From positions 62,001 through 126,000 of the forward strand of contig NZ_CP095412.1 in the NCBI RefSeq assembly GCF_023016265.1: 64,000 bases of DNA, in the 5' to 3' direction. The translations under genes and the position numbers were made by a program. Of this stretch, positions 1-64,000 are shown in pieces. Under the pieces are notes generated by a model, which was not told the origin of the DNA, did not search any database, and saw only the letters and a program-made list of their open reading frames with translations. Numbering within the stretch: the first letter of the stretch is position 1; every line of letters starts with the position of its first letter. The stretch is from Blastococcus sp. PRF04-17. Its GTDB lineage: Bacteria > Actinomycetota > Actinomycetes > Mycobacteriales > Geodermatophilaceae.

Positions 1-185
1 TTGGAGGCGTCCCGGGCGCCGATCTCGGCCTCGACCAGGGCGCGAAGCAACTCTTCCGGTGCCCAGCGCTGGGTCTTGGCGGTGGTCAGCAGCTCGGGGG
101 CAAGTGAGCGCATCGCGGCGAGCTTGAGCCGGCGCAGCCCGCCCTCCAGGTCGGCCGGCAGCGGCGCCGGTGCGGTGGCGGTCAT
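1..185 (-). CDS. istB: IS21-family helper ATPase IstB, N-terminus only (runs off the left edge)
   Basis: The 61 codons visible read from an ATG at 185 leftward off the window. They resemble the N-terminal region of IstB, the AAA+ helper that works with the IstA transposase, ahead of the Walker A part, which lies outside. The ATG overlaps the istA stop codon as ATGA, the usual translational coupling in IS21 elements. The assignment rests mainly on this position after istA and on similarity to the N-terminus of the second istB at 22530. Completeness cannot be judged. Confidence 0.8.
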   Translation of the reverse strand, partial: MTATAPAPLPADLEGGLRRLKLAAMRSLAPELLTTAKTQRWAPEELLRALVEAEIGARDAS

Positions 186-1696
186 GCCCCCGCCCCGGTG
201 GCCGCGGCCGAGCCGTCAGTGGAGTGGTCCCCGCCGCGCAGGCTGTCCAGGGAGTAGGCGGCCAGCGGCCGGGTGGCCGTGGCTGGCAGCGGGATGACCA
301 GGGCTTCCCCGGCGGGGCGGACATCGGCGACTCCGGCGCCGGCGGCCAGGATCGAACGCACGTCGGCGGCGCGCCAGCGGCCGAAGGCGACCGCTCGACC
401 GAGCGCGGCGGTCAGCGCCTCGCGGCCGTGGGAGGCCTCGAGGGCGGCCAGCTCGACCAGTTCGGGGCCGAGGCGGGTGTTGCCGGCCGCGGCGGCGCCG
501 ACCAGCCACTGCTCGGCGACCGGGCCGAGGGCGCAGAACGCCTTCTCCGCCGCCGTCCTCGGGCGGGCCGCCCGCTGCGGTGCCCGGCGGGGGCCGCCGT
601 AGTGCTCATCCAGCACGCTGGCCTCGCCCGGCGCGACGAGGGCGTGATCGGCGGCGACCTCACCGGTGCCCGGCACCACCACGGTGAGTCGGCCGTCGGC
701 GGCCAGCAGTGCGACCTGGGTGCCGATCAGCGCGGTCGGCACCGAGTAGCGAGCCGAGGAGAACCGCACGCAGGACAGCTTGTCGACCTTGCGCAGCGTC
801 GTGCGTCCGATGCTGGGCCGCAGCGAGGGCATCGCGCCCAGCAGTTCCCGTTCGGTCTCCAGCCGAGCCGCCGGGATCGCGGCGATCTCCGAGTGCACGA
901 CGCCGTTGACCTCGTCGCACCAGGCGGCCGCCGCCGCGTTCGCCGCGGTCAGGTCGGCGAACGGGGCCTGCGGGATCATCAGGTCGGTCTTGGCGTAGCC
1001 GACCAGGTTCTCCACGATGCCCTTGCTGGCCGGATCGGCGGCCCGACAGAAGTCCGGACGGAACCGGTAGTGCGCGGCGAACCGCACGTAGTCCGGGGTC
1101 GGCACCACCACGTCGGCGACCACGCCGCCCTTCAGGCAGCCCATCCGGTCGGCCAGCACCACCTTCGGCACCCCGCCGAGGACCTCGAAGCACTCGGCTA
1201 GCAGCCCCAGGGTGGTCTCGGCGCGCTCGTCGGTGGCGAAGCGGACGAACCGAACCCGGGAGAACGCCAGCACCGCGCAGAACACGTGCAGCCCGCCGAG
1301 GGTGCCCCAGTCGATGGCCAGCACCTCACCCGGCGCCCACACCGCCGGCCGGCGGCTGCGGGCGTTGGCCTGCCGCCACGCCTTCTTCTCGGCCGCGATC
1401 AGCCGCCGGAAGTTGCGCGCCGACCCCTCATACCCGGCCGCCCGCGCCGTCGGCAGCAGCCGCTTGGCGCTGATCCGCCCGTGCGTCTTCTTGACCGTGC
1501 CGGCCACCAGATCGCGCACGACCTCATAGTTCGCCGGCCGCGGCGGCCGGACCGGGCGCTGCCCGCCGGCCTCGTGCCGTTCGATGATCCGCTTCACCGT
1601 CTTGTGGGTGGTGCCGCAGATCGCGGCCGCTCCCCGGTAGCTGCCCACCTCGCGGTAGGCGGTGATGACGTCCAACTCATCCCTCGCAGACTTCAA
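182..1696 (-). CDS. istA: IS21-family transposase IstA
   Basis: This 504-residue protein is a DDE transposase of the IS21 type. An N-terminal helix-turn-helix region (about residues 10-45, including AICGTTHKTVKRII) should bind the element ends. The RNase H-like core shows D129 in LAIDWG, D183 in LADRMG and E229 in GIVENLVGYAK, a plausible catalytic triad with the last Glu in the usual ENxxxYxK context. The length fits the family (about 400-520). The gene is followed by istB with a 4-nt overlap. No frame break is seen, unlike the second IS21 copy at 22527-23885, so this copy may be active. It is a different IS21 lineage: the two IstA proteins are not obviously alike. Confidence 0.93.
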   Translation of the reverse strand: MKSARDELDVITAYREVGSYRGAAAICGTTHKTVKRIIERHEAGGQRPVRPPRPANYEVVRDLVAGTVKKTHGRISAKRLLPTARAAGYEGSARNFRRLIAAEKKAWRQANARSRRPAVWAPGEVLAIDWGTLGGLHVFCAVLAFSRVRFVRFATDERAETTLGLLAECFEVLGGVPKVVLADRMGCLKGGVVADVVVPTPDYVRFAAHYRFRPDFCRAADPASKGIVENLVGYAKTDLMIPQAPFADLTAANAAAAAWCDEVNGVVHSEIAAIPAARLETERELLGAMPSLRPSIGRTTLRKVDKLSCVRFSSARYSVPTALIGTQVALLAADGRLTVVVPGTGEVAADHALVAPGEASVLDEHYGGPRRAPQRAARPRTAAEKAFCALGPVAEQWLVGAAAAGNTRLGPELVELAALEASHGREALTAALGRAVAFGRWRAADVRSILAAGAGVADVRPAGEALVIPLPATATRPLAAYSLDSLRGGDHSTDGSAAATGAGA

Positions 1697-1789
1697 TGGA
1701 GCTCCCCTGGGCGGTGCGGTGACTGGCTAGACACCGCCACCGTCACCGCCCAGGGCCTCAGCTCACGATCGACACGACGAGCGAGGGAC

Positions 1790-1861
1790 GGGGACCTTCA
1801 CCTGGCCATCAGCGGGGACTTCTCGATGGCCACCAGTGGGGACTTTGGCACGGCCACGGAC
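1790..1861. repeat. Three 24-bp tandem repeats at the istA-proximal end of the first IS21 element
   Basis: GGGGACCTT at 1790, GGGGACTTC at 1814 and GGGGACTTT at 1838 are spaced exactly 24 bp apart. Each is followed by a partly conserved half resembling TGGCCAYCAGY. IS21 ends normally carry several copies of a transposase-binding repeat, so these are probably IstA binding sites, and the element end should lie near 1846-1862. The other end is outside the window. The second IS21 element ends in the related GGGGACTTTC. Confidence 0.75.
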
Positions 1862-1902
1862 AGCACGCATGCCGAGATTGCAAGAAGTGCACGAACTCGA
1901 GC

Positions 1903-2208
1903 GTGGCCAACGTGGGTCGGAACACCGGACGGGCGTCGGCTGCCCTGATGACGATGGGCATGTCCGAAGTCGGCATGCGTGCCTTCGCCAAGAAGTGCCG
2001 TCTCTGCGACCACCAGTTGAGCCTGCATCAGGGCGCTGAGGCGGCGACTCCGCAGCCCGCCGTCTCGTTCGTAGCCCCTGCGCCTGCCCCGGTTCCGAGC
2101 CCCCGGCCAAGCGTGATCGAGCAGCTCAAGGACCTCGGTGCACTCCGCGACGCCGGGGTGTTGACGGAGGAAGAGTTCGCTGCGCAGAAGGCCCGCCTGC
2201 TCGGGTAG
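1903..2208 (+). CDS. Zinc-ribbon and SHOCT-domain protein, 5' end lost to the IS21 element
   Basis: The last 30 or so residues (VIEQLKDLGALRDAGVLTEEEF and on) are a clear SHOCT motif, a short helical oligomerisation tail common in actinobacteria. Upstream in the same frame, before the GTG used here, lie CRDCKKC (codons from 1870) and later CRLCDHQL, which together look like a four-cysteine zinc ribbon. The frame stays open into the IS21 terminal repeats with no natural start, so the original N-terminus was probably replaced when the IS21 inserted. The GTG at 1903 is only the first usable start inside the remnant. The middle is rich in Pro and Ala. Function is unknown. Confidence 0.6.
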   Translation: MANVGRNTGRASAALMTMGMSEVGMRAFAKKCRLCDHQLSLHQGAEAATPQPAVSFVAPAPAPVPSPRPSVIEQLKDLGALRDAGVLTEEEFAAQKARLLG

Positions 2209-2374
2209 CGCCTTTCTGATGCCCGATGCGGCGGTCGAGCGGCGGGCGACGCCGTCGGATCGGCCAGTCAGAGGGTCCGATTGCAGCCATGGCCACCGGA
2301 CCCTCGGGCGTTGGGCGAGAAGCAGATAGGTGGGCGTGAGGCGCGCTGGCCACGCCGAAGCGCTCGGCCCGCGC

Positions 2375-3044
2375 TCAGTCCGGCGAACCCCGCATTTCCG
2401 AGGGGTTCGCGTAGCCGGGCAGCCACCGCCGCAGCTCCCCGTCCACCGCGACGGTGGCGTTCAGAGAGCAGGGGACGCCGACCAGCCCGGCGGCCACCCG
2501 CTGCAGCAGCAGGTAGTGCGGGGGGATCGACAGCTTCCGCTGGGTGCGCGAGGCGGCGCCGAGCGGGTCGGAGGCTCGCCGGGTCTGCTCCTGCAGCCAG
2601 CCGCGGGTAAACGTGTACCGCTCACTGCGCAGCGGCTGCAGGTACGGGTCGAGGAGCGACAGCAGGGCACGCGGGTGTCACGTCGTCCGGTCGCAGCAGG
2701 TGGGCCGAGGCGGCGATGCGGTGCAGGTGCTCGGCGTCGCCGTCCCGCCCGGCGGCGAGCAGCGGGCCGAACCGGGGCGGCCAGCCGCGCGGCATGGGCT
2801 GGTTCGACCCGAAGTCGAGGACGCCGAGCCGGCCGTCGTCCATCAGCCGGAAGTTGCCCGGATGCGGGTCGCCGTGCAGGCGACGGGCACGCGCCGGGCC
2901 GGAGGTGAACAGGTGCACGAGGGCCGTGCCGCAGCGGTCGCGGTCGGCCTGGTGCCGGAGGCGATGACGCGCGACAGGGGAGTGCCGTCGATCCACTCGG
3001 TCACCAGGACCTCGCCCTCCACGGCCAGCACCTCGGTTCTCCCG
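2375..3044 (-). pseudogene. AarF/UbiB-type (ABC1) atypical kinase, C-terminal remnant
   Basis: Three reading-frame pieces join into one C-terminal kinase fragment: VLVTEWIDGTPLSRVIASGT, then HGDPHPGNF...GRLGVLDFG, then LLSLLDPYLQPLRSERY to the stop at 2375. HGDPHPGN and LDFG are the catalytic-loop and metal-binding signatures of ABC1/UbiB kinases. About 215 residues remain of an expected 430-550, and nothing of the N-lobe is left beyond position 3044. Frame changes are needed near 2953 and 2679. The missing N-terminus shows a genuine truncation, whatever the cause of the frame breaks. It marks the left scar of the island. Confidence 0.8.
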
Positions 3045-3457
3045 CCCGATGACCACCGGCAACCTGATGGCCGACTGCGAACGCTGGTGCCGGGACAACC
3101 TGCACCGCCGCGAAGACTCGGCCCGGAGCGGGACGACGCTCCGCCTGGTCGCCGCTCCGGTGGTGGCCCCGCCCGCCGCACGCCGCGGCACCTTCCTGCG
3201 CGGCCCCGGATGGCCGGGCATTCCGGCCGCGCGCACTGGCAGCTGAACGCAGCTGTTTGCTGCAGGGCTGACAGCCTGGGCGTCCGACATCGCTGTCTCC
3301 AGGCCGCCGCGCCACGCGCGGCACAGCGTCCATCGCGCGAGCACGTAGGTGCACAAGTCGCCAGCGCTCCGTGTGTGACCAAATGAGCCTGCGCGCCAGG
3401 TTCTGTCGTACCGGTCGTACAACCTAGGCTGCAAGCGACGTCCTGGAGGTCCGTTAC
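3045..3457. other. Junction DNA without a recognisable gene, with the promoter region of methyltransferase 1
   Basis: These 413 bp separate the broken kinase from the methyltransferase. A 65-codon plus-strand frame (3049-3246) has no recognisable motif and I do not call it. A GGAGGT Shine-Dalgarno lies about 7 nt before the methyltransferase ATG. The stretch around 3400-3430 (TACCGGTCGTACAACCTAGG) is locally less GC-rich and is the likely promoter area, though no clear -35/-10 pair was assigned. Confidence 0.5.
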
Positions 3458-4513
3458 ATGATTCGCACGCTCGACCTGTTTGCTGGCGCGGGCGGCCTGA
3501 GCCTCGGCTTCGAACAATCCGGTCTGGGTTTCCAGTCGGTGTTCGGCGTGGAGATCGAGCCTGCCGCCGCCCGTACCTACAAGCGGAACTTCGGGTGCCC
3601 CGTATATGACGGGCCCATCGAGGACTTGGAAAGCTTCGAGGACGCCGACGTGATCCTCGGGGGACCACCCTGCCAAGGCTTCTCACCCCTCGGACGCGAT
3701 CGCGACGACGTTTCCCGAGCACAGCTGAACGAGCTGTGGCAGCACTACTTGCGTGCGGTGCGTCAGGTCCGACCTCGAGCGTTCGTCATCGAAAATGTCC
3801 CGCAGTTTCAGAAGTCGGCGCAGTTTGCGAAGCTGCTACAGCTCCTCGAAAACGATCCCGATTTCAGCTGCTATAAGTACGCATACGGAGTGCTGAACGC
3901 GGCAGACTACGGGGCACCACAGGTGCGTCGTCGCGGAATTCTTGTCGCCGTCAGGGACGTAGAGAACGTGCCCTGGCCGCCGCCGGAGACGCACGGCCCG
4001 AACTCGCCCGAAGCCATCCCGTACGTCACGGTGCGTGAGGCTATTGGCGATCTTGCGCCTCGCCCCGCCTTGAACGAGGTCGGTGTCGACACGGACGGGA
4101 ATCAGGACCTGCACTTCGGTCGGCCGAACCCTCGACCCGCCTCGATGGAGCGCTACATGGCTATCCCGCCAGGCGGTAACCGGTTCGACCTGGCTAAGAA
4201 CCGTCCAGACCTGACTCCTCGTTGCTGGGCCGAGAAGCCTACGGGCACCACAGACGTAATGGGTCGACTGTGGTGGGATCGGCCGAGCGTCACGATCCGC
4301 ACCGAGTTCTTCAAGCCGGAGAAGGGGCGCTACTTGCACCCCGAGGCGCACCGTCCCATCACGCATCGCGAGGCGGCCCGGCTCCAATCCTTCCCGGACC
4401 ACTTCGAGTTCGAGGGGACGAAGATCGAGATCGCGCGGCAGATCGGCAACGCCGTGCCGCCGAAGCTCGGTGAGGCTTTGGCCCGTCACATCTTTGAGCT
4501 CATTCGCGAGTAG
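3458..4513 (+). CDS. DNA (cytosine-5)-methyltransferase 1
   Basis: A complete 351-residue C5 methyltransferase that transfers methyl from S-adenosylmethionine to a cytosine within a DNA target. Motif I is LDLFAGAGG (5-13), motif IV is GGPPCQGFSPLG with catalytic C72, motif VI is the ENV at 112-114, motif VIII is in QVRRRG near 155, and motif X is RQIGNAVPP near 330. The short variable region before motif IX holds the target-recognition part, so the target cannot be read off. A GGAGGT ribosome site supports the ATG. The Vsr-like gene starts 3 nt downstream, a pairing often seen with Dcm-type enzymes. It may protect against the NgoMIV-like nuclease next door, or serve as the methylase of the adjacent DISARM-like operon. 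Confidence 0.95.
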   Translation: MIRTLDLFAGAGGLSLGFEQSGLGFQSVFGVEIEPAAARTYKRNFGCPVYDGPIEDLESFEDADVILGGPPCQGFSPLGRDRDDVSRAQLNELWQHYLRAVRQVRPRAFVIENVPQFQKSAQFAKLLQLLENDPDFSCYKYAYGVLNAADYGAPQVRRRGILVAVRDVENVPWPPPETHGPNSPEAIPYVTVREAIGDLAPRPALNEVGVDTDGNQDLHFGRPNPRPASMERYMAIPPGGNRFDLAKNRPDLTPRCWAEKPTGTTDVMGRLWWDRPSVTIRTEFFKPEKGRYLHPEAHRPITHREAARLQSFPDHFEFEGTKIEIARQIGNAVPPKLGEALARHIFELIRE

Positions 4514-4516
4514 CTC

Positions 4517-4969
4517 TTGACTGAGCGTCCGCCCTCGCCTGTTCCTAGCTCACCCGGGGTTTCGGCCCGGATGAGCCGCCAGGCGAGGGTCGGCACGCTC
4601 CCCGAGATGGCCCTCCGCAGATTGCTGCACGCCCGGGGGCTCCGTTACCGCGTCAATTGGCCGGTCCCTGACTTTCGCCGTCGCACGATTGACCTCGCGT
4701 TCACGAGAGCACGAGTGGCCGTCTACGTGCACGGCTGCTTCTGGCATGGCTGTCCGCAGCACGGGACGTCTCCCCAGGCGAACTCTGCCTGGTGGCAGCG
4801 GAAGCTCGATCGCAACCGCGAACGTGACCAAAGCACCCGTCAGCATCTTGAGCGGCTCGGTTGGGTCACCGTTGAGATCTGGGAGCACGAGCCTCCCGAG
4901 GAGGCCCTCCAACGGGTCCTGGACGTGCTGTCCTCGCGCGGTCAGAGACCGTCGAAGAGTTCTCCCTGA
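4517..4969 (+). CDS. vsr: Vsr-type DNA mismatch endonuclease
   Basis: A 150-residue member of the very-short-patch-repair family. It nicks next to T:G mismatches left by deamination of 5-methylcytosine, and so belongs with a C5 methyltransferase. Visible are PEMALRRLLHARGLRYR, then DFRRRTIDLAF with the metal-binding Asp, then YVHGCFWHGC and the tail WVTVEIWEHE. The start used is the TTG at 4517, 3 nt after the methyltransferase stop. An in-frame ATG at 4571 (MSRQARVGTLPEM) matches the usual Vsr N-terminus better and may be the true start. The 3' end overlaps the convergent restriction gene by 28 bp. Confidence 0.92.
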   Translation: MTERPPSPVPSSPGVSARMSRQARVGTLPEMALRRLLHARGLRYRVNWPVPDFRRRTIDLAFTRARVAVYVHGCFWHGCPQHGTSPQANSAWWQRKLDRNRERDQSTRQHLERLGWVTVEIWEHEPPEEALQRVLDVLSSRGQRPSKSSP

Positions 4970-5865
4970 TCGGTCTGCCCGTGGTGAACGGTCCGGGCGC
5001 CTGCAGACGGGATCCGCTGCACTTCCGTCACCAGGTCGTCGTAGTCACGCAATCGCCCCTGGTTCAACAGCCGTCGAAATGTCCGGGCCGGGAGCCAGTC
5101 GTCGCCCGCCTTGCTGGCCCTCCCCGTGCGCTCGATCGCTTCGATTAGCGCCGGCAGGTGAAGGTGGTAGACGCAGTCGAGCGAGCCTGAGCCATCGGCG
5201 AGGATCTTGAGCATGTGCGGGCGCGACTCCATCGTGATCACGGCATAGTGGGGCATCGGGCCTCTGCGTAGCGAGACGAGCTTGGCGCCTTGGGACAGGC
5301 AGTCCTGAGCCCGGTCCGTTCGTAGGGTCCACTTCGACGAGAGCGCGACGCAAAGCCGCGGCGGCAGGCCTGGATCGGGTTCTCCGACGGTGAGATCAAT
5401 CTTGAGCAGTGACTCCTCAGGCATCTGGTTCAGCAACGCTTCGAGGGCGTCGTCACGAGTGCGCAGCTGATCGGTGGCGGCCTGCATCGCTCGCGCAAGC
5501 CGGCTCCGCAGCCCATCGTCCGGCACTTGCGCGATCAGCGCGCGCATCGGCATCAGGGTCGATGAGAGCGGGCTGACGTTCCTCGAGAATGCTTTGAACA
5601 CGGCCAAGTGCCGGTACTGGGAGAACTCCGCGGACGCGCGTGACCGGGCGATCTCGAGGTCCGGTCGAAGAGTCTTCAGATGCTGCTCGACGGCTGCCTC
5701 CACGGCCGACCCGGCATCCGTCGCACCCAACTGCCCCATCGGGATGTCGAGGGCGTCCAGCATCGCTTGGCCCAAGTCGCGGGACTGCGCGTCGCTTGAG
5801 TCGGACGTGTTGGCGAGCCCATTAGGGCGGTAACCGAAGATCTCAGATACGAAGGCAGCTGGCAC
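4942..5865 (-). CDS. NgoMIV-type restriction endonuclease
   Basis: This 307-residue protein matches what I recall of the NgoMIV family (type IIF enzymes cutting GCCGGC-like sites). The likely active site is D157 in LLKIDLTVG, then ALSSKWTLRTDRAQD with the S-x-K signature (K178) and D184. This D...SxK arrangement is typical of NgoMIV, and the length is close to its 286 residues. The frame is intact. It lies tail to tail with vsr and head to head with methyltransferase 2 (about 110 bp apart), so REase and MTase 2 share a divergent promoter region. Cleavage specificity is inferred from family only. Confidence 0.82.
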   Translation of the reverse strand: MPAAFVSEIFGYRPNGLANTSDSSDAQSRDLGQAMLDALDIPMGQLGATDAGSAVEAAVEQHLKTLRPDLEIARSRASAEFSQYRHLAVFKAFSRNVSPLSSTLMPMRALIAQVPDDGLRSRLARAMQAATDQLRTRDDALEALLNQMPEESLLKIDLTVGEPDPGLPPRLCVALSSKWTLRTDRAQDCLSQGAKLVSLRRGPMPHYAVITMESRPHMLKILADGSGSLDCVYHLHLPALIEAIERTGRASKAGDDWLPARTFRRLLNQGRLRDYDDLVTEVQRIPSAGARTVHHGQTDQGELFDGL

Positions 5866-5965
5866 AACGACACCATTTCACGCAGCAACCGCGGGATCAG
5901 GCCGCCCTGCTGGGTCGTTGCCGCTTTGTGGTGAGTCGTAAGCAAACAGCTCCCCTTGGTCCGGC

Positions 5966-5971
5966 TAGCGT
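5966..5971 (+). promoter_or_regulatory. -10 box TAGCGT for leaderless methyltransferase 2
   Basis: TAGCGT lies 6 nt before the GTG at 5978, the spacing of a leaderless actinobacterial transcript. It favours 5978 over the GTG at 5972 or the ATG at 5999 as the start. No Shine-Dalgarno is present. Confidence 0.55.
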
Positions 5972-5977
5972 GTGGCT

Positions 5978-7104
5978 GTGTCGGGGGAACGCTTCACCAT
6001 GCTCGATCTCTTCGCCGGCTGCGGGGGCTTACGCGGGGGTTCCTGGACGAAGGCTCGTTCGACACTGCTGGGGCCGTCGAGAAGGACTTTGCGGCTGCAG
6101 CGACGTACGCGGCAAATTTCGACCCGATCGCCGCCCACACCTTCGTCGGGGACATCGCGGACTACCGCGACGTCCCGCGAGTGGACCTCGTGATCGGCGG
6201 TCCGCCCTGTCAGGGGTTCTCGGCGCTTGGGAGGCGTGACCCCGATGACGTGCGGAACCAGCTGTGGCGGGAGTTCGTCCGCGTCGTGCGGGAGTCGGAC
6301 GCGCAGATGTTCGTGTTCGAGAACGTTGATCGCTTTGCTCGGACGCCAGAGTTCGAGCTGCTCCGACGAGCTGCCCACGCGGGCGGCGAGCTGTCGGAGT
6401 TCCGGACACAGGTCTTCCGCTTGAACGCCGCCGACTTCGGCACGCCCCAGAAGCGGATCCGAACCATCGTGATCGGGTCACGAATCGGATCCGTTGCCGA
6501 GCCCGTTCAGACACACGCGAAGGTCCCCGTCGGTGCGCTGTCCCGCTGGCGAGGCCTGCGCGAGGCGTTCCTTGAAGGTCCCGTGCGGCTGGAGCCCGAA
6601 GTGCGTGAGGTATGGCTGCCCGAGAGCACGGTGGACTTCCAAGGGGAGTCGGTCGAAGGAGCGTTCAAGCTTCACGATCTGCATTTGACACGGCAGTACG
6701 ACCTCACGTCGGAGATCCGCTACGCGCACATTGCACCAGGGCAGTCGCGCTTTCACCTGCCTGACGAGCTGCAGTACCCCTGCTGGCGCCGGCACACAAA
6801 GGGAGCCGGCGACGTATTGGGGCGTCTTGAGTGGGACAAGCCGGCCGTGACGATGCGGACCGAGTTTTTTCGTCCCGAGAAGGGCCGCTTTCTCCACCCT
6901 CAGTGGGAGAACGGCGGGGTGCAGATCAACCGCGCACTAACCCACGCAGAGGCCGCCGTCGCCCAGGGCTTCGATGATCGACACATGTGGTGTGGCAGCA
7001 AGGCCGCCATCGCCCGCCAGATCGGCAACGCCGTGCCGCCACCGTTGGCCGAGGCTGTCGCCGGTGTCGTAGCCCAACGGCTCACCGCCGGCGACGGCTA
7101 CTAG
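5978..7104 (+). CDS. DNA (cytosine-5)-methyltransferase 2, frame-broken in motif I
   Basis: The product is a second C5 methyltransferase of about 375 residues once frame-corrected. The first frame from 5978 gives MLDLFAGCGGL (motif I) and then derails. The correct continuation GFLDEGSFDTAGAVEKDF, motif IV GGPPCQGFSALG, ENVDRF (VI) and RQIGNAVPPPLAEAV (X) lie one frame away. The break is in the run of G at about 6023-6027: one more G would read CGGLTRGFLDEG, the normal family sequence. As written, no single frame carries both the S-adenosylmethionine-binding motif and the catalytic Cys, so the enzyme would be dead. It faces away from the restriction gene and was probably its protective partner. 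The 3' end overlaps the 214-residue gene by 4 bp. Confidence 0.88.
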
Positions 7105-7745
7105 TAGTCCTCGACCGCCGGTCGGGGGAACCACCCGTCGAGGGGCACATAGCCTAGATACACGTAGCCGTCGTCGCCCACCGGGCCGAACAATTCGCGG
7201 CTCTCGTTGATGTACACGGCTCCGCCGCCGGGCTTGAACCGCGCCCACTCGGAGACGTGCTGCGCGCAGTCGCTCATGTAGTTGCTGAGGAACTCCTTCC
7301 GCTCGGCGCCGTCGGAGCCGCGCACCTTCGCGTAGACGTCCTTGCCCGTCGCAGCGAGCGTGTATCGCATGCCTGCCCGGGGTCCCGCCCAAGGCTGCCC
7401 CGGGCGGAGCCCTCGGGGTGCCTCGGAGGAGAGTGTGCTTCCCTCGGACTCGAATCTCAGTGGGGCGTCGTACCGCCCGGCGTAGAGGGTCCGGCCCTCC
7501 CTCTTCAACAGCACGTGGCGCCACTCATTGATGGAGAACCACGTGGGCCGATCTTGTCCTGAGCATCGCCGAACCATCGCGCCCAGTTCCGGGTGCTTGT
7601 CCACGCCTGCCGCGCGGACCTCGACGCCGTCCCTGAAGGCGACGAGCTCGATGTCGCCCGCAGGGGTGACTCGGTAACGCCCGTTCCTCTTCTGGACCGT
7701 CGGCTCGAGCCAGGGGTAATCGACTTCCACGGATGCAGCGGTCAC
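7101..7745 (-). CDS. Uncharacterised 214-residue protein, last gene of the DISARM-like operon
   Basis: I do not recognise this family. The protein is soluble-looking, with no signal peptide, membrane segment or cysteine cluster, and I found no HxKx4D phospholipase motif, so it is not DrmC. It is rich in Tyr, Trp and Gly. Notable patches are RPTWFSINEWRHVLLKREG, YAGRYDAPLRFESEGSTL, KEFLSNYMSDCAQHVSEW and the C-terminal YLGYVPLDGWFPRPAVEDY. It starts at a GTG 28 nt after the corrected drmB stop, in the same direction, so it is almost certainly co-transcribed with drmB. It could be a specificity or scaffold subunit; that is inference from position only. Confidence 0.7.
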   Translation of the reverse strand: MTAASVEVDYPWLEPTVQKRNGRYRVTPAGDIELVAFRDGVEVRAAGVDKHPELGAMVRRCSGQDRPTWFSINEWRHVLLKREGRTLYAGRYDAPLRFESEGSTLSSEAPRGLRPGQPWAGPRAGMRYTLAATGKDVYAKVRGSDGAERKEFLSNYMSDCAQHVSEWARFKPGGGAVYINESRELFGPVGDDGYVYLGYVPLDGWFPRPAVEDY

Positions 7746-7773
7746 CGAGGCGTACGCCTGAGGAAAGACATGG

Positions 7774-9578
7774 TCAGACGTTCCTCCGAGCGGCTTCTTC
7801 GCGGATCGCGGTGATCAGGCCACCGAAGTAGCCCGGCGTCATCTCGTCGCCGACGACGAGGACGCGGTCGAGGAGGACGTTACTGCCCTCGCAGGACGTC
7901 TCCGCCACCAGGCTGCACCCATGACAGGCGGCCAGATTGAGGCTGCCGAGGCCCTGCCCGAGGCTCTCTCGACACACCGGGTCGGCCGAGCACCAGGCAG
8001 CGTTCTCCAACGCCGCGACGACGCTGCGTGCGAGCCGCGGCTCTTCCCCTGTCGCACCAACCCCCCGAGGGTGCCCTCGGCGTCGCCGGCCGCTGTGTAC
8101 ACCAGCAGGCCCGCCTGGCCGGCAGGCCCGGGCGAGGCGTACACGCGCTCTCGCAGGGAGGCGGCCGAATAACCGCAGGAGAAGGCCAGCTGTCGCATGA
8201 GGAGGTGAGCGAATGTGTGAACAAGCAGGAAGCGCGGGCTGACAGGCGTGAGCCGGGAACCGATAAGGCTCTCCTGGCGCCTCCGCTCCAGCTTCGCCGC
8301 ACGTTCCACCACGGAGGGCTCCGTCTCCCACCTGGCGACGGCGTCCTGGTCAAGGGCGAGGAATATGCCCTCGCCGAACGACTCGACCGCCGGCAGCCAC
8401 CGCTCACGGATCCGTGGTCCGAGGTCGACGGGCACGAGGTCGGCGTCCAGGGCATAGCGACGGAAGCCGTGCTGCACGCGGATCTCGCGCAGCCGGTGCA
8501 CGAGGACGACGTCCTCTACCAGGTCGGACAACTCGTCCTCGACGCGGTCCGACGGCTTGGTCACGATCGTGGACGGCGAGATGACGAAGTCCCGGCTTCC
8601 GGTCCGGTCGTCCGGGTCGTCACCTACCTGCTGGAATGCCTGCCACTCGTCGGCAAGCAGGCCGGCCCGGGTCTCGAGCAGCTCGTCGGCCGAGACAGTT
8701 CCGGCCTGGGCAACCTGCAGGACGCGGTCCGGGGAGACGCCGAGGTCCTCGGCGATCAACCCGATGAGTACCGATGCGCGAGGTCCGGCCGGGGCCGAGG
8801 CCACGTCTTCAAAATTGCGGTGTTGACGAATCTCCGTGTCGTGGTCACGTGGCGGTCGTGCGGGCTCGGGGATGTCCAGCGCCGTGGTCGTCTCGGCCAT
8901 GGTGACGTTGGTGGCTCCCCGCTGGGCGACTTCGACACGCTCGTCGCAAGCCGGGAACCCCCCTCGCTGCCAGGGCTGTTTGCCGCTGCAACGCACGCCG
9001 ATCCGCTTCAAGGAGCCTTTCGCCGTCAGGTCGCCGAGGTGCCGGCGCGCCTTGCAGGTCTCACACCGGATGACCAGGCTGGCCAGTCCTTGGGAGCCGC
9101 CTTCACGCGTCTCGAATCGCAGCTTTTGGTACCGGCACTTCCGTTGGTCCTCAGTGTCGGACTCCGAATGAGCCCAGGTGTCCCATGGGACGTCCATCGC
9201 GTGCCCGCGGCGGGTGCAGACGGCGATGAACCGCATCGGGACCAGATGTCCGTCGCACGCGGGGCAGGCTGGAGGCTTCCCCCTCTCCTCCTGGGGACTC
9301 GAACGGTGCATACGCCGGCAGTTCTGGCAGAACAGCCAGCGGGGGAATCGCTCGTACCTGAGACCGGGAGCCTTGCTCGACGGTTCGGCAGGTGAGCTCG
9401 GCGGTGAGCGCAGTTCCTTCACGCCGAGCTTTTCCTCCAGCCTCGGGGACTCGACTCGGACGGTGTCGTTGTACGGCCATTCGCTGATGTCGGTGGCCAT
9501 CAGCGACTCGCCGAGGACGTCAAGGATCGCGCCCACACCGAAGGGGCTGACGGTCTGATTGAGACGCAGCGACCTCAT
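7774..9578 (-). CDS. drmB: DrmB-type DUF1998 protein (DISARM core), frame-broken near the C-terminus
   Basis: About 601 residues once corrected. The N-terminus (LNQTVSPFGVGAILDVLGES) matches the conserved start of DrmB. Zinc-ribbon cysteines follow (FCQNC near 83, CPAC near 104, then CETC and more). DUF1998 is seen in FAHLLMRQLAFSCGYSAASL near 459, and the C-terminal cysteine cluster in LAACHGCSLVAETSCEGSN near 553. In DISARM, DrmB forms a complex with the DrmA helicase that binds phage DNA. The frame breaks in a 4-base run at 8046-8049; one more base joins VRQG to EEPRLARSVV. Uncorrected, the frame ends at 7839 with a nonsense tail. The ATG at 9578 overlaps the drmA stop as ATGA. Confidence 0.87.
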
Positions 9579-12500
9579 CGACCGGTCTCCCCGATTGCGA
9601 GTACGCGGACTTGTCGGTCCACCGAGCGCATCGAGTGCATCGTCTCCCAGCCGTCCTTCCGTTCGCCGAACTCCTTGAGCAGCGCCTCTCCCTTCGGGGA
9701 GCGGTAGCGCAGCTTCTCCCCGCGCGCCGCCGCCTCGGACGCACGGTGGTCCCACTCGTTGACGAGCCGCTGCAGTTCTTCCGTCACCCGCTGGACCTCG
9801 TCCGGGTCGGCGACCGCGGCCATCCCGCGGATGCGTTCCACGGCCGTCCTGACCCGCGGGTCGTCCGCCGAGAAGTTCCCGGCATCCTCGTTGGCGCGGA
9901 GCCCCACCCCGTGGCGCACCACCATCACCAGCGCCGCGCTGAGCGCCCTCTCACGCGAGGCCAGCGACCAGGGCGTCACGCTGGTCGGTTCGACGTGGCG
10001 GTAAAGCGCCTCGTGGTAGGCGCGGAACGACTCGTAGTGCGACCGGTCGCGTGGCTTGGAGGCACGCAGCAGTGTGACAACGAGGCCGGGCACGTCCCCG
10101 CGGCCGACCCGGCTGGTGGCCTGGATGTACTCCGAGGTCGTCTTGGGCTGACCGTTCATCAGCATGAGCCCGAGCCGGCTGATGTCGATGCCGACCGACA
10201 GCATGTTCGTCGTCGCCAGGAGGTCCACCGCTTCGACGTGATCGGCCTCGCGTTCCAGTTGGGCGAGGATCTGCGGCAGCTGCTCCGGCCGGACGTTGCT
10301 CGTCAGCTCCACCACGCCGTCGCGCTTGAGCTTGCGGCTCGGGTGCTCGGGGCTCGATCGAGCGAGGAGCATGCTCTCGACGTCGTCCCGGGCGATGGTA
10401 ACCGTACGTCCCAGCTCGCGCAGGCTGTTGTTGTAGGCGACGACCGTCCAATATGCGTCCTTGGCCGGACCCTCCAGGTCCAACTGCTCGGGCCCCTGCA
10501 GCAGGGCCGTGCAGGCCAGCACCGTCGCGAACGCCTGCGTGTGGGCCTGCGGCATGAGGCCCATGTAGAGGCGACCCGGCTTCGTGCGGTCGGTGACGGC
10601 GAAAAAGCTGTTGTCAGCGCTGAGGCCGCTCGGCGGGAAGAGCGCCACCTCCGTGCCGTACAGGCTGCGTACCTGGTGGTCCGCTGCCCGGATGGTGGCC
10701 GTGGAGGCGACGACCTTCGGTCGTGTGCCATTCCAACCGAGCAATCCCTGCACAGCCGACTCGTAGAGGGCGACGGTCGTCCCGAGCGGACCGGAAAGCA
10801 GGTGCAGCTCGTCCTGGATGACCAGGCTCGGTGCGTCGAAAGGGACACTGTTCAGGCCCAGGAGGGAGCCCGCAGCCTCGAGCCAGGGCAGGCGGGCCAA
10901 CTTGTCAACCGTGGCCACGAGCAGCGTGGGCGGGTGGTCGAAGATTTCTTCGTCCACCACCTGCACGGGCAGCGAGCTGTGAAACCAGCACTCGTCGTGG
11001 GGGCAGAACAGCTCAAATGTCGACTTCGTGGTCCGGACGCCGTAGGCGGCGTCCTTGGAGCGCTTTTCCGGGAACAGCGGCGTCCCGCACCAGGGGCAAT
11101 CCTGGATCTGGTAGGGGCTCACCGGCGCCTGGGCCTTCTTGAGGTCGATCGCCTGGTTGTGGGCCGTCTCGTAGTCGTTCGGCGTCGTGCCGCTGCCGAC
11201 CCACAGGCCGATCGAGAAGGAAGGTGTGTGGTCGAGTGCCGGGTGATCGTTCCTCAGCTGCTCGAGTGCACAGATCAATGTCGCGGCCCGCTGGAACTGC
11301 TGCGTCGTGAGCAACCGCAGGGTGTAGCGGGTGAGGACGGCGGTGCCGCCGCCGGCCAGTCCCCGGTCGAGCCGGCGCCGGATCATCTCGTAGGCGGCCA
11401 GCCCGAGGTACGCCTCGGTCTTCCCACCACCCGTCGGGAACCAGATGAGGTCGACGGTCTCCCGGTCGGGGTGACTGCCGTCGGTCATCGACGGCAGGGA
11501 CAGAAGGATGAAGCCCAGCTGGAACGGACGCCACGTGGGCTCACGCTGTTCGAGACGTGAGGGGAGCGGTCGCCCGAACTCGCCGGGACGCTTTTCGACA
11601 TGGGCGCTCTGCAGCATTTGCTGTCGCATCGCGGCGTTTGCCAGTCGGAAGGCCAGGAGTGCTCTTGCATCGGTGCGCAGCAGAGTGACACCCGCGCGCA
11701 TCCGGTCCTCGGCCGCGCGGATCCGGGAGACCAGCCGGGATGCGGCGTCGCGGTGCTGCGCCGGCAACGTGTCGATCTCCGCGTCTCGGGCGTCGGCCCA
11801 GGTCGTGTAGGCGTCCACGAATGCATCGAGGTCGGCGCACAAGCCCTCGGCGGCGACGTGCTCGTCCGCCAACCGGGCCAGTGACAACGCCGGCAACGCC
11901 AGTTCTGGCGGATGGGTCATCGCCGGTACCAGGGCCGTCGGCAGCATCTCCGTCTCCACCTCGGTGACGGACCCGCCAGGGGACGGGGCCCAGTCCACGG
12001 AGCAGCCGTGCCCGACTCCGTACGCGCGACGGGCGCGGTACAGCAGCCGGAGCTCCTGCTCCTCCGGGTCGTCGCTGAGGTCGTCGGGGGAGGGGTACGG
12101 GTGCACGACACCGTCCACCGTTCGGCAGCTGACGTGCACCTGGAACAGGCACTTCTCAGTGGGCGGTGGAGTCTCTGCGTCGTCGTGGACGGCGGTGTTC
12201 TCCACCGCCACGGTGACCAGCCACCGATCAGCTGTCCGGCGCCACACCGACACGAGCCGCGCTCGTCCGTCGAACAGAGACCGGGACGTGGCGTCCGGGG
12301 CGAGCTCGACGTCGTCGGCCTGCATCGGGGTCCGGCGCCAGCCGTCCTCCTCCGTTTCGGAGCGCTCGTAACGACCGGCTTGCACGGTGCACCGGAGGCC
12401 GGTGGCGTCGTGGAGGAAGGACACCGCGGCCGAGGCCGGGTGCCACTCGTTCGCCAACTCCACCGGCTCATCGAGGTCGTCGTCAAGCGGCTCGTCGCCG

Positions 12501-12682
12501 AGCTTGGACCCGTCGTGGTGAACCGCCATCTGCGCCCGGGGGTAGAGGGTCCCCACCAGGTACTGCCGGTCGGGGCGCGTGCGGAGAACCTCGTGCTCCC
12601 CGTCCTGGGGGCCGAGGTACTGGTCGCGCAGGTAGTGGACGAAGCGCTCCCTGACCGAGGGGAGGTCGAGGTCAGCGGTCAC
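9575..12682 (-). CDS. drmA: DrmA-type DISARM helicase
   Basis: A 1035-residue superfamily 2 helicase of the DrmA family. Walker A is FPTGGGKTEAYLG near 414, followed by TRYTLRLLTTQQFQRA. A four-cysteine zinc ribbon (CPWCG near 529 and CPHDEC near 560) precedes the DEAH-like box VIQDELHLLSG near 624. VVASTATIR, then LLATTNMLSVGIDISR near 830, and QATSRVGRG near 857 complete the motor. The N-terminal 400 residues are the DrmA-specific region. In DISARM, DrmA with DrmB engages incoming DNA. The GTG start overlaps the preceding helicase gene by 11 bp and the stop overlaps drmB. The frame is intact. Confidence 0.9.
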   Translation of the reverse strand: MTADLDLPSVRERFVHYLRDQYLGPQDGEHEVLRTRPDRQYLVGTLYPRAQMAVHHDGSKLGDEPLDDDLDEPVELANEWHPASAAVSFLHDATGLRCTVQAGRYERSETEEDGWRRTPMQADDVELAPDATSRSLFDGRARLVSVWRRTADRWLVTVAVENTAVHDDAETPPPTEKCLFQVHVSCRTVDGVVHPYPSPDDLSDDPEEQELRLLYRARRAYGVGHGCSVDWAPSPGGSVTEVETEMLPTALVPAMTHPPELALPALSLARLADEHVAAEGLCADLDAFVDAYTTWADARDAEIDTLPAQHRDAASRLVSRIRAAEDRMRAGVTLLRTDARALLAFRLANAAMRQQMLQSAHVEKRPGEFGRPLPSRLEQREPTWRPFQLGFILLSLPSMTDGSHPDRETVDLIWFPTGGGKTEAYLGLAAYEMIRRRLDRGLAGGGTAVLTRYTLRLLTTQQFQRAATLICALEQLRNDHPALDHTPSFSIGLWVGSGTTPNDYETAHNQAIDLKKAQAPVSPYQIQDCPWCGTPLFPEKRSKDAAYGVRTTKSTFELFCPHDECWFHSSLPVQVVDEEIFDHPPTLLVATVDKLARLPWLEAAGSLLGLNSVPFDAPSLVIQDELHLLSGPLGTTVALYESAVQGLLGWNGTRPKVVASTATIRAADHQVRSLYGTEVALFPPSGLSADNSFFAVTDRTKPGRLYMGLMPQAHTQAFATVLACTALLQGPEQLDLEGPAKDAYWTVVAYNNSLRELGRTVTIARDDVESMLLARSSPEHPSRKLKRDGVVELTSNVRPEQLPQILAQLEREADHVEAVDLLATTNMLSVGIDISRLGLMLMNGQPKTTSEYIQATSRVGRGDVPGLVVTLLRASKPRDRSHYESFRAYHEALYRHVEPTSVTPWSLASRERALSAALVMVVRHGVGLRANEDAGNFSADDPRVRTAVERIRGMAAVADPDEVQRVTEELQRLVNEWDHRASEAAARGEKLRYRSPKGEALLKEFGERKDGWETMHSMRSVDRQVRVLAIGETGR

Positions 12683-14260
12683 CGGAAGCCTCCGAGGAAA
12701 GTGGGCGCTGGGCGATCTGTGTCCAGGCGTGAGGTGAGACTCCGAGCCAGAGACTGACTCGGGGGCGGGTCATCGCGACGTACAACCGGGCGCGAGAGAC
12801 CGGGTCATCGACCTCGTCGACATCAACGACGCAGACGTGGCCGGCCTCGAGGCCCTTGAAATCCGATGCAGTCACCAGCGTCGCGGTGCCGGGGACCGGT
12901 GCGCCCGATACCGACGCGAGCCTCCCGCTGCGGTAGGCCCTGGAGGTGACAGCGGCGCTGTCCTCCACGCGTTGCTGCAGGGTCACGACAGCGACATCCG
13001 CCATGTCGACGTCCTCGCGGCGGAGCGCCTTGAGCCGCTGGTCGAGGAGCTTGGCGCTCGCCTCGTCGTCCGGGCACTGCTCCCAGACGACCTGCGGCCC
13101 CTCGCCGGCGCGGGCCACGCCGATGTCGGCCCCCGTGGTGAGCTGGGTCTGCGTCACCACCTGAGCCGTGTTCCGGCAGTTGTAGGGCAGGTCGACGACG
13201 ACGGCCGAGGCCGCCAGCTCGTCGAAGGTGGCCTGATCGAAGACGCCGTCCACGTTGGCCTGGTTGTTGGGATCGCAGAAGGCGCGCCAACGTCCGTCGG
13301 TCAGCCCCCGTCGACGAGCTGGTCGAGCACCAGGAGGCTGTCGACGTCGAACAGGTCCTGCGCCTCGTCCACAACCAGCACGTCGGCCGGCGCTCTCGAC
13401 GGGTCCAGCCGGTGGAACGGCATCACTGATGCCCCCGTCCCGTCGAGCCTCCCCTGAAGGAGCTCCGCGAGGCGCGGTGAGCGACAAGTCACCAGCACCG
13501 ACGCTCCCGCGGAGGCAGCCCGTCTAGCCGTCTCCGCGGCGAGGAGCGTCTTGCCCGAACCGGCGCCACCGACGCAGAGGACGCGGCGGTTGCGCTCGGC
13601 TCCGACGAGCAGGTCGTACTGACGCTCGGCCAGACGGACGTACTCCTGCTCGAGCTGCGGCCCGAGGGCGCCCAGGGTGGGGACCCAGTCGAAGTCCGGA
13701 CGGAGGACCCGCATCAGGTCCCCGTAGCCACCGCCGCGGACAGGACGCGACATGGTCGAGTGAGCATGCGTACGGGCGTCCGAAAGTGCCTTGGCCAGGC
13801 GCGTCACGGACATCGACTCATGTCCCGCGTACTGACTCGGGTGCCACTCGACGTCGGACGGCAACATCTGGTCGGGAGTCACGACCAGGTAACCCCAGGC
13901 GACATCCAGCGAGGGGAGTCGCTCTTGAACCCGGCGCTGCAGCGCGAACATCGCGCTGCGGGCCTGCTCGAAGGGACCTTCCCGCTTCTCGTTCGTATGC
14001 CCGTAGCGGTCGGTAAAGTTCCACAGCCCGTTCCGACGTCCGAGCCGGCCGCCCTTGACCTCGACGACGAGCACCGTGTCGTCCCAGATTACGAGGAAGT
14101 CGATTTCGGACATCCGCTTGTACTCGTGCACAGGGAGGTGAACGGAGTAGAGCGCGGCGACAGGAGTGGGAAGGTCGAGCTGTTCGAGAAGTTGGGCGAC
14201 GCGGAGCTCCGCCTGGCTGTCGACATGCCCGAGAACCGACGTGGCCGGGACAAGCTTCAC
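12672..14260 (-). CDS. NERD-domain nuclease fused to a UvrD-like (SF1) helicase, frame-broken
   Basis: About 529 residues once corrected. The NERD (nuclease-related) domain covers about residues 15-130, with LHSE-like helices, IDFLVIWDDTVLVVEVKGG (the D...ExK core near 72) and PFEQARSAM. A helicase follows, with Walker A GGAGSGKTLLAAE near 238, motif II VLVVDEAQD near 300, and SF1B-like C-terminal parts including ASDFKGLEAGHVCVVDV and LYVAMTRPRVSL. The frame breaks in the run of C at 13305-13309; adding one base joins LDQLVDGG to LTDGRWRAF. The GTG at 14260 is chosen because it overlaps the stop of the upstream gene as GTGA. NERD-helicases are DNA-processing enzymes often found with defence genes. 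It is not a usual DISARM component. Confidence 0.87.
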
Positions 14261-17200
14261 GTCGACGAGCTCCCGTTCCGCTCCCAGAGGTGGTCGAACT
14301 CCTTGTAGGCGAGGCTCTCGCCGAACTGACCGAAGGTGTCCTCGACGTTGACGACGAGGCACTCCGCGTTTCCGCCGTTCTTCTCGCCCCGCAGCCCGCG
14401 ACCCACCATCTGGATATATGCGTTGGGACTGAAGGTCGGGCGGGCCACATACAACGCGCGAATCTTCGGGGCGTCGAAGCCTTCGGTCAGGACGCTGCAG
14501 TTGGTCAGGACTCGAATCTCACCGTTCTTGAACCCGTCGATGGCCCGGCGCCGCTCGTGGATGCGTGTAGCACCGCTGACTGCAGCGGAGGTGATGCCCT
14601 GGTACTTGAGCAGGGCGGCCAACACCTGGGCGGACTGCACCGAGGCGGTGAAGACCAGGACAGGCCAGTCCGGGGGCAGGTCGCAGATGTCCTCGAGCAG
14701 GCGTTGCATTCGGGCCTCGTCGCGCCCGATCCGTTCGAGAACTTGATTGGGCAGCAGCCGCAGCTTCTTGGTCCGGCGCTGCTCGTCAGCGTTGAGGACG
14801 AAGTCCGAACCTCGCAAGATTCGGTGCTCAATGTGTGACAGCACGCCCATCTGCTGTAGGACATCATAGGCGTCTCTGTCATCGTCCGCGAACGCATCCC
14901 ACTTGACGTGGTCGAAGCGTGCGGCGAGGCGTTCGGTGGCGATCTCGCTCTGGCCCTTGAATGGTGTGGCGGTCAACCCGAGCATTGGGCGGCCTGTGCG
15001 GCGGCCCTCGATGCCCAGCCAGCGCAGGGTGGCGGTGATGTCTGTCCCGATCGCGCTGTGGGCCTCATCGATGACCACTGCGGACGGCCGGCTCAACCAG
15101 CGGTAGTCATCCTTCTCCCGGCAGACGGCCAGCTTTGCGTCCGTCGCAACGATGACGGACACGTCGTCCTCTGTCTCGGCCACGTCGTTCCGGCTCCACA
15201 GGCGGCCGATCCGCAGCGGCCTGTGATCGCCGAACTGGCGCCACACCGTGCTCCACGTCTGCACGGCTTGCTCACACAGCTCTTCGCTCTGGGCGATCCA
15301 CAACAGCGGTCCGCGGAAGCCGTCCTCGGTGAAGGCCCGAACGATGGCCTCCACCGTCACGCGGGTCTTGCCGGCGCCGGTCGGCAGGTACAACATCGCC
15401 CGCCCGCCGTCGTCAAGGAGCTCTCGGATTTTCTCGGCGTACCGCTCCTGATACCCGTGCAGGGGGTCAAGCTCGGGTGGGCCGAGGACCGTGACATCGG
15501 CATCGAGGTGAGTTCCGGCCGTGCCGGCGTACTCGACCGGGAATCCCAGCTCGCTCATGAACTTGATCGCGGGCGGCGTCCCCGCCCATTGCTTTGGGAC
15601 CGGTAGCCCTGCGTCCTCAAGGTCCCTCCTCGCTGCCCACAGTGCGTCGTAGCCGTGCACGTCCAGGAACAGCCTCGCGACGTCCAGCTCGCTGAGGTCC
15701 TGTCCCATTCGGCGGAGTGATTCGAGCAGGCCCTTCGGCAAGCGCTTCTCCAGCGCTGCAGCGTCCAGGAGGACCAGAAGCTTCGCCGCATGGTCGCGCT
15801 CGAGGCGGCAGGCGTGGATCGTCTTGTTGACCTGCTCCGTTTGCGCGTCCCGAAGGATCTGGTCGACGGTCGTCGCCGTGAGCGGGACCTCGAACTTCTC
15901 GGCCAGGCGCTCGAGCAGTTCCTCGTCGCTGAGCGTGTCCACGTGGTAAACCGTGTCGCCGTCGACCGCGATGTCCTCGGCACGGGCGTCGACGCCGTCC
16001 GGTGCTGTGACCTGGCGGACAACGCTGCTGCACTCGACCAGTCGGAGACCGTCGAGTCGATTGACCGCCAGAGGGCGCAGACCGCGGTAGCGGTCGAGGA
16101 GAGCGACCGGCGTGCGCGGCGCGTCAACGAGTACCTCGACTCGCAGGTGGGCAGAGGCCGGCCGGCAGCCCCATCGAGCGCTGAGGGCAGTCGCGGCCTC
16201 GTCGTTCACGACGACATGGGGAAGGTCCCGGGCAGCGAGCTCGCGAGCCTCCTCCTGGTCCTGGGCGAGGTAGAGATCGGACGGACGCACGAGGGCACCC
16301 ACCCCGGAGCTGATCGCCGGAAGAGCAGCAGGGGTCTCCTTCTGCGGCAGATGGGTCGCTGCCTCGGCCAACAGGCGCCCGAGGACGGAAGGATCGCTCG
16401 CTGTCGGCAGGTGCGTGAGGAACTCCCGCCAGGTGTCGACGGGCACGGCCCCGAGGTCACCGACGAGCTCGAGCATGTCCGCCGCCGGGTTTAGTGCGAC
16501 GGGGAGGTACGGAGCGAAGTGGCCCAATGACCGCGCGAGCGTCTGCCGGGTCGGCCGGGGACCCCACGCGGTGTCGAGGCTGCCGAAGCGCTGCACCGCC
16601 CACATGTGCGGAGCGGGGCAATTGAGTGGGGGGAACTGGTCGGGCCGCTTGTTGTGGACGAGCTGCCACTGACGAGGTTGCTCCGCCTCGAGTAGCTCCC
16701 TCGTCCACGTGAGCCGCGCGGTGTCATCACCGGTCTCCGCAAAGCGGCGGAGGAGCTGGAGCCCGGTGAGCCCTTCCGTGCGATCGAAGACGAGAGCGAG
16801 GGGCTCGGGGCGGCGCCCGGTCGTCACCTGAAGGTACAGCTCGCGTCGGGTGTTCCGGTACTCCTGGAAGGTCGCGTCCCGGAGCAGCGCGGTACTGACG
16901 AGCGGCCTCACCCCGACGCCGAGCAGCTCCAGGATGCCCAGGTGCAGCCCGTGGACGGCATCGTCGAGGACAAGAGCCGGATCGTTCGGCTCGACCAGAC
17001 CGGCGACAACTACCTCGCTGGGGTCGTACCAGGCGCCGTCACGTGCACGAACTCGCAGCAGGCCACCACGCCCGAGGTGTTCGACCAGGACGTCACGGGC
17101 GTCGGCGCCGCCGACCTTGTCGACGAGATGCCACAGGGCTCCCCACTCGGAGTGGCCCCACTTGCGGTCCACGGAGTCGACGAGCCGCCGGAGCTCCTCA

Positions 17201-18924
17201 AGCGGGTCGACCTCCTGGAAGCCTTGCTCGCGGAGCACCTCGGTGACACCTGGGTGCTCGCGAAAGGAGGGGAGGATAACGGCCAACCCACCTACCGTGC
17301 TGCTCACCTCCCCACCGAGAAAGAGTTCCTCGACCGCTGCCAGTGGGTGTAGACGACCGGCCGTGTCAGGCACCACGGCAGCGCGCTCCATGTCTCTGCG
17401 CGTCGGCTGATCGATGACGGTTCCGAAGACCAGGACCGCGGCTGCGCAGTCTTCCTCGGTGAAGCCTGAGGCGGGCACGAGCCGCTCGATCCACGCCTTG
17501 GCCCCCAGCTCGCCACGCGCCTTTGCGCCGTCCTCCTCGCGGACCAACGTCCTCAGTCGGGCGCGTCGGGTGGCAGACGTGTAGCAGGAGGGATGGGGCG
17601 CGGCCTTCGGACGCCGAGGAGCCATGTGCCAGGTGATGTGCGTGGCCGGCTCCAGTCGAAGTTCGAAGTGCGGGTACTCAAGGTCTTCGGGCATGCGGAG
17701 GATGCCATCGGCGTCCGGGATGCAGTCCGCGTAGCGGGCCAGGCTGGGGATCTCGCGGGTGAGGTACTTGTCTGCAAAGTTTGACGCCTCGCGGCCACGC
17801 GCCGGCAGGTAGTCGAAGTGTCGCGCGGGATCGTCGGCGGTCCGAAGCTCTGGTAGCGCCTCGACCACCATGTTGGCGACCACGCGTAGCAGTTCCTCGT
17901 TGAAGGCGCCGGGCAGCAGATTGGTCCGGTCGTCGTTGACCTGCCAGGGCGCGTTGATGATCCCGCGGGTCGACGAGACGTCCTTGAGAGGGAAGTACGC
18001 CCAGAACTCGCCGCGTTCGCGGGCGTCCGACAGCGGCGCCGCGTACGAGACGCGCACCTCATCGCGTCGAATGGCCTCACCTACGCCCGACAACGCCGCC
18101 TCGGACAGCCGGTGATTGGTGTGCTGGACCCACCAGGGTGCGGGGTCGTCACCGGCGCGGGTGAGGAGGTATCGGTGGTCGCCCTGGAACTCGCAGGTGT
18201 AGGTGCTCTCGAAGCTGGTGCCGGCCTGCCTCTCGACGCCGAGGTGCAGCACCTGAACGTGGTCGGCGAACAGCAGGAATTCCGCCGGGAACTTGAGCAG
18301 CTCGTCGACGAGGCGCTCGATCTGCGACGCGAGAGGCAGGCGCACGACCGTGGTCGCCCAACTCATGAGGTGGCGGAGCATGTCGTCGCTCGCTGCCTCG
18401 GTCTCGGGATCGAGCAGCAAGGGCGTGCGGAGAACGGGGTAACGCACAGCGTGGGGATCGATGGCGGAGAGGGCTGCCTGTGCAAAGTCGGAGTCGAATC
18501 CGAAGGAGACGGTCCTGCTGAAGACCTGGGGACGGTCGCTGACCCCGAGTACCGACTTGAACCCGAGACCGAACCGTCCGATCTCCTCGCCGCGCTTGGG
18601 GCTGAGGAATGCCTGGCATACGGCCTCCAGGCCCTGCTGTGTGAAACCCTCGCCCTCGTTGGCGCAGTAGAGGGTGTCCCCGACGAGTCGGACCTCCACG
18701 CGCCCGACCTGACCGGTCTTGCTGAGCGCGTCGGCGGCGTTCTGGATCAGCTCTAGGAGTTGCCGCTCGGCGTAGCCGCCGGTGCGGTAGCTGTCCTCCT
18801 GGTTCCCGTGCTCGGCCACCAGGAGCCGATTCGCGCGGTAGGCCTCCATGGCCCGCTCGCGGTGGTCCACGATCCACTGCTGGAGGTCAGCCTGTGGCCG
18901 CGTCCATTCACCCCGTGTGCTCAT
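14257..18924 (-). CDS. Sacsin/Hsp90-like ATPase fused to a superfamily 2 helicase
   Basis: A 1555-residue two-engine protein. The N-terminal GHKL ATPase domain is of the sacsin type: QLLELIQNAADAL (near 55) carries the metal-binding Asn, and GEGFTQQGLEAVCQAFLSPK and IGRFGLGFKSVLGVSD (to about 130) form the lid and glycine loops. A long middle of about 1000 residues has no fold I can name. The C-terminus is a complete SF2 helicase: YLPTGAGKTR near 1181, VIDEAHSAIG near 1285, LGLTATPF, VLTEGFDAPK and IQMVGRGLRGEK near 1508. It is the first gene of the operon, with a 4-nt overlap into the NERD helicase. I do not know it as a named defence protein; sensing of foreign DNA or a protein remodelling role is conjecture. 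Confidence 0.85.
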   Translation of the reverse strand: MSTRGEWTRPQADLQQWIVDHRERAMEAYRANRLLVAEHGNQEDSYRTGGYAERQLLELIQNAADALSKTGQVGRVEVRLVGDTLYCANEGEGFTQQGLEAVCQAFLSPKRGEEIGRFGLGFKSVLGVSDRPQVFSRTVSFGFDSDFAQAALSAIDPHAVRYPVLRTPLLLDPETEAASDDMLRHLMSWATTVVRLPLASQIERLVDELLKFPAEFLLFADHVQVLHLGVERQAGTSFESTYTCEFQGDHRYLLTRAGDDPAPWWVQHTNHRLSEAALSGVGEAIRRDEVRVSYAAPLSDARERGEFWAYFPLKDVSSTRGIINAPWQVNDDRTNLLPGAFNEELLRVVANMVVEALPELRTADDPARHFDYLPARGREASNFADKYLTREIPSLARYADCIPDADGILRMPEDLEYPHFELRLEPATHITWHMAPRRPKAAPHPSCYTSATRRARLRTLVREEDGAKARGELGAKAWIERLVPASGFTEEDCAAAVLVFGTVIDQPTRRDMERAAVVPDTAGRLHPLAAVEELFLGGEVSSTVGGLAVILPSFREHPGVTEVLREQGFQEVDPLEELRRLVDSVDRKWGHSEWGALWHLVDKVGGADARDVLVEHLGRGGLLRVRARDGAWYDPSEVVVAGLVEPNDPALVLDDAVHGLHLGILELLGVGVRPLVSTALLRDATFQEYRNTRRELYLQVTTGRRPEPLALVFDRTEGLTGLQLLRRFAETGDDTARLTWTRELLEAEQPRQWQLVHNKRPDQFPPLNCPAPHMWAVQRFGSLDTAWGPRPTRQTLARSLGHFAPYLPVALNPAADMLELVGDLGAVPVDTWREFLTHLPTASDPSVLGRLLAEAATHLPQKETPAALPAISSGVGALVRPSDLYLAQDQEEARELAARDLPHVVVNDEAATALSARWGCRPASAHLRVEVLVDAPRTPVALLDRYRGLRPLAVNRLDGLRLVECSSVVRQVTAPDGVDARAEDIAVDGDTVYHVDTLSDEELLERLAEKFEVPLTATTVDQILRDAQTEQVNKTIHACRLERDHAAKLLVLLDAAALEKRLPKGLLESLRRMGQDLSELDVARLFLDVHGYDALWAARRDLEDAGLPVPKQWAGTPPAIKFMSELGFPVEYAGTAGTHLDADVTVLGPPELDPLHGYQERYAEKIRELLDDGGRAMLYLPTGAGKTRVTVEAIVRAFTEDGFRGPLLWIAQSEELCEQAVQTWSTVWRQFGDHRPLRIGRLWSRNDVAETEDDVSVIVATDAKLAVCREKDDYRWLSRPSAVVIDEAHSAIGTDITATLRWLGIEGRRTGRPMLGLTATPFKGQSEIATERLAARFDHVKWDAFADDDRDAYDVLQQMGVLSHIEHRILRGSDFVLNADEQRRTKKLRLLPNQVLERIGRDEARMQRLLEDICDLPPDWPVLVFTASVQSAQVLAALLKYQGITSAAVSGATRIHERRRAIDGFKNGEIRVLTNCSVLTEGFDAPKIRALYVARPTFSPNAYIQMVGRGLRGEKNGGNAECLVVNVEDTFGQFGESLAYKEFDHLWERNGSSST

Positions 18925-19149
18925 CGCTACGGATTGTGCGCCAGGCCACCGACATTCCGGATCGGGAACGCTCCGCTGTTACCCATTCGAGGGCCGCGTC
19001 GGTGTGTAATGTGGCCAGAGAGGCCTGTGGTGCAAGTGCACAAGGGGCGCTCGCGGCGGGGCATGAATGGCTGGCTATGTCCCAGTCAACAGGCGCGTGC
19101 CTGGAGCGGCAGTGTCCCGCCCCGGGTCTGATGGAGGCTCTCAATCCAC

Positions 19150-19482
19150 GTGAGGATGAGAGTCATGGCGGCACCGAGGAAGTACCCCGACGAGCTGCGG
19201 GAGCGGGCGACCCGGCTGGCGGTCGAGGCCCGGCGTGACCCGGCGACCCGGACGGGGGCGTTGAAGCGGATCGGCGCGCAGTTGGGCATCAACGCCGAGA
19301 CGCTGCGCAACTGGGTCATCCAGGCCGAGATCGACGACGGGCACCGGCCCGGCACGACGACCGATGACGCCACCCGGCTGGCCGAGCTGGAACGGGAGAA
19401 CCGCGAGCTTCGCCGGGCGAACGCGATCCTGAAGAGCGCGTCGGCTTTCTTCGCGGCGGAGCTCGACCGCCCGTCTCGCTGA
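19150..19482 (+). CDS. IS3-family transposase OrfA
   Basis: This 110-residue protein has the helix-turn-helix of IS3 OrfA (YPDELRERATRLAVEA, then IGAQLGINAETLRNWVIQAE) and a leucine-zipper-like tail LAELERENRELRRANAILKSASAFF. It binds the element ends, and alone acts as a regulator. An ATG at 19165 (MAAPRKYPDEL) is a likelier start than the GTG at 19150. The gene ends where orfB takes over in the -1 frame, so the transposase is presumably an OrfAB fusion made by programmed -1 frameshifting. Confidence 0.9.
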   Translation: MRMRVMAAPRKYPDELRERATRLAVEARRDPATRTGALKRIGAQLGINAETLRNWVIQAEIDDGHRPGTTTDDATRLAELERENRELRRANAILKSASAFFAAELDRPSR

Positions 19483-20414
19483 TCGTTGCCTACGTCGATC
19501 TGCACAAGCAGGAGCACGGGGTCGAGCCGATCTGCCGGGTCCTCACCGAGGCCGGCGTCAAGATCGCCCCGAGCACCTACTACGCCCACCGGACCCGGTC
19601 GCCCTCGGCCCGGTCGATCACCGACGCGGCCACCACGGCGGTGATCGAGAAGGTGCACGCCGACAACTACGGGGTCTATGGCGCCCGCAAGCTGCATGCC
19701 GAGCTGCACCGGAAGGGGCATCGGGTGGCCCGCTGCACCGTCGAGCGGCTGATGCGCAGCGCCGGGCTGCGCGGGATCAGCCGGGCCAAGGGCCCGCGGA
19801 CAACGCTCCCGGGCGCTGGCCCGGACACCCGCCCGGATCTGGTCGACCGGGCGTTCACCGCGACCGGCCCGGACCAGCTGTGGGTTGCCGACATCACCTA
19901 CTGCCGCACCTTCTCCGGCTGGGTCTACGCCGCGTTCGTCATCGACGTGTTCTCCCGCCGGGTGGTGGGGTGGCAGCTGTCGAAGTCCCTACGGACCGAC
20001 CTGGCACTCGACGCCCCGGAGATGGGCATCTGGACCCGCCGGCGGACCGGCCGCGACCTCGGCGGACTCATTCACCACTCGGACAAGGGAGTCCAGTACG
20101 TTGCCGTGCGCTACACCCAGCGCCTGGCCGAGGCCGGCGCGGTCGCCTCGGTCGGCTCCACCGGCGACTCCTACGACAACGCGCTGGCCGAGGCGTTCAA
20201 CTCGCTGTTCAAGGCCGAGCTGGTCCGCAACCGCGGTCCGTGGAAGGGCATCGACGACCTCGAGATCGCCGTCGTCGAGTACATCGACTGGTTCAACCAC
20301 CGACGCCTGCACGGCGAGATCGGCCTCGTTCCACCGGCCGAGCACGAGGAGCACTTCCACCGGCACAACACCGTGGCGGCTACCGTCGCCGCGTCAGTTC
20401 CGAGCCTCCACTGA
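19479..20414 (+). CDS. IS3-family transposase OrfB (made by -1 frameshift from orfA)
   Basis: The integrase-like catalytic half of the transposase. In the -1 frame relative to orfA the sequence picks up at LIVAYVDLHKQEHGVEPICRVL. It includes the HTH_21 region YGVYGARKLHAEL, then the DDE core: Asp in WVADITYC, Asp in IHHSDKGVQYV, Glu in YDNALAEAFNSLFKAEL. The end WFNHRRLHGEIGLVPPAEHE is typical. All catalytic residues are present, so the element looks competent. There is no separate good start; the coordinate given is where the frame becomes useful inside the overlap. Confidence 0.88.
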   Translation: MIVAYVDLHKQEHGVEPICRVLTEAGVKIAPSTYYAHRTRSPSARSITDAATTAVIEKVHADNYGVYGARKLHAELHRKGHRVARCTVERLMRSAGLRGISRAKGPRTTLPGAGPDTRPDLVDRAFTATGPDQLWVADITYCRTFSGWVYAAFVIDVFSRRVVGWQLSKSLRTDLALDAPEMGIWTRRRTGRDLGGLIHHSDKGVQYVAVRYTQRLAEAGAVASVGSTGDSYDNALAEAFNSLFKAELVRNRGPWKGIDDLEIAVVEYIDWFNHRRLHGEIGLVPPAEHEEHFHRHNTVAATVAASVPSLH

Positions 20415-20429
20415 ACTCGGGGCGGGACA

Positions 20430-20642
20430 CCGGGCCGGTCGCGGTGAACGCCCGGTCGACCAGATCCGGGCGGGTGTCCGGGCCAGCGCCCGGGAGCGTT
20501 GTCCGCGGGCCCTTGGCCCGGCTGATCCCGCGCAGCCCGGCGCTGCGCATCAGCCGCTCGACGGTGCAGCGGGCCACCCGATGCCCCTTCCGGTGCAGCT
20601 CGGCATGCAGCTTGCGGGCGCCATAGACCCCGTAGTTGTCGG
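20430..20642 (-). repeat. Inverted 213-bp fragment of the same IS3 element
   Basis: Positions 20430-20642 are the reverse complement of 19660-19872 within orfB, apparently identical base for base. The fragment abuts the right end of the intact IS3 copy with no spacer and ends exactly where the hydrolase pseudogene begins. It is the internal residue of a second, oppositely oriented copy, so IS-mediated inversion or deletion shaped this junction. The two arms, about 560 bp apart, could also pair as a large hairpin. Confidence 0.92.
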
Positions 20643-21634
20643 AGCGCCGGCTGGCCCCGCGCCTGAGTGAGCTGCCGCGGCAGGGCCTGGCCGAGCGCTT
20701 CGGCGGAACCCCGGCGCCGTGGTTCGACGAGTGAATGAACCACCCCGACCTCACCGACCCGTACTGGGACCGACCGCTACCGGGCCACGCCCGCCGTCCA
20801 TTCGAGCACCGTCCCCACCCTGCTCATCGGCGGATGGCACGACTGGTTCGTCGAGCAGACGCTGTACCAGTACGCCGCCCTGCTCGACCGCGGCGTCGAC
20901 GTCGGGCTGACCATCGGCCCCTGGGCGCACCTCTCCATGGACCCAGCGGTGTCGGCGCGCGAGAGCCTCGCCTGGCTGAACACCCACCTGCCGATCGCCG
21001 CGGCCGATCCGCTGCCGCCTCGGGAGAACCGCGTCCGCGTCTACGTCACCGGCGCGCGCACCTGGCGGAAGCTGCTCGACTGGCCGTCGGCCACTACCGA
21101 CCGCATTTGGTACCTGAGGCCGGACGGTCGTCTGGACGGCGACGCGCCGGCCCAGGCCTCCGCGACGACCTTCCGCTACGACCCGATGGACCCCACTCCG
21201 TCGGTCGGCGGCCGGGTGCTCGCGCGCAGCGCCGGCCCGCGGGACAGCATGGAGCTCGAGGCGCGCGACGACGTCCGCACCCTCAGTACGCCGGCCCTCC
21301 GGAAGCCGGTCGAGGTGCAGGGCGCCGTGCGGGTGCGCCTATTCGTGGAGTCGGACAAACCGTGCTCGGACGTCTTCGTCCGGCTGTGCGCCGTCGGCCC
21401 GAACGGGAAGTCGGTCAACACCACCGACGGCCTCGTCCGGCTCGACCCGGCACCGGGGAGGAGCCGGTTAAGGGGAGGCTGGTCGAGACGACGCTGCCCG
21501 ACACTGCGCACCCCTTCTGCGCCGGACACTGGATCCGACTGCAGGTCTCCGGCGGCGCCCATCCGCGGTACGCGCGCAACCTCGGCACCGGCGAGCCGGT
21601 CGATCAGGCCTCGCACGGGGTGCCGACCAACTGA
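20642..21634 (+). pseudogene. CocE/NonD (S15) hydrolase, 3' remnant
   Basis: This remnant corresponds to roughly the C-terminal 60 percent of the intact hydrolase at 35123 (for example WFVEQTL, VDVGLT.GPWAHLS, DDVRT and SGGAHPRYARNLGTGE), at roughly 80 percent DNA identity by eye. The 5' part, with the catalytic Ser, is missing, cut off by the IS3 debris. It has a nonsense codon (TGA at 20732 where the paralogue has Trp), a 4-base duplication near 20772 (GACCGACC), and a frame break in the run of G at 21455-21458. The truncation and the 4-base insertion make it a genuine pseudogene. Confidence 0.9.
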
Positions 21635-21692
21635 TGGCGCTCGCCGGATCTCCCCAGGTCTGCTCATCGAAAGTCCCCACCCGGGAGCGGGG

Positions 21693-22530
21693 TCAGGTTA
21701 GCGGTCGTCGGGTGCCGGTGGCGGCGCGGCGGAGGGTGTCGGTGCGGGCGTGGTGGTCGCGGAGTCGGTAGCTGTCGCCGTCGAGATTGAGCACGACGGA
21801 GCGGTGCAGGAGGCGGTCGAGCATGGCGGCGGCGACGGTGGTGTCGCCGAGGACCTCGCCCCAGGCGGCGACTCCGCGGTTGGTAGTGAGCACGATGGAG
21901 GTCTTGCCGTAGCGCTGGGAGACGACCTGGAACAGCGCTGAGGCGGCCTCGCCGGGCAGCGGCAGGTAGCCCAGTTCGTCGATGACGAGCAGGGTGGGGC
22001 CGGCGTAGAAGCGCATGGTGGTGGCCCAGCGGCCCTCGATCGCGGCGCGGTGGCAGCGGGCGGCCAGGTCGGCGGCGGTGGTGAAGTAGGTGCGGTAGCC
22101 GGCCTGCGCCGAGGCCCGGGCGAGGCCGACGGCGAGGTGGGTCTTGCCGACTCCGGGTGGGCCGATGAGCAGCACGTTGGTCGCGGTCTGTAAGTAGCGG
22201 CAGGTCGCCAGCTCCTGGATGAGAGCGCGGTCGACTCCTGGGGCGGCGTCGTAGTCGAAGTCGTCGAGGCTGGCCGGGCTGGGTAGCGAGGCGAACCGGA
22301 GCCGGCCGGCCAGCCGGCGGGCCTCGGTCGCGTCGACCTCGAGGGGCCAGCAGCCGCTCGAGGGCGGCGGTCAGGCTCAGGCCTTCGGTGCGGGCGGCGT
22401 CGAGCACGGCGGGCAGGTGCTCGGCGGCGGTGTGCAGCTTGAGGGTGGCCAGGTGGCCGCGCAGCTGCTGGTAGAGGCTGGCCTGCGCGCTCGTGCTCGG
22501 TGTGGCTGTGCTCGGTTCGGTGGTGTTCAT
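21693..22530 (-). pseudogene. istB: IS21-family helper ATPase IstB, frame-broken
   Basis: The N-terminus from the ATG at 22530 (SLYQQLRGHLATLKLHTAAEHL) and the ATPase part lie in two frames. The second frame has Walker A GPPGVGKTHLAVGLA, Walker B LLVIDELGYLP and the sensor TTNRG, as in IstB. The switch is at a 4-base run (22343-22346); removing one base joins LERLLA to LEVDATEARRLAGRL. The ATG overlaps the istA stop as ATGA. If the frame break is a sequencing error, this is an intact helper of about 278 residues. Confidence 0.85.
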
Positions 22531-23885
22531 CGGAGGGTGTTCCTTCCTCGGGCGGCCCGGTCGTAGGCGGCCAGGTCGACCACGACGTCCGAGCTCGTGG
22601 CGCTGCTGGAAGAGGGTCGGCGGAGGGCGTCGGCCGCGGCGCGGGCGGCCGGGCCGGGTGGGATGCGCTGCTTGCGCCGGTGCGGCGCGGCGGTGCTGAA
22701 CGCGGCCAGGACCGCGGTCTGCAGCGCGACGACGTGGCCGGAGTCGCGGATCATCACCCCGGCCCCGTCGGTGGCCAGCCGGTGCCGCGCGAGCACGGTG
22801 GGCGGCCGGCCAGGCGCCGCGGCGGTGGCGATGTCGATGCTGTCCGCGCCGAGCCGGTGCGCCACGGTCACCGTCGTCCCGGCCAGCTCCGGCGGCACCG
22901 AGTAGAGGTTGCCGCGGTAGGCCACCAGCGCCTGCGCGGAGATCTTCCGCTCGGCGGTGAGCACCGCGGGGGAACGGCGCCGGCAGCGGCGCGAGCCGCT
23001 CGTCGGCGAGGAAGCTGGAGACGGCGCCCCGCCGGCCGCCGAGGGTGCGGAGGCGGGCGTCGCCGCGGGTGGCGCAGAACTCGTCCAACGACGCCTGCGC
23101 CTGCTCGGGCGTGACCTCGTCGGCCAAGGTGCGCCACCAGCGCTGGGCGGCGGTGTGGTTGGCCTTCTCCACCACGCCCTTGCGGTTGCCGCGCCGGGGT
23201 GGGCAGATCGCGACCTGCACGCCGTAGTGCTTGGCGACGGCGGCGAACGAGGCGCTCACCCGCCCGGAAGCGGGGTGGCAGACCGTCGCCATCCGGTCGA
23301 ACCGCCAACTGCGGGTCAGCCCGCCCAGCGCGGCGGCCACGCGGTGCAGAGCGTCGATCAGCTGCGGCTGCTCCATCGACGAGCACAGCACGCCGCGCCA
23401 GCGCCCGGAGTGCGCCAGCGCCCCGACCAGCAGGAACGCCTTCCCCTGGTATCCGGTGGCGGCCCAGCCGGCGGGCGGGTCGGGCAGCTCGACCCAGTCC
23501 CACTGGGTCTCCTCACCCGGCGGGTGCTCGATCACCGCCGCCGGCCGCCCTTGGCCGGCGCGCACGGCTCGCATGCCGGGCGCAGATCCCAGGCGCGCAG
23601 CTGCCGCGTGAACGTGGAGTACGCGCGGTCGTAGCCCAACGCCGTGACCTCGTCGAACAGCGTCATGGCCCACAGGTGCGGGTCCTCGGCCAGCCGTGCC
23701 CGGCAGTAGTCGATGAACGGGCCGAACCCGTCCGGACCGGCGGGGGCGCGCACCCCGGCCTGGCGGCCGTTGAGGTAGGCGCGGATGGTCTTGCGGTCAC
23801 GGCCCAGGTGCCGGGCGATCGCCGAGATCGTCCAGCCCTGGCGACGTAGCGCGTGCACGTCGATGTCTTCCTCCCGTGTGAGCAT
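22527..23885 (-). pseudogene. istA: IS21-family transposase IstA, frame-broken twice
   Basis: Three frames tile one transposase of about 450 residues. First is a helix-turn-helix N-terminus (LRRQGWTISAIARHLGRDRKTIRAYL) from 23885. Next is the core with ETQWDWVELPD, the second acidic region near SWRFDRMATV, and GVVEKANHTAAQRWWRTL. The C-terminal beta-barrel starts at LTAERKISAQALVAYRGNLYSVPPEL and stops at 22527. Frame changes are needed at the C run 23548-23550 and the G run 22968-22972. Without correction no functional transposase can be made. Confidence 0.87.
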
Positions 23886-24186
23886 GAGAGGCAGGGCTCC
23901 TTCGAGGTGGTGCGGTGGTCAGAGACCGCCATCCTCGGAGGAGCCCCCGCCGTCTCTGGCGGAGCTCCACGGGTGGGGACTTTCAGTGAGCAGCTCTGGG
24001 GAAATTCACCTGAGCGCCGTCACAACCACCGGATCTGCCACGGGGACGCGGCGCGCCGTCGTCCCTCACCCTGCCGACCGCCTGATCGACCTGGGGGCAA
24101 GTCGACAAATCGACCACAGGCGCCCCTCTGGGCCCAGCCGTGCGGAACGCCTCTCGCGCCTACCGCGCGGGACCCGTTCCGCTTCG

Positions 24187-24192
24187 TAGCGT
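24187..24192 (+). promoter_or_regulatory. -10 box TAGCGT for a leaderless 55-codon ORF
   Basis: TAGCGT is followed after 6 nt by the GTG at 24199. The same arrangement precedes several recognised genes in this window, and it is the main reason for calling the short ORF. Confidence 0.55.
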
Positions 24193-24198
24193 GGAGTC

Positions 24199-24366
24199 GT
24201 GGCCAAGCACTTCACCGATGAGACCGCCGAGTTCAAGATGCCCCTGCCCGGGCGGCACGCCGCTGCCGACACCGGCGAACTGGAGATGACCCAGCGCTTC
24301 GACCCTGGCTTCTCCCGTCGTCCGGCCGTGCCGGCAGTTCCTCCCCGGGACGATCAGAGCCGCTGA
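24199..24366 (+). CDS. Small 55-residue protein of unknown function
   Basis: GTG to TGA gives MAKHFTDETAEFKMPLPG, then GELEMTQRFDPGF, and a Pro/Arg-rich tail. It is charged, with no membrane segment or signal peptide, and I do not recognise it. The leaderless-type -10 box 6 nt upstream and the position just before the GIY-YIG gene, in the same direction with a 29-nt gap, suggest a two-gene unit. The stop sits in the likely ribosome-entry region of the next gene. It could be an antitoxin-like or accessory partner; that is only a guess. Confidence 0.5.
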   Translation: MAKHFTDETAEFKMPLPGRHAAADTGELEMTQRFDPGFSRRPAVPAVPPRDDQSR

Positions 24367-24395
24367 CCCATGCGCGGCTCAGTCGGGGGACGCCG

Positions 24396-25217
24396 TTGTT
24401 GACGTTCAACGACCTGCTGTCCCTCGAGGGTGTCGACCTGGCGCAGGTCCGCCTGGTCCGGCACCAGGACAACCGGCTGAAGCCCGGCCGGCTCTACGAG
24501 GCCTGGCGAAACGACAGATCCGCGTTCGAGCGGTACCAGAGCGTCCAGCAGCGCAACGTGTTCAACGAGGGTGACCTGCTCGCCAGCTTCATCGTGACCG
24601 AGGCCCGGAAGACCGTGTTCGTCGGCCTCTACGAGGTCGCCGGCATCACCACCTGCCCGGCCGGCACCGTCGACGCCCTGATCGGCGTCGACGTGTCCGG
24701 CTACCACGGCTACGACCTGCGGGTGCTCCACCAACTCGGCGACTACACCGACAAGGTCGACATCGACTGGGGCGCCGGCACCCGGAGCTGGGTCCAGCGA
24801 GCCGCCAACCAGCCCAAGCCGGTCCTCGAGATCGCCGAGCAGTACGAACCCCGTTTCCCGGGGTTCCGCGAGTTCGTCCGGCCGGTCGACGACATCCCCA
24901 CCCTCCCTCACGGCTGGCAGCAGGTGCTGCGCGCCGTGAAGGGCGTGTACTTGCTGGTCGACGTCGAGTCCGGACAGCAGTACGTCGGCTCGGCGAAGGG
25001 TGCCGACAGCCTGCTCGGCCGCTGGCTGGAGTACGCCAACGGCGGGGACGGCGGCGACGTCCGCCTCAGGGCCGGTGCCCGCCACGGCCGCCGCCACTAC
25101 CAAGTGTCGGTGCTGGAAGTCGTCGACGGCAACACCCCCGACGACACCATCGAGCAGATCGAGTCGTACTGGAAGTTCAAGCTGCTCACCCGGCGCTTCG
25201 GCCTCAACGGCAACTAG
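24396..25217 (+). CDS. GIY-YIG domain protein
   Basis: A 273-residue protein. Residues about 180-270 form a GIY-YIG nuclease-like domain: GVYLLVDVESGQQYVGSAKG has the GVY...YVG pair, LLGRWLEYA the catalytic Arg region, and DTIEQIESYWKFKLLTR the helix with the metal-binding Glu. The first 170 residues (VDLAQVRLVRHQDN..., FERYQSVQQRNVF..., then VFVGLYEV) have no name I can give. The protein stands alone rather than in an intron. It starts at a TTG. The IS481 element begins 1 nt after its TAG stop, yet leaves the coding sequence whole because the stop codon lies inside the duplicated target. Confidence 0.85.
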   Translation: MLTFNDLLSLEGVDLAQVRLVRHQDNRLKPGRLYEAWRNDRSAFERYQSVQQRNVFNEGDLLASFIVTEARKTVFVGLYEVAGITTCPAGTVDALIGVDVSGYHGYDLRVLHQLGDYTDKVDIDWGAGTRSWVQRAANQPKPVLEIAEQYEPRFPGFREFVRPVDDIPTLPHGWQQVLRAVKGVYLLVDVESGQQYVGSAKGADSLLGRWLEYANGGDGGDVRLRAGARHGRRHYQVSVLEVVDGNTPDDTIEQIESYWKFKLLTRRFGLNGN

Positions 25218-25218
25218 C
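25213..25218. repeat. Target-site duplication ACTAGC, left copy
   Basis: ACTAGC at 25213-25218 is repeated at 26299-26304, directly outside the IS481 ends. It includes the TAG stop codon of the GIY-YIG gene. A perfect 6-bp duplication indicates a recent, unrearranged insertion. Confidence 0.85.
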
Positions 25219-26298
25219 TGTACCCGGCCATCAGGTTGGTGCCAGGCGGCTGGTCGGCGGGAGGCCGCCGAGTGCTGAGTGGCGGCGTCGAGTGTTGTAG
25301 TGCTCGATCCAGGGAGCAAGGGCGGCGGCGCGTTCGGCGTTGCTGGTGAAGACCTGCCGGTAGGCCCACTCGGTGACCAGGGTGCGGTTGAGCCGTTCGA
25401 CCTTGCCGTTCTGCCAGGGGCAGTGCGGCTTGATGAACTTCTGCCGGGCGCCGAGCACGGAACACACCTCCCGCAGGGAGTACTTGTAGGCCCAGGCGTT
25501 GTCGGTCATCACCCGCTCGATCCGGTCGATGCCGTGGGCGGCGAAGTAGGCCGCGGCGCGGGCCAGGAACGCCGCACAGGTGACGCCCTTCTCGTCGGGC
25601 AACACCTCGGAGTAGGCCAGCCGGGAGTGGTCATCGACGAGTGAGTGCACGTAGTCGTAGCCGACCTTGGTGTCCCGGTCACGGCTGATGCTGCGCGCAC
25701 CGCGGCCATGGGCGCGCCAGCCGCCCCCGTCGGGGATGCGGCCGAGCTTCTTGACGTCCATGTGCACCAGCTCGCCGGGCCGGGACCGCTCGTAGCGGAC
25801 CGCGGTCTGCTTCGAGGAGCGGATGACCTCCCCGGTCATCGGGTCCAGCGTGCAGAGCCGAGGTTGCCCGCGGCGGGCCAGCACCCGGGACACCGTGCGG
25901 GCCGGCACGCCCAGCTCGGCGCCGATCCAGTCCGGCCCGCGGCGCTCATCGCTGCGCACGGCCACGATCCGGTCCTCGACCTCGGCCGGCGTCCGGGTCG
26001 GGCTGGTGTGGGGGCGGCTGGACCGATCGGCCAGCCCGGCCTCGCCCTCGGCGGCATGGCGGCCGATCCAGGTCCGCACACACTTGCGGGAGATCCCCAT
26101 CGCCGCAGCGATGTGCGCCTGCTTCCAGCCGGCGGCGTGCCGGTCGACAATCAGCTTGCGGCCGTGGACGGTCAAGCGAGCATTACCGTGGGACACGAGA
26201 ACCTCCGAGCGGTGCGGGCCTTCGACAAGCCACACCTCACTCGGAGGTTCTCCTTCGTTCAACCCGGCCCTCTGTCACCAACGTCCTGGCCGGGTACA
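25219..26298 (-). mobile_element. IS481-family insertion sequence
   Basis: A 1080-bp element with ends TGTACCCGGCCA at 25219 and its reverse complement at 26287-26298; similarity continues inside (TTGGTG). It is flanked by the 6-bp direct repeat ACTAGC (right copy 26299-26304). It carries one intact transposase gene on the minus strand and looks complete and potentially mobile. Confidence 0.92.
25231..26193 (-). CDS. IS481-family DDE transposase
   Basis: From the GTG at 26193 (VSHGNARLTVHGRKLIVDR) the product is 320 residues. It has an N-terminal helix-turn-helix (QAHIAAAMGISRKCVRTWIGRH), then a second winged helix (DWIGAELGVPARTVSRVLARRG), and the catalytic core with Asp in LVHMDVKKLG, Asp in VMTDNAWAYK and Glu in QNGKVERLNRTL. 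The ending HYNTRRRHSALGGLPP is the IS481 hallmark. The frame extends 23 codons further upstream to 26262, but that part lies in the terminal repeat region and the internal GTG fits the family start. Confidence 0.93.
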   Translation of the reverse strand, partial: SHGNARLTVHGRKLIVDRHAAGWKQAHIAAAMGISRKCVRTWIGRHAAEGEAGLADRSSRPHTSPTRTPAEVEDRIVAVRSDERRGPDWIGAELGVPARTVSRVLARRGQPRLCTLDPMTGEVIRSSKQTAVRYERSRPGELVHMDVKKLGRIPDGGGWRAHGRGARSISRDRDTKVGYDYVHSLVDDHSRLAYSEVLPDEKGVTCAAFLARAAAYFAAHGIDRIERVMTDNAWAYKYSLREVCSVLGARQKFIKPHCPWQNGKVERLNRTLVTEWAYRQVFTSNAERAAALAPWIEHYNTRRRHSALGGLPPTSRLAPT

Positions 26299-26366
26299 AC
26301 TAGCCAGCAGTGCAACTGCGCCTCTGGGCTCCGGGACTACTTGAGTGGTGGAACCGGGGTGCGATG

Positions 26367-27758
26367 TCACCGCACTCGGGCGGCGAGCCGTTCCAGCGCG
26401 GCGGTGAAGCTCACGTTCCACAGCCCCAGGTGCGGCCAGCGGTCGGCGACGTAAGCCGTCGCCTCGTCGACCGACATCCTCTTCTCGCGCACCAGCCAGC
26501 CGCGCAGCACCAGCCCGGTGCGTGACGCCCCGCCGTGGCAGTGCACCAACAGGCGGTGCCCCTCGGCCCGCAGGGCCGCCATGTCGTCGAGGACGTCGGC
26601 CAGCACGACGTCCAGGTCGCTGTTGTGTTCGTTGTCGGCGATGTAGGCCATCCGCTGCAGCTCGTGCGGGAACGGCTCGCCCAGCCGGCACAGCGAGATG
26701 ACTGCGAAGTCGGTCTCGCTGTACCGCGCGCCGTCGAGGTTCGCCGCCCAGATCCCCGGCAGCACCTTCGTCGGGCCGATCCGCGGGATCACCCCGGGGT
26801 CGTAGTTCTGCTGAACACCGCCGTCGAGCGCGGCCGCGAGCTGCTGCAGGTCCGCGACCCGCCACACCCGATCACCGTGGCCGGGCACCCGGCCGTGCAC
26901 CACCGACGCCCACCGGCTCGGGATGCCGCCCATCCCGAACACCGCGCCGGCCAGCCCGCCGGCCACGCACGCCACGGTGTCCGTGTCACCGCCGAGGTCG
27001 ATCACCAGCCGCAGCACCTCAGCGAAGTCCCGCCCGTGCCGCAGCGCCCACACCGCCTGGCCGAGCGTCGGCCACACCGCACCGTTCGACTCCGTCGCGT
27101 CCGCCGGCGCCCACGACGGCGCCAGCACCGCCGCCCACCGCTCCCGGTGCTCCTCGGCCACCAGCGCCACCGCCGACGGAACCGCCGTCAGCGGATCACC
27201 GCCGTTCAGCGCCACCCGCAGCAGCTCGGCGAAGATCGCGCACCCCTCACCGGCCGCCGGGTCGCCGTGCGTCAGCGCCGACATCCGCCGGGCGGCGTCG
27301 GCGGTCGCCGTCGTCCCGAACCGGGAGAACCAGACCGCCGCCGGCGTCGCCCGCATCAGCGAGCCGTTGCCCGCGGCACGACCCGTCGTCCCGAAGTGTT
27401 TCGTCGCGGCGACGTCCCAGGGAAGACCAGACCGCAGCACCGCCCGGGTCTGGTTGCCGATGTCCGGCGGCTCCGCTTCGGCCCACCGCACGAACCGGCC
27501 GAACAGATCCGCCTCGTCCAGGCCGTCGTTCTCCAGCAGCGACTCCGCCACCAACAGCGCCATCTGGGTGTCGTCGGTGAACTCGCCCGGCTCCCAGCCC
27601 AGCGACCCGCCACCGCACATCTCGGTCCGAGCGCCACGCGCCGGCACGGGGAAGCGGGCGGAGAACTCGCCAGCGGGTCCGAACTCGAACGGCGCACCGA
27701 GCGCGTCGCCGACGGCCGAGCCGACCAGCGCGCCGGCCACCCGGTGGGAGCGGTGCAT
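26367..27758 (-). CDS. ADP-ribosylglycohydrolase fused to a dual-specificity phosphatase domain
   Basis: A 463-residue fusion. Residues about 1-290 are an ADP-ribosylglycohydrolase (DraG/ARH fold) with the metal-binding motifs FTDDTQMA near 61 and LGGDTDTVA near 254, and an N-terminal GALVGSAVGDALGAPFE that is diagnostic. Residues about 310-463 look like a dual-specificity phosphatase with the P-loop HCHGGASRTGL near 416 (Cys-x5-Arg intact) and general acid candidates upstream. The likely role is removing ADP-ribose from protein or nucleic acid, coupled to dephosphorylation; the substrate is unknown. It is the first apparently ordinary gene right of the IS481 element and reads toward it. Both active sites look complete. 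Confidence 0.88.
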   Translation of the reverse strand: MHRSHRVAGALVGSAVGDALGAPFEFGPAGEFSARFPVPARGARTEMCGGGSLGWEPGEFTDDTQMALLVAESLLENDGLDEADLFGRFVRWAEAEPPDIGNQTRAVLRSGLPWDVAATKHFGTTGRAAGNGSLMRATPAAVWFSRFGTTATADAARRMSALTHGDPAAGEGCAIFAELLRVALNGGDPLTAVPSAVALVAEEHRERWAAVLAPSWAPADATESNGAVWPTLGQAVWALRHGRDFAEVLRLVIDLGGDTDTVACVAGGLAGAVFGMGGIPSRWASVVHGRVPGHGDRVWRVADLQQLAAALDGGVQQNYDPGVIPRIGPTKVLPGIWAANLDGARYSETDFAVISLCRLGEPFPHELQRMAYIADNEHNSDLDVVLADVLDDMAALRAEGHRLLVHCHGGASRTGLVLRGWLVREKRMSVDEATAYVADRWPHLGLWNVSFTAALERLAARVR

Positions 27759-27777
27759 GCCCCTACATTGCCAGTCG

Positions 27778-28892
27778 TCAGCCGGTGCCCTCCGCCGCGA
27801 TCAGCTCCGCGATCTCGTCCGGGCGCGTCGTGCAGTCGTCGTCCGAGGGCTCCTGGTCGGAGGCGAGTCCCTCGACGCCGGCGTCCTCGACCGGCTGGAA
27901 GCCGAGCCGTTCCAGGTGACGCGGCACCCGGTTCTGCGCGTTGATGACGTGCGAGCGGGACAGCCAGCCGAGGCCGTCGTCCACCTCGAAGTCCATGCCG
28001 CCGCCGGGCGCGCGCTGGACGTGCCCGGGGAGGGGAGCAGCCCGACCAGCTGCACCGCCTCCGCGGCCGAGAGCTCAGAAGGCGGGGAGTCGAAGTAGTA
28101 CCACCCCGCCGCGCAGACGCCGTAGATCGTCGGGCCGAACTGCGCGTAGTTCACGTAGAGCTCGAGCATCCGGCGGTCGTCGATCAACAGCGCCATCTCC
28201 ATGGCGATCCCCGCCTCGAGCGCCTTGCGCCAGGCGCTGAGCTCCTGGTTGAGGAACATGTTCTTGGCCACCTGCTGCGGGATCGTGGACCCCATCGGGT
28301 CCTCCTCGCCGGTCAGGTGGGCGTACGCGCGGCTCCACAGGTCGGTCCACTCGAAGGCGCCGGAGCGGTAGGGGAGCTGTGAGTCCTCGTGCGCGATCAC
28401 CGCGGCCAGGAAGTTCCGGGAGACGTGCTCGACCGGCACCGACTGCTGGATCGCGCCGTCGGGGTTGGCGGCCATGAACGCCGTGGTCGGCGGGTCGATC
28501 CAGCGCAACGACAGCACGAGCAGCGCCTGGACGACGCCCAGCGCGGCCAGCACGCGGACGATGCGGCGGAACAGGCGACGGCGAGGCCGCCGTCCGGTGC
28601 GGTCGAACCGGCCACGACGGTCGCGACGCCGCACCCGCTCCGGCTGGACAGGCGGATAGGGCTGCTGCGGTGGCGGGAAGGCCGGCCCCGGCGGCCACGG
28701 CTGGCGAGGGCGTTCGTCCACCTGCGGCGGGAACACCGAGTCCGGGGGAGCGCCGTACCAGTCGTTGCCCGCCGGCGGCGGTCGGTCGAACCGGGGACGG
28801 CGGGCCGGCTCGTCGTACCGCTGCGGCAGCGTGTCGGCCGGCCGGCGGCGGAGTCGCCGGGTCTTCTGGGCGTCCGGCTCGTAGGAGGCCAT
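27778..28892 (-). CDS. Membrane-anchored peptidoglycan glycosyltransferase (GT51), frame-broken near the C-terminus
   Basis: About 371 residues from the ATG at 28892 once corrected. The first 110 residues are a Pro/Arg-rich cytoplasmic tail, then one membrane helix (about VRVLAALGVVQALLVLSLRW). A GT51 domain follows with VIAHEDSQLPYRSGAF, GSTIPQQVAKNMFL, ALLIDDRRMLELYVNYAQFG and AVQLVGLLPSPG. It polymerises lipid II into glycan strands at the outer membrane face; no transpeptidase domain is present, so it is MtgA-like. The frame breaks at the 4-base run 28027-28030; one more base continues GHVQRAPGGGMDFEVDDGLGW to the stop at 27778. Confidence 0.85.
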
Positions 28893-29023
28893 GCGGCGCG
28901 TGCTCCCGGGGTCGGCGTCGAAACGCAAGCGTACGGCGACTTCATGTGAGTCCCGCTGACGTCGACGTCCTGACCCCCCCGGGCGAGATCGGGACCGAGA
29001 GCTCAGGACGCCGGGACGCTTCC

Positions 29024-29359
29024 TCAGGCGCTGAGGACGTCCCGCCGCTGCAGCCGCAGCCGGCGGCGCTCCCGCTCGGAGAGACCGCCCCAGATGCCGA
29101 ACCGCTCGTCGTTGGTCAGCGCGAACTCGAGGCACTGGGCGCGCACGTCGCAGCCGACGCACACGCGCTTGGCCTCGCGGGTGGAGCCGCCTTTCTCCGG
29201 GAAGAAGGCCTCGGGGTCGGTCTCGGCGCACAGCGCGCTCAGCCGCCAGGTCTCCTCGGCGACAGGGTCCTCAGCCCACGGCGGGGCCGGTTCGGGCTCG
29301 GCGGCCAGGTACGAGGTGTCGGTGAGCAGGGTCAGGGCGGGGCGTTCGAAGTAGGTCAC
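29024..29359 (-). CDS. WhiB-family iron-sulfur transcription factor (WhiB2-like)
   Basis: A 111-residue WhiB protein with the four cluster-binding cysteines (LCAETD, then CVGC and QC in the CVGCDVRAQC block), the GIWGG turn and a basic RERRRLRLQRR DNA-binding tail. The sequence SALCAETDPEAFFPEKGGS suggests the WhiB2/WhmD group, which regulates septation genes in mycobacteria and Streptomyces. A GAGGAG ribosome site lies before the ATG. The gene stands alone, with long leaders on both sides. Confidence 0.93.
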   Translation of the reverse strand: MTYFERPALTLLTDTSYLAAEPEPAPPWAEDPVAEETWRLSALCAETDPEAFFPEKGGSTREAKRVCVGCDVRAQCLEFALTNDERFGIWGGLSERERRRLRLQRRDVLSA

Positions 29360-29524
29360 GGGAGCTCCTCAGGGGAAGTGGGAGGCAGGCGGGTAACGGA
29401 CCGGCGCGGCCCGTTTGCTCTCCGTCACGGTAGGACGCGCGATACCGGATCGGCTCCGGCAGGAACTCCCCGAAGCCGGCATGCCTCCTTGTCGACATAT
29501 GTCTTTGTCGATGGCCTCGGCTGA

Positions 29525-30031
29525 TCAGAGCGCGAGGGTTCCGCCGCGGATCCGCACGCCGGCGCCCCAGTGGCAGGCCGTCGGGACGGCGTCGTCGTAC
29601 TCGCCCGCGTCGATCGCCTCGACCTTCGCCCACGCCGGCCCGACGCCGAACCGGACGACGTCGTCCAGGTCCCCGGTGAGCTGCACGACGCACGCGCTGG
29701 TCAGCTCGTCCAGCACCGGGGCGCAGTCGGCCGAGCCGCAGTCGCAATCGTCCCCGTCGAAGCGGCCGGTCACCTCGACTCCGATCCGGTCGCCGGGCGC
29801 GGTGCCGCGGAGCCGGTGCTCCTTGCCGAGCTTGCCCGCGTGCGACACGTCCAGGACCCCGTCGTCGGCCGTGGTCACCTCGACCCGGCACACGACGCCC
29901 TCGGTCATGCCCATGCCGCGGCCCGGCCCGTGCAGCACCCGCACCGTGCCGCCGACCCCACTGTCGAGGAACCGGCGATCGTCGCCGGCGGTGTAGTCGA
30001 AGGGGTACTTCCCGGGCTTCCGTCGTCCCAC
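29525..30031 (-). CDS. Conserved hypothetical protein with a Cys-rich patch
   Basis: A 168-residue protein from the GTG at 30031 (VGRRKPGKYPFDYTAGDD). I do not recognise the family. It has the cysteine cluster DDCDCGSADC near 105 and a single downstream Cys, which could bind a metal. No signal peptide or membrane segment is seen. It diverges from the pRiA4b-type gene, whose GTG lies 9 nt away, so the two share a promoter region. Continuous long frames upstream on this strand are antisense to that gene and were not included. Confidence 0.6.
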   Translation of the reverse strand: MGRRKPGKYPFDYTAGDDRRFLDSGVGGTVRVLHGPGRGMGMTEGVVCRVEVTTADDGVLDVSHAGKLGKEHRLRGTAPGDRIGVEVTGRFDGDDCDCGSADCAPVLDELTSACVVQLTGDLDDVVRFGVGPAWAKVEAIDAGEYDDAVPTACHWGAGVRIRGGTLAL

Positions 30032-30040
30032 GACGGCAGT

Positions 30041-31309
30041 GTGGCGCAGCGGCTGGCAGGCTCGGGCGGCATGCGGCATGAACTCGTCGACCTGCTCGAC
30101 GGCCTGCGCGGCTCGCGCAGTGCCGAGCTCCGCCGGGTCGTCTCCGGGGCCGGCCTCGACGGCGAGCCGCCGCCGCCGGAGCCCGACGTCGTCGAGCCGT
30201 ACCGGTGGTTCCTGGCGCGGCTCGGCGACGGCGTCAAGCTCACCGCCGCCGGCTACCTGCCGCCCGCGCTGGTCGGCGAGACCATGCGGACCCTGGGCTG
30301 GGACGCCGACTGGATCGGTGCCGCCACCCGCGAGGACATCACCCGTCCCGTGGCGGAGCTGCGCGACACCGCCCGCCGGCTCGGCCTGGTGCGGGTGCAC
30401 CGCGGGACGCTGGGCCCGACCACCCTCGGTCGGCGGCTCGCCGAGGACCCGACCGCCCTCTGGCGGCACATCGCCGCCCGGCTGCCGCTGGCCCGTGCCC
30501 ATCCCGACCGCGTCGCCGGCCTGCTCTGGCTGCTCGCGGTCGCCGCGGGTCGCCCTCACCCGGAGAGAACTGTCGCCGAGGGCCTCGCCGTCCTGGGCTG
30601 GCTGTCGAGCCGGACGGGGCAGCCGCTCGACGAGACCGAGGCCTTCTACGCCGTCCGCGATTCCACGTGGACGGTCTTCGACCGGCTCGGCGTGCTCGGC
30701 ACCCGGCGGGACCGGAACCAGCCCCCGACGCCGCCGGCCGCCGCGCTGGCCCGCGCCAGCCTCCTGCACGAGGAGCCGCCCGCTCCGGGGAAGGTGGTGC
30801 CGGCGGTCGAGCTCACCGTCACCCTCCGGGACGTCGACCCGCCCGTGTGGCGCCGCCTCGTCGTCCCCGAGAAGGCCACGCTGCGCGACCTGGACGGGCT
30901 GCTGCAGGCAGTCATGGGCTGGCGGGGCACCCACCTGTCGCTGTTCGAGCTGGACGGCCGGCCGTACGGCGACCTCGAGGACGACGACGAGCTCGGCGAT
31001 CCGCGGAGCGTCCGCGTGGGCTCGCTCGCCGACGGGACGCAGTTCCGCTGGGACTACGACTTCGGCGACGGCTGGGAGCACGACGTCCGGGTGGAGCGGC
31101 ATCGGACCGCCGAGGCACCGACGTGCCTGGCCGGCGCGAACGCGTGCCCGCCCGAGGACAGCGGCGGACCGCACGGCTACCAGCGGCTCCGCCAGGTGCT
31201 GGCCGATCGGCTGCACCCCGAGCATGCCGACGCCCTGGCCTGGCTGGGGCGCCCGCTCGAGCCCGAACGGTTCGATCCGGCAGAGGCCACCCGCCGCCTG
31301 CGCGCCTAG
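30041..31309 (+). CDS. Plasmid pRiA4b ORF-3-like protein
   Basis: About 422 residues. The C-terminal half (LTVTLRDVDPPVWRRLVVPE, then LDGLLQAVMGWRGTHLSLFEL, FRWDYDFGDGWEHDV and CPPEDSGGPHGYQRL) is the pRiA4b ORF-3/IS1096 TnpR-like domain, a small fold of unknown role often found near mobile DNA. The first 230 residues look like a repeated winged-helix arrangement (EDITRPVAELRDTARRLGLV) without a name I trust. The start could be the GTG at 30041 or the ATG at 30071. Confidence 0.85.
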   Translation: MAQRLAGSGGMRHELVDLLDGLRGSRSAELRRVVSGAGLDGEPPPPEPDVVEPYRWFLARLGDGVKLTAAGYLPPALVGETMRTLGWDADWIGAATREDITRPVAELRDTARRLGLVRVHRGTLGPTTLGRRLAEDPTALWRHIAARLPLARAHPDRVAGLLWLLAVAAGRPHPERTVAEGLAVLGWLSSRTGQPLDETEAFYAVRDSTWTVFDRLGVLGTRRDRNQPPTPPAAALARASLLHEEPPAPGKVVPAVELTVTLRDVDPPVWRRLVVPEKATLRDLDGLLQAVMGWRGTHLSLFELDGRPYGDLEDDDELGDPRSVRVGSLADGTQFRWDYDFGDGWEHDVRVERHRTAEAPTCLAGANACPPEDSGGPHGYQRLRQVLADRLHPEHADALAWLGRPLEPERFDPAEATRRLRA

Positions 31310-31321
31310 GTCGTCCAGCCG

Positions 31322-32221
31322 TCAGGGGAGACCGGCGTGGGGGACGTCGACCCGCGTCGTCACGAGCACCGCCTCGCGGACCGGCGCGCGGGTGTGCTCG
31401 TAGAAGTCCGGCGCGCAGCACATCAGCAGGTCGCGGCCGTCGTCCCCACCCAGGGCGCAGGCGTAGACGCCCATCCCGTCCGGCGCGGCGATCTCGTCGA
31501 CGATCGCACCCCCCTCGGCCACCCGGACCACCCGCGAGTTCAGCCCGTCGGCGACCCAGACGTGTCCGTCGGCGTCCGCCGTGCAGCCGTCGGGTGCGAC
31601 CACCACCTGCCCGACGAGCTCCCCGACCGAGCCGCCCACCGGCTCCGGCCCGAAGGTTGCCCACACCCGTCGGTTGCCCAGCGACCCGTCGGCGGCGATG
31701 TCGAAGGCGGTGAGGCGGTTGCCCCACGTCTCGCCGACGATCAGCGTGCCGCCGTCCGGCGTGATCACCGAGCCGTTCGGGAAGCGCAGGTCGTCGGCGG
31801 CGACGGTGACGGTGCCGTCGGGATCCACCCGCTTCACCGACGCCGGCGCGGGCGCGCCGCCGCCCATGAGGTCGAAGCCGAAGTCGCCGACGAACGCCCG
31901 GCCCGCCGCGTCGACCACCATGTCGTTGAGGTGGCCGCCGCAGACGTCGGACAGGTCGGCGTGCGTCTCGACGCGACCGTCGGCGAGGCGGAGCAGCCGG
32001 CGGTCCTTCATCGAGACGACGAGCAGCGACCCGTCGGGCAGCCAGCCGAGCCCGGACGGCTGGTTCTCCACCTCGAGGACGACGGCCTCGCCACCGCCCG
32101 GCTCCACGCGGCTCACGGTGTGCCGGTAGAAGTCCGACGCCCACCAGGCGCCGTCGTGCCACCGCGGCCCCTCGAAGTAGGAGCCGCCCTCGAGCACAGT
32201 CCGGAACTCACGATCAGCCAT
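31322..32221 (-). CDS. SMP-30/gluconolactonase-family protein
   Basis: A 299-residue six-bladed beta-propeller of the SMP-30/regucalcin family, lactone hydrolases needing a divalent metal. The metal ligands are visible: Glu in YFEGPRWHDG, Asn in GHLNDMVVD, and Asp in HVWVADGLNSRV. No signal peptide, so cytosolic. The ATG at 32221 is supported by TAGCGT 8 nt upstream on the minus strand. The substrate sugar lactone cannot be told. It converges on the pRiA4b-type gene with a 12-nt gap. Confidence 0.9.
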   Translation of the reverse strand: MADREFRTVLEGGSYFEGPRWHDGAWWASDFYRHTVSRVEPGGGEAVVLEVENQPSGLGWLPDGSLLVVSMKDRRLLRLADGRVETHADLSDVCGGHLNDMVVDAAGRAFVGDFGFDLMGGGAPAPASVKRVDPDGTVTVAADDLRFPNGSVITPDGGTLIVGETWGNRLTAFDIAADGSLGNRRVWATFGPEPVGGSVGELVGQVVVAPDGCTADADGHVWVADGLNSRVVRVAEGGAIVDEIAAPDGMGVYACALGGDDGRDLLMCCAPDFYEHTRAPVREAVLVTTRVDVPHAGLP

Positions 32222-32357
32222 GCCTGAGGACGCTACGTGCCCGGTCGTGTCAAGACGACTCGAAAGTTTGTGGACGGCGCACTGACCTGGGGATTCACGC
32301 TGCGAGAGGTCCGCTTCACCGGTATTCTTCGTACAGACGTTCGATCCGCGTGAAGGG

Positions 32358-33569
32358 GTGACGATGAGCGAGCTGCGATCGGCTCTCGACGCCCTGGCCG
32401 TCGAAGACGTGCACGCCCTCAGCGCCCGGGAGCAGCTCGACGGGATCAGGCAACTGCTCGAGCTGAGGAACCGGATCGACGCCCAGCTGACCCGCCGGGT
32501 GCGGGCGGCGGAGCTGCAGCAGGCGCCCGAGGACGACGGCATGAAGTCCATGCGGTCGTGGCTGCGCGGCCACGGCCGGCTCGGTGGTGCCGCGGCGGGG
32601 CAGCTGGTCCGCAACGGCCGTGCGCTCGACCACCTGCCCGCGCTCGCGTCCGCCTTCGCAGAGGGCGCCGTCACGGCGGAGCAGGTCGCGGTGGTCGCAC
32701 CCGTCGCCACGGAGAGCCGGCGGACCGCCGCCCTCGCGCAGGGCATCGACCTCGCCGAGATCGACCGCACCCTCGCCGAAGTCGCCGCCGAGCGCCGGAT
32801 CGAGCAGCTGACGCGGGTGGTCCACCACTACCTGTCCCGGCTCGACCCCGACGGCCCCGAGCCCGACCCCACCGACGAGCGCTCGCTGACGCTGTCGACG
32901 TTCTCCGACGGCACGGTGGTGGTGCGGGGCCAGCTCGACGCCGTCGGCGGGGAGAAGCTGAAGACGGCCCTCGAAGCGGTCGTGCAGGCCGACCGGCCTC
33001 GGGGCGACATGCGCTCCCGCGCCCAGCAGCTCGCCGACGCGATGGTCCAGCTGGCCGACAACCAGCTCGCCTCCGGCGACCTGCCCGTGCTCCGCACCGC
33101 CAAGCCCAACGTGGTGGTGACGATCCCGGCCGACGACCTGTTCGACCCGGCCACCGGGCCCTCCGCGGCCACGACTGCCTTCGGCAGCCTCCTGTCGGCG
33201 GCGAAGGCGCGGATGCTGGCCTGCGACGGCAGCATCACCCCGATCACGATCGACGAGCACGGCATGCCGCTGAACCTGGGCCGCACGAAGCGGGTCGTGC
33301 CGCCGCACCTGCGCAAGGCGGTCGAGCTTCGCGACGAGACCTGCGTCTTCGCCGGCTGCGGCGCCCCGAAGTACTGGTGCGACGTCCATCATCTGGTGCA
33401 CTGGATCTTCGGCGGGGAGACCTCGCTCGAGAACTCGGCGCTGCTGTGCGAACGGCACCACACCAAGGTCCACCACGGCTTCCGCGTCCAGCGAGATCCC
33501 GGGGGGCGTTGGCGGACGTTCCGGCCCGACGGCAGCGAGATCGTCATCGCGCCGAGGCTGCCGGTCTGA
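32358..33569 (+). CDS. DUF222 and HNH endonuclease domain protein
   Basis: A 403-residue protein of the large actinobacterial DUF222-HNH family. The N-terminal helical DUF222 region covers about 20-280 (LAVEDVHALSAREQLDGIRQ..., AEQVAVVAPV...). The HNH motif near the C-terminus is ELRDETCVFAGCGAPKYWCDVHHLVHW, with further LLCERHHTKVHHG; the Cys pairs should bind zinc and the DVHH box is the catalytic core. These genes occur in many copies in actinobacterial genomes and may derive from mobile DNA. A GTG start follows a GAAGGGG ribosome site. Confidence 0.92.
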   Translation: MTMSELRSALDALAVEDVHALSAREQLDGIRQLLELRNRIDAQLTRRVRAAELQQAPEDDGMKSMRSWLRGHGRLGGAAAGQLVRNGRALDHLPALASAFAEGAVTAEQVAVVAPVATESRRTAALAQGIDLAEIDRTLAEVAAERRIEQLTRVVHHYLSRLDPDGPEPDPTDERSLTLSTFSDGTVVVRGQLDAVGGEKLKTALEAVVQADRPRGDMRSRAQQLADAMVQLADNQLASGDLPVLRTAKPNVVVTIPADDLFDPATGPSAATTAFGSLLSAAKARMLACDGSITPITIDEHGMPLNLGRTKRVVPPHLRKAVELRDETCVFAGCGAPKYWCDVHHLVHWIFGGETSLENSALLCERHHTKVHHGFRVQRDPGGRWRTFRPDGSEIVIAPRLPV

Positions 33570-33664
33570 TCCCTCAGCGGGCTGCGCGCCGGCGACATCG
33601 CACGGTCGTTTCGACGTACGCGGGCTGGGCACGGGCCCCAGATGGGACGACGAGGTGCGGACCG

Positions 33665-34603
33665 GTGAGCGTGCGGAGCCTGTTGGAGCGGGCGAGCGGA
33701 GCGGTCGGCCGGTGGCAGGTCCTGGACGCGCCCAGCTATCAGGTCGAGCACGCCATCTCGCTGACCTACCTGCTCGCCGGCCGCCACGCCCGCCGCCTCC
33801 AGGACCTCGCGCACGGTGTGTGGCTCGGCCATCCCGTGCACCCCTTCCTGGTCACCGTCCCGATCGGCTCGTGGACCGCCGCCGCGCTGCTCGACGGCCT
33901 CGACGCCACCGGCCGCGGCGGGCCCGGCACCGGTGCGGCCGCGCGCACGGTGGTCAAGCTCGGCGTCGCCGGCGCGGTCGCCTCCGCGGCGACCGGTGCC
34001 ACCGACTGGCAGCACGCCCACGACGAGGCGCGCCGCGTCGGCCTGGTCCACGGCGCCCTGAACACCACCGCCCTCGCGCTCTACACCTGGTCACTCGCCG
34101 ACCGGAAGCGCGGTCGCACGAGCAGAGCGCGCGCCACCGCGGCCGCCGGCTACGCCGTCGTGCTGACCAGCGGCTACCTCGGCGGCGTCCTGTCCTACCG
34201 CCACCGGCTCGGCACCGACCACGCCGTGCAGGCGAACGAGCCCCGCCGGTTCGTGCCGGTCGCCGACGTCAGCGAGCTGGTGGACGGCGAGCCGCTCGCC
34301 GTGGAGGCCGACGGCGTGCCGGTCGTGCTGGTCGCGACCGACGGCAGGGTCCGCGCCGTCGGGGGCAGCTGCCCGCACCAGAGCGGGCCGCTGGGGGAGG
34401 GCTGGCTGCACCAGGGCGAGCTCGTCTGCCCGTGGCACGGCTCCCGCTTCTCCCTCGACACCGGGGAGCCCGCCCAGGGGCCCGCCACCGCGCCGTTGCC
34501 CTGCTATGAGACCCGCATCCGCGAGGGCCGGATCGAGGTGCGGCGACGGGCGCACTGGCGCACACCCACCGCCGTCACGACCCTGGAGGAGGCGTCGCGA
34601 TGA
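33665..34603 (+). CDS. DUF2231 membrane protein with C-terminal Rieske [2Fe-2S] domain
   Basis: A 312-residue protein. The first half is a four-helix membrane region of the DUF2231 type (HPVHPFLVTVPIGSWTAAALLDGL, VKLGVAGAVASAATGATDW, AGYAVVLTSGYLGG). The second half is a Rieske ferredoxin-like domain with the cluster ligands in CPHQ (C-x-H) and CPWHG (C-x2-H). It is probably an electron carrier at the membrane. The stop overlaps the hemerythrin gene start (ATGA), so the two are translationally coupled. The GTG at 33665 is chosen because earlier starts run into the previous gene. Confidence 0.9.
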   Translation: MSVRSLLERASGAVGRWQVLDAPSYQVEHAISLTYLLAGRHARRLQDLAHGVWLGHPVHPFLVTVPIGSWTAAALLDGLDATGRGGPGTGAAARTVVKLGVAGAVASAATGATDWQHAHDEARRVGLVHGALNTTALALYTWSLADRKRGRTSRARATAAAGYAVVLTSGYLGGVLSYRHRLGTDHAVQANEPRRFVPVADVSELVDGEPLAVEADGVPVVLVATDGRVRAVGGSCPHQSGPLGEGWLHQGELVCPWHGSRFSLDTGEPAQGPATAPLPCYETRIREGRIEVRRRAHWRTPTAVTTLEEASR

Positions 34604-35088
34604 AAGCCGACGAGGTGCTGATCGCCCACCACGACGTGCTCCGCGGGCTGCTCCGCGACCTCGCCGGGACCACCGATGCGCAGACCGACCTCCGGGAGCG
34701 GCTCCGCGACGACTTCCTCCGCGAGATCGAGATCCACGCCCAGATCGAGGACGAGCTGTTCTACCCCGCCGTCGTCGACGTCTCGCCGCTGCTGTCCGTC
34801 GCCCACGCCGAGCACCGGCAGATCGACGACCAGGTCGCCACCGTGATGCGCACGCCCGTCGACCATCCGGACTTCCTCGCCGAGGTGCGGATGCTCGAGT
34901 CGACGGTGCGCCACCACACCATGGAGGAGGAGCAGCGCATGTTCCCCCAGTCGCGCGCGCTCGGCGACGCCCGCCTCGAGGAGCTCGGCGATCGGCTGCG
35001 CGAACGGCAGCGGGAGCTGGCCGCCTCCGGGGGCATGCGCTTGATCATCCGGCTCAAGCGCGCGATCCTGCGCCTGACCAGGGCCTGA
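34600..35088 (+). CDS. Hemerythrin-like HHE protein
   Basis: A 162-residue four-helix protein with the iron ligands of the HHE cation-binding family: H9-H10 in LIAHHDVL, IEIHAQIEDELFYPAV (HxxxE), HAEHRQID and HHTMEEEQRMF. Such proteins bind a non-haem di-iron centre and oxygen or nitric oxide. It is coupled to the Rieske gene, suggesting a redox pair. The C-terminal 20 residues are basic. Confidence 0.92.
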   Translation: MKADEVLIAHHDVLRGLLRDLAGTTDAQTDLRERLRDDFLREIEIHAQIEDELFYPAVVDVSPLLSVAHAEHRQIDDQVATVMRTPVDHPDFLAEVRMLESTVRHHTMEEEQRMFPQSRALGDARLEELGDRLRERQRELAASGGMRLIIRLKRAILRLTRA

Positions 35089-35122
35089 CGAGGGCCCGAC
35101 AGTCGGGGAGCCAGGAGTTCGC

Positions 35123-36822
35123 GTGCCCTCAGACGACGCCGCGTCCGGACGGCGCCTGCCCCGCCCGGCGAAGCTCGCCGCGGCCGCCATCGGACGACGC
35201 TGGAAGCTCCCGCCGGCTACCTCGGACGTGCGGGTGCTGCGCGAGGTCGCCGTCCCGATGCGCGACGGCGTCGTCCTCCGTGCCGACGTGTACCTGCCCG
35301 AGACCGCGCCGCGGCACCCGACCGTGCTGCTGCGTTCCCCCTACCGCCGGGGCGGGGCGTTCCCCGCCCTCTTCGCCCTGCCCTACGCCCGCCGCGGGTA
35401 CGCCGTCGTGCTGCAGAGCGTGCGCGGCACCTTCGGCTCCGAGGGCGAGTTCACCCCGGTGGTCAACGAGGAGCAGGACGGGCAGGACACCGTCGGCTGG
35501 CTGCGCGAGCAGCCCTGGTTCGACGGCCGGCTCGCCACGCTCGGCCCCAGCTACCTCGGGTACACCCAGTGGGCGCTCGCGCTCGACCCGCCGGACGAGC
35601 TGCAGGCGATGGTGCTGCACATCGGTCCGCACGACCTCGCCGCGGCCGGTCTGGTCGACGGCGCCTTCCAGCTGCTCAACGTCGCCACCTGGACCGAGCT
35701 GATCGCCCATCAGGACCTGCTCGGCCCGATCCGCGGCGCCACCCGGCTGCTCACCGCGGAGCGACGACTGGCACCTCACCTGCGCGAACTGCCCCTGCAG
35801 GGGCTGCCCGAGCGGCTCGGCGGCAACCCCGCCCCCTGGTTCGACGAGTGGCTCGACCACCCCGACCTGTCCGATCCCTACTGGGACCGGTACCGCGCCA
35901 CGCCCGCCGTCCACTCGAGCACCGTGCCGACGCTGCTCGTCAGCGGCTGGCAGGACTGGTTCGTCGAGCAGACGCTCGACCAGTACGCGGCGCTGCGCGA
36001 CCGCGGCGTCGACGTCGGGCTCACCATGGGCCCCTGGGCGCACCTGAGCATCGACCCGAAGGTCACGACCGCCGAGAGCCTCGCCTGGCTCGCGGCCCAC
36101 CTGCCCGTGGACGGCGCGACGCCCCCGACAACTCGGCGCGACCGCGTGCGCGTCTACGTCACCGGCGCCGCCGAGTGGCGGGGGATGCCCGACTGGCCGC
36201 CCGCCGGGCGGACCGAGCGCACCTGGTTCCTGCACCCGGGCGGGCGGCTGGCCGACGACGCACCACCGGAGGACGGCGGCGAGACGGCCTTCCGCTACGA
36301 CCCGATGCACCCCACGCCGTCGGTCGGCGGCCGGGTGCTCACCTTCCGCGCCGGCCGCCGCGACAACCGCCGGCTGGAAGCCCGCGACGACGTCCGCACC
36401 TTCACCACCGCGCCGCTGGAGACCGCCGTCGAACTGCTCGGCGGCGCCACCGTCCGGATCTGCCTCACCTCCGACAACCCGTACGCCGACGTCTTCCTGC
36501 GGCTGTGCGACGTCGACGCGCGCGGCCGCTCGGTCAACGTCACCGACCGGCTGGTCCGGCTCGACCCGGCCGCCGGCGAGCCCCCGAGGCCGGGGGAGCG
36601 GCACGTCGTGGCTACCCTCCCCGACACCGCGCACCGATTCGCGGCCGGGCACCGGATCCGGCTGCAGATCTCCGGCGGAGCCCACCCGCGCTACGCGCGC
36701 AACCTCGGCACCGGCGAGCGGCCGGCCAGGCGACGCACGGCGAGCCGGTCACCCACCGGGTCGCGCACTCCGCGGGGTCGGCGTCGTCGGTCACGCTGCC
36801 GTTGGCGACCGGCGGCGACTGA
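35123..36822 (+). CDS. CocE/NonD-family (peptidase S15) hydrolase
   Basis: About 566 residues. The S15 alpha/beta-hydrolase domain begins VLREVAVPMRDGVVLRADVYLP and shows LGPSYLGYTQWALAL near 145 (nucleophile Ser in G-x-S-Y-x-G) and VSGWQDWFVEQTL. A jelly-roll C-terminal domain (XPDC) follows with VGGRVL, LVRLDPAAG and ISGGAHPRYARNLGTGE. It acts on acyl esters or amides; the substrate is unknown. The frame appears broken near 36718-36722: adding one C gives GEPAGQATHGEPVTHRVAHSAG and a stop at 36822, which the paralogue remnant at 20642 supports (GEPVDQASHG). Uncorrected, it runs to 36862 and overlaps the NlpC gene. Confidence 0.9.
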
Positions 36823-36834
36823 GCCGGGGCGGCC

Positions 36835-37356
36835 TCAGACGACGCGACGCACGGAGTGGTAGCCCTCCATCGAGTCGACCGGCACGACCGCCACCGGCGT
36901 GCCGTAGGTGGACGAGTGCACCATCAGGCCGTCGCCGATGTACATCCCGACGTGGCCGACCGGGTCGTAGAAGAAGACCAGGTCACCGGGCTGCAGGTCC
37001 GCCTTCGCGACGGGCACGCCCGCCGTCGACTGCGCCCTGGACGTGCGCGGGAGCGCCACCCCGGCCGCCTGGTAGGCCGAGAAGGTGAGCCCGGAGCAGT
37101 CGTAGCCGCCCGACCCCGTCCCGCCCCAGGCGTACGGCTTGCCCTGCTGGGCCAGGGCCGTGTCGACGGCGACCTGCGCGGCGGAGTTCGGCGCGGCCAC
37201 CGGAGCGGCGGCGAGCGACACCGGTGCCGACGCGGCCGGTGCGGTGCCGGTGTCGGCGGAGGCCGTGAGCGGGGTGAGCGCCAGACCCGCCCCGGTGAAG
37301 AGGGCGAGAGCCGCCCCGCGGAAGGAACGGCGCGTGGACGTGCGAGTGGTCGTCAT
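36835..37356 (-). CDS. Secreted NlpC/P60 cell-wall hydrolase
   Basis: A 173-residue precursor. An N-terminal signal peptide (TRRSFRGAALALFTGAGLALTPLTASA) precedes an Ala-rich linker and a C40 peptidase domain: PYAWGGTGSGGYDCSG with the catalytic Cys, then PVGHVGMYIGDGLMVHSS with the catalytic His. It cuts peptidoglycan stem peptides outside the cell. It is preceded by a c-di-AMP riboswitch, matching known control of actinobacterial wall hydrolases. Domain length is normal. Confidence 0.94.
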   Translation of the reverse strand: MTTTRTSTRRSFRGAALALFTGAGLALTPLTASADTGTAPAASAPVSLAAAPVAAPNSAAQVAVDTALAQQGKPYAWGGTGSGGYDCSGLTFSAYQAAGVALPRTSRAQSTAGVPVAKADLQPGDLVFFYDPVGHVGMYIGDGLMVHSSTYGTPVAVVPVDSMEGYHSVRRVV

Positions 37357-37383
37357 GGACGACGGGTTCTCCTGTTCTCCATC

Positions 37384-37523
37384 GACCGCCTACCGGGTTA
37401 GCTGACGGGTTCGGGCGGGGAACTCGCCCGGCGCATCGGCGGTGCCGATCGCGCTTCACCCCAGGACTGCGGTGGGTCCCCGGTCCGGGCGCCGGACGTT
37501 CTCCGGTGCCCGGTTCGGCGGTG
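37384..37523 (-). promoter_or_regulatory. ydaO/yuaA-type c-di-AMP riboswitch
   Basis: Read on the minus strand, the leader of the NlpC/P60 gene contains in order GCCGAA, GGGGACCCA, GGGGTGAA and CCGAACCCGTCAGCTAACCC followed by GGTAGGCGGT. These are the conserved blocks of the ydaO riboswitch. The outer ACCGCC and GGCGGT arms can pair as P1. High c-di-AMP normally turns the downstream gene off. The ATG lies about 27 nt after the aptamer. Confidence 0.9.
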
Positions 37524-37885
37524 TCCGGCCGGGTGTCACCGGGTGCGGTGACGAGGGGGCCCGGCCGGACCGCGACGACGCTAGGTAGGCCGTCGGGATG
37601 CCACAAAGCGGCCGTTCCGGGCGTGTCGAGGCGCCCGTCGAGGCGGGTCGACGGCGACCCGTGGGACGACTCGCGAGCCGACCACCACCGACGCCGGGAG
37701 GAGTTCCGGCTCCGCCCCGGTCCGGACGACGGAACGCGATCGGCTGATCACTTCCTCGCGTCGGCGTGGCGCAACGCACCGTCCACGGTCCGTCTCGCCC
37801 GATCGGTCGGAGTGGGCACGCTCGCGGTTGGCCGGGCGTTCGTCGGGGCACGGAGCGAACAGTCCGAGCAACGAGGAGGCGAACC

Positions 37886-38047
37886 ATGGCAGGCATGATC
37901 CGGAAGCTGATCGCTTCGGGTGTCGCGGCGAAGGTCATCCAGGAGGCCCGCAAGCCGCACAACCAGGCGAAGATCAAGAAGTTCATCGCGGACTTCCAGA
38001 ACAAGCAGGGCAAGGGCGGCGGCCGCCCCGGCGGACGCGCGTACTGA
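37886..38047 (+). CDS. Small basic 53-residue protein
   Basis: From the ATG with a GAGGAGGC ribosome site 5 nt upstream, the protein reads MAGMIRKLIASGVAAKVIQEARKP and ends in a Gly/Arg tail (QGKGGGRPGGRAY). It is basic and probably an amphipathic helix followed by a flexible tail. I do not recognise it, but it looks real: strong ribosome site, own terminator. It may be one of the short actinobacterial nucleic-acid-associated proteins; that is conjecture. Confidence 0.65.
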   Translation: MAGMIRKLIASGVAAKVIQEARKPHNQAKIKKFIADFQNKQGKGGGRPGGRAY

Positions 38048-38056
38048 CCCGAGCGA

Positions 38057-38104
38057 CGCGACAGCGCCCCCTCCCCGCACCGGCGGGGAGGGGGCGCTGT
38101 CGCG
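38057..38104. terminator. Bidirectional hairpin terminator, 22-bp perfect stem
   Basis: The arms 38057-38078 and 38083-38104 are perfect reverse complements (core GCGCCCCCTCCCCGC) with an ACCG loop. It lies between the convergent small basic protein and ABC permease genes, so it probably ends both transcripts. There is no T-tract, as is common in high-GC hosts. Confidence 0.85.
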
Positions 38105-38113
38105 TCCGGCCAG

Positions 38114-38897
38114 CTATCCGGCGTCCCGCCGCAGCAGCGACCAGCCGCCGAGACCGAGCGCCACCGCCGCCCAGCCCACCAGCAGCGTCGCCGCCTGCGC
38201 CGCCGACATCTCCGGCTCGCCCAGCAGCGTCCAGATCGCGCCCGAGCCGGGCAGCCACTCGGCCACCTCGGCCAGCCACTGCGCACCGAACTCCGGCAGC
38301 AGCGCCGGCAGCACCAGCTGCAGCAGGAAGACCGCGGCCAGCGCGGCGGCGGTGCTGCGCAGCACCAGCCCGGCGCCGACCGCCAGCGCGCCCCCCGCCA
38401 GGAGCACCGCGGCGATCCCGCCGAGGCTGTCGGCCAGATCCGCGGCCGTCAGCGTCAGGTCCGGCTCGATCAGCACCGCCGCCAGGTCCGCGACCAGCGC
38501 CAGCACCACCCCGGCCACCGTCGCGACGACGACCGGCACGGCCACCCGCGCGGCCAGCAGCACCCCGCGGCGCGGCGTCCACTGCAGCGTCGGCCCGACC
38601 GCGCCGCTGGCGTACTCCTGCGTCACCGCGAGCAGCGCCAGCACCAGCAGCGCGAACTGCCCGATCATCACGCCGTACTGACCGGCCATCGTCGCCGACG
38701 CCACCGGCCACCCGAGTTCCTGCGCCATCTCGGCTTCGTCGACGGCGGTGGGAACCCCCGATGCCCACGATCGCCGCCGCCGCGGCCAGCAGGCACCACC
38801 ACGTCGTCCGCACCGTCCGCAGCCGCAGCCACTCGGCGGCCGCCGCGCGACCGAGGACGGTCAGGGTCCGGGGCTGGGTGGCCGTGGTCGCGGTCAT
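38114..38897 (-). CDS. ABC-2-type transporter permease, frame-broken
   Basis: About 261 residues once corrected. The ATG at 38897 overlaps the ATPase stop as ATGA. The first 50 residues (TVLGRAAAAEWLRLRTVRTTWWCLLAAAAAIVGIG) include helix one. After a break at the C run 38755-38759 the sequence continues GVPTAVDEAEMAQELG, with about five more helices (IGQFALLVLALLAVTQEY, VVATVAGVVLALVADLA, GIAAVLLAGGALAVGAGLVL, and others). It is the membrane half of the exporter encoded with the upstream ATPase; the substrate is unknown. Confidence 0.85.
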
Positions 38898-39829
38898 CGC
38901 CGGGCCTCCCCGGCGAGCACGGGCTCGGCGTGCACGCGGTACTGCACGCTGTCGCCGGTCAGGTCCAGGTACACCTGCTCCAGCGAGCTCTGCTCCTCGG
39001 CCAGCCGGTGCACCGCCACGCCGACCCGCAGGGCGACGTCCCCGACCGTCTCGGCCGATGCGCCCTCGACGAGCAGGTCGCCGTCGTCGGTCGGGTGCAC
39101 GAGCAGCCGCATGCGCAGCAGCGCGCCGGCCAGCTCGTCGGTCGACGGCGTCCGCACCCGCACCTTCCGGTGAGTGCCGCCCCGCATCACCTCGGCGATC
39201 GGCGCATCGGCGATCAACCGGCCGCGGCCGATGATGATCAGGTGGTCGGCGGTCTGCTCCATCTCGCTCATCAGGTGGCTCGACAGCAGCACGGTGCGGC
39301 CCTCGTCGGCCAGCTCGCGCACCAGCCGGCGGATCCACCGGACGCCGTCGAGGTCCAGGCCGTTCATCGGCTCGTCGAACAGCAGGACGGCGGGGTCGCC
39401 GAGCAGCGCGGTCGCGATGCCGAGCCGCTGGCGCATGCCCAGCGAGTAGCCCCTCACCCGCCGCCGAGCGGCGGGCCCGAGCCCGACCTGCTCGATCACC
39501 TCGTCGACCCGGCGCAGCGGGATGCCGTTGCTGCGGGCCGCCACCCGCAGGTGGTCGCGGCCGCTCCGCCCGGGGTGCATGGCCTGGGCGTCGAGCAGCG
39601 CACCGGCCACGCGCAGCGGCTCGCCGAGCGACGCGAACGGCCGCCCGGCGACCAGCGCGCCGCCGGACGTCGGCCGGTCGAGCCCCAGCACCATGCGCAT
39701 CGTGGTGGACTTGCCCGCGCCGTTCGGCCCGAGGAAGCCGGTCACCCGGCCGGGCTGGACGTCGAAGGTCAGCCCGTCGACGGCGCGCACGCCGCTGTAC
39801 TGCTTGGTCAGCCCGCGCACCGCGATCAT
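38894..39829 (-). CDS. ABC transporter ATP-binding protein
   Basis: A 311-residue ATPase with Walker A FLGPNGAGKSTT, Q-loop region DAQAMHPG, signature YSLGMRQRLGIA, Walker B AVLLFDEPMNGLD and the switch His in LLSSHLMSEM, followed by a C-terminal regulatory extension of about 90 residues. It drives the permease encoded just downstream. The ATG at 39829 (MIAVRGLTKQYSG) is preferred to a longer upstream frame. It diverges from the sensor kinase at 39991, an arrangement typical of exporters controlled by a neighbouring two-component system. Confidence 0.93.
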   Translation of the reverse strand: MIAVRGLTKQYSGVRAVDGLTFDVQPGRVTGFLGPNGAGKSTTMRMVLGLDRPTSGGALVAGRPFASLGEPLRVAGALLDAQAMHPGRSGRDHLRVAARSNGIPLRRVDEVIEQVGLGPAARRRVRGYSLGMRQRLGIATALLGDPAVLLFDEPMNGLDLDGVRWIRRLVRELADEGRTVLLSSHLMSEMEQTADHLIIIGRGRLIADAPIAEVMRGGTHRKVRVRTPSTDELAGALLRMRLLVHPTDDGDLLVEGASAETVGDVALRVGVAVHRLAEEQSSLEQVYLDLTGDSVQYRVHAEPVLAGEARR

Positions 39830-39990
39830 GCGAGCCGCCGAGGAAGGGAAGGAGTCATGGCGAGGAGCGTGTCGGGAACAGAGGTCCGCGCGGATCACCC
39901 CGCAGCGTCCACCTGGGTCCCCCGCGCGGGGAGGGGGAGTCGGCGCCCGCGGGGGAATCGCCGCGCCCCGCGACCGGCCAGGATCGGCTC

Positions 39991-41274
39991 GTGCCCACCA
40001 CCACCACGTTCCCGCGCTCCGCGGACGAGATCGCCGACCGGCTCCGCGCGGTGGTCGCCAGGGCCACCGCCCCCGGCTGGCCGGGCCGGGTCCTCTACGC
40101 GCTGTCGACCGTGCCGATCGCCGCGTTCTGCCTCGCCCTGTACTTCGCGCTGTTCGGCTCGGTGGTCGCCGTCGTCTACGGCGTCGGGCTGCTGCTCGTC
40201 CCGCTCGTGCTGGCGACGATCCGCGGGTTCGCCGGCATCGAGCGGGAACTGCTCCGCACCCTGCTGGCCATCGACCTGCCGGTCGGCGAGCGCGTGCGCC
40301 GGCACCCCGGGATCCTGCCCAAGGCGCGGCGGCTGGTGGCGTCGGCCGGCACCTGGCGCGCGGTCGGCTGGCTGGGCGCCCGGGTGCTGATGGGCGCCGC
40401 CACGCTCGCCGTCCTCTTCTTCGCCCTCATGGCCCTCGTCGACCTCACCGAGCCCCATGACTGGAACCTGCTCACCGCGCTGCCGCTGCTGGTACTCATC
40501 GCGCTCGTCGTCGTGGTGACCCTGGTCGTGCTCGACGCGCTGGTCCGGCTGGCCGCGTCCGTCGCGCCCCGCCTGCTCGGCACCTCACCCGAGCAGCAGA
40601 TCGCCGCGCTGCAGCAGAGCAGCCGCCGGCTGGCCGACCGCAACAAGCTGGCCCGCGACCTGCACGACACCATCGGGCACGCGCTGACCGCCAGCCTGCT
40701 GCAGGCCACGGCCGCCCGCCGCACGCTCACGCCGCCGGACGAGCGACCGGTGCAGCCCGACTTCGCCCGCCAGGCGCTGCAGCACATCGAGACCAACACC
40801 CGCGCCGCGCTCGCCGAGCTCGACCGGGTGCTCACCGTGCTGCGCGACGACGGCGAGCGCGACCCGGCGCCGTTGTCGGCGCCCGGGCTCGTCGATCTCG
40901 AGGGCCTGCTCGCCGGCCTGCGCGACGGCGGCCTGCCGGTCGCGCTCGTGGTGGACGGCGAGGTGGACGACGTCCCGGCCCAGGTGCAGGAGCTCGCCTA
41001 CCGGGTGGTCCAGGAGGGGACGACGAACGTGCTGCGCCACGCCGGCACCCCGCTGACCGTCGCCCAGGTGGTGCGCAGCGGCGACACCGTCATCGTCCGG
41101 GTGTGCAACGAGCGGGCCTCGTCGCTGGAGAGCCGCCCCGGCCCCGGCGGCGGGCGCGGTCTGGCCGGCCTCCGCGAACGGACGGCAGCGGCCGGTGGCA
41201 CGCTCAGCGCCGAGCCCACGCCCTCCGGTGGCTTCGAGCTCTGCGCGACCCTGCCGCTGTCGGGGGCGGCGTGA
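39991..41274 (+). CDS. NarL-type sensor histidine kinase
   Basis: A 427-residue membrane kinase. Four hydrophobic helices occur in the first 190 residues (IAAFCLALYFALFGSVVAVVYG, VLMGAATLAVLFFALMALV, LPLLVLIALVVVVTLVVL). The HisKA_3 phospho-acceptor is in LARDLHDTIGHALTASLL near 226, and the HATPase_c domain follows (VQELAYRVVQEGTTNVLRHA with the N-box, then GGRGLAGLRERTAAAGG). It has no large periplasmic sensor, so it may sense the membrane or the ABC exporter. The stop overlaps the response regulator start as GTGA. Confidence 0.93.
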   Translation: MPTTTTFPRSADEIADRLRAVVARATAPGWPGRVLYALSTVPIAAFCLALYFALFGSVVAVVYGVGLLLVPLVLATIRGFAGIERELLRTLLAIDLPVGERVRRHPGILPKARRLVASAGTWRAVGWLGARVLMGAATLAVLFFALMALVDLTEPHDWNLLTALPLLVLIALVVVVTLVVLDALVRLAASVAPRLLGTSPEQQIAALQQSSRRLADRNKLARDLHDTIGHALTASLLQATAARRTLTPPDERPVQPDFARQALQHIETNTRAALAELDRVLTVLRDDGERDPAPLSAPGLVDLEGLLAGLRDGGLPVALVVDGEVDDVPAQVQELAYRVVQEGTTNVLRHAGTPLTVAQVVRSGDTVIVRVCNERASSLESRPGPGGGRGLAGLRERTAAAGGTLSAEPTPSGGFELCATLPLSGAA

Positions 41275-41918
41275 CGCTGCGGCTGGTCCTCGTCGACGAC
41301 GACGTCCTCGTCCGGTCCGGGCTGCGGGTGATCCTGGAGAGCGAGCCGGACCTGACCGTGGTCGGCGACGCCGGCACCGGGCGGGAGGCGCTGGAGGTGG
41401 CGACCGAAACCGATCCGGACGTCGTCCTGATGGACGTCCGCATGCCCGACATGGACGGCATCGCGGCGACCGCGGAGCTCGTGGCCCGCGATCCCGACAG
41501 GCCCCGGGTGCTGGTGCTGACCACCTTCGAGGACGACGACTACCTGTACCGGTCGCTGCAGGCAGGCGCGAGCGGGTTCGCGCTCAAGCGGTCCGACCCC
41601 GACGAGCTGGTCGAGGCCATCCGGATCGTCGCGCGGGGCAGCTCGCTGGTGCTGCCGGACATCACCCGGCGGTTGATCGCCTCGCACGCGCCGGCCCGCG
41701 CGAGGGGCGCCGCCGCGCTCCCCGAGCTGACCGGCCGGGAGGCCGACGTGCTGCGGCTGGTGGCCGGGGGGCTGTCCAACGCCGAGATCGCCACGGAGCT
41801 GTTCCTCAGCCGCGAGACGGTGAAGACCCACGTCAGCGCGGTGCTGCTCAAGCTCGGCGCCCGGGACCGCACCCAGGCCGTCATCGCCGCGTACGAGAGC
41901 GGGTTCATAACCGCCTGA
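41271..41918 (+). CDS. NarL/FixJ-family response regulator
   Basis: A 215-residue regulator starting at the GTG that overlaps the kinase stop. The receiver domain has the acidic pocket VDDD, the phospho-acceptor Asp in VVLMDVRMPDMDG, Thr in VLTTF and Lys in FALKRSDP. The LuxR-type helix-turn-helix is LTGREADVLRLVAGGLSNAEIATELFLSRETVKTHV. Its likely target is the divergent exporter operon. Confidence 0.94.
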   Translation: MTLRLVLVDDDVLVRSGLRVILESEPDLTVVGDAGTGREALEVATETDPDVVLMDVRMPDMDGIAATAELVARDPDRPRVLVLTTFEDDDYLYRSLQAGASGFALKRSDPDELVEAIRIVARGSSLVLPDITRRLIASHAPARARGAAALPELTGREADVLRLVAGGLSNAEIATELFLSRETVKTHVSAVLLKLGARDRTQAVIAAYESGFITA

Positions 41919-41924
41919 GCTCGC

Positions 41925-41930
41925 TACGGT
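41925..41930 (+). promoter_or_regulatory. -10 box TACGGT for the leaderless flavodoxin gene
   Basis: TACGGT ends 6 nt before the GTG at 41937, with no Shine-Dalgarno between, in a gap of only 18 nt from the previous stop. Confidence 0.55.
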
Positions 41931-41936
41931 CGGTGC

Positions 41937-42461
41937 GTGCCCAGAGCCCTGGTGGTCTACGAGTCGGTCTTCGGCGACACCGAGCGGATCGCCCGGGCGG
42001 TCGCCGACGGCATCGCCGGGCGCCTGCCGGTCGACGTGGTCGACGCCGGGCAGGCGCCGACGGAGCTCGCCGATGTGCAGCTCCTCGTCGTCGGCGGGCC
42101 CACCCACGCGTTCGGCATGCCGAGCGAGGCCACCCGCAAGGGCGCGGTCGAGCAGTACGGCGCCGAGATCGCCGACCCGTCGGCCGGGCTGCACGAGTGG
42201 CTGGACGCCGTCCGGTTGCCGCCGCACACCGACGCCGCCGCCTTCGACACCCGCATGGACCACCCGAAGCTGATCACCAAGCTCGACCACGCGGCCCGGA
42301 CCGAGGAGAAGCTGCTCCGCGGTCTCGGCGCCACGCTCGTCGCGCCCGCCGAGCGGTTCATCGTCCTCGACGCGAAGGGGCCGCTCAAGGACGGCGAGGA
42401 GGACCGCGCCCGCCAGTGGGGTCAGGCGCTGGGCGAGCTGGTCACCGCCGCCGGTCCGTAG
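41937..42461 (+). CDS. Flavodoxin-family protein
   Basis: A 174-residue flavodoxin-like protein. The FMN phosphate loop is VVYESVFGDTERIARAVADG, with the second loop in VGGPTHAFGMPSEATRKG. Single domain, cytosolic, length close to classical flavodoxins. An electron carrier or quinone-reductase role is likely. It has its own leaderless promoter. Confidence 0.9.
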   Translation: MPRALVVYESVFGDTERIARAVADGIAGRLPVDVVDAGQAPTELADVQLLVVGGPTHAFGMPSEATRKGAVEQYGAEIADPSAGLHEWLDAVRLPPHTDAAAFDTRMDHPKLITKLDHAARTEEKLLRGLGATLVAPAERFIVLDAKGPLKDGEEDRARQWGQALGELVTAAGP

Positions 42462-42478
42462 CCCCCTCGGGGTCCGGC

Positions 42479-42484
42479 TAGCGT
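42479..42484 (+). promoter_or_regulatory. -10 box TAGCGT for the leaderless voltage-sensor-like gene
   Basis: TAGCGT ends 7 nt before the GTG at 42492, in an intergenic gap of 30 nt. No Shine-Dalgarno is seen. Confidence 0.55.
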
Positions 42485-42491
42485 TCAGCCG

Positions 42492-43118
42492 GTGAGAACG
42501 CGGGAGGAGCGCTGGCAGGAGCGGCTCGCCCTCCCCGTCCTCGTCGCCGCGCTCGCCGCGATCCCGGCGATGTTCCTGACGCTCGCCGAGGGGACGCTGG
42601 GCACCGCCGGCCACGTCGTCGACGTCCTCAGCGGCGCGGTGCTGGTCGCGGAGACGGTCATCCTGCTGGCCGTCGCCGAGAACAAACGCGCGTGGATCCG
42701 CGGTCACATCGGCCTGATCCTGCTGACCGTCGCGGTGGCGGTCGCCGTCGTCTTCGCGCTCGGGCCGGTGCAGATCCTGCGACTCGTGCGCACGGTGGGG
42801 GCGTTGCGGATCCTGCGGGCCGGCCGGATCGTCAAGGCCGCCCGCTCCGTCGGCCTGCGCCACGGCTTCACCGGCCGGCTCGCCCAGGCTCTCGCCGCCG
42901 GCGCCGGGGTGCTCGTCGCCGTGTTCGTGGGCGTCGTGCTGGCCGACCCCACGTCGCGCTCGCGCGACCTGCTGACGTCGGTGCTCGGTGAGGTCACCAC
43001 GCCGGTGATCGTCGTGCTCTCCGCGGTGGCCGGGGTGATCCTCGGGGTCGCCACCTACCTCCTGGCCCGTGACAGCGGCAGCGGTGCCGACGCCGACGCC
43101 CGGGCGGGCGATCTGTAG
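42492..43118 (+). CDS. Voltage-sensor-like membrane protein without a pore domain
   Basis: A 208-residue membrane protein with about six hydrophobic stretches. The stretch VQILRLVRTVGALRILRAGRIVKAARS (near 96-120) has Arg or Lys at roughly every third position, as in the S4 helix of voltage-gated channels, and IRGHIGLILLTVAVAVAVVFALG before it would be S3. Two further helices follow (LAAGAGVLVAVFVGVVLA and TTPVIVVLSAVAGVILGVATYLL), but I see no selectivity-filter motif. It could be a voltage-sensor-only protein, such as a proton channel relative, or a truncated ion channel. The Arg pattern is seen; the function is inference. Confidence 0.7.
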   Translation: MRTREERWQERLALPVLVAALAAIPAMFLTLAEGTLGTAGHVVDVLSGAVLVAETVILLAVAENKRAWIRGHIGLILLTVAVAVAVVFALGPVQILRLVRTVGALRILRAGRIVKAARSVGLRHGFTGRLAQALAAGAGVLVAVFVGVVLADPTSRSRDLLTSVLGEVTTPVIVVLSAVAGVILGVATYLLARDSGSGADADARAGDL

Positions 43119-43130
43119 TAGACAGCGCGC

Positions 43131-44084
43131 ATGCCGCGCATCGCCGTCCTCGACGACTACCAGTCCGTCGCCGCCCGGTTCAGCGACTGGTCGCAGGTCC
43201 CCGGCGCCGACGTCGTGGAGTTCCACGAGCACCTCGGCGACGAGGACGCCGTGGCACGGGCGCTCCAGGACTTCGACGTCGTCGTGGCCATGCGCGAGCG
43301 GACGGCGTTCCGGCGCAGCCTGCTCGAGCGGCTGCCGAACCTGCGGCTGCTGGTCACCACCGGGCGGCGCAACAAGTCGATCGACGTCGAGGCGGCGGTC
43401 GAGCGCGGCATCACGGTCTGCGGAACGGCGATCCCGCCCCACGGCACCGCCGAGCTGACCTGGGGGCTGATCCTCGCCGTCGCCCGCAACATCCCGCGGG
43501 AGGACGCCTCGGTCCGCGCCGGTGGCTGGCAGCAGACGGTCGGCACGGACCTGGCCGGTTCGCGGCTCGGCGTCCTCGGGCTCGGCAACCAGGGCGCCCA
43601 GGTCGCGCGGATCGGGCTCGCCTTCGACATGGACGTCGTCGCGTGGAGCGAGAACCTGACCGACGAGCGCGCCGCCGAGGTGGGCGCCCGGCGGGTGGGT
43701 CGCGAGGAGCTCTTCGGCTCGTCCGACGTCCTGACCATCCACACGCTGCTGTCCAAGCGCACCCGCGGGCTGGTGGGCGCCGAGGACCTCGGCCGCATGA
43801 AGCCGACCGCGATCCTGGTCAACACCAGCCGCGGCCCGATCGTGGCGCAGGAGGCGCTGCTCGACGCCCTCCGGGACGGCCGGATCGCCGGCGCCGGGCT
43901 CGACGTCTACGACGAGGAGCCGCTGCCGGCCGACCACCCGCTGCGGAGCGCGCCGCGCACGGTGCTCACCCCGCACCTGGGCTACGTCACCCGCAACACC
44001 TACGAGATCTTCTACCGCGAGGCCGTCGAGGACGTCGCGGCGTGGGTCTCCGGGGAGCCGATCCGGGTCCTCCAGCCGAGCTGA
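43131..44084 (+). CDS. D-isomer 2-hydroxyacid dehydrogenase
   Basis: A 317-residue NAD-dependent enzyme. The Rossmann loop is LGVLGLGNQGAQVARIG, and the catalytic Arg, Glu and His are in NTSRGPIV, YDEEPLP and LTPHLGYVT. It reduces a 2-keto acid or oxidises a D-2-hydroxyacid; the substrate is not evident. The ATG lies 6 nt after TAGACA, so this may be another leaderless start. It ends 1 nt before the convergent ATPase gene. Confidence 0.92.
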   Translation: MPRIAVLDDYQSVAARFSDWSQVPGADVVEFHEHLGDEDAVARALQDFDVVVAMRERTAFRRSLLERLPNLRLLVTTGRRNKSIDVEAAVERGITVCGTAIPPHGTAELTWGLILAVARNIPREDASVRAGGWQQTVGTDLAGSRLGVLGLGNQGAQVARIGLAFDMDVVAWSENLTDERAAEVGARRVGREELFGSSDVLTIHTLLSKRTRGLVGAEDLGRMKPTAILVNTSRGPIVAQEALLDALRDGRIAGAGLDVYDEEPLPADHPLRSAPRTVLTPHLGYVTRNTYEIFYREAVEDVAAWVSGEPIRVLQPS

Positions 44085-44085
44085 C

Positions 44086-44517
44086 TCAGCTCGGTTCGAG
44101 CAGCCGCAGCGCCGACCGCGGCGACAGCCGCTTCTCCAGCGTGACCCGGTGCGTGCCCGACCCGTCGGCGACGAAGGAGAGCCGGTCGACCAGTTCGCGC
44201 ATCAGCAGCAGGCCGCGGCCGCCGTCCAGCGGCGAGGGCGGGGGAGCGGCGGTGACGGCGTCGACGTCGAACCCGGGGCCGTGGTCGAGCACGCTGATCC
44301 GGCACAGCTCGTCGTCGATCGACACCTCGACCCGGTACTCGTCGTGCTCGGCCGCGTGCTGGACGACGTTCGCGCACGCCTCGGTCAGCGCCAGCAGGAT
44401 CTCGTCGACCCCGGCGCTGCTCACGTCGAGGTGCTCGAGGGTCTGCCGGAGCAGGCCGCGGACCAGCGGAACGCTCTTCACGTCCACCGGGAGCCGGACG
44501 CTGAACTCGATGTTCAC
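44086..44517 (-). CDS. RsbW/SpoIIAB-like anti-sigma ATPase
   Basis: A 143-residue GHKL ATPase with the N-box DEILLALTEACANVVQHA, the G1 box LDHGPGFD and G2 GGRGLLLMRELVDR. Such proteins bind a sigma factor or act as serine kinases on a STAS antagonist. A STAS gene is the divergent neighbour, and a SpoIIE phosphatase follows it, making a full partner-switching set. The GTG at 44517 has GAGGT 5-9 nt upstream; a GTG at 44529 is an alternative. Confidence 0.88.
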   Translation of the reverse strand: MNIEFSVRLPVDVKSVPLVRGLLRQTLEHLDVSSAGVDEILLALTEACANVVQHAAEHDEYRVEVSIDDELCRISVLDHGPGFDVDAVTAAPPPSPLDGGRGLLLMRELVDRLSFVADGSGTHRVTLEKRLSPRSALRLLEPS

Positions 44518-44592
44518 CAGACCTCGCACCTCATCGGGAACCGGTGCGATTACCCTGGTCGGCCTGTGCGCCGATGACCGGGGAGCCGATTC

Positions 44593-44958
44593 GTGCTGTT
44601 CGACGTAGGACGGACGACGATCGCCGGCCGTCCAGGACTCACCGTACGGGGTGAGCTGGATCTGTCGACGGCTCCGCTCCTCGCCACCGCCGTCGAGATG
44701 GAGCTGGCCGCGGCGCCGTCCGCCCTCGTGATCGACCTGACGCCGACGGCCTTCATCGACTCCTCCGGCGCCCGCCAGCTGGTCCGCTCGGCCCGCGCCG
44801 CGCAGACCGCCGACGTCGAGGTGCACATCGTCTGCCCGCGCACCAACCGGGGCGCCAGGCTGGTCATCGACCTGCTCGACCTGGGCGCGATCGTGCCGAT
44901 CGTCGAGTCGGGTGCGACGATCCCGCCCGGTTTCGCCCAGCGGGACGCCCGCCCGTAA
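44593..44958 (+). CDS. STAS-domain anti-sigma factor antagonist
   Basis: A 121-residue single STAS domain (LTVRGELDLSTAPLL, then LVIDLTPTAFIDSSGARQLV). The Ser in the DSSG loop is the usual phosphorylation site, whose state decides binding to the anti-sigma ATPase. GGGGAGCC precedes the GTG. Its TAA stop forms the first half of the -10 box of the phytochrome gene. Confidence 0.93.
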   Translation: MLFDVGRTTIAGRPGLTVRGELDLSTAPLLATAVEMELAAAPSALVIDLTPTAFIDSSGARQLVRSARAAQTADVEVHIVCPRTNRGARLVIDLLDLGAIVPIVESGATIPPGFAQRDARP

Positions 44959-44961
44959 CGT
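44956..44961 (+). promoter_or_regulatory. -10 box TAACGT overlapping the STAS stop codon
   Basis: TAACGT spans the TAA stop of the STAS gene and ends 7 nt before the GTG of the phytochrome gene at 44969. It suggests separate, leaderless transcription of the phosphatase in addition to read-through. Confidence 0.55.
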
Positions 44962-44968
44962 CGCGTCG

Positions 44969-47158
44969 GTGACGGACCTCGGCACCGACCCGCTGACCGA
45001 GGACGCGCTGCTCCGCTGCGCCGGCGAGCCGATCGCGATCCCGGGCGCCGTCCAGCCGCACGGCGTCCTGCTCGCCGTCACCGAGCCCGACCTGGCGGTC
45101 GTGGTCGCCTCGGCCAACGCCGCCCACCTGTTCGGCAGCGACGTGGCCGGCCGGTCGCTGACCGACCTGGTCGGTCCGATCGACCTGCCGGAGGACCTCG
45201 CCGAGGTCAATCCGCTCCGCGTCCAGGTCGACGGTGGGGACGTCGACCTCGTCGTCCACCGTGCCGACGGGCTCCTGCTCGCGGAGTTCGAGCCGGTGCT
45301 CGGCGCCCAGCAGGCCGGCGCCGCGTGGCACAGCCGGCTGCCCCTGGTGCTGCAGCGCCTCTCCGCCAGCACCTCGCTCGAGGACCTCACCGCGGTGCTC
45401 GCCCGCGACGTCCGCCAGGTCACCGGCTTCGACCGCGTGATGGTCTACCGCTTCGACCGCGAGTGGAACGGCGAGGTGATCGCCGAGGACCGCCGCGACG
45501 ACCTCGAGCCGTTCCTCGGCCTGCGGTACCCGGCCAGCGACATCCCCGCCCAGGCCCGCGCCCTCTACGCCGCGAACTGGCTGCGGATCATCCCCGACGC
45601 CACCTACGCACCGGTGCCGCTCGAGCCGGCGGTCAACCCGCTGTCCGGCCGGCCCCTGGATCTCTCCGGCGCCATGCTGCGCAGCGTCTCGCCGGTGCAC
45701 CTGGAGTACCTGGCCAACATGGGCGTCGTCTCGTCGATGTCCATCTCGCTCATCGACCGCGGCACGCTCTGGGGCCTCATCGCCTGCCACCACTACGCCG
45801 GCCCCCACCGGCCCTCCTACACCGACCGCACGGCCGCCGAGTTCCTCGGTCGGACCGCGTCGCTGCTGCTGCAGACCACCGTCTCCGCCGGCGAGCAGGG
45901 GGACGTCGTCGCCGTGGCCTCCCGCCAGGCGCAGCTCGCCGCGCTCGTCGGCCGCTCGCCCCGGGCGCTCGGCTCGGCGCTCACCGACGGCTCGGTCACC
46001 GCCCTCGACCTCGTGCCGTCCTCCGGCGCCGCCGTCCGGATCAACGGCCAGCTCCGGCTGCTCGGCACCACGCCCCCCGCCGACCGCGTCGTGCCGCTGG
46101 TGCAGGCGCTGCTGTCCGCCGGAGTCGGCGCCACCGACGCCGCGTCGGCCGCCGTCCCGGAGGCCGCGGGGCTGGCCGACACGGCCAGCGGCGTGCTCGC
46201 CGTCGAGGTCGGGCGCGGGACTGGTGACTTCCTGGCCTGGTTCCGGCCCGAGGTGCTGCGGGAGGTCACCTGGGGCGGCAACCCGTACACGTCGAAGGTC
46301 GCCCGGACCGAGGCCGGGCCCCGGCTGAGCCCGCGGCAGTCGTTCTCGGCGTGGAGCGAGACCGTGCGCGAGACGGCCCAGCCGTGGCGGGAGCACGAGG
46401 TCGCGGCCGCGCGGACGCTGGCCACGAACCTCACCGCCGCCGCGCTGACCGCCGCCCAGGAGGAGAACCGGCTGGCCACCACGCTGCAGCGCACCCTGCT
46501 GCTCGAGGAGCTGCCCGCGATCGCCGGCATCGAGCTGGCCGCCCGGTACCTGCCCAGCGCCGAGGACGTCGTCGGCGGCGACTGGTACGACATCGTCCCG
46601 CTGCCCGGTGGCCGGGTGTCGATCGTGCTCGGGGACGTCGCCGGGCACGGCCTCGCCGCCGCCGCGGTCACCGCCCAGCTGCGGCACGCCCTGCGCGCGC
46701 ACCTGCTGCGCGCCGCCGGTCCGGGTGCGGCGCTGGACGGGCTCAACCAGCTGATCGCCGCGCTGCTGCCCGGGGAGCTGGCCACCGCCGTGGTGGTCGA
46801 GCTGGACCCGGCCACCGGCGAGGTGGTCGTCGCCAACGCCGGGCACCTGCCGGTCCTGCACGCGGCGCCGGCCGGCGCGGACTTCGTGATGGAGGGCCGC
46901 GGTCCGGCGCTCGGCGTCCTCGACGCGTCGCGGTACCGGCAGGCGCACCTGCGGCTGGCCGGTGACGACCGCCTGCTGCTCTACAGCGACGGGCTGATCG
47001 AGCGCCGCCGCACCGACCTCGCCGAGTCGCTCGAGGGCCTGCGCGCCACGGTGGCCGCCGGTCCTGCCGGGGCGCACTCGCTGGTCGACGCCGTCCTCGG
47101 GGCGATGACCCCGTCCGACGGCGACGACGTCACCGTCGTCGGTGTCGCCCGCAGCTGA
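44969..47158 (+). CDS. Bacteriophytochrome fused to a SpoIIE-type PP2C phosphatase
   Basis: A 729-residue photoreceptor-phosphatase. The N-terminus has C17 in LLRCAGEPIAIPGAVQPHG, the place where biliverdin attaches in bacteriophytochromes. A PAS domain, a GAF domain with LGLRYPASDIPAQAR near 187, and a PHY domain with SMSISLIDRGTLWGLIACHHY follow. The output is a SpoIIE phosphatase (VVGGDWYDIVPL near 535, GDVAGHGLAAAAVTAQL near 556, NAGHLPVL, LLYSDGLIERR). It probably dephosphorylates the STAS protein encoded just upstream in response to red or far-red light, releasing a sigma factor. Ligand and light response are inferred from the family. Confidence 0.92.
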   Translation: MTDLGTDPLTEDALLRCAGEPIAIPGAVQPHGVLLAVTEPDLAVVVASANAAHLFGSDVAGRSLTDLVGPIDLPEDLAEVNPLRVQVDGGDVDLVVHRADGLLLAEFEPVLGAQQAGAAWHSRLPLVLQRLSASTSLEDLTAVLARDVRQVTGFDRVMVYRFDREWNGEVIAEDRRDDLEPFLGLRYPASDIPAQARALYAANWLRIIPDATYAPVPLEPAVNPLSGRPLDLSGAMLRSVSPVHLEYLANMGVVSSMSISLIDRGTLWGLIACHHYAGPHRPSYTDRTAAEFLGRTASLLLQTTVSAGEQGDVVAVASRQAQLAALVGRSPRALGSALTDGSVTALDLVPSSGAAVRINGQLRLLGTTPPADRVVPLVQALLSAGVGATDAASAAVPEAAGLADTASGVLAVEVGRGTGDFLAWFRPEVLREVTWGGNPYTSKVARTEAGPRLSPRQSFSAWSETVRETAQPWREHEVAAARTLATNLTAAALTAAQEENRLATTLQRTLLLEELPAIAGIELAARYLPSAEDVVGGDWYDIVPLPGGRVSIVLGDVAGHGLAAAAVTAQLRHALRAHLLRAAGPGAALDGLNQLIAALLPGELATAVVVELDPATGEVVVANAGHLPVLHAAPAGADFVMEGRGPALGVLDASRYRQAHLRLAGDDRLLLYSDGLIERRRTDLAESLEGLRATVAAGPAGAHSLVDAVLGAMTPSDGDDVTVVGVARS

Positions 47159-47179
47159 GCGGCAGGCGCCATCGGTCGC

Positions 47180-48515
47180 CTACTCGCAACCGATACCGTC
47201 CCCGTCGCGGTCGAGGTGGCGGCCGTAGCCCGGCTGTCCGATCCGGACCGGGGCTGCACCCGCGTCTCTGGCCGCCGTGCAGTTGGCGTAGTAGGGCGCG
47301 GGTGCCGGAACGGGAGCGGGCTGAGGGACGGGAGCTGGGGCGGGAGCGGGAGCGGGAGCGGGAGCGGGAGCCGGTGCGGGTGCAGGGCGGGGCGCCGGAG
47401 CCGGCGCGGGAGCAGGAGCGGGTGCCGGCTGCACCCGCTCGGGGGAGCTGGGCCACGACGCCGCCCGGCAGCGACTCGTTCGGGCAGGCGCTGAGGACCG
47501 TGGCGATCGCGTTCTTCTCCGCCTGGGTCATCCACAGCCCGTAGGTCACCTTCACCGCCACCTGGCGCGCGACGTAGGCGCACCGGTAGGCCTTGTTCGG
47601 GGGAGCCAGCTCGCGGCGTCGCCGTCGCCCTTCTGCATGTTGAGCGGGCCGTCGACGGCGAGCAGGTTCAACGGGTCGTTCGCGAATGCAATTCGGCGTC
47701 CGGCGTCCAGCCCCTGGGCACCCTTCTGCCATGCGTCGGACAGCGCCACGACGTGATCGATCTGCACGTCGTCGCTCGTGTCCTGCCCGCGCTGGAATCC
47801 GATCGTCCGGGCGGAGTACGGGTCGGCCAGGGACCCGGTGAGGACGACGCAGTCGCGGGTCCCGGGCTTGAAGGTCTCGCCGGTCAGGTCACGGGCAAGG
47901 ATGTCGTTGCGGGTGTCGCAGCCGTTGCGGTCGGTGTCCACCCAGCCGGAGCCGAAGTTGCCGCGGTCGTAACCCGTGCGCGGTGCCCGTCCCTTGACCT
48001 CCACTGCGGCCAGCGCGGCCAGGGCGGTGGTGCGACCGGCGCCCGCGACGGCTGCCTCGGCGGCGGCATCGGACAGTGACGCTGCGGCGAGGGCGTCGGC
48101 GGCCACGGCAGCCTCGGCCGTCTCCGCGTCGGCGAGAGCTGCCTCGGCTGCTGCCTCCGCCTCCGCAGCGGAGAGCGTCGGCGGTGCAGGGGGCGCTTCG
48201 GCCGCCGTCTCGACCGTCGCCTCGACCGATGCGGTCGTCGATGCCGTCGTCGGCGCGGTGGCGCCACCGACGAGGAGGGCCGCGACCCCCGCAGCCGCGA
48301 CGACGCCGCCGACCCGCCGGCTGGAGATGAACGCCCACCGCGCCCGCCCGGCTATCGACGCGCCCACACCGAGCAGGACGGCCGTCAGGCCCAGCATGAC
48401 GATCGCCCCGGCGAATCCGTTGGTCGCAGCGCCCGCGATCACGAACAGCAGGGCGACCGCCCCCACCAATCCCGCCGGAAGCCAGCGCGCACGGGACGTG
48501 GACGGAGCAGGCATG
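47180..48515 (-). CDS. Membrane-anchored HNH (DUF1524) protein with Pro-Ala linker and excalibur domain, frame-broken twice
   Basis: About 445 residues once corrected. It starts at the ATG at 48515. Three membrane helices (LVGAVALLFVIAGAATNGF, IVMLGLTAVLLGVG, GGVVAAAGVAALLVGG) lead to a long Ala-rich segment, likely a coiled stalk. A DUF1524 HNH domain follows with YDRGNFGSGWVDTDRNGCDTRNDIL, QIDHVVALSDAWQKGA, FANDPLNLLAVD and KAYRCAYVARQVAVKV. A Pro-Ala repeat and the excalibur calcium-binding tail YANCTAARDAG...HLDRDGDGIGCE end the protein. Frame changes are needed at the G runs 47599-47603 and 47441-47445. It is an extracytoplasmic nuclease in all likelihood. Confidence 0.85.
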
Positions 48516-48668
48516 TGTTTCCCCCGGATCGGAACCGCAACGAGCCGGAAGCTACGGAGACGGGGGTGCTGGGGACGCGCGCGACACGAGAGCGCGCTCA
48601 CTCCTGTGGTGGCCGGTCCCAGCGGCCACTTCCGCCTCGGCGCGGGCGACGCGTCCGGTCGGGTCGGG

Positions 48669-50347
48669 TCAGCCGGTCACGTACGTGCCAGGTGCCGCGC
48701 ACAGCGGCGCGTGGACGTCGCTGCCCTGCGCCGCCGGGGCGTCGACGAGTTCGCCGGAGCGCTCCGTCGTCCACGAGGCCCAGTGCTCCCACCAGCTGCC
48801 GGTGTGCTTCTCGGCCGCGGCGTGCCAGTCCTGCGGGTCGGGTCCGGGCTCGCCACCGGTCCAGTAGGCCGACCTCGGGTTGCCCGGGGGTTGACCAGGC
48901 TCTGGATGTGGCCGCTGGAGCTGAGGACGAAGGTCGTCGGCCCGGCGAGCAGCTGCGTCGTCCGGTAGGTGCCGGTCCACGGGGTGATGTGGTCGGTCAG
49001 CGCCCCGGTCACGAACGTGGGGACGTCGATCGACGCGAGGTCCACTGGCGTGCCCAGCACCGTCAGGGCCCCGGGCCGCACGAGTGCGTTGTCCCGGAAG
49101 ATCTGCAGGAACTGCTCGTGCAGGGCGGCCGGCAGGTTGGTGCCGTCGGCGTTCCAGGCGAGGATGTCGAACGCCGGCGGCGCCTCGCCCATCAGCCACT
49201 GGCTGACCAGGTAGTTGAAGATCAGGTCGTCGGGCCGCATCCAGGCGAACATCGACCCCATCGACCGGGCGGAGATGACCCCGCGCGTCCGGGACAGCCG
49301 CCGGGCCGTGCCCACCATGCCGCGCCCGCTGAAGGCGCCGAGCGGTGCGCGGCCGCCGAAGTCGAGCAGCGTGACCGCGTACGCGGCGCTGTGCACCGAC
49401 CTGTCGGAGATCGCCGCCAGGTGGTTGAGCAGCGTGGTCAGGATGATCCCGCCGGCGCAGAAGCCGAGGGCGTTGACGTCGGGGGACCCCGTGATCTCCC
49501 GTGCCACCCCGACCGCCCGCCGGACGCTCTCGGCGTAGGTGTCGAGATTCCAGCCGGCCTGCTTCCGCGTCGGGTTGCGCCAGCTGATCATGAAGACGGT
49601 CAGGCCCTGGTCGACCGCGTGCTCGACGAAGCTGCGCCCCGGCCGGAGATCGAGGAAGTAGTAGCGGCCGATCGGCGGCGGCACGACGACCAGCGGCCGC
49701 TCGCGCACCTGCGCCGTCCTCGGGGCGTACTGGATCACCTCGACGACCTCGTCGCGGTAGACGACCGAGCCCTTGGTCACCCCGAGGTTGCGGCCGACCT
49801 GGTACGCCTCGCGGTCGGTGGTCTGCGGCAGGCCACCGTTGTGCAGGACGTCGCCGACCAGCTGCCGGGCGCCGCGCACCAGGCTGCGGCCGCCGGTGTC
49901 GAACGCCTTCTTCACCGCCGCCGGGTTGCCGAGCAGGGTGTTGGTCGGCGCCATGCCGCTGATCAGGGCGTTGAGGGCGAAGCGGGCGCGCTCGACGTCG
50001 CGCCAGTCGGCGCCGTCCTCGGCATAGCCGTCGACCAGCCGGGTCAGCGACGACCCCCACGCGGTGTAGGTCTGCGCGAGCCGGCGGTAGCCGGGGTGTG
50101 ACTGCCAGGCCGGGTCGGCGAACCGCTTGTCCTTCTCCGCCGGCGTGAAGTCGTCGGTGCCGCGGGCGATCGCGGCCAGGTCCTGGCCCAGCCGGACCGT
50201 CTCCTGCGCGAAGGCGCGCGGGCGGGCGACGGCGGAGAGAAATCCTCCGGCGAGGCCCCGCGCGGAGGGGAGGGAGACCACCTCACCGCCCTCGAGCGGC
50301 GGGATGGCGTCGGCGGTGCGAGGGGGCAGCGTCGGCTGGGTCGTCAC
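48669..50347 (-). CDS. Poly(hydroxyalkanoate) synthase-like protein (PhaC family), frame-broken near the C-terminus
   Basis: About 560 residues once corrected. The N-terminal PhaC region includes FADPAWQSHPGYRRLAQTY, and the alpha/beta-hydrolase core has the lipase-like box LGFCAGGIIL with the catalytic Cys. The C-terminal SSSGHIQSLVNPPGN carries the catalytic His. It would polymerise hydroxyacyl-CoA into polyester storage granules. The frame breaks in the run at 48886-48890; adding one base gives NPPGNPRSAYWTGGEPGPDPQDW and the stop at 48669. The GTG at 50347 starts VTTQPTLPPRT. No other PHA genes are adjacent. Confidence 0.85.
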
Positions 50348-50467
50348 GCAAGCTCCAAGGTCGGCGTTGCGTCGTGACGTTATTGTGATCAGGGATCGGA
50401 AGGTCAGGTCTTTGGTCCCGGGTGGGCTGCCGACCTCGTCACAACCCGCGGGTAACGAACGGGCCGC

Positions 50468-50473
50468 TAGATT
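50468..50473 (+). promoter_or_regulatory. -10 box TAGATT for the leaderless isomerase-like gene
   Basis: TAGATT ends 7 nt before the GTG at 50481, between this gene and the divergent PhaC-like gene. Confidence 0.55.
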
Positions 50474-50480
50474 CACCGCC

Positions 50481-51172
50481 GTGACCAGTCCCGATGCAGA
50501 GCGACTTCGTTGGTGGGCCGACGGCGAGCTGGTGGTCGCGGGCGCGATCGACCGGCTGTCGGACGAGGACCTGAGGGCGCCCTCGGCGTTGCCCGGCTGG
50601 TCGCGGGCCCACGTCGTCGCCCACCTGGCGCGCAACGCCGACGCGCTGCTCAACCTGCTGACCTGGGCCCGCACCGGCGTCGAGACGCCGATGTACCCCT
50701 CGCGGGAGGTGCGCGACGCCGACATCGAGACGACCGCCGCGCTGCCGGCGGGGAGTTGCGGGCGGACTACGTCGCCGCCTGCACGCGGCTGTCCGAGGCG
50801 ATCGAGCGGATGCCGGACGACGCATGGGCGGCGACGGTGCGCAACATGCCCGGCAAGCCGATCCCCGCGACCGAGGTGCCCTGGATGCGGGCCAAGGAGG
50901 TCTGGGTGCACGGCGTCGACCTGGCCGGCGGCATCACGTTCGCCGACCCGCCGGCCGAGTTCTGCTCCGCCCTGGTCGACGACGTCCTCGGCACCTTCGC
51001 CGACCGCGGCGAGGCGCCCGACGTCACCATCGTGGCGGAAGACGTCGGGCGGACGTCCGGCACCGGCGGGCCGACGGTCGAGGGACCGATCGCCGCGGTC
51101 GCCGCGTGGCTCACCCGCGGCGACGCCACGGGTCTGCGCGGCGACGTCCCCCCGCCGCCGCGCTGGCTGTAG
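50481..51172 (+). CDS. Mycothiol-dependent maleylpyruvate isomerase-family protein, frame-broken
   Basis: About 230 residues once corrected. The DinB-like N-terminal bundle (LRWWADGELVVAGAIDRLSDEDL, LPGWSRAHVVAHLARNADALLNLL) carries the metal-binding His pattern of the mycothiol-dependent family. The C-terminal part (VPWMRAKEVWVHGVDLAGG, AAWLTRGDATGLRG) is also typical. The break is in the G run 50750-50753; one more G continues AGELRADYVAACTRL. The specific substrate is unknown; the family includes thiol-transfer enzymes and isomerases. Confidence 0.88.
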
Positions 51173-51205
51173 CCACGGGGCGCTTCCGCGGAAGCGCCCC
51201 GTGGC
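51172..51205. terminator. Bidirectional terminator, 34-nt perfect palindrome
   Basis: GCCACGGGGCGCTTCC and its reverse complement meet with no spacer, giving a stem of about 15 bp with a CGCG loop. It separates the convergent isomerase-like and RtcB genes and starts on the last base of the former. Confidence 0.85.
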
Positions 51206-51207
51206 GG

Positions 51208-52371
51208 TCAGTCGCCCTTGACGTTGACGATCTGGCGCAGCGTGTGCCGCACCTCGACCAGGTCGGCGGCGTCGGCCATCACCTGGTCGATCGGCTTGTA
51301 CGCGTCGGGGTGCTCGTCGAGGAACGCGTCGGAGTGCCCCCACGCGATGCCCGTCATCCGGGCGTCCAGGTCTGACCGGGTGAACAGCCGCCGCGCCGCC
51401 GCGCGCGAGTGGTTGCGGCCCGCGCCGTGCGGCGAGGACATCAGCGACGGCACGTTGCCCTTGCCGACCACCACGTACGACGCCGCGCCCATCGACCCCG
51501 GGATCAGGCCGAGCTGGCCCGCCCGCGCCGAGATCGCGCCCTTCCGCGACAGCCACACCTCACGGCCGAAGTGCGTCTCCCGCTCGGTGTAGTTGTGGTG
51601 ACAGTTGACCGTGTCGTGCCGCTCCACCTCGGTGCCGAGGAACCGGCCGAGCTGGTCGACGCAGCGGTCCATCATCTCCTCGCGGTTGAGGTAGGCGAAC
51701 CGCTGAGCCCAGCGCAGCGCCTCGATGTAGCGGTCGAACTCCGGCTCGCCCTCGACCAGGTAGGCGAGGTCGCGGTCGGGGAGCTGGATGTGCCGGCGCC
51801 GGCACTGCTCCTGCGCGATCCGGATGTGCTTCTGCGCGAGCTTGTTGCCGACACCGCGAGAGCCGGAGTGCAGGAACAGCCAGACCCGGTCGGTCTCGTC
51901 GAGCGACACCTCGATGAAGTGGTTGCCCGAGCCGAGCGAGCCCAGCTGCTGCGGCCACTGCCGCGCCTCCGCGTCCGCCTGCCCTACGCCGGGCATGTCG
52001 CGCAGCTCGGCGATCCGCGGCTCCGCGCTCGCCCGGATCTTCTGATTCCGGTTGCCGGCCGACAGCGGGATCGACCGGGAGATCTGCCCGTGCAGCACCG
52101 CCAGGTCCCGCCCGGCCAGGTCGTCGGCCGTGAACTGGGTGCGGACGGCGATCATGCCGCAGCCGATGTCGACGCCCACTGCCGCCGGGATGATCGCCCC
52201 GTCGGTCGGGATGACCGACCCGACGGTCGCGCCCTTGCCGAGGTGGGCGTCGGGCATCAGCGCCAGGTGCGGCCAGATGAACGGCATCGAGGCGGTGCGC
52301 TCGGCCTGCTCCCGGGTGGTGTCCTCCAGGATCGACGCCCAGTTGAGCAGGCGTTCGTTGATCTTCTCCAT
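51208..52371 (-). CDS. rtcB: RNA-splicing ligase RtcB
   Basis: A 387-residue RtcB. It joins RNA ends with 2',3'-cyclic phosphate or 3'-phosphate to 5'-hydroxyl, using GTP and manganese. Signatures: PDAHLGKGATVGSVIP, GVDIGCGM with the metal Cys, LGSLGSGNHFIEV, HSGSRGVGNKLA, NCHHNYTERE, IPGSMGAASYVV, and SSPHGAGRNHSR. The ATG at 52371, with GAAAGGAC upstream, is preferred over a Cys-rich upstream extension that overlaps the toxin-antitoxin promoter. No archease or RtcR gene is adjacent. Confidence 0.94.
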   Translation of the reverse strand: MEKINERLLNWASILEDTTREQAERTASMPFIWPHLALMPDAHLGKGATVGSVIPTDGAIIPAAVGVDIGCGMIAVRTQFTADDLAGRDLAVLHGQISRSIPLSAGNRNQKIRASAEPRIAELRDMPGVGQADAEARQWPQQLGSLGSGNHFIEVSLDETDRVWLFLHSGSRGVGNKLAQKHIRIAQEQCRRRHIQLPDRDLAYLVEGEPEFDRYIEALRWAQRFAYLNREEMMDRCVDQLGRFLGTEVERHDTVNCHHNYTERETHFGREVWLSRKGAISARAGQLGLIPGSMGAASYVVVGKGNVPSLMSSPHGAGRNHSRAAARRLFTRSDLDARMTGIAWGHSDAFLDEHPDAYKPIDQVMADAADLVEVRHTLRQIVNVKGD

Positions 52372-52462
52372 CGTCCTTTCGATTCGCTCCGACGCGGTCG
52401 AGGGTGCTGCGCAGCCGGTGCAGTCAACACGTGGCCACGCGATCGTGCATCCGCATTGCGCC

Positions 52463-52480
52463 GCAGTGCATGCACACTGC
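52463..52480. promoter_or_regulatory. Palindromic operator candidate before the FitAB-like pair
   Basis: GCAGTGCATGCACACTGC has perfect outer arms (GCAGTG and CACTGC) around an inner GTGCATGCAC palindrome. It lies upstream of the TACGGT -10 box, where an autorepressing ribbon-helix-helix antitoxin would bind. Confidence 0.6.
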
Positions 52481-52492
52481 ATGTGCCGCTGC

Positions 52493-52498
52493 TACGGT
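52493..52498 (+). promoter_or_regulatory. -10 box TACGGT for the leaderless antitoxin gene
   Basis: TACGGT ends 6 nt before the ATG at 52505, just downstream of the palindromic operator candidate. Confidence 0.55.
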
Positions 52499-52504
52499 GC
52501 AGTC

Positions 52505-52741
52505 ATGCCCGTCTCGATGACGATCCGCGACGTCCCCGACGAGACGCGCTCGGTTCTCGCGGCGAGGGCGGCCCGTGCCGGTCAGTCGCTGCAGGAGTAC
52601 GTGCGCGCACAGCTCATCGAACTCGCCGAGCGTCCCTCGCCGGACGAGTTCTGGGACCGGGTGCGCCATCGGTTGCAGGCCACCGGTACGCGGGTGCCGG
52701 CCGAGTTCATCCTCCAGGCGCGGGACGCCGATCGTCGATGA
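52505..52741 (+). CDS. FitA/VapB-type antitoxin
   Basis: A 78-residue protein. The N-terminus MPVSMTIRDVPDETRSVLAARAARAGQS is a ribbon-helix-helix DNA-binding domain as in FitA, and the C-terminal WDRVRHRLQATG...FILQARDADRR should wrap the toxin. Its stop overlaps the toxin start as ATGA. It probably represses its own promoter through the upstream palindrome. Confidence 0.9.
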   Translation: MPVSMTIRDVPDETRSVLAARAARAGQSLQEYVRAQLIELAERPSPDEFWDRVRHRLQATGTRVPAEFILQARDADRR

Positions 52742-53139
52742 CGCTCGTCCCGGACGCCTCGGCCCTGGTGGCGGCCCTCGTGGACGACGGCCCGGACGGC
52801 GCATGGGCCCGCTCCCTGCTGGAGGGGGCGGCACTGCTGGTGCCGGCGCACCTCCCCGTCGAGGTGTCCAGCGCCCTGCGCCGGGCAGTGCTCGGCGGAC
52901 GGATCGGACGGGACGTCGCGGCCCTCGCCCATGACGAACTCGTCGCACTGCGGCTCACCACGTTCCCGTTCGAGGCCCTGGCGGCCCGGATCTGGGGCCT
53001 GCACCCCACGGTGACTCCCTACGACGCGGCCTACGTGGCGCTCGCGGAAGACCTCGGGGTGCCGCTGGTGACGCTGGACCGGCGCCTGGCGCGGGCGGAC
53101 GGGCCGAGGTGCACCTTTCTCCTCCCGCCACCCGGGTGA
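52738..53139 (+). CDS. VapC/FitB-type PIN-domain toxin
   Basis: A 133-residue PIN ribonuclease. Conserved acidic residues: Asp in LVPDASALVAAL, Glu in LPVEVSSALRRA, Asp in TPYDAAYVALAEDLGVPLVTLD (two). Translation is coupled to the antitoxin. Such toxins cleave tRNA or mRNA when free. The length is normal and all catalytic positions are present. Confidence 0.93.
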   Translation: MTLVPDASALVAALVDDGPDGAWARSLLEGAALLVPAHLPVEVSSALRRAVLGGRIGRDVAALAHDELVALRLTTFPFEALAARIWGLHPTVTPYDAAYVALAEDLGVPLVTLDRRLARADGPRCTFLLPPPG

Positions 53140-53184
53140 CCTGCATCGGACCTATGAGGTGCCGCCGCATGCCACGCTGGCCGG

Positions 53185-54177
53185 GTGTCCGACGACTTGA
53201 TTGTGGCGCGGAACCCCGATCCGGACTCCTCGCTGCCCTATCTCGTCCGCGTGCCGCTCGGCCCGAGCGGCATCGTCATCAAGGCGCGCGAGACGTGGCC
53301 GCGGGAGTCCAAGGTCTACTGCCACCGAGCTGCTGAGTGGCCCGAGGACGCCGAAATCCTGGAACGGCACCCCGTGCGCTCGTGCACGCGTCGCGGCCCC
53401 GCCATCGACCTCGTGCTCGACCGCGCCCGCCAGAACCGCTCGCAGCTCGTACTCACCCAGGCGCGGGGCCGGGAGGTCATCTTCTGGCAGTCGCCGTCCA
53501 CCGCCAAGCAGGCCCGCCCGGGGGTGCACCTGCCGACCGCCCGGGCGGCCGGGCAGGTACTGGAGATCGTCGTCGACAGCGGCGAGAAGTACCCCTACGC
53601 ATTCGGGCACCAGCAGGCGACCACGACCCGTCGGCGGCTCGATGCCGGCGACTACGCCGTCGAACTGGACGGCGTCGTGGTCGCCGCCGTCGAGCGCAAG
53701 AGCCTGCCGGATCTCGCCGCCAGCTTGCTGTCGGGGCGGCTCACCTACGCGCTGTCGGACCTCGCGGCTCTGCCGAGGGCCGCCCTCGTCGTCGAGGACC
53801 GCTACAGCCGGATGTTCAAGCTCGAACACGTCTCCGGCGCGCGCGTGGCCGAGGCACTGGCCCAGGCGCAGGTCCGCTTCCCGTCGGTCCCCATCGTCTT
53901 CTGCGAGACGAGGCCGCTGGCCCAGGAGTGGACATACCGGTGGTTGGGTGCCTGCCTCGCCGAGCTGTCGGCGGCCGCGGCCACGAGGGACGTCGAGGAC
54001 TCGTTCGCCTCGGCCGGCGACGTGGCGCCCGCTCGGCAGCGGGCGAGAGCCGCCGACGTGCGCGCGTGGGCTCGTGACCAGGGCCTGGACGTGAGCGATC
54101 ACGGCCGGATCCCCGCCGAAATCCTCCGCCGCTACGAGTCCGAGCAGGCCGCGGGCTCAGACGGTCAGCAGCCCTGA
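53185..54177 (+). CDS. ERCC4/XPF-type nuclease with an Lsr2-like DNA-binding tail
   Basis: A 330-residue protein. Residues about 125-245 form an ERCC4 nuclease domain with VVDSGEKYPY, GDY (155-157) and VERKSLPDL, an exact GDx(n)ERKx3D active site (E170, R171, K172, D176). The C-terminal 35 residues (ADVRAWARDQGLDVSDHGRIPAEILRRYE) match the DNA-binding domain of Lsr2, the actinobacterial xenogeneic silencer that binds AT-rich DNA. The first 120 residues have no name I can give. The combination suggests a structure-specific nuclease guided to AT-rich or foreign DNA. The last 21 bp overlap the convergent helicase gene. Confidence 0.88.
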   Translation: MSDDLIVARNPDPDSSLPYLVRVPLGPSGIVIKARETWPRESKVYCHRAAEWPEDAEILERHPVRSCTRRGPAIDLVLDRARQNRSQLVLTQARGREVIFWQSPSTAKQARPGVHLPTARAAGQVLEIVVDSGEKYPYAFGHQQATTTRRRLDAGDYAVELDGVVVAAVERKSLPDLAASLLSGRLTYALSDLAALPRAALVVEDRYSRMFKLEHVSGARVAEALAQAQVRFPSVPIVFCETRPLAQEWTYRWLGACLAELSAAAATRDVEDSFASAGDVAPARQRARAADVRAWARDQGLDVSDHGRIPAEILRRYESEQAAGSDGQQP

Positions 54178-57100
54178 GGGCTGCTCGGTGAGCTTGCCGC
54201 GGTGCAGCGCCAGCTTGAGCGCCGCCTCCAACGCGGGGGTCACGGTCGGCGTCCGCCGCTTGTAGCCGAAGATCGCCGCGGCCTGCGTGAGCAGCTCGTC
54301 GGCCATCATCCCCGCGCCGGCCCGGCACAGCGCCACCATGGCGTTGCCGATCTCCTCCGGCGCCACGTGGTCGATCGGCCGGTCGGTGCTCGACGCCTGC
54401 CGGCGGAAGCCCTCGTAGGTCTCCGGCGTCACGCCGTCGGGCCACAGGTAGTCGTCGACCACCGCCGACGGCGGCAGCAGCGACAGCAGCGCAGTCTTCC
54501 GCGCCTCCGACGACCGGGTCAGCCCGAACGCGTTCACCGTCAGCTTCGCCAGCCGGTCGACGTGGATCGGGCCCTCGGCCTTCACCCCGGCGGTGAGTAC
54601 CCGGCGCACCACCCGCGCGGCCTTGGACGCCGGCAGCTCGTCGAGCACCGACTTCTCGCCCGCCGGCTTGGGCAGCCACGGCACGAACGGCGACTCCCCG
54701 TCCATCGCCGCCGGCCCGGCCGGCTTCTTCGGCGCCGGCTTGCTCGCGACCTTCGGAGCGGCCGGCGGCGTCGTTACAGCCACGGCAGTGACGGACGAGC
54801 GCAGCGCGGCCACGCCCTTGAACGACTCGACCGCCGCGGTCGGCAGCGGGATCGGCTCGGCGCTCGGCGTCGTCGGCACGGACGACACGGCGTCCACGAG
54901 GCGGTCCAGGACGACGGAGCGATCAGCCAGCCACGACGGCAGCCAGACCCGCTCCACGACCGGCCACTGCAGCATCTCGCACAGCACCTCGAACGGCAGG
55001 CCGTCCCGGTCACCGACGGTGCCCCGTCGTGCCCAGGCCGGGCCGTCGAGCAGCACGGCGAGCACCGGCGTCTCCGGGTCCGACGGCCGCGAGACGGCGA
55101 GGTCGACCTTGAAGTCCGACAGCCCGACGTCGGTCCGCACCACCAGCCCGCGCTCCCGCAGGGCGGCGGCGATCTCCTCGCGGTGCCGGTCGGGCACCGC
55201 CGACGACCGGGCGTCACGCGGCAGCACGTCGGTGCCCTGCGCCGCCATGTCGAGGTACGCGCGCAGGTGCTTGATGCCCACCGACGACGTCTCCTCGGCC
55301 CGCAGCTGCTCCGGGTCGAACGACGAGAAGAGCACGACCTGCCGCCGCGCCCGGGTGACGGCGACGTTGAGCCGTCGCTCGCCACCCACCCGGTTCAGCG
55401 GGCCGAAGTTGAGCGGGAGCGTCCCGTTGGCCAGCGGCGAGAACCCGGTCGAGAAGAAGATGACGTCCCGCTCGTCGCCCTGGACGTTCTCCAGGTTCTT
55501 CACGAACAGGCCCTCGCCGTCGGCCCGGTCGAGCGCGGCGGCCAGCCGGTCGTCGTCGGCGTCGCGCAGCAGGGCCTCGATGTAGGACCGCTGCTGCGCG
55601 TTGAACGTCACGACGCCGATCGACGGCACCGACGTGCCGTCCCCGCCCGCCCAAAGGTCGAACCGCCGGCGGATCTCCGCGACGATCGCCTTCGCCTCGA
55701 CCGGGTTGGTGCGCAGCAGCCGGCCGGCACCCGAGCGGTGGAAGGTGCCGGGCACCCGTACCAGCGCCACGCCCCGGCCGTCGGGCTCCGCCGACGGCCG
55801 CCCGTGCGTCGGCGCGGGGAACGAGGAGAGCCGGTTGCCGTAGTACTGCGTGTTGGAGAACGCGATCAGCGACTCGTCCTGGCTGCGGTAGTGCCACGAC
55901 AGCCACTGCCGCGGCACCCGTGCCTGCACGCACTCCGACAGGATCGACTCCTCGTCCTCGACCGCGGTCTCGGCGAGGTCGGACGCGTCGTCCGACACCG
56001 ACGACGGCTCGGCGAACGAGGTCGGGGGCATCTGCTTCGAGTCGCCGACGACGACGGCCGCACGGGCACGGCCCAGCGCGCCGACCGCGTCGGCCACCCG
56101 GATCTGCGACGCCTCGTCGAACACGACCAGGTCGAACTGCGCGGCGGCGGCGGGGAAGAACCGCGCCACGGAATCGGGGGAGACCAGCACGCACGGCATC
56201 ACCTGGGTGATCAGCTCGCCGTACCGGGCGAGCAGCTGCCGCACCCCGAGCCCGCGGCGCTGCTTGGCCAGCTCCCGCTGCAGGGCGCCCACCTGACCGG
56301 ACCCGGAGGCCGCGTCGAACGGGCGCGACCCCAGCACGCGCGCCGGCAGTGCCGCGGTCAGGTGCTCGCGCACGGCACGCGAGGCCGCGGTGAAGCGGGA
56401 GATCGCCTTCTCGTGCGCCTCGGCGTCGAAGAGGTCGAGCCCCGTGGCGTCCAGCCGCTCGGCCACCGACGAGGCAGCGACGCCCCGGTCGTAGGCGCGG
56501 ACCGCGTCATCGGCCTTCACAGCGCCTGTGACGAGCAGCGTGCGGGCGTCGAACAGCCCGGCGTAGCGCAGCGGCTCGAGGGTGTCGAGGAACGAGACCC
56601 ACCGGCGCAGCGACATCAGCACCGAGCTGTCGACCCCACGTTCCGGGCGGGTCATCGACCAGCGCAGCACCAGGCCGTCGTCGCCGGCCCAGGCGGCCAG
56701 CTGGTCGGCGCTGCTGGCGCACGCGGCCAGCAGCCGCCCACGGCGTCCCGCAGTCGGGCGACGGCGTCGGCGGCCGTCTCGCCGGTAGGGAGGGTGCCGG
56801 TGGGGATGCCGGCGACGATCAGCTTGCGCAGCTGGACGTGGAACAGCGACGAGCCGTCGACCGCCGCTCCGGCCCGGCGCAGCCACGCCACCTCGCGGGA
56901 GAGCAGGTCGCCGTCGAGGAACGGGTTCCAGCCCTCGGGCACCGACAGGCCAGGGATGGAGGCAGCGCGCGCGGCGATCGCCTGCACCGCGGTCTGCACC
57001 CGCCACAGCGACTCGACGACCGCCGGCACGTCCTTGGGCTTCACCTTGGCGTCGGGGCGCAGGTAGGGCGCCAGCCGGTCGCGGACGGCGGTCAGCTTGC

Positions 57101-60083
57101 GGCGACGGCCGAACCACGAGGCCGCGGCGGCGGTCTGCGCGGCCACGTAGATCTCGGCCAGCGGCTCGCGCAGCACCTCCGGCGTGCACACGTCCAGCCC
57201 GGGGTGGCGGAAGGCGGTGAACGCGGCGATCTCGCCGAGCACCGCCGACGTCGCCGCCGTCCAGAGCTCGGTGAACGTCTCGTCGATGACGTCGAGGCCG
57301 ATGGGTGGCCCGGACAGGACGTGCACCAGGTCGTCGAGCTCCTCGGCCGACCTGGCCCGGCGGAGGACGCCCGCCAGCTCGGGGATCGCCGACACCTCGC
57401 GGACGGCGGTGTCGACGGCGGCCGCGGCGGCCTGCGTGGCCGGCAGGTCGATCGCGGGGGAGTCGACGAACGCCCACGGGTGGCGCAGCGACGGGCGGGT
57501 CAGGTCGGCGATGTCGGGCAGCAGCGCCAGCGCCATGCGCACCGACCGCAGCACCTCGGCCGGGGCGTTGGCCACGAACGGCGCGGGGATCGGCAGCGCG
57601 TCGACGTCCGTGCCGGCGGACAGCTCCGCCGTCCGCGCCGAGTACAGCGACAGCGCGGCGGCGTTCTCCTGGTGCAGGCGGTCGGCGTAGCGGGCCAGCG
57701 TCCGCCGGGCCGAGCGCAGCGTCTCGCCGTCGGCGGCCAGGCCCTGCTCGTCGACGGCGACCGCGTGCTCCAGCGCCAGCCGGATCTGCGCCCGCACCAT
57801 CGACGCCCGCGAGCCCTTGTCGTGGAGGTCGAGGGCGAACATGCCCATGCCGACCGAGTCCAGGCGGCGGGCGACGACGTCGAGCGCCGCCCGCTTCTCG
57901 GCGACGAAGAGCACCTTCTTGCCCTGCGCGACCGCGTGGGTGAGCAGGTTGGTGATGGTCTGCGACTTGCCGGTGCCGGGCGGGCCCTCGAGCACGAAGG
58001 TACGGCCGGCCTGCGCCTCGGCGATCGCGCGCAACTGCGAGGCGTCGGCGGGCGCGGGCAGCTGCGCGGCCAGCTCGTCGAGGTCGGCGAACGCGCCGGA
58101 CCCACGGGCGGGATCCTCGAACGCCTGGTTCTCCAACGGCAGGGTCGGCTCGTGCACGAGGTGGTGCACGAGCGGATTGAGCGTGAACTCCGACCAGTGC
58201 TCGTCGAGGTCCTTCCACAGCCGGTACTTCGCGAACTGCAGGATCGCGAGGTCGGCGGTCGACTCGACCCGGTACGGCAGCCCGTGCCCCACCAGCGCCG
58301 AGCGCATCGCCTCGAGCGCCGCGTCGAGGTCGAGGGTGCCGTCGACGGCCTCGGTCAGCGTCGGGACGGTGAGGCCGTGCACCTGCCGCAGCTTCTCCAG
58401 CAGGCAGTAGTTCGGCGTGCTCGACCCGGCCTCGTCGAGCGACAGCCGGTACTGCCCGGTGCGGCCCAGCGGTGCCAGCGTCACCGGGATCAGCACGAGC
58501 GGCGAGCGCAGCGGGCGGCCGTCGAGTTCCCAGACCAGCGAGCCCAGCGCGAGGTAGAGGTTGTTGGCGCCGGTCTCCTCGAGGACCGTCTTGGCCTTGT
58601 AGGCGAGATTGCGCAGCTTGGGCAGGTAACCGCCGGTCGTGACGTCGGCGTGCACCTCGCGGCGGTCGACCAGCAGCTCGGTCAGCTGCTCCTCGGGCAG
58701 CTCGCGGGCGGTGGCGATGCCCCGCTCGGTCTGCACGGCGGCGAGCTGGTCGGTCGGAAGCAGGGTGATCGGCGTGCCGTCGTGCACGAAGTTCTCGAGG
58801 ATGCCGAGCGCCGAGTCGGGCACGGTCAGCGCCAGGCCGGAGCGCTCGGTGTAGTTGATCAGCCGGTTGCGCAGGCTGAGGTCGAGCAGCGCGTTCTTCC
58901 ACTGCTGCACCCGGGCCGGCGCCTCGGGCCGCGACGACGGGGTCGACGGCACCGGTTCCGGCCGCGCCGGCGCGCTGTGCAGCGCCGGCCGGTACTCGAC
59001 GACCTGCAGGACGCCGTCCTCGTCGCGGGCGCGGGCCGGCAGCGGGAAGATGCCGTCCTTGCGGGCCCGGTGGACGTCGGTGACGCCGACGATCCGGTCG
59101 AGCTCGCCGGTCAGCCAGCCGGCGTAGGCGGGGCGGTGCAGGTCGGCGCCCGGCTCGCCCGTCGACGTGAGCAGGGTGGTCTCGACCAGCCCGATCAGGC
59201 CGAGGTCGACCAGGTTCACCAGGGCGGTGGCGTCGGTGGTCGCGGCGGACTCCGCCGACCGCTCCTCGCGCCAGTAGCCCAGGAACGCGTGTCCTTCCGC
59301 CAGCCACAGCAGCGGCCGGATGCCGGCCTGCTCCAGCGCCGCGGCCAGGACCACGACGGTGTCCAGCGGGGTGCCGACCCGCCAGGTGAGGACGTCGCCG
59401 GGCGAGCGCACCTGCTGCCCCAGGTCGGACCAGCTGACCGGCGGCTCGCTGTGGCGGATGCCCCGGCTCCGCAGCACGTCGGCGAGCGCCGAGACGATCT
59501 CGTCGACCCGCTCCGGCCCGTCGGCGTAGCCGGAGACCGTGCCGCGACCGGTGCGCTCCTCGAGCACGCCGGCGGCCTCGCTGACCAGGCCGGTGATCGC
59601 CGGGTGGTTGGGCATCACGTGCGCGGCGAGCATCTCCAGCGCCAGCAGCGGGGGAGTGGCCAGCCACTGCTGGGCGGCGAGCACCTGCACGACGCGGCTG
59701 CCCTCGCCGAGCAACGTCGTGCCGTCGTCGGTCCCGACCTCCACCTCGACCTCGATGACGCCGGGCCGCTGCTCCTCGACGTGCAGCATCGCCGCCGGGT
59801 CCATGACCAGGCCGAGGTCGGTCAGCACCGTCGTCCGGCCCTCGTCGAGGTCGGCGAGCAGCTCGACGGGGCGCGCGATCGGGCCCTCGGCGTCCCGGAC
59901 GCCCAGGCGGACCGTCGCCGCCCGGACCGGACCGCCGAAGTTGGTCAACGCCAGGCGGGAGACCACCGGCACCCGGTTGTGGGCCAGCGCGTAGCTCAGC
60001 ACCGGCGTGGAGGTGATCTCGATGGAGACGGCCGCCCGCGGGGCGACCACGTCGCCCAGCTGGATGTCGGCAGTGCTCTCCAT
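54157..60083 (-). CDS. Giant DUF4011-domain superfamily 1 helicase with C-terminal nuclease-like and DUF3320 domains, frame-broken
   Basis: About 1975 residues once corrected. The N-terminal 380 residues are beta-rich and transglutaminase-like in places. DUF4011 follows (WKNALLDLSLRNRLINYTERSGL near 395). The SF1 helicase has Walker A EGPPGTGKSQTITNLL near 708, motif II LVVFDEASQIR near 1320, WHYRSQDESLIAFSN, VQGDERDVIFFSTGF and LNVAVTRARRQVVLFSS near 1575. A Vsr-fold/MTES_1575-like domain (DFKVDLAVSRP...VLAVLLDG) and DUF3320 (ETYEGFRRQASS...FGYKRR) end it. The frame breaks at the C run 56737-56739; one more base joins LRDAVG to RLLAACASSADQL. DUF4011-helicase-Vsr proteins are reported, as I recall, among anti-phage candidates (Hhe). 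The ATG lies 6 nt after TAGACA. Confidence 0.85.
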
Positions 60084-60311
60084 GTCACCTGTCTACCGGG
60101 TCGGACGGATCGGCCCTCTCATGCTCCCCGACGGGTGGGACACATGTGACGCCTGCGCCGGTTCGTTGCCCGGGATCACAGATCGGTCCACGCGGGGTGG
60201 TCATTCGCCCGGCCGGGCCTGCCGATGACGCGCGGCCTCGTGTGTACGCCGTTCGCGTGGACCTGTCACGCCGAGCAGGCCACCACGACGCGTCCGGCGT
60301 TACCGTGCGGC

Positions 60312-61055
60312 ATGGGGGAACGACACCCAGTGAGGCTGCCCACGATCGGGGAGCTGGTCGCCGAGGGTGCGGCCACGCTGCCCGAGCCGTTCACGCGCGC
60401 CGCGCTGATCAACTGGGTCAGCGCCCGGCGCCCGGACGTCGGCGTCGCGTCGATCTCGCAGCACATCCAGGTCGCCACCGACAACGCCAGCCATCCCTCC
60501 ACGGGGCGGGCGCCACTGCTGCACCGCGTCGGCCGGGGGCAGTACCTGCGCTACCGCGGCCCGGAGGCCGAGACCCCTGAGGTCGCCCCGGACGTCGTGG
60601 CCGCCGCACGCGTCGTGCTGATCGGGTCGTCCGGCACCGGGTTCGCGCGTGCCCGTGACCACGCCGTCGCCGAGCAGCTGCCGTGGTTCGTGCTCAGCGC
60701 CAAGCACGGCCTGCTCGACCCCGGCGACGTCGTCGCGCCGTCCCGGGTCGAGCTCGCCGACCGGTCCGCGGGCTACCGCGCCGCCTGGGGCGAGTGGGTG
60801 GTGGCACAGCTGGCCGACCGCGTGCAGCTCCCCGGCCTGACCGTCGAGGTGCACGGTGGCGTCGACTTCGCGCAGCCGCTGCGCTCACCGCTCACGCGGC
60901 GGGGCGCCGCGCTGGAGCTCGCCCTGCCGGGCGCCTGGCGGGAGCCCGGAAGTCCCGCTCCGCACGACCGGACCGAGGACGGCGAAGGGTCCGCCCACCC
61001 CGTCCTGCACCGGCTGCGCGATCTGGTGACCCGGCACCGTCCGCAGGCGTCATAG
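60312..61055 (+). CDS. DUF6884-like protein with an N-terminal winged-helix region
   Basis: A 247-residue protein. The first 90 residues (EPFTRAALINWVSARRPDVGVASISQHI) look like a DNA-binding winged helix. Residues 105-185 (VLIGSSGTGFARARDHAV, WFVLSAKHGLLDPGDVVAP) resemble DUF6884, a domain of unknown function seen in phage and defence contexts and related in pattern to tRNA-guanine or nucleoside-modifying enzymes. The start may be the ATG at 60312 or the GTG at 60330. TACCGT lies 5 nt before the ATG. I cannot assign a reaction. Confidence 0.65.
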   Translation: MGERHPVRLPTIGELVAEGAATLPEPFTRAALINWVSARRPDVGVASISQHIQVATDNASHPSTGRAPLLHRVGRGQYLRYRGPEAETPEVAPDVVAAARVVLIGSSGTGFARARDHAVAEQLPWFVLSAKHGLLDPGDVVAPSRVELADRSAGYRAAWGEWVVAQLADRVQLPGLTVEVHGGVDFAQPLRSPLTRRGAALELALPGAWREPGSPAPHDRTEDGEGSAHPVLHRLRDLVTRHRPQAS

Positions 61056-61176
61056 CTGTCGCTCCGAGGGGCGTGTGTGACGGGTGCGGCGGACACGTTC
61101 CCCGCCCGCGGATCCCTGCCGATTGCGGTCGCAGCGGGGGTGCGAACGTGCCCCCACGTCGACGGGGAGGGAAGCC

Positions 61177-62473
61177 GTGACCGGGCTGGTGACCGCGATC
61201 CTGCTGGCGGCGGGAGTCGTCCTGCTGCTGGGGCTGGGCCTGTCCATCCGCTCCGGCCGCCGGCGCGCGGCGCAGCGACAGCGGGCGAGGACGCACGCCT
61301 CCGGCCCGGTCCCCCCGGTGCGGACCGCGCCGCGCATCGTCGACCGGCGCCCGTTCGCCGAGCCTGGCATGCGCGGCGAACTGTTCTGCTACGGCGGCGA
61401 CGGCCCGGGCTTCGAGCTCGACGAGGAGTTCGCGGTCATCGACGTCGAGACCACCGGCTTCTCGCCCGCCAACGGCGACCGGATCGTCGAGGTCGCGATC
61501 GCCCGCGTCGACCGGCAGGGCCGGATCGCCGACGAGTACTCCACGATCCTCGACCCCGGCCGCGACGTCGGGCCGGTCTTCGTCCACGGCATCTCCAACT
61601 CCGAGGTGCGTGACGCCCCACGGTTCGAGGAGATCGCCGGCGAGCTGCTCGACCGCATGGACGGCGCGATCGTCGTCGCGCACAACGCCCTGTTCGAGGA
61701 GCGGTTCCTCGCCGCCGAGTTCGAGCGTGCCGGCATCGAGGTCCCGCTGACCCCGGCCCTCGACTCGCTGTGGCTGGCCCGCCGCAACGCTGCGCACGCC
61801 CAACCACAAGCTGACGACGCTGGCCCGCGCCGCCGGCCTGCCGACCGCGGGCGCGCACGCCGCGATGGCCGACGTCCGGACGATCGCGGGGCTGCTGCCC
61901 CGCATGCTGGCCGCCCACGGCCGGCCGCTGCACTTCATGACCGGCTACCGCCCCATGCCGGAGCTGCCGGTCGACGCGGCGCCGAGGACCCGGACCATCG
62001 TGCTGCCCAAGGGCGGCGACGCCTGGATGACGTCGCTCATGTCGCGGCTGCCGGAGCGCGTCGCCGCGGCCGCGGACTGCGCAGGCCAGAAGTACGTCGA
62101 CGCCGTGGCCGACGCGTTCGAGGACGGCCGCCTGCTCGGGGGAGAGGCCCAGCTGCTCACCCGGCTGGCCGGATCGGCCGGCCTCGGCGCCGCGCAGGCC
62201 ACCGCCATGCACGAGGGATTCCTCGACTTCATGCGCGCCGCGGTGACGGCCGACGCCATCCTGACCACGGCCGAGATCCGGCGGCTGCGCACCGCTGCCC
62301 ACGCCCTCGGCCTGCCCGACTACTTCGACGACCTGCGGCCCACGTCGCCGGCGGACCTGGCCGCCGCGCGCGCCGTCGTCCCGACGCCCCGCGAGGTGCG
62401 GCTGTGCACCCACTGCCGCCGCCCCGGCCACGACCGGACCCGCTGCCCGGAGCTGGCCCTCGTCGGTCGCTGA
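61177..62473 (+). CDS. DEDD 3'-5' exonuclease with an N-terminal membrane helix and C-terminal zinc knuckle, frame-broken
   Basis: About 432 residues once corrected. A membrane helix (LVTAILLAAGVVLLLGLGLSI) is followed by a DnaQ-like exonuclease: FAVIDVETTGFSPANGDRIVEVAI (D-x-E), VVAHNALFEERFLAAEF (Asp replaced by Glu-rich context but His-Asn intact), then HAAMADVRTIAGLL (H...D). A TerB-like helical part precedes a CCHC zinc knuckle, CTHCRRPGHDRTRC. The break is near 61786: removing one A gives TLRTPNHKLTTLARAAGLP. A GGAGGGA ribosome site supports the GTG. It probably degrades DNA or RNA ends near the membrane. Confidence 0.82.
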
Positions 62474-62565
62474 CCGGCGGGGCCCCGAAGGCGTTCCGGA
62501 CGCCCGCGGAGGCGTGCGACGATGCGGCCGGAGGGGTTCCGGCCGGAGGGCGCGAGGACGAGGAC

Positions 62566-63042
62566 GTGACCACGAGAAGCGAGATGCGGGTCTCCGACGC
62601 GGAGCGGCAGGCCGCGGCCGACCGGCTGCGCGCCTACCACGCCGACGGGCGCCTGGACCTCCTCGAGTACGACTCCCGGCTGGCCGCCGCCTACGCCGCG
62701 GTGACCTACGGCGACCTGGACAAGCTGTTCACCGACCTGCCGGCGACCACGCCGTCGGCCCCGGCGGCGACCCCGGCGGCGGCAACAATCGAGCCCAAGC
62801 AGGTGCTCGACACCATGGTCGTCGCCGACATGCACCTCGCCCTGAAGGTCCTCTGGACCATCTGGACCGGTGCGGTCCTCATCAACCTGACCGTCTGGCT
62901 GCTGGTCAGCCTCGGCAGCGGCGAGGCGGGGTACTTCTGGCCGATGTGGCTGGCCGTGCCGGGCGTCGCGCTCGTCGGCGCCACCGTGGGGGTCGAGTCG
63001 ATCCGCCGCAACCGCCGCCAGGAGCGCCGACGGCTCCCGTAG
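62566..63042 (+). CDS. DUF1707 (SHOCT-like) and 2TM membrane protein
   Basis: A 158-residue protein. The N-terminal DUF1707 motif is MRVSDAERQAAADRLRAYHADGRLDLLEYDSRLAAAYAAVTYGDLDKLFTDLP in pattern (start and end shown by residues 8-60). A Pro-Ala linker leads to two membrane helices (VLWTIWTGAVLINLTVWLLVSLG and FWPMWLAVPGVALVGATVGV). Such proteins are common in actinobacteria with no fixed function. The GTG is chosen to fit the DUF1707 start. Confidence 0.88.
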   Translation: MTTRSEMRVSDAERQAAADRLRAYHADGRLDLLEYDSRLAAAYAAVTYGDLDKLFTDLPATTPSAPAATPAAATIEPKQVLDTMVVADMHLALKVLWTIWTGAVLINLTVWLLVSLGSGEAGYFWPMWLAVPGVALVGATVGVESIRRNRRQERRRLP

Positions 63043-63056
63043 TCCACACCTGGCCC

Positions 63057-64000
63057 TCAGGGGCCGACGAACCACAGGAGCTGGGTGTCCTCCCGCGGGG
63101 TGTCGCACTCGCCGATGAGCAGCGCCCCGCCCGGGGCCGGCAGCAGTGCCCGCACGTCCAGCCGGGGCGAGCAGCCCAGCAGGATCGATCCCCGGACCTC
63201 CCCGGTGGTCAGGTCGACGGCTCGCACGCCCTCCGCGGCGGGGATCAGCGCCCACACCTGCGCCGGCTCGACGACCAGCGCGTAGGTGAAGATGCGGTCC
63301 TCGATCTGGGCCAGCAGCGGCCCGGCGCCGCCGCCCTCGGGGATCGCCAGGATCCACCCGCCCTCGTCCACCTCGACCAGGAGGAACACCGTCCCGTCGG
63401 GCGTGGCGGCGACGGCCTGCGTCTCGGCACCCTCCGCGAGGTCGGTCGCCCGCACCCCCTTGCCGTCGGGCCGGAGGGAGGCGTCGAACCGCAGCAGCGT
63501 CGGGATCCGGTCGGTCAGCACCTCGGTGGGGGAGGCGTCGAACGCCACGGTCACCCCGCCGTCGGGGCGGGCCACGAGCCCCGCCAGCTGCCGGCCGACG
63601 GGGGCCTGCGACACGGCGGCGACGTCGTCGGTCACGTCCCGGTCCTCGACCACCACGCCGGTCCGGACGTCGACGGCGACCAGGCGCTCGTCGACGCCGT
63701 CGTCCCGCTCGACCGTCGAGAAGAGGTACAGCGCGCCGCCGGCCAGTGCGGAGCGCCCGGTCGCCGAGACGGTGCCCCGGCGCAACGGGACGACGACGCG
63801 CGAGCTCACGGCGCCGGTCGCCGGGTCCACGACGGAGAAGCCGGAGGCCCCGCCGTCCGGGGTGCGCAGCTGGCCGCTGACGACGACGGCGCCGTCGTCG
63901 GCGAGGTGCACGTCCCAGACGTCGTGCATGCGGGGGAGCGGGACCGAGGCCAGGACGGCCAGGGACCCCGGCGCCACGCTGACCACCTGGTGCGGCAGGT
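63057..64000 (-). CDS. Beta-propeller-like hypothetical protein, 5' end outside the window
   Basis: At least 313 codons. It has repeated strand patterns spaced about 45 residues (VVVSGQLRTPDGGASGFSVVDPATG, LYLFSTVERDDGVDERLVAVDVRTG, VFLLVEVDEGGWILAIPEG, VWALIPAAEGVRAVDLTTG), as in a WD- or PQQ-like propeller. The frame stays open past an internal GTG (LPHQVVSVAPGSL) to the window edge, so the real N-terminus, perhaps with a signal peptide, lies to the right. Function is unknown. Confidence 0.7.
   Translation of the reverse strand, partial: LPHQVVSVAPGSLAVLASVPLPRMHDVWDVHLADDGAVVVSGQLRTPDGGASGFSVVDPATGAVSSRVVVPLRRGTVSATGRSALAGGALYLFSTVERDDGVDERLVAVDVRTGVVVEDRDVTDDVAAVSQAPVGRQLAGLVARPDGGVTVAFDASPTEVLTDRIPTLLRFDASLRPDGKGVRATDLAEGAETQAVAATPDGTVFLLVEVDEGGWILAIPEGGGAGPLLAQIEDRIFTYALVVEPAQVWALIPAAEGVRAVDLTTGEVRGSILLGCSPRLDVRALLPAPGGALLIGECDTPREDTQLLWFVGP

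Follow-up and report, generated by a model that had tools for sequence, protein, structure and literature searches.

SacHel, a sacsin-type ATPase-helicase, in a candidate DISARM variant of actinobacterial chromosomes

Described systems and the operon in the window

DISARM systems of class 1 carry drmD and drmMI, and those of class 2 carry drmE and drmMII. TmtA is the protein of Tiamat, which we take to be a stand-alone system. PADLOC RTasNERD-Hel and C3a187 NERD+UvrD each join a NERD domain to a motor of the UvrD type, and the NERD-helicases in PADLOC are filed under other systems (DRT for RTasNERD-Hel). ARMADA type II, as described in PMC12458937, combines a YprA helicase carrying a canopy and a Vsr-type nuclease with a UvrD/GajB-like helicase, a BrxHII-like SF2 motor and a PglX-like methyltransferase. 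Serratia DrmAB is described as idle at rest and as loading onto DNA that is unmarked and has single-stranded 5' ends (PMC9142583). No paper joining "DISARM" and "sacsin" was found in the literature searched.

In the window, i.e., the whole stretch of 64,000 nucleotides analysed, a cluster of five genes was found on the minus strand (7101-18924), in the order SacHel, NERD-UvrD, DrmA, DrmB and an orphan. The overlaps of 4 nt (14257-14260), 11 nt (12672-12682) and 4 nt (9575-9578), as well as the 28-nt gap (7746-7773) preceding the orphan, were reproduced as given in the initial annotation. The features of the operon and its neighbourhood are the following:

3458..4513, plus strand: C5 cytosine methyltransferase 2, 351 aa (DruM2 309, MTase_II 279, DrmMII 171 bits)
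4517..4969, plus strand: Vsr-type nicking endonuclease, 150 aa (PADLOC Vsr 39.7 bits; clusters with a PF03852-bearing protein)
4942..5865, minus strand: NgoMIV-type restriction endonuclease, 307 aa (PF09015 77.3 bits, cut-off 23.2)
5956..7104, plus strand: C5 cytosine methyltransferase 1, convergent, overlapping the orphan by 4 nt (PF00145 135, DruM2 245, DrmMII 110 bits)
7101..7745, minus strand: orphan, 214 aa, accessory (no PADLOC, Pfam or NCBIfam match)
7774..8050, minus strand: DrmB tail in another frame, start approximate (ORF 7774-8331 aligns with the final part of NF038324 at 75.2 bits)
7839..9578, minus strand: DrmB main part (DUF1998/MZB), homologous up to about 8,050
9575..12682, minus strand: DrmA, 1035 aa, short form
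about 12672..13310, minus strand: NERD-UvrD, second part in another frame, start approximate (UvrD C-terminal motif PF13538, 29.3 bits, cut-off 27.4)
13301..14260, minus strand: NERD-UvrD, first part, with the NERD nuclease domain and the start of the SF1 motor (PF08378 42.9 bits, cut-off 22.1)
14257..18924, minus strand: SacHel, 1555 aa, with a sacsin/HSP90-type GHKL ATPase, an HSP90-middle-like region, a long stretch with no recognised domain and a RadD-like SF2 helicase

The fusion of a GHKL ATPase to an SF2 helicase proposed for SacHel was borne out as one intact ORF. Its N-terminus was of the sacsin type (NF047352 73 bits, cut-off 50, residues 54-134), with PF25794 at 28.8 bits, below its cut-off of 32.8, and its C-terminus matched ResIII (1155-1322), Helicase_C (1415-1512) and DEAD. 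The best equivalog model for the SF2 half was RadD, at a score far below its cut-off, and no recognised domain was found in the long region between the ATPase part and the helicase. The predicted structure of residues 1-1150 (pLDDT 89, pTM 0.57) matched HSP90/TRAP1 and the human sacsin SR1. Residues E58, N62, D65, G116, G119 and G121 were invariant across 51 SacHel sequences, and the key SF2 residues were invariant in 11. SacHel residues 10-414 also matched residues 5-411 of the 1538 of TmtA (184.7 bits), whereas the remainder of SacHel had no match in that protein.

The two genes named as the DISARM signature were both matched by curated profiles, DrmA by NF038325 (902.5 bits, below the curated cut-off of 950) and the main part of DrmB by NF038324 (339.1 bits, cut-off 240). 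Furthermore, DrmA scored 702 bits against PADLOC DrmA, and its residues 197 to 1028 aligned with the solved Serratia DrmA (PDB 7s9v, E 3.8e-153). PADLOC "MzaA" matches in DrmA-linked genes of other loci were discarded, as they cover sigma-70 domains. The operon shares YprA-family and UvrD/GajB-like helicases, another SF2 motor and a methyltransferase with ARMADA type II as it appears in PMC12458937; here, however, DrmA and DrmB are encoded separately, the methyltransferases detected are of the C5 type and the SF2 motor forms one protein with an HSP90-type ATPase. Tiamat, ARMADA, TALON and BRIGADE were considered as the family of the operon and rejected.

SacHel was a single open ORF, but NERD-UvrD and DrmB, first taken as intact, each change frame in the window sequence, the former from 13301-14260 to a continuation at about 12672-13310 and the latter near 8,050, with the tail ending at 7774. 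Both the NERD domain and the UvrD motif of the annotated NERD-nuclease/SF1 helicase were real, although split over two frames, and the second part aligned at 58% with the latter half of its homologue in locus L019. At the level of the family the claim of three helicase motors is correct, but in the window one of the three is frame-broken. Assembly errors are suspected, since many genes of the window were frame-broken against three same-genus genomes (6/20, 4/13 and 6/22), one of them a gene of about 1960 aa that is 84-87% identical to these relatives; between the relatives themselves, 0-2 of 13-26 genes were broken. The completeness of the window genome (one contig) was 95.9%, compared with 99-100% for genomes of the same genus, which comprise up to 90 contigs. 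These two comparisons make it unlikely that the frame changes are real mutations in an operon that is decaying and dead in this genome, a reading that would be compatible with the family-level explanation preferred below. It would account for the interruption of two of the four core genes, for an IS3-like transposase ORF about 0.7 kb upstream of SacHel and for a window orphan without the helicase partner present at its other three loci; broken copies also occur in relatives (DrmB in L024, SacHel in L052).

Recurrence and co-inheritance of the genes

The same-strand order SacHel-(X)-DrmA-DrmB was observed in 86/90 distinct loci, 9 of the 90 coming from genomes of the window's order. Loci L019 and L050 represent one contig, which enters the 90 as a single locus and a 91-locus count as two; no other duplicates of SacHel sequences were present. 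Actinobacterial names were borne by 79 of the 80 named loci, the other (L085, 65% G+C) being labelled Planococcus; a restriction to Actinomycetota is not claimed, because these 80 are the best among at least 526 candidates. Among 394 genomes of the class the occurrence was patchy, with SacHel matched in 18, in one through the helicase half only. DrmA lay within 3 kb of 17/18 full-length SacHel loci in these genomes, and 17 of their 72 DrmA loci were SacHel-linked (hand count). In no plasmid or phage record did a single place match 80% or more of SacHel.

The slot between SacHel and DrmA was occupied by NERD-UvrD in 37 of the 86 loci and by UvrD without NERD in 42, and was empty in 7. Both upstream genes recur beside drmA-drmB, as the annotation had proposed should be checked, and none of PADLOC, Pfam and NCBIfam treats the two as one named system. 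Neither of the outcomes that the annotation had set as refuting its proposal was therefore obtained, the co-occurrence extending well past the window. Loci with NERD-UvrD (37, including the window) were defined as subtype I, those with UvrD lacking NERD as subtype II (43, including a locus that ends before drmA) and those with no middle gene as subtype III. Locus L100, misplaced by the automated subtyping, was moved by hand from the empty class to the UvrD class because its UvrD gene was seen; a second sacsin gene is also present there.

In the window, a NERD-helicase is tied to SacHel-DrmA-DrmB, and its first part matched PADLOC RTasNERD-Hel at 55 bits. The D, ExK and Q positions of NERD were kept in 5 sequences. 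Within the NERD-UvrD ORF cluster, 35/36 members were 505-756 aa long, the sole exception being the 353-aa piece from the window; of the 37 subtype I loci, 32 were covered by this check, with 28 carrying a member of this cluster and 4 having open ORFs of 506-536 aa. In a structural search for the UvrD-only subtype, UvrD/PcrA/Rep motors were the top matches, and the helicase-nucleases AdnAB, AddAB, RecBCD and SLFN11 also appeared, through whichever part aligns, among the 50 matches listed. Pfam detected no nuclease domain in five UvrD-only slot proteins, and the one from L026, which follows SacHel, had no Pfam match at all.

The distances between SacHel and DrmA were highly correlated (Mantel r 0.98 in 32 subtype I loci and 0.99 in 34 of subtype II), as were those between SacHel and DrmB (0.98 and 0.97) and, for comparison, between DrmA and DrmB (0.98 and 0.98), and 0 of 999 permutations reached any of these values. 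This set comprised the 32/37 subtype I and 34/43 subtype II loci in which all three ORFs were picked, leaving out the window; a single DrmB ORF of at least 560 aa was not picked in 5/80 named loci, of which one is truncated where its contig stops. A correlation this tight is equally expected from plain vertical descent.

As in DISARM, DrmA and DrmB are adjacent and ordered in the SacHel loci, with a methyltransferase nearby. Unlike DISARM, these loci add SacHel and mostly a UvrD helicase. The DrmC profile, trained on 13 of the 16 DrmC-linked loci used (a convenience pick from 30 such loci), matched 0/90 SacHel loci, window positions 1-30000 included, and 16/16 of the DrmC-linked ones. The reported absence of DrmC and DrmD was upheld by a six-frame search of positions 1-30000, which did not find DrmMI either, and DrmE had no match among the window proteins scanned. 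DrmD-like genes were seen in 7/90 loci and DrmMI-like genes in 5/90, with scores far below those of class 1 loci, and five of each were in loci of the subtype that lacks a middle helicase.

An insert of about 37 residues before the QDELHL motif was absent from 87/87 DrmA proteins of SacHel loci, as it is from that of the window, and present in 16/16 DrmC-linked ones; it was also absent from 20/24 other DrmA. This insert is distinct from the published autoinhibitory trigger loop, whose loss was considered and is not claimed, since the region is only somewhat shorter in SacHel-locus DrmA (median 48 residues and range 40-66, compared with a median of 54 and a range of 43-74). In a FastTree phylogeny, SacHel-locus DrmA fell into two groups, with deep branches partly unsupported.

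That an ordinary DISARM core in a defence island merely abuts a sacsin-helicase gene independent of it is very unlikely, given the fixed order in 86 of 90 loci, the Mantel values of 0.97-0.99 of SacHel with DrmA and DrmB, the failure to detect DrmC at any of the 90 loci and the 4-nt overlap of SacHel with NERD-UvrD. The parts are nevertheless separable, because in genome G067 SacHel lies beside YprA-like and UvrD helicases, and a UvrD-drmAB set about 30 kb off has no SacHel beside it.

C5 methyltransferases and the neighbouring restriction genes

The single DrmMII-like methyltransferase of the initial annotation gave way to two C5 enzymes, both with DruM2 as the best PADLOC family. Together with Vsr and the endonuclease, whose family match is confined to the C-terminal ~110 residues (169-279), they make up an NgoMIV-type restriction-modification set next to the operon. 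Methyltransferase 1 fell in the clade holding the 14 NaeI-linked methyltransferase entries. In subtypes I and III, many of the C5 methyltransferases group in one clade together with enzymes linked to NaeI and NgoMIV, and these may serve restriction enzymes alone. The methylated motif could conceivably be GCCGGC, going by the specificity of NaeI and NgoMIV.

A C5 methyltransferase was present in 74/90 SacHel loci and in 1/16 DrmC-linked loci (p 6e-9), and Vsr in 59/90 and 1/16, respectively (p 9e-6). These methyltransferases are not specific to SacHel, since 13/24 other DrmA loci lacking both DrmC and SacHel carry one. NaeI was found in 13/90 SacHel loci. It is conceivable, though rather doubtful, that the C5 methyltransferases belong solely to restriction sets and that the defence system tells self from non-self by DNA structure alone. 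Such sensing would fit the preference of DrmAB for 5' overhangs without sequence specificity described in PMC9142583, the methyltransferases of DrmA loci without SacHel and the 16/90 loci with no C5 methyltransferase in the DNA covered, some of which end at contig ends. Against it stand the enrichment over DrmC-linked loci and six loci (L065, L067, L070, L072, L073 and L082) with a methyltransferase after DrmB on the same strand and no NaeI, the sole restriction enzyme checked there.

Proposed working of the SacHel operon

The direct observations concern gene content and its conserved order, tight co-inheritance, the absence of DrmC in the DNA searched, the methyltransferase association and the conservation of catalytic motifs. 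The SacHel operon is apparently an undescribed, recurrent relative of DISARM in many actinobacteria. It is probably a chromosomal, methylation-guided DISARM variant working without DrmC, for which the name "sacsin-DISARM" is proposed; its core would be sacHel-(NERD-uvrD or uvrD)-drmA-drmB, accompanied in most cases by one or two C5 methyltransferases and in many by Vsr, and lacking the PLD nuclease DrmC. The earlier idea of a variant or undescribed defence operon thus survives as a DISARM-related variant with recurring upstream genes, but without the orphan, the single DrmMII-like methyltransferase and the intact NERD-UvrD and DrmB.

A module for DNA repair or replication stress instead of defence is highly improbable. 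The RadD-like SF2 half of SacHel would suit it, and so would the repair pair MrfAB that PMC12458937 places in the YprA family; the patchy occurrence in 18/394 genomes, the DISARM-type DrmA and DrmB, and the adjoining C5 methyltransferases and restriction enzymes (NaeI, and the NgoMIV type in the window) speak against it. So does the lower G+C of the locus, which is 65-70% at 3-20 kb of the window, compared with 73% over its initial 2 kb and 70-76% at 20-34 kb.

In the proposed working of sacsin-DISARM, host DNA would be marked by the C5 methyltransferases, as their neighbourhood suggests, and DrmAB would load as Serratia DrmAB does. From its fold and motifs, SacHel may act as an HSP90-like dimer clamp closed by ATP, whose SF2 motor would track DNA and license or hold DrmAB. 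The UvrD motor would open the DNA and the NERD domain, where present (as in the window subtype), would cut it; subtypes without NERD could either block by translocation or unwinding, or make use of a nuclease from elsewhere. More tentatively, these loci could form a separate DISARM class in which an HSP90-like clamp-translocase replaces the PLD nuclease as the obligatory partner of DrmAB, the UvrD-only and helicase-less forms restricting DNA through clamping and unwinding, with no dedicated nuclease. If so, invading DNA would be the direct target of an HSP90-type machine, a rare case.

The missing nuclease gene, together with the co-inheritance, nearly without exception, of SacHel with the DISARM core, suggests that a known immune system has a second mode. 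A family with no detected DrmC and an HSP90-type ATPase-helicase inherited in step with DrmAB is a natural case for gene-removal tests. Since 17 of the 72 DrmA loci were SacHel-linked in the class sample, about one in four DrmA loci of the class could be overlooked or wrongly named by annotation that expects DrmC, DrmD or DrmE.

The orphan, first listed as the fifth member of the operon, is not part of the core, being present in 4/81 loci (the window and, among the 80 others, L047 of Cellulomonas sp. Leaf334, L052 and L076). In the latter three, its homologue lies behind a gene of 692-722 aa belonging to one cluster, which in L047 encodes a DEAD-type helicase.

The SacHel operon in the window

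The gene order on the minus strand was as follows:

18924 to 7101, minus strand: SacHel, NERD-UvrD, DrmA, DrmB and orphan, in that order

The five genes, with the overlaps and the gap reported in the initial annotation, agreed in coordinates with the window. SacHel (1555 aa; DrmA and the orphan had 1035 and 214 aa) carried an N-terminal sacsin-type ATP-binding domain (NF047352) and a C-terminal SF2 helicase (ResIII, DEAD, Helicase_C), for which RadD was the best equivalog model, with a score far below the cut-off. Residues E58, N62, D65 and glycines 116, 119 and 121, which correspond to the GHKL ATP-site motif, did not vary across 51 sequences, and the key SF2 motif residues were invariant in 11 sequences. 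The predicted structure of residues 1-1150 (mean pLDDT 89, pTM 0.57) resembled HSP90/TRAP1 and human sacsin SR1 in a structural search, with the low TM-scores expected of flexible multidomain chains. Pfam and NCBIfam searches gave no domain in residues 430-1150, and no model in PADLOC (2023), Pfam or NCBIfam described SacHel as a whole. A second sacsin-type gene was present in the same genome (G000:C1:4499842-4500414; 36% identity to SacHel 20-212, open frame of 1158 aa), and an IS3-like transposase ORF, named by eye from its translation, lay about 0.7 kb upstream of SacHel (window 19641-20414).

NERD-UvrD and DrmB, initially regarded as intact, each shifted reading frame in the window sequence. 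When compared with three genomes of the same genus, 6 of 20, 4 of 13 and 6 of 22 of the window genes with a match were frame-broken, including a gene of about 1960 aa that was 84-87% identical in the three relatives. The same test between the relatives gave 0 to 2 of 13 to 26 genes, and the reverse test, with the window's own open ORFs, gave 0/19, 2/10 and 1/22. Since frame breaks abounded against the relatives and were few between them, and the genome was 95.9% complete as one contig, assembly indel errors were the likelier cause of the changes in NERD-UvrD and DrmB, and genuine decay was the less likely one. The gene of about 1960 aa (window 54160-60083) was split into two frames with a break near 56,735, a marker of likely assembly errors.

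Recurrence with DrmA and DrmB

SacHel was matched at E 1e-40 or better in 13 genomes of the order sample (200 genomes) and at full length in 10, which yielded 11 full-length loci, window included, as one genome (G178) held two. At 1e-100, 18 genomes of the class sample (394 genomes) were matched. In G253 the match was confined to the helicase half, and the remaining 17 carried 18 full-length loci. DrmA lay within 3 kb of 17 of these 18 (two tables combined), the exception being genome G067, and the DrmA profile had a match in 62 of the 394 genomes. Scanning named genomes contributed the best 80 of 526 loci; with the window and nine further loci from the order sample that were not duplicates, the set came to 90 distinct loci. 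The best 80 of 526 came from 14 named actinobacterial families, most commonly Streptomycetaceae (32), and one was labelled Planococcus (G+C 65%).

The recurrence of the upstream genes beside drmA-drmB was confirmed in other genomes: SacHel was followed by DrmA and DrmB on the same strand in 86/90 loci (including the best 80 of 526). The exceptions were L120, where the contig stopped after UvrD, L051 and L081, with drmAB close by on the opposite strand, and L026. At L026 and L182 (genome G067), SacHel adjoined a YprA-like helicase ORF of 1786 aa and a UvrD helicase, with a UvrD-DrmA-DrmB set about 30 kb away on the same contig.

Three subtypes were distinguished among the 90 loci (including the best 80 of 526) by the gene between SacHel and DrmA: NERD-UvrD in subtype I (37 loci, window included), UvrD without NERD in subtype II (43 loci, 42 with drmAB and one ending early; L100 was reassigned here from III) and no gene in subtype III (7 loci). 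Distance correlations were 0.98 (I) and 0.99 (II) for SacHel-DrmA and 0.98 in both for DrmA-DrmB, values reached by 0 of 999 permutations. By this measure SacHel stood on the same footing as DrmB, which fits both co-function and shared descent.

In 5/7 subtype III loci, divergently oriented genes encoded an SNF2 helicase resembling DrmD and a methyltransferase of the type IIG/DrmMI-like kind, as judged from one scanned member of each. For subtype II, the UvrD protein was predicted (pLDDT 88) to be UvrD/PcrA/Rep-like with a beta-rich C-terminal part, and Pfam gave no nuclease domain in the four proteins scanned. Subtype II may therefore still hold a nuclease of unrecognised kind. At L089-L125, mainly from Streptomycetaceae, subtype II operons were often flanked by three gene families (in 35, 26 and 29 of 81 loci, including the best 80 of 526), of which one member each gave PADLOC candidates PDC-M33A, PDC-M33C and no match.

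No paper of the searched literature, which left outside subscription papers, most preprints and supplements, brought DISARM and sacsin together, and within that scope the SacHel operon was undescribed. Two papers, PMC12458937 (ARMADA, BRIGADE, TALON) and PMC10952713, brought together DISARM, NERD and a helicase; the text consulted in these two and in PMC9142583, PMC3710099, PMC12839542, PMC10482375 and PMC9523054 gave no description of a SacHel-DrmA-DrmB operon.

DrmC, DrmA and the C5 mark

The DrmC profile was built from 13 actinobacterial proteins, one verified with PADLOC, and recovered 16/16 DrmC-linked DrmA loci, 13 of them the source of the model. DISARM itself was reportedly defined by Ofir in 2018. 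The absence of DrmC noticed initially held in window positions 1-30000 and throughout the 90 SacHel loci (0/90, including the best 80 of 526), although this profile would miss a PLD nuclease that was much diverged or encoded elsewhere in the genome; the 24 other DrmA loci without SacHel also gave none. DrmA at SacHel loci was without an insert of about 37 residues that precedes the QDELHL motif in DrmC-linked DrmA (anchors 17-22 residues apart in 87/87, compared with 54-59 in 16/16 DrmC-linked DrmA) and that was also missing from 20/24 other DrmA, and retained the published trigger-loop region, somewhat shorter. In a FastTree of 127 DrmA rows, with deep branches partly unsupported, SacHel-locus DrmA formed two groups (45 and 42) and DrmC-linked DrmA one of 16.

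Beside the operon, the window held:

3458-4513, plus strand: C5 methyltransferase
4517-4969, plus strand: Vsr gene
4942-5865, minus strand: NgoMIV-type endonuclease, family match in the C-terminal ~110 residues
5956-7104, plus strand: C5 methyltransferase

These constituted a restriction-modification set; the adjoining methyltransferase of the initial annotation was thus present, but as one of two and within this set. The orphan did not stand as fifth operon member: its homologues occurred in 3/80 other loci (best 80 of 526), each behind a gene of 692-722 aa, identified in L047 as a DEAD-type helicase, for which the window had no counterpart, and it is probably the leftover of a separate two-gene pair.

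METHYLTRANSFERASES heads the counts for SacHel (including the best 80 of 526), DrmC-linked and other DrmA loci, which were 74/90, 1/16 and 13/24 for the C5 methyltransferase, 59/90, 1/16 and 6/24 for Vsr, and 13/90, 0/16 and 1/24 for NaeI. The excess was thus relative to DrmC-type DISARM, with the DrmC-less loci without SacHel intermediate, and a C5 mark was the rule at SacHel loci. GCCGGC is the recognition site common to NaeI and NgoMIV. A FastTree of 124 methyltransferase rows contained a clade of 42 that united the 14 rows lying no more than 3.5 kb from NaeI, the window's two and unlinked rows, many of the latter belonging to subtypes I and III. Rows of subtype II were mostly placed in two further clades, and a locus often had one member in each. 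The mark may serve the SacHel system, a restriction enzyme or both.

On the basis of published DISARM work and the neighbourhood data, self DNA would carry the C5 mark and DrmAB would load onto unmarked DNA with 5' ends. Domain content suggests that SacHel would then close as an ATP-driven clamp and translocate, UvrD would unwind and NERD, where present, would cut.

Other DrmAB and SacHel-like neighbourhoods

At seven loci (L129, L133, L135, L138, L144, L148, L149), DrmAB adjoined a protein of 420-605 aa from one cluster, whose only scanned member (L129) had sigma-70 regions 2-4; a UvrD-like gene was also near in 5/7, and these loci may represent a relative of DISARM that encodes a dedicated sigma factor. 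DrmAB was followed by a 936-1026 aa protein at L127, L128, L130, L132 and L137 (sigma-70 regions in the L127 copy), and 4/5 of these added a further protein, the L128 member of which matched MzaE. A protein of 507-690 aa immediately preceded NERD-UvrD-DrmA-DrmB, without SacHel, at L142, L143 and L146, with a weak DrmE_C match at L142 (E 9.5e-4, below cut-off). Finally, a Roseobacter plasmid (L186, 7554-11978) encoded consecutively a helicase like the C-terminal half of SacHel, an ATP-binding protein and a PLD protein.
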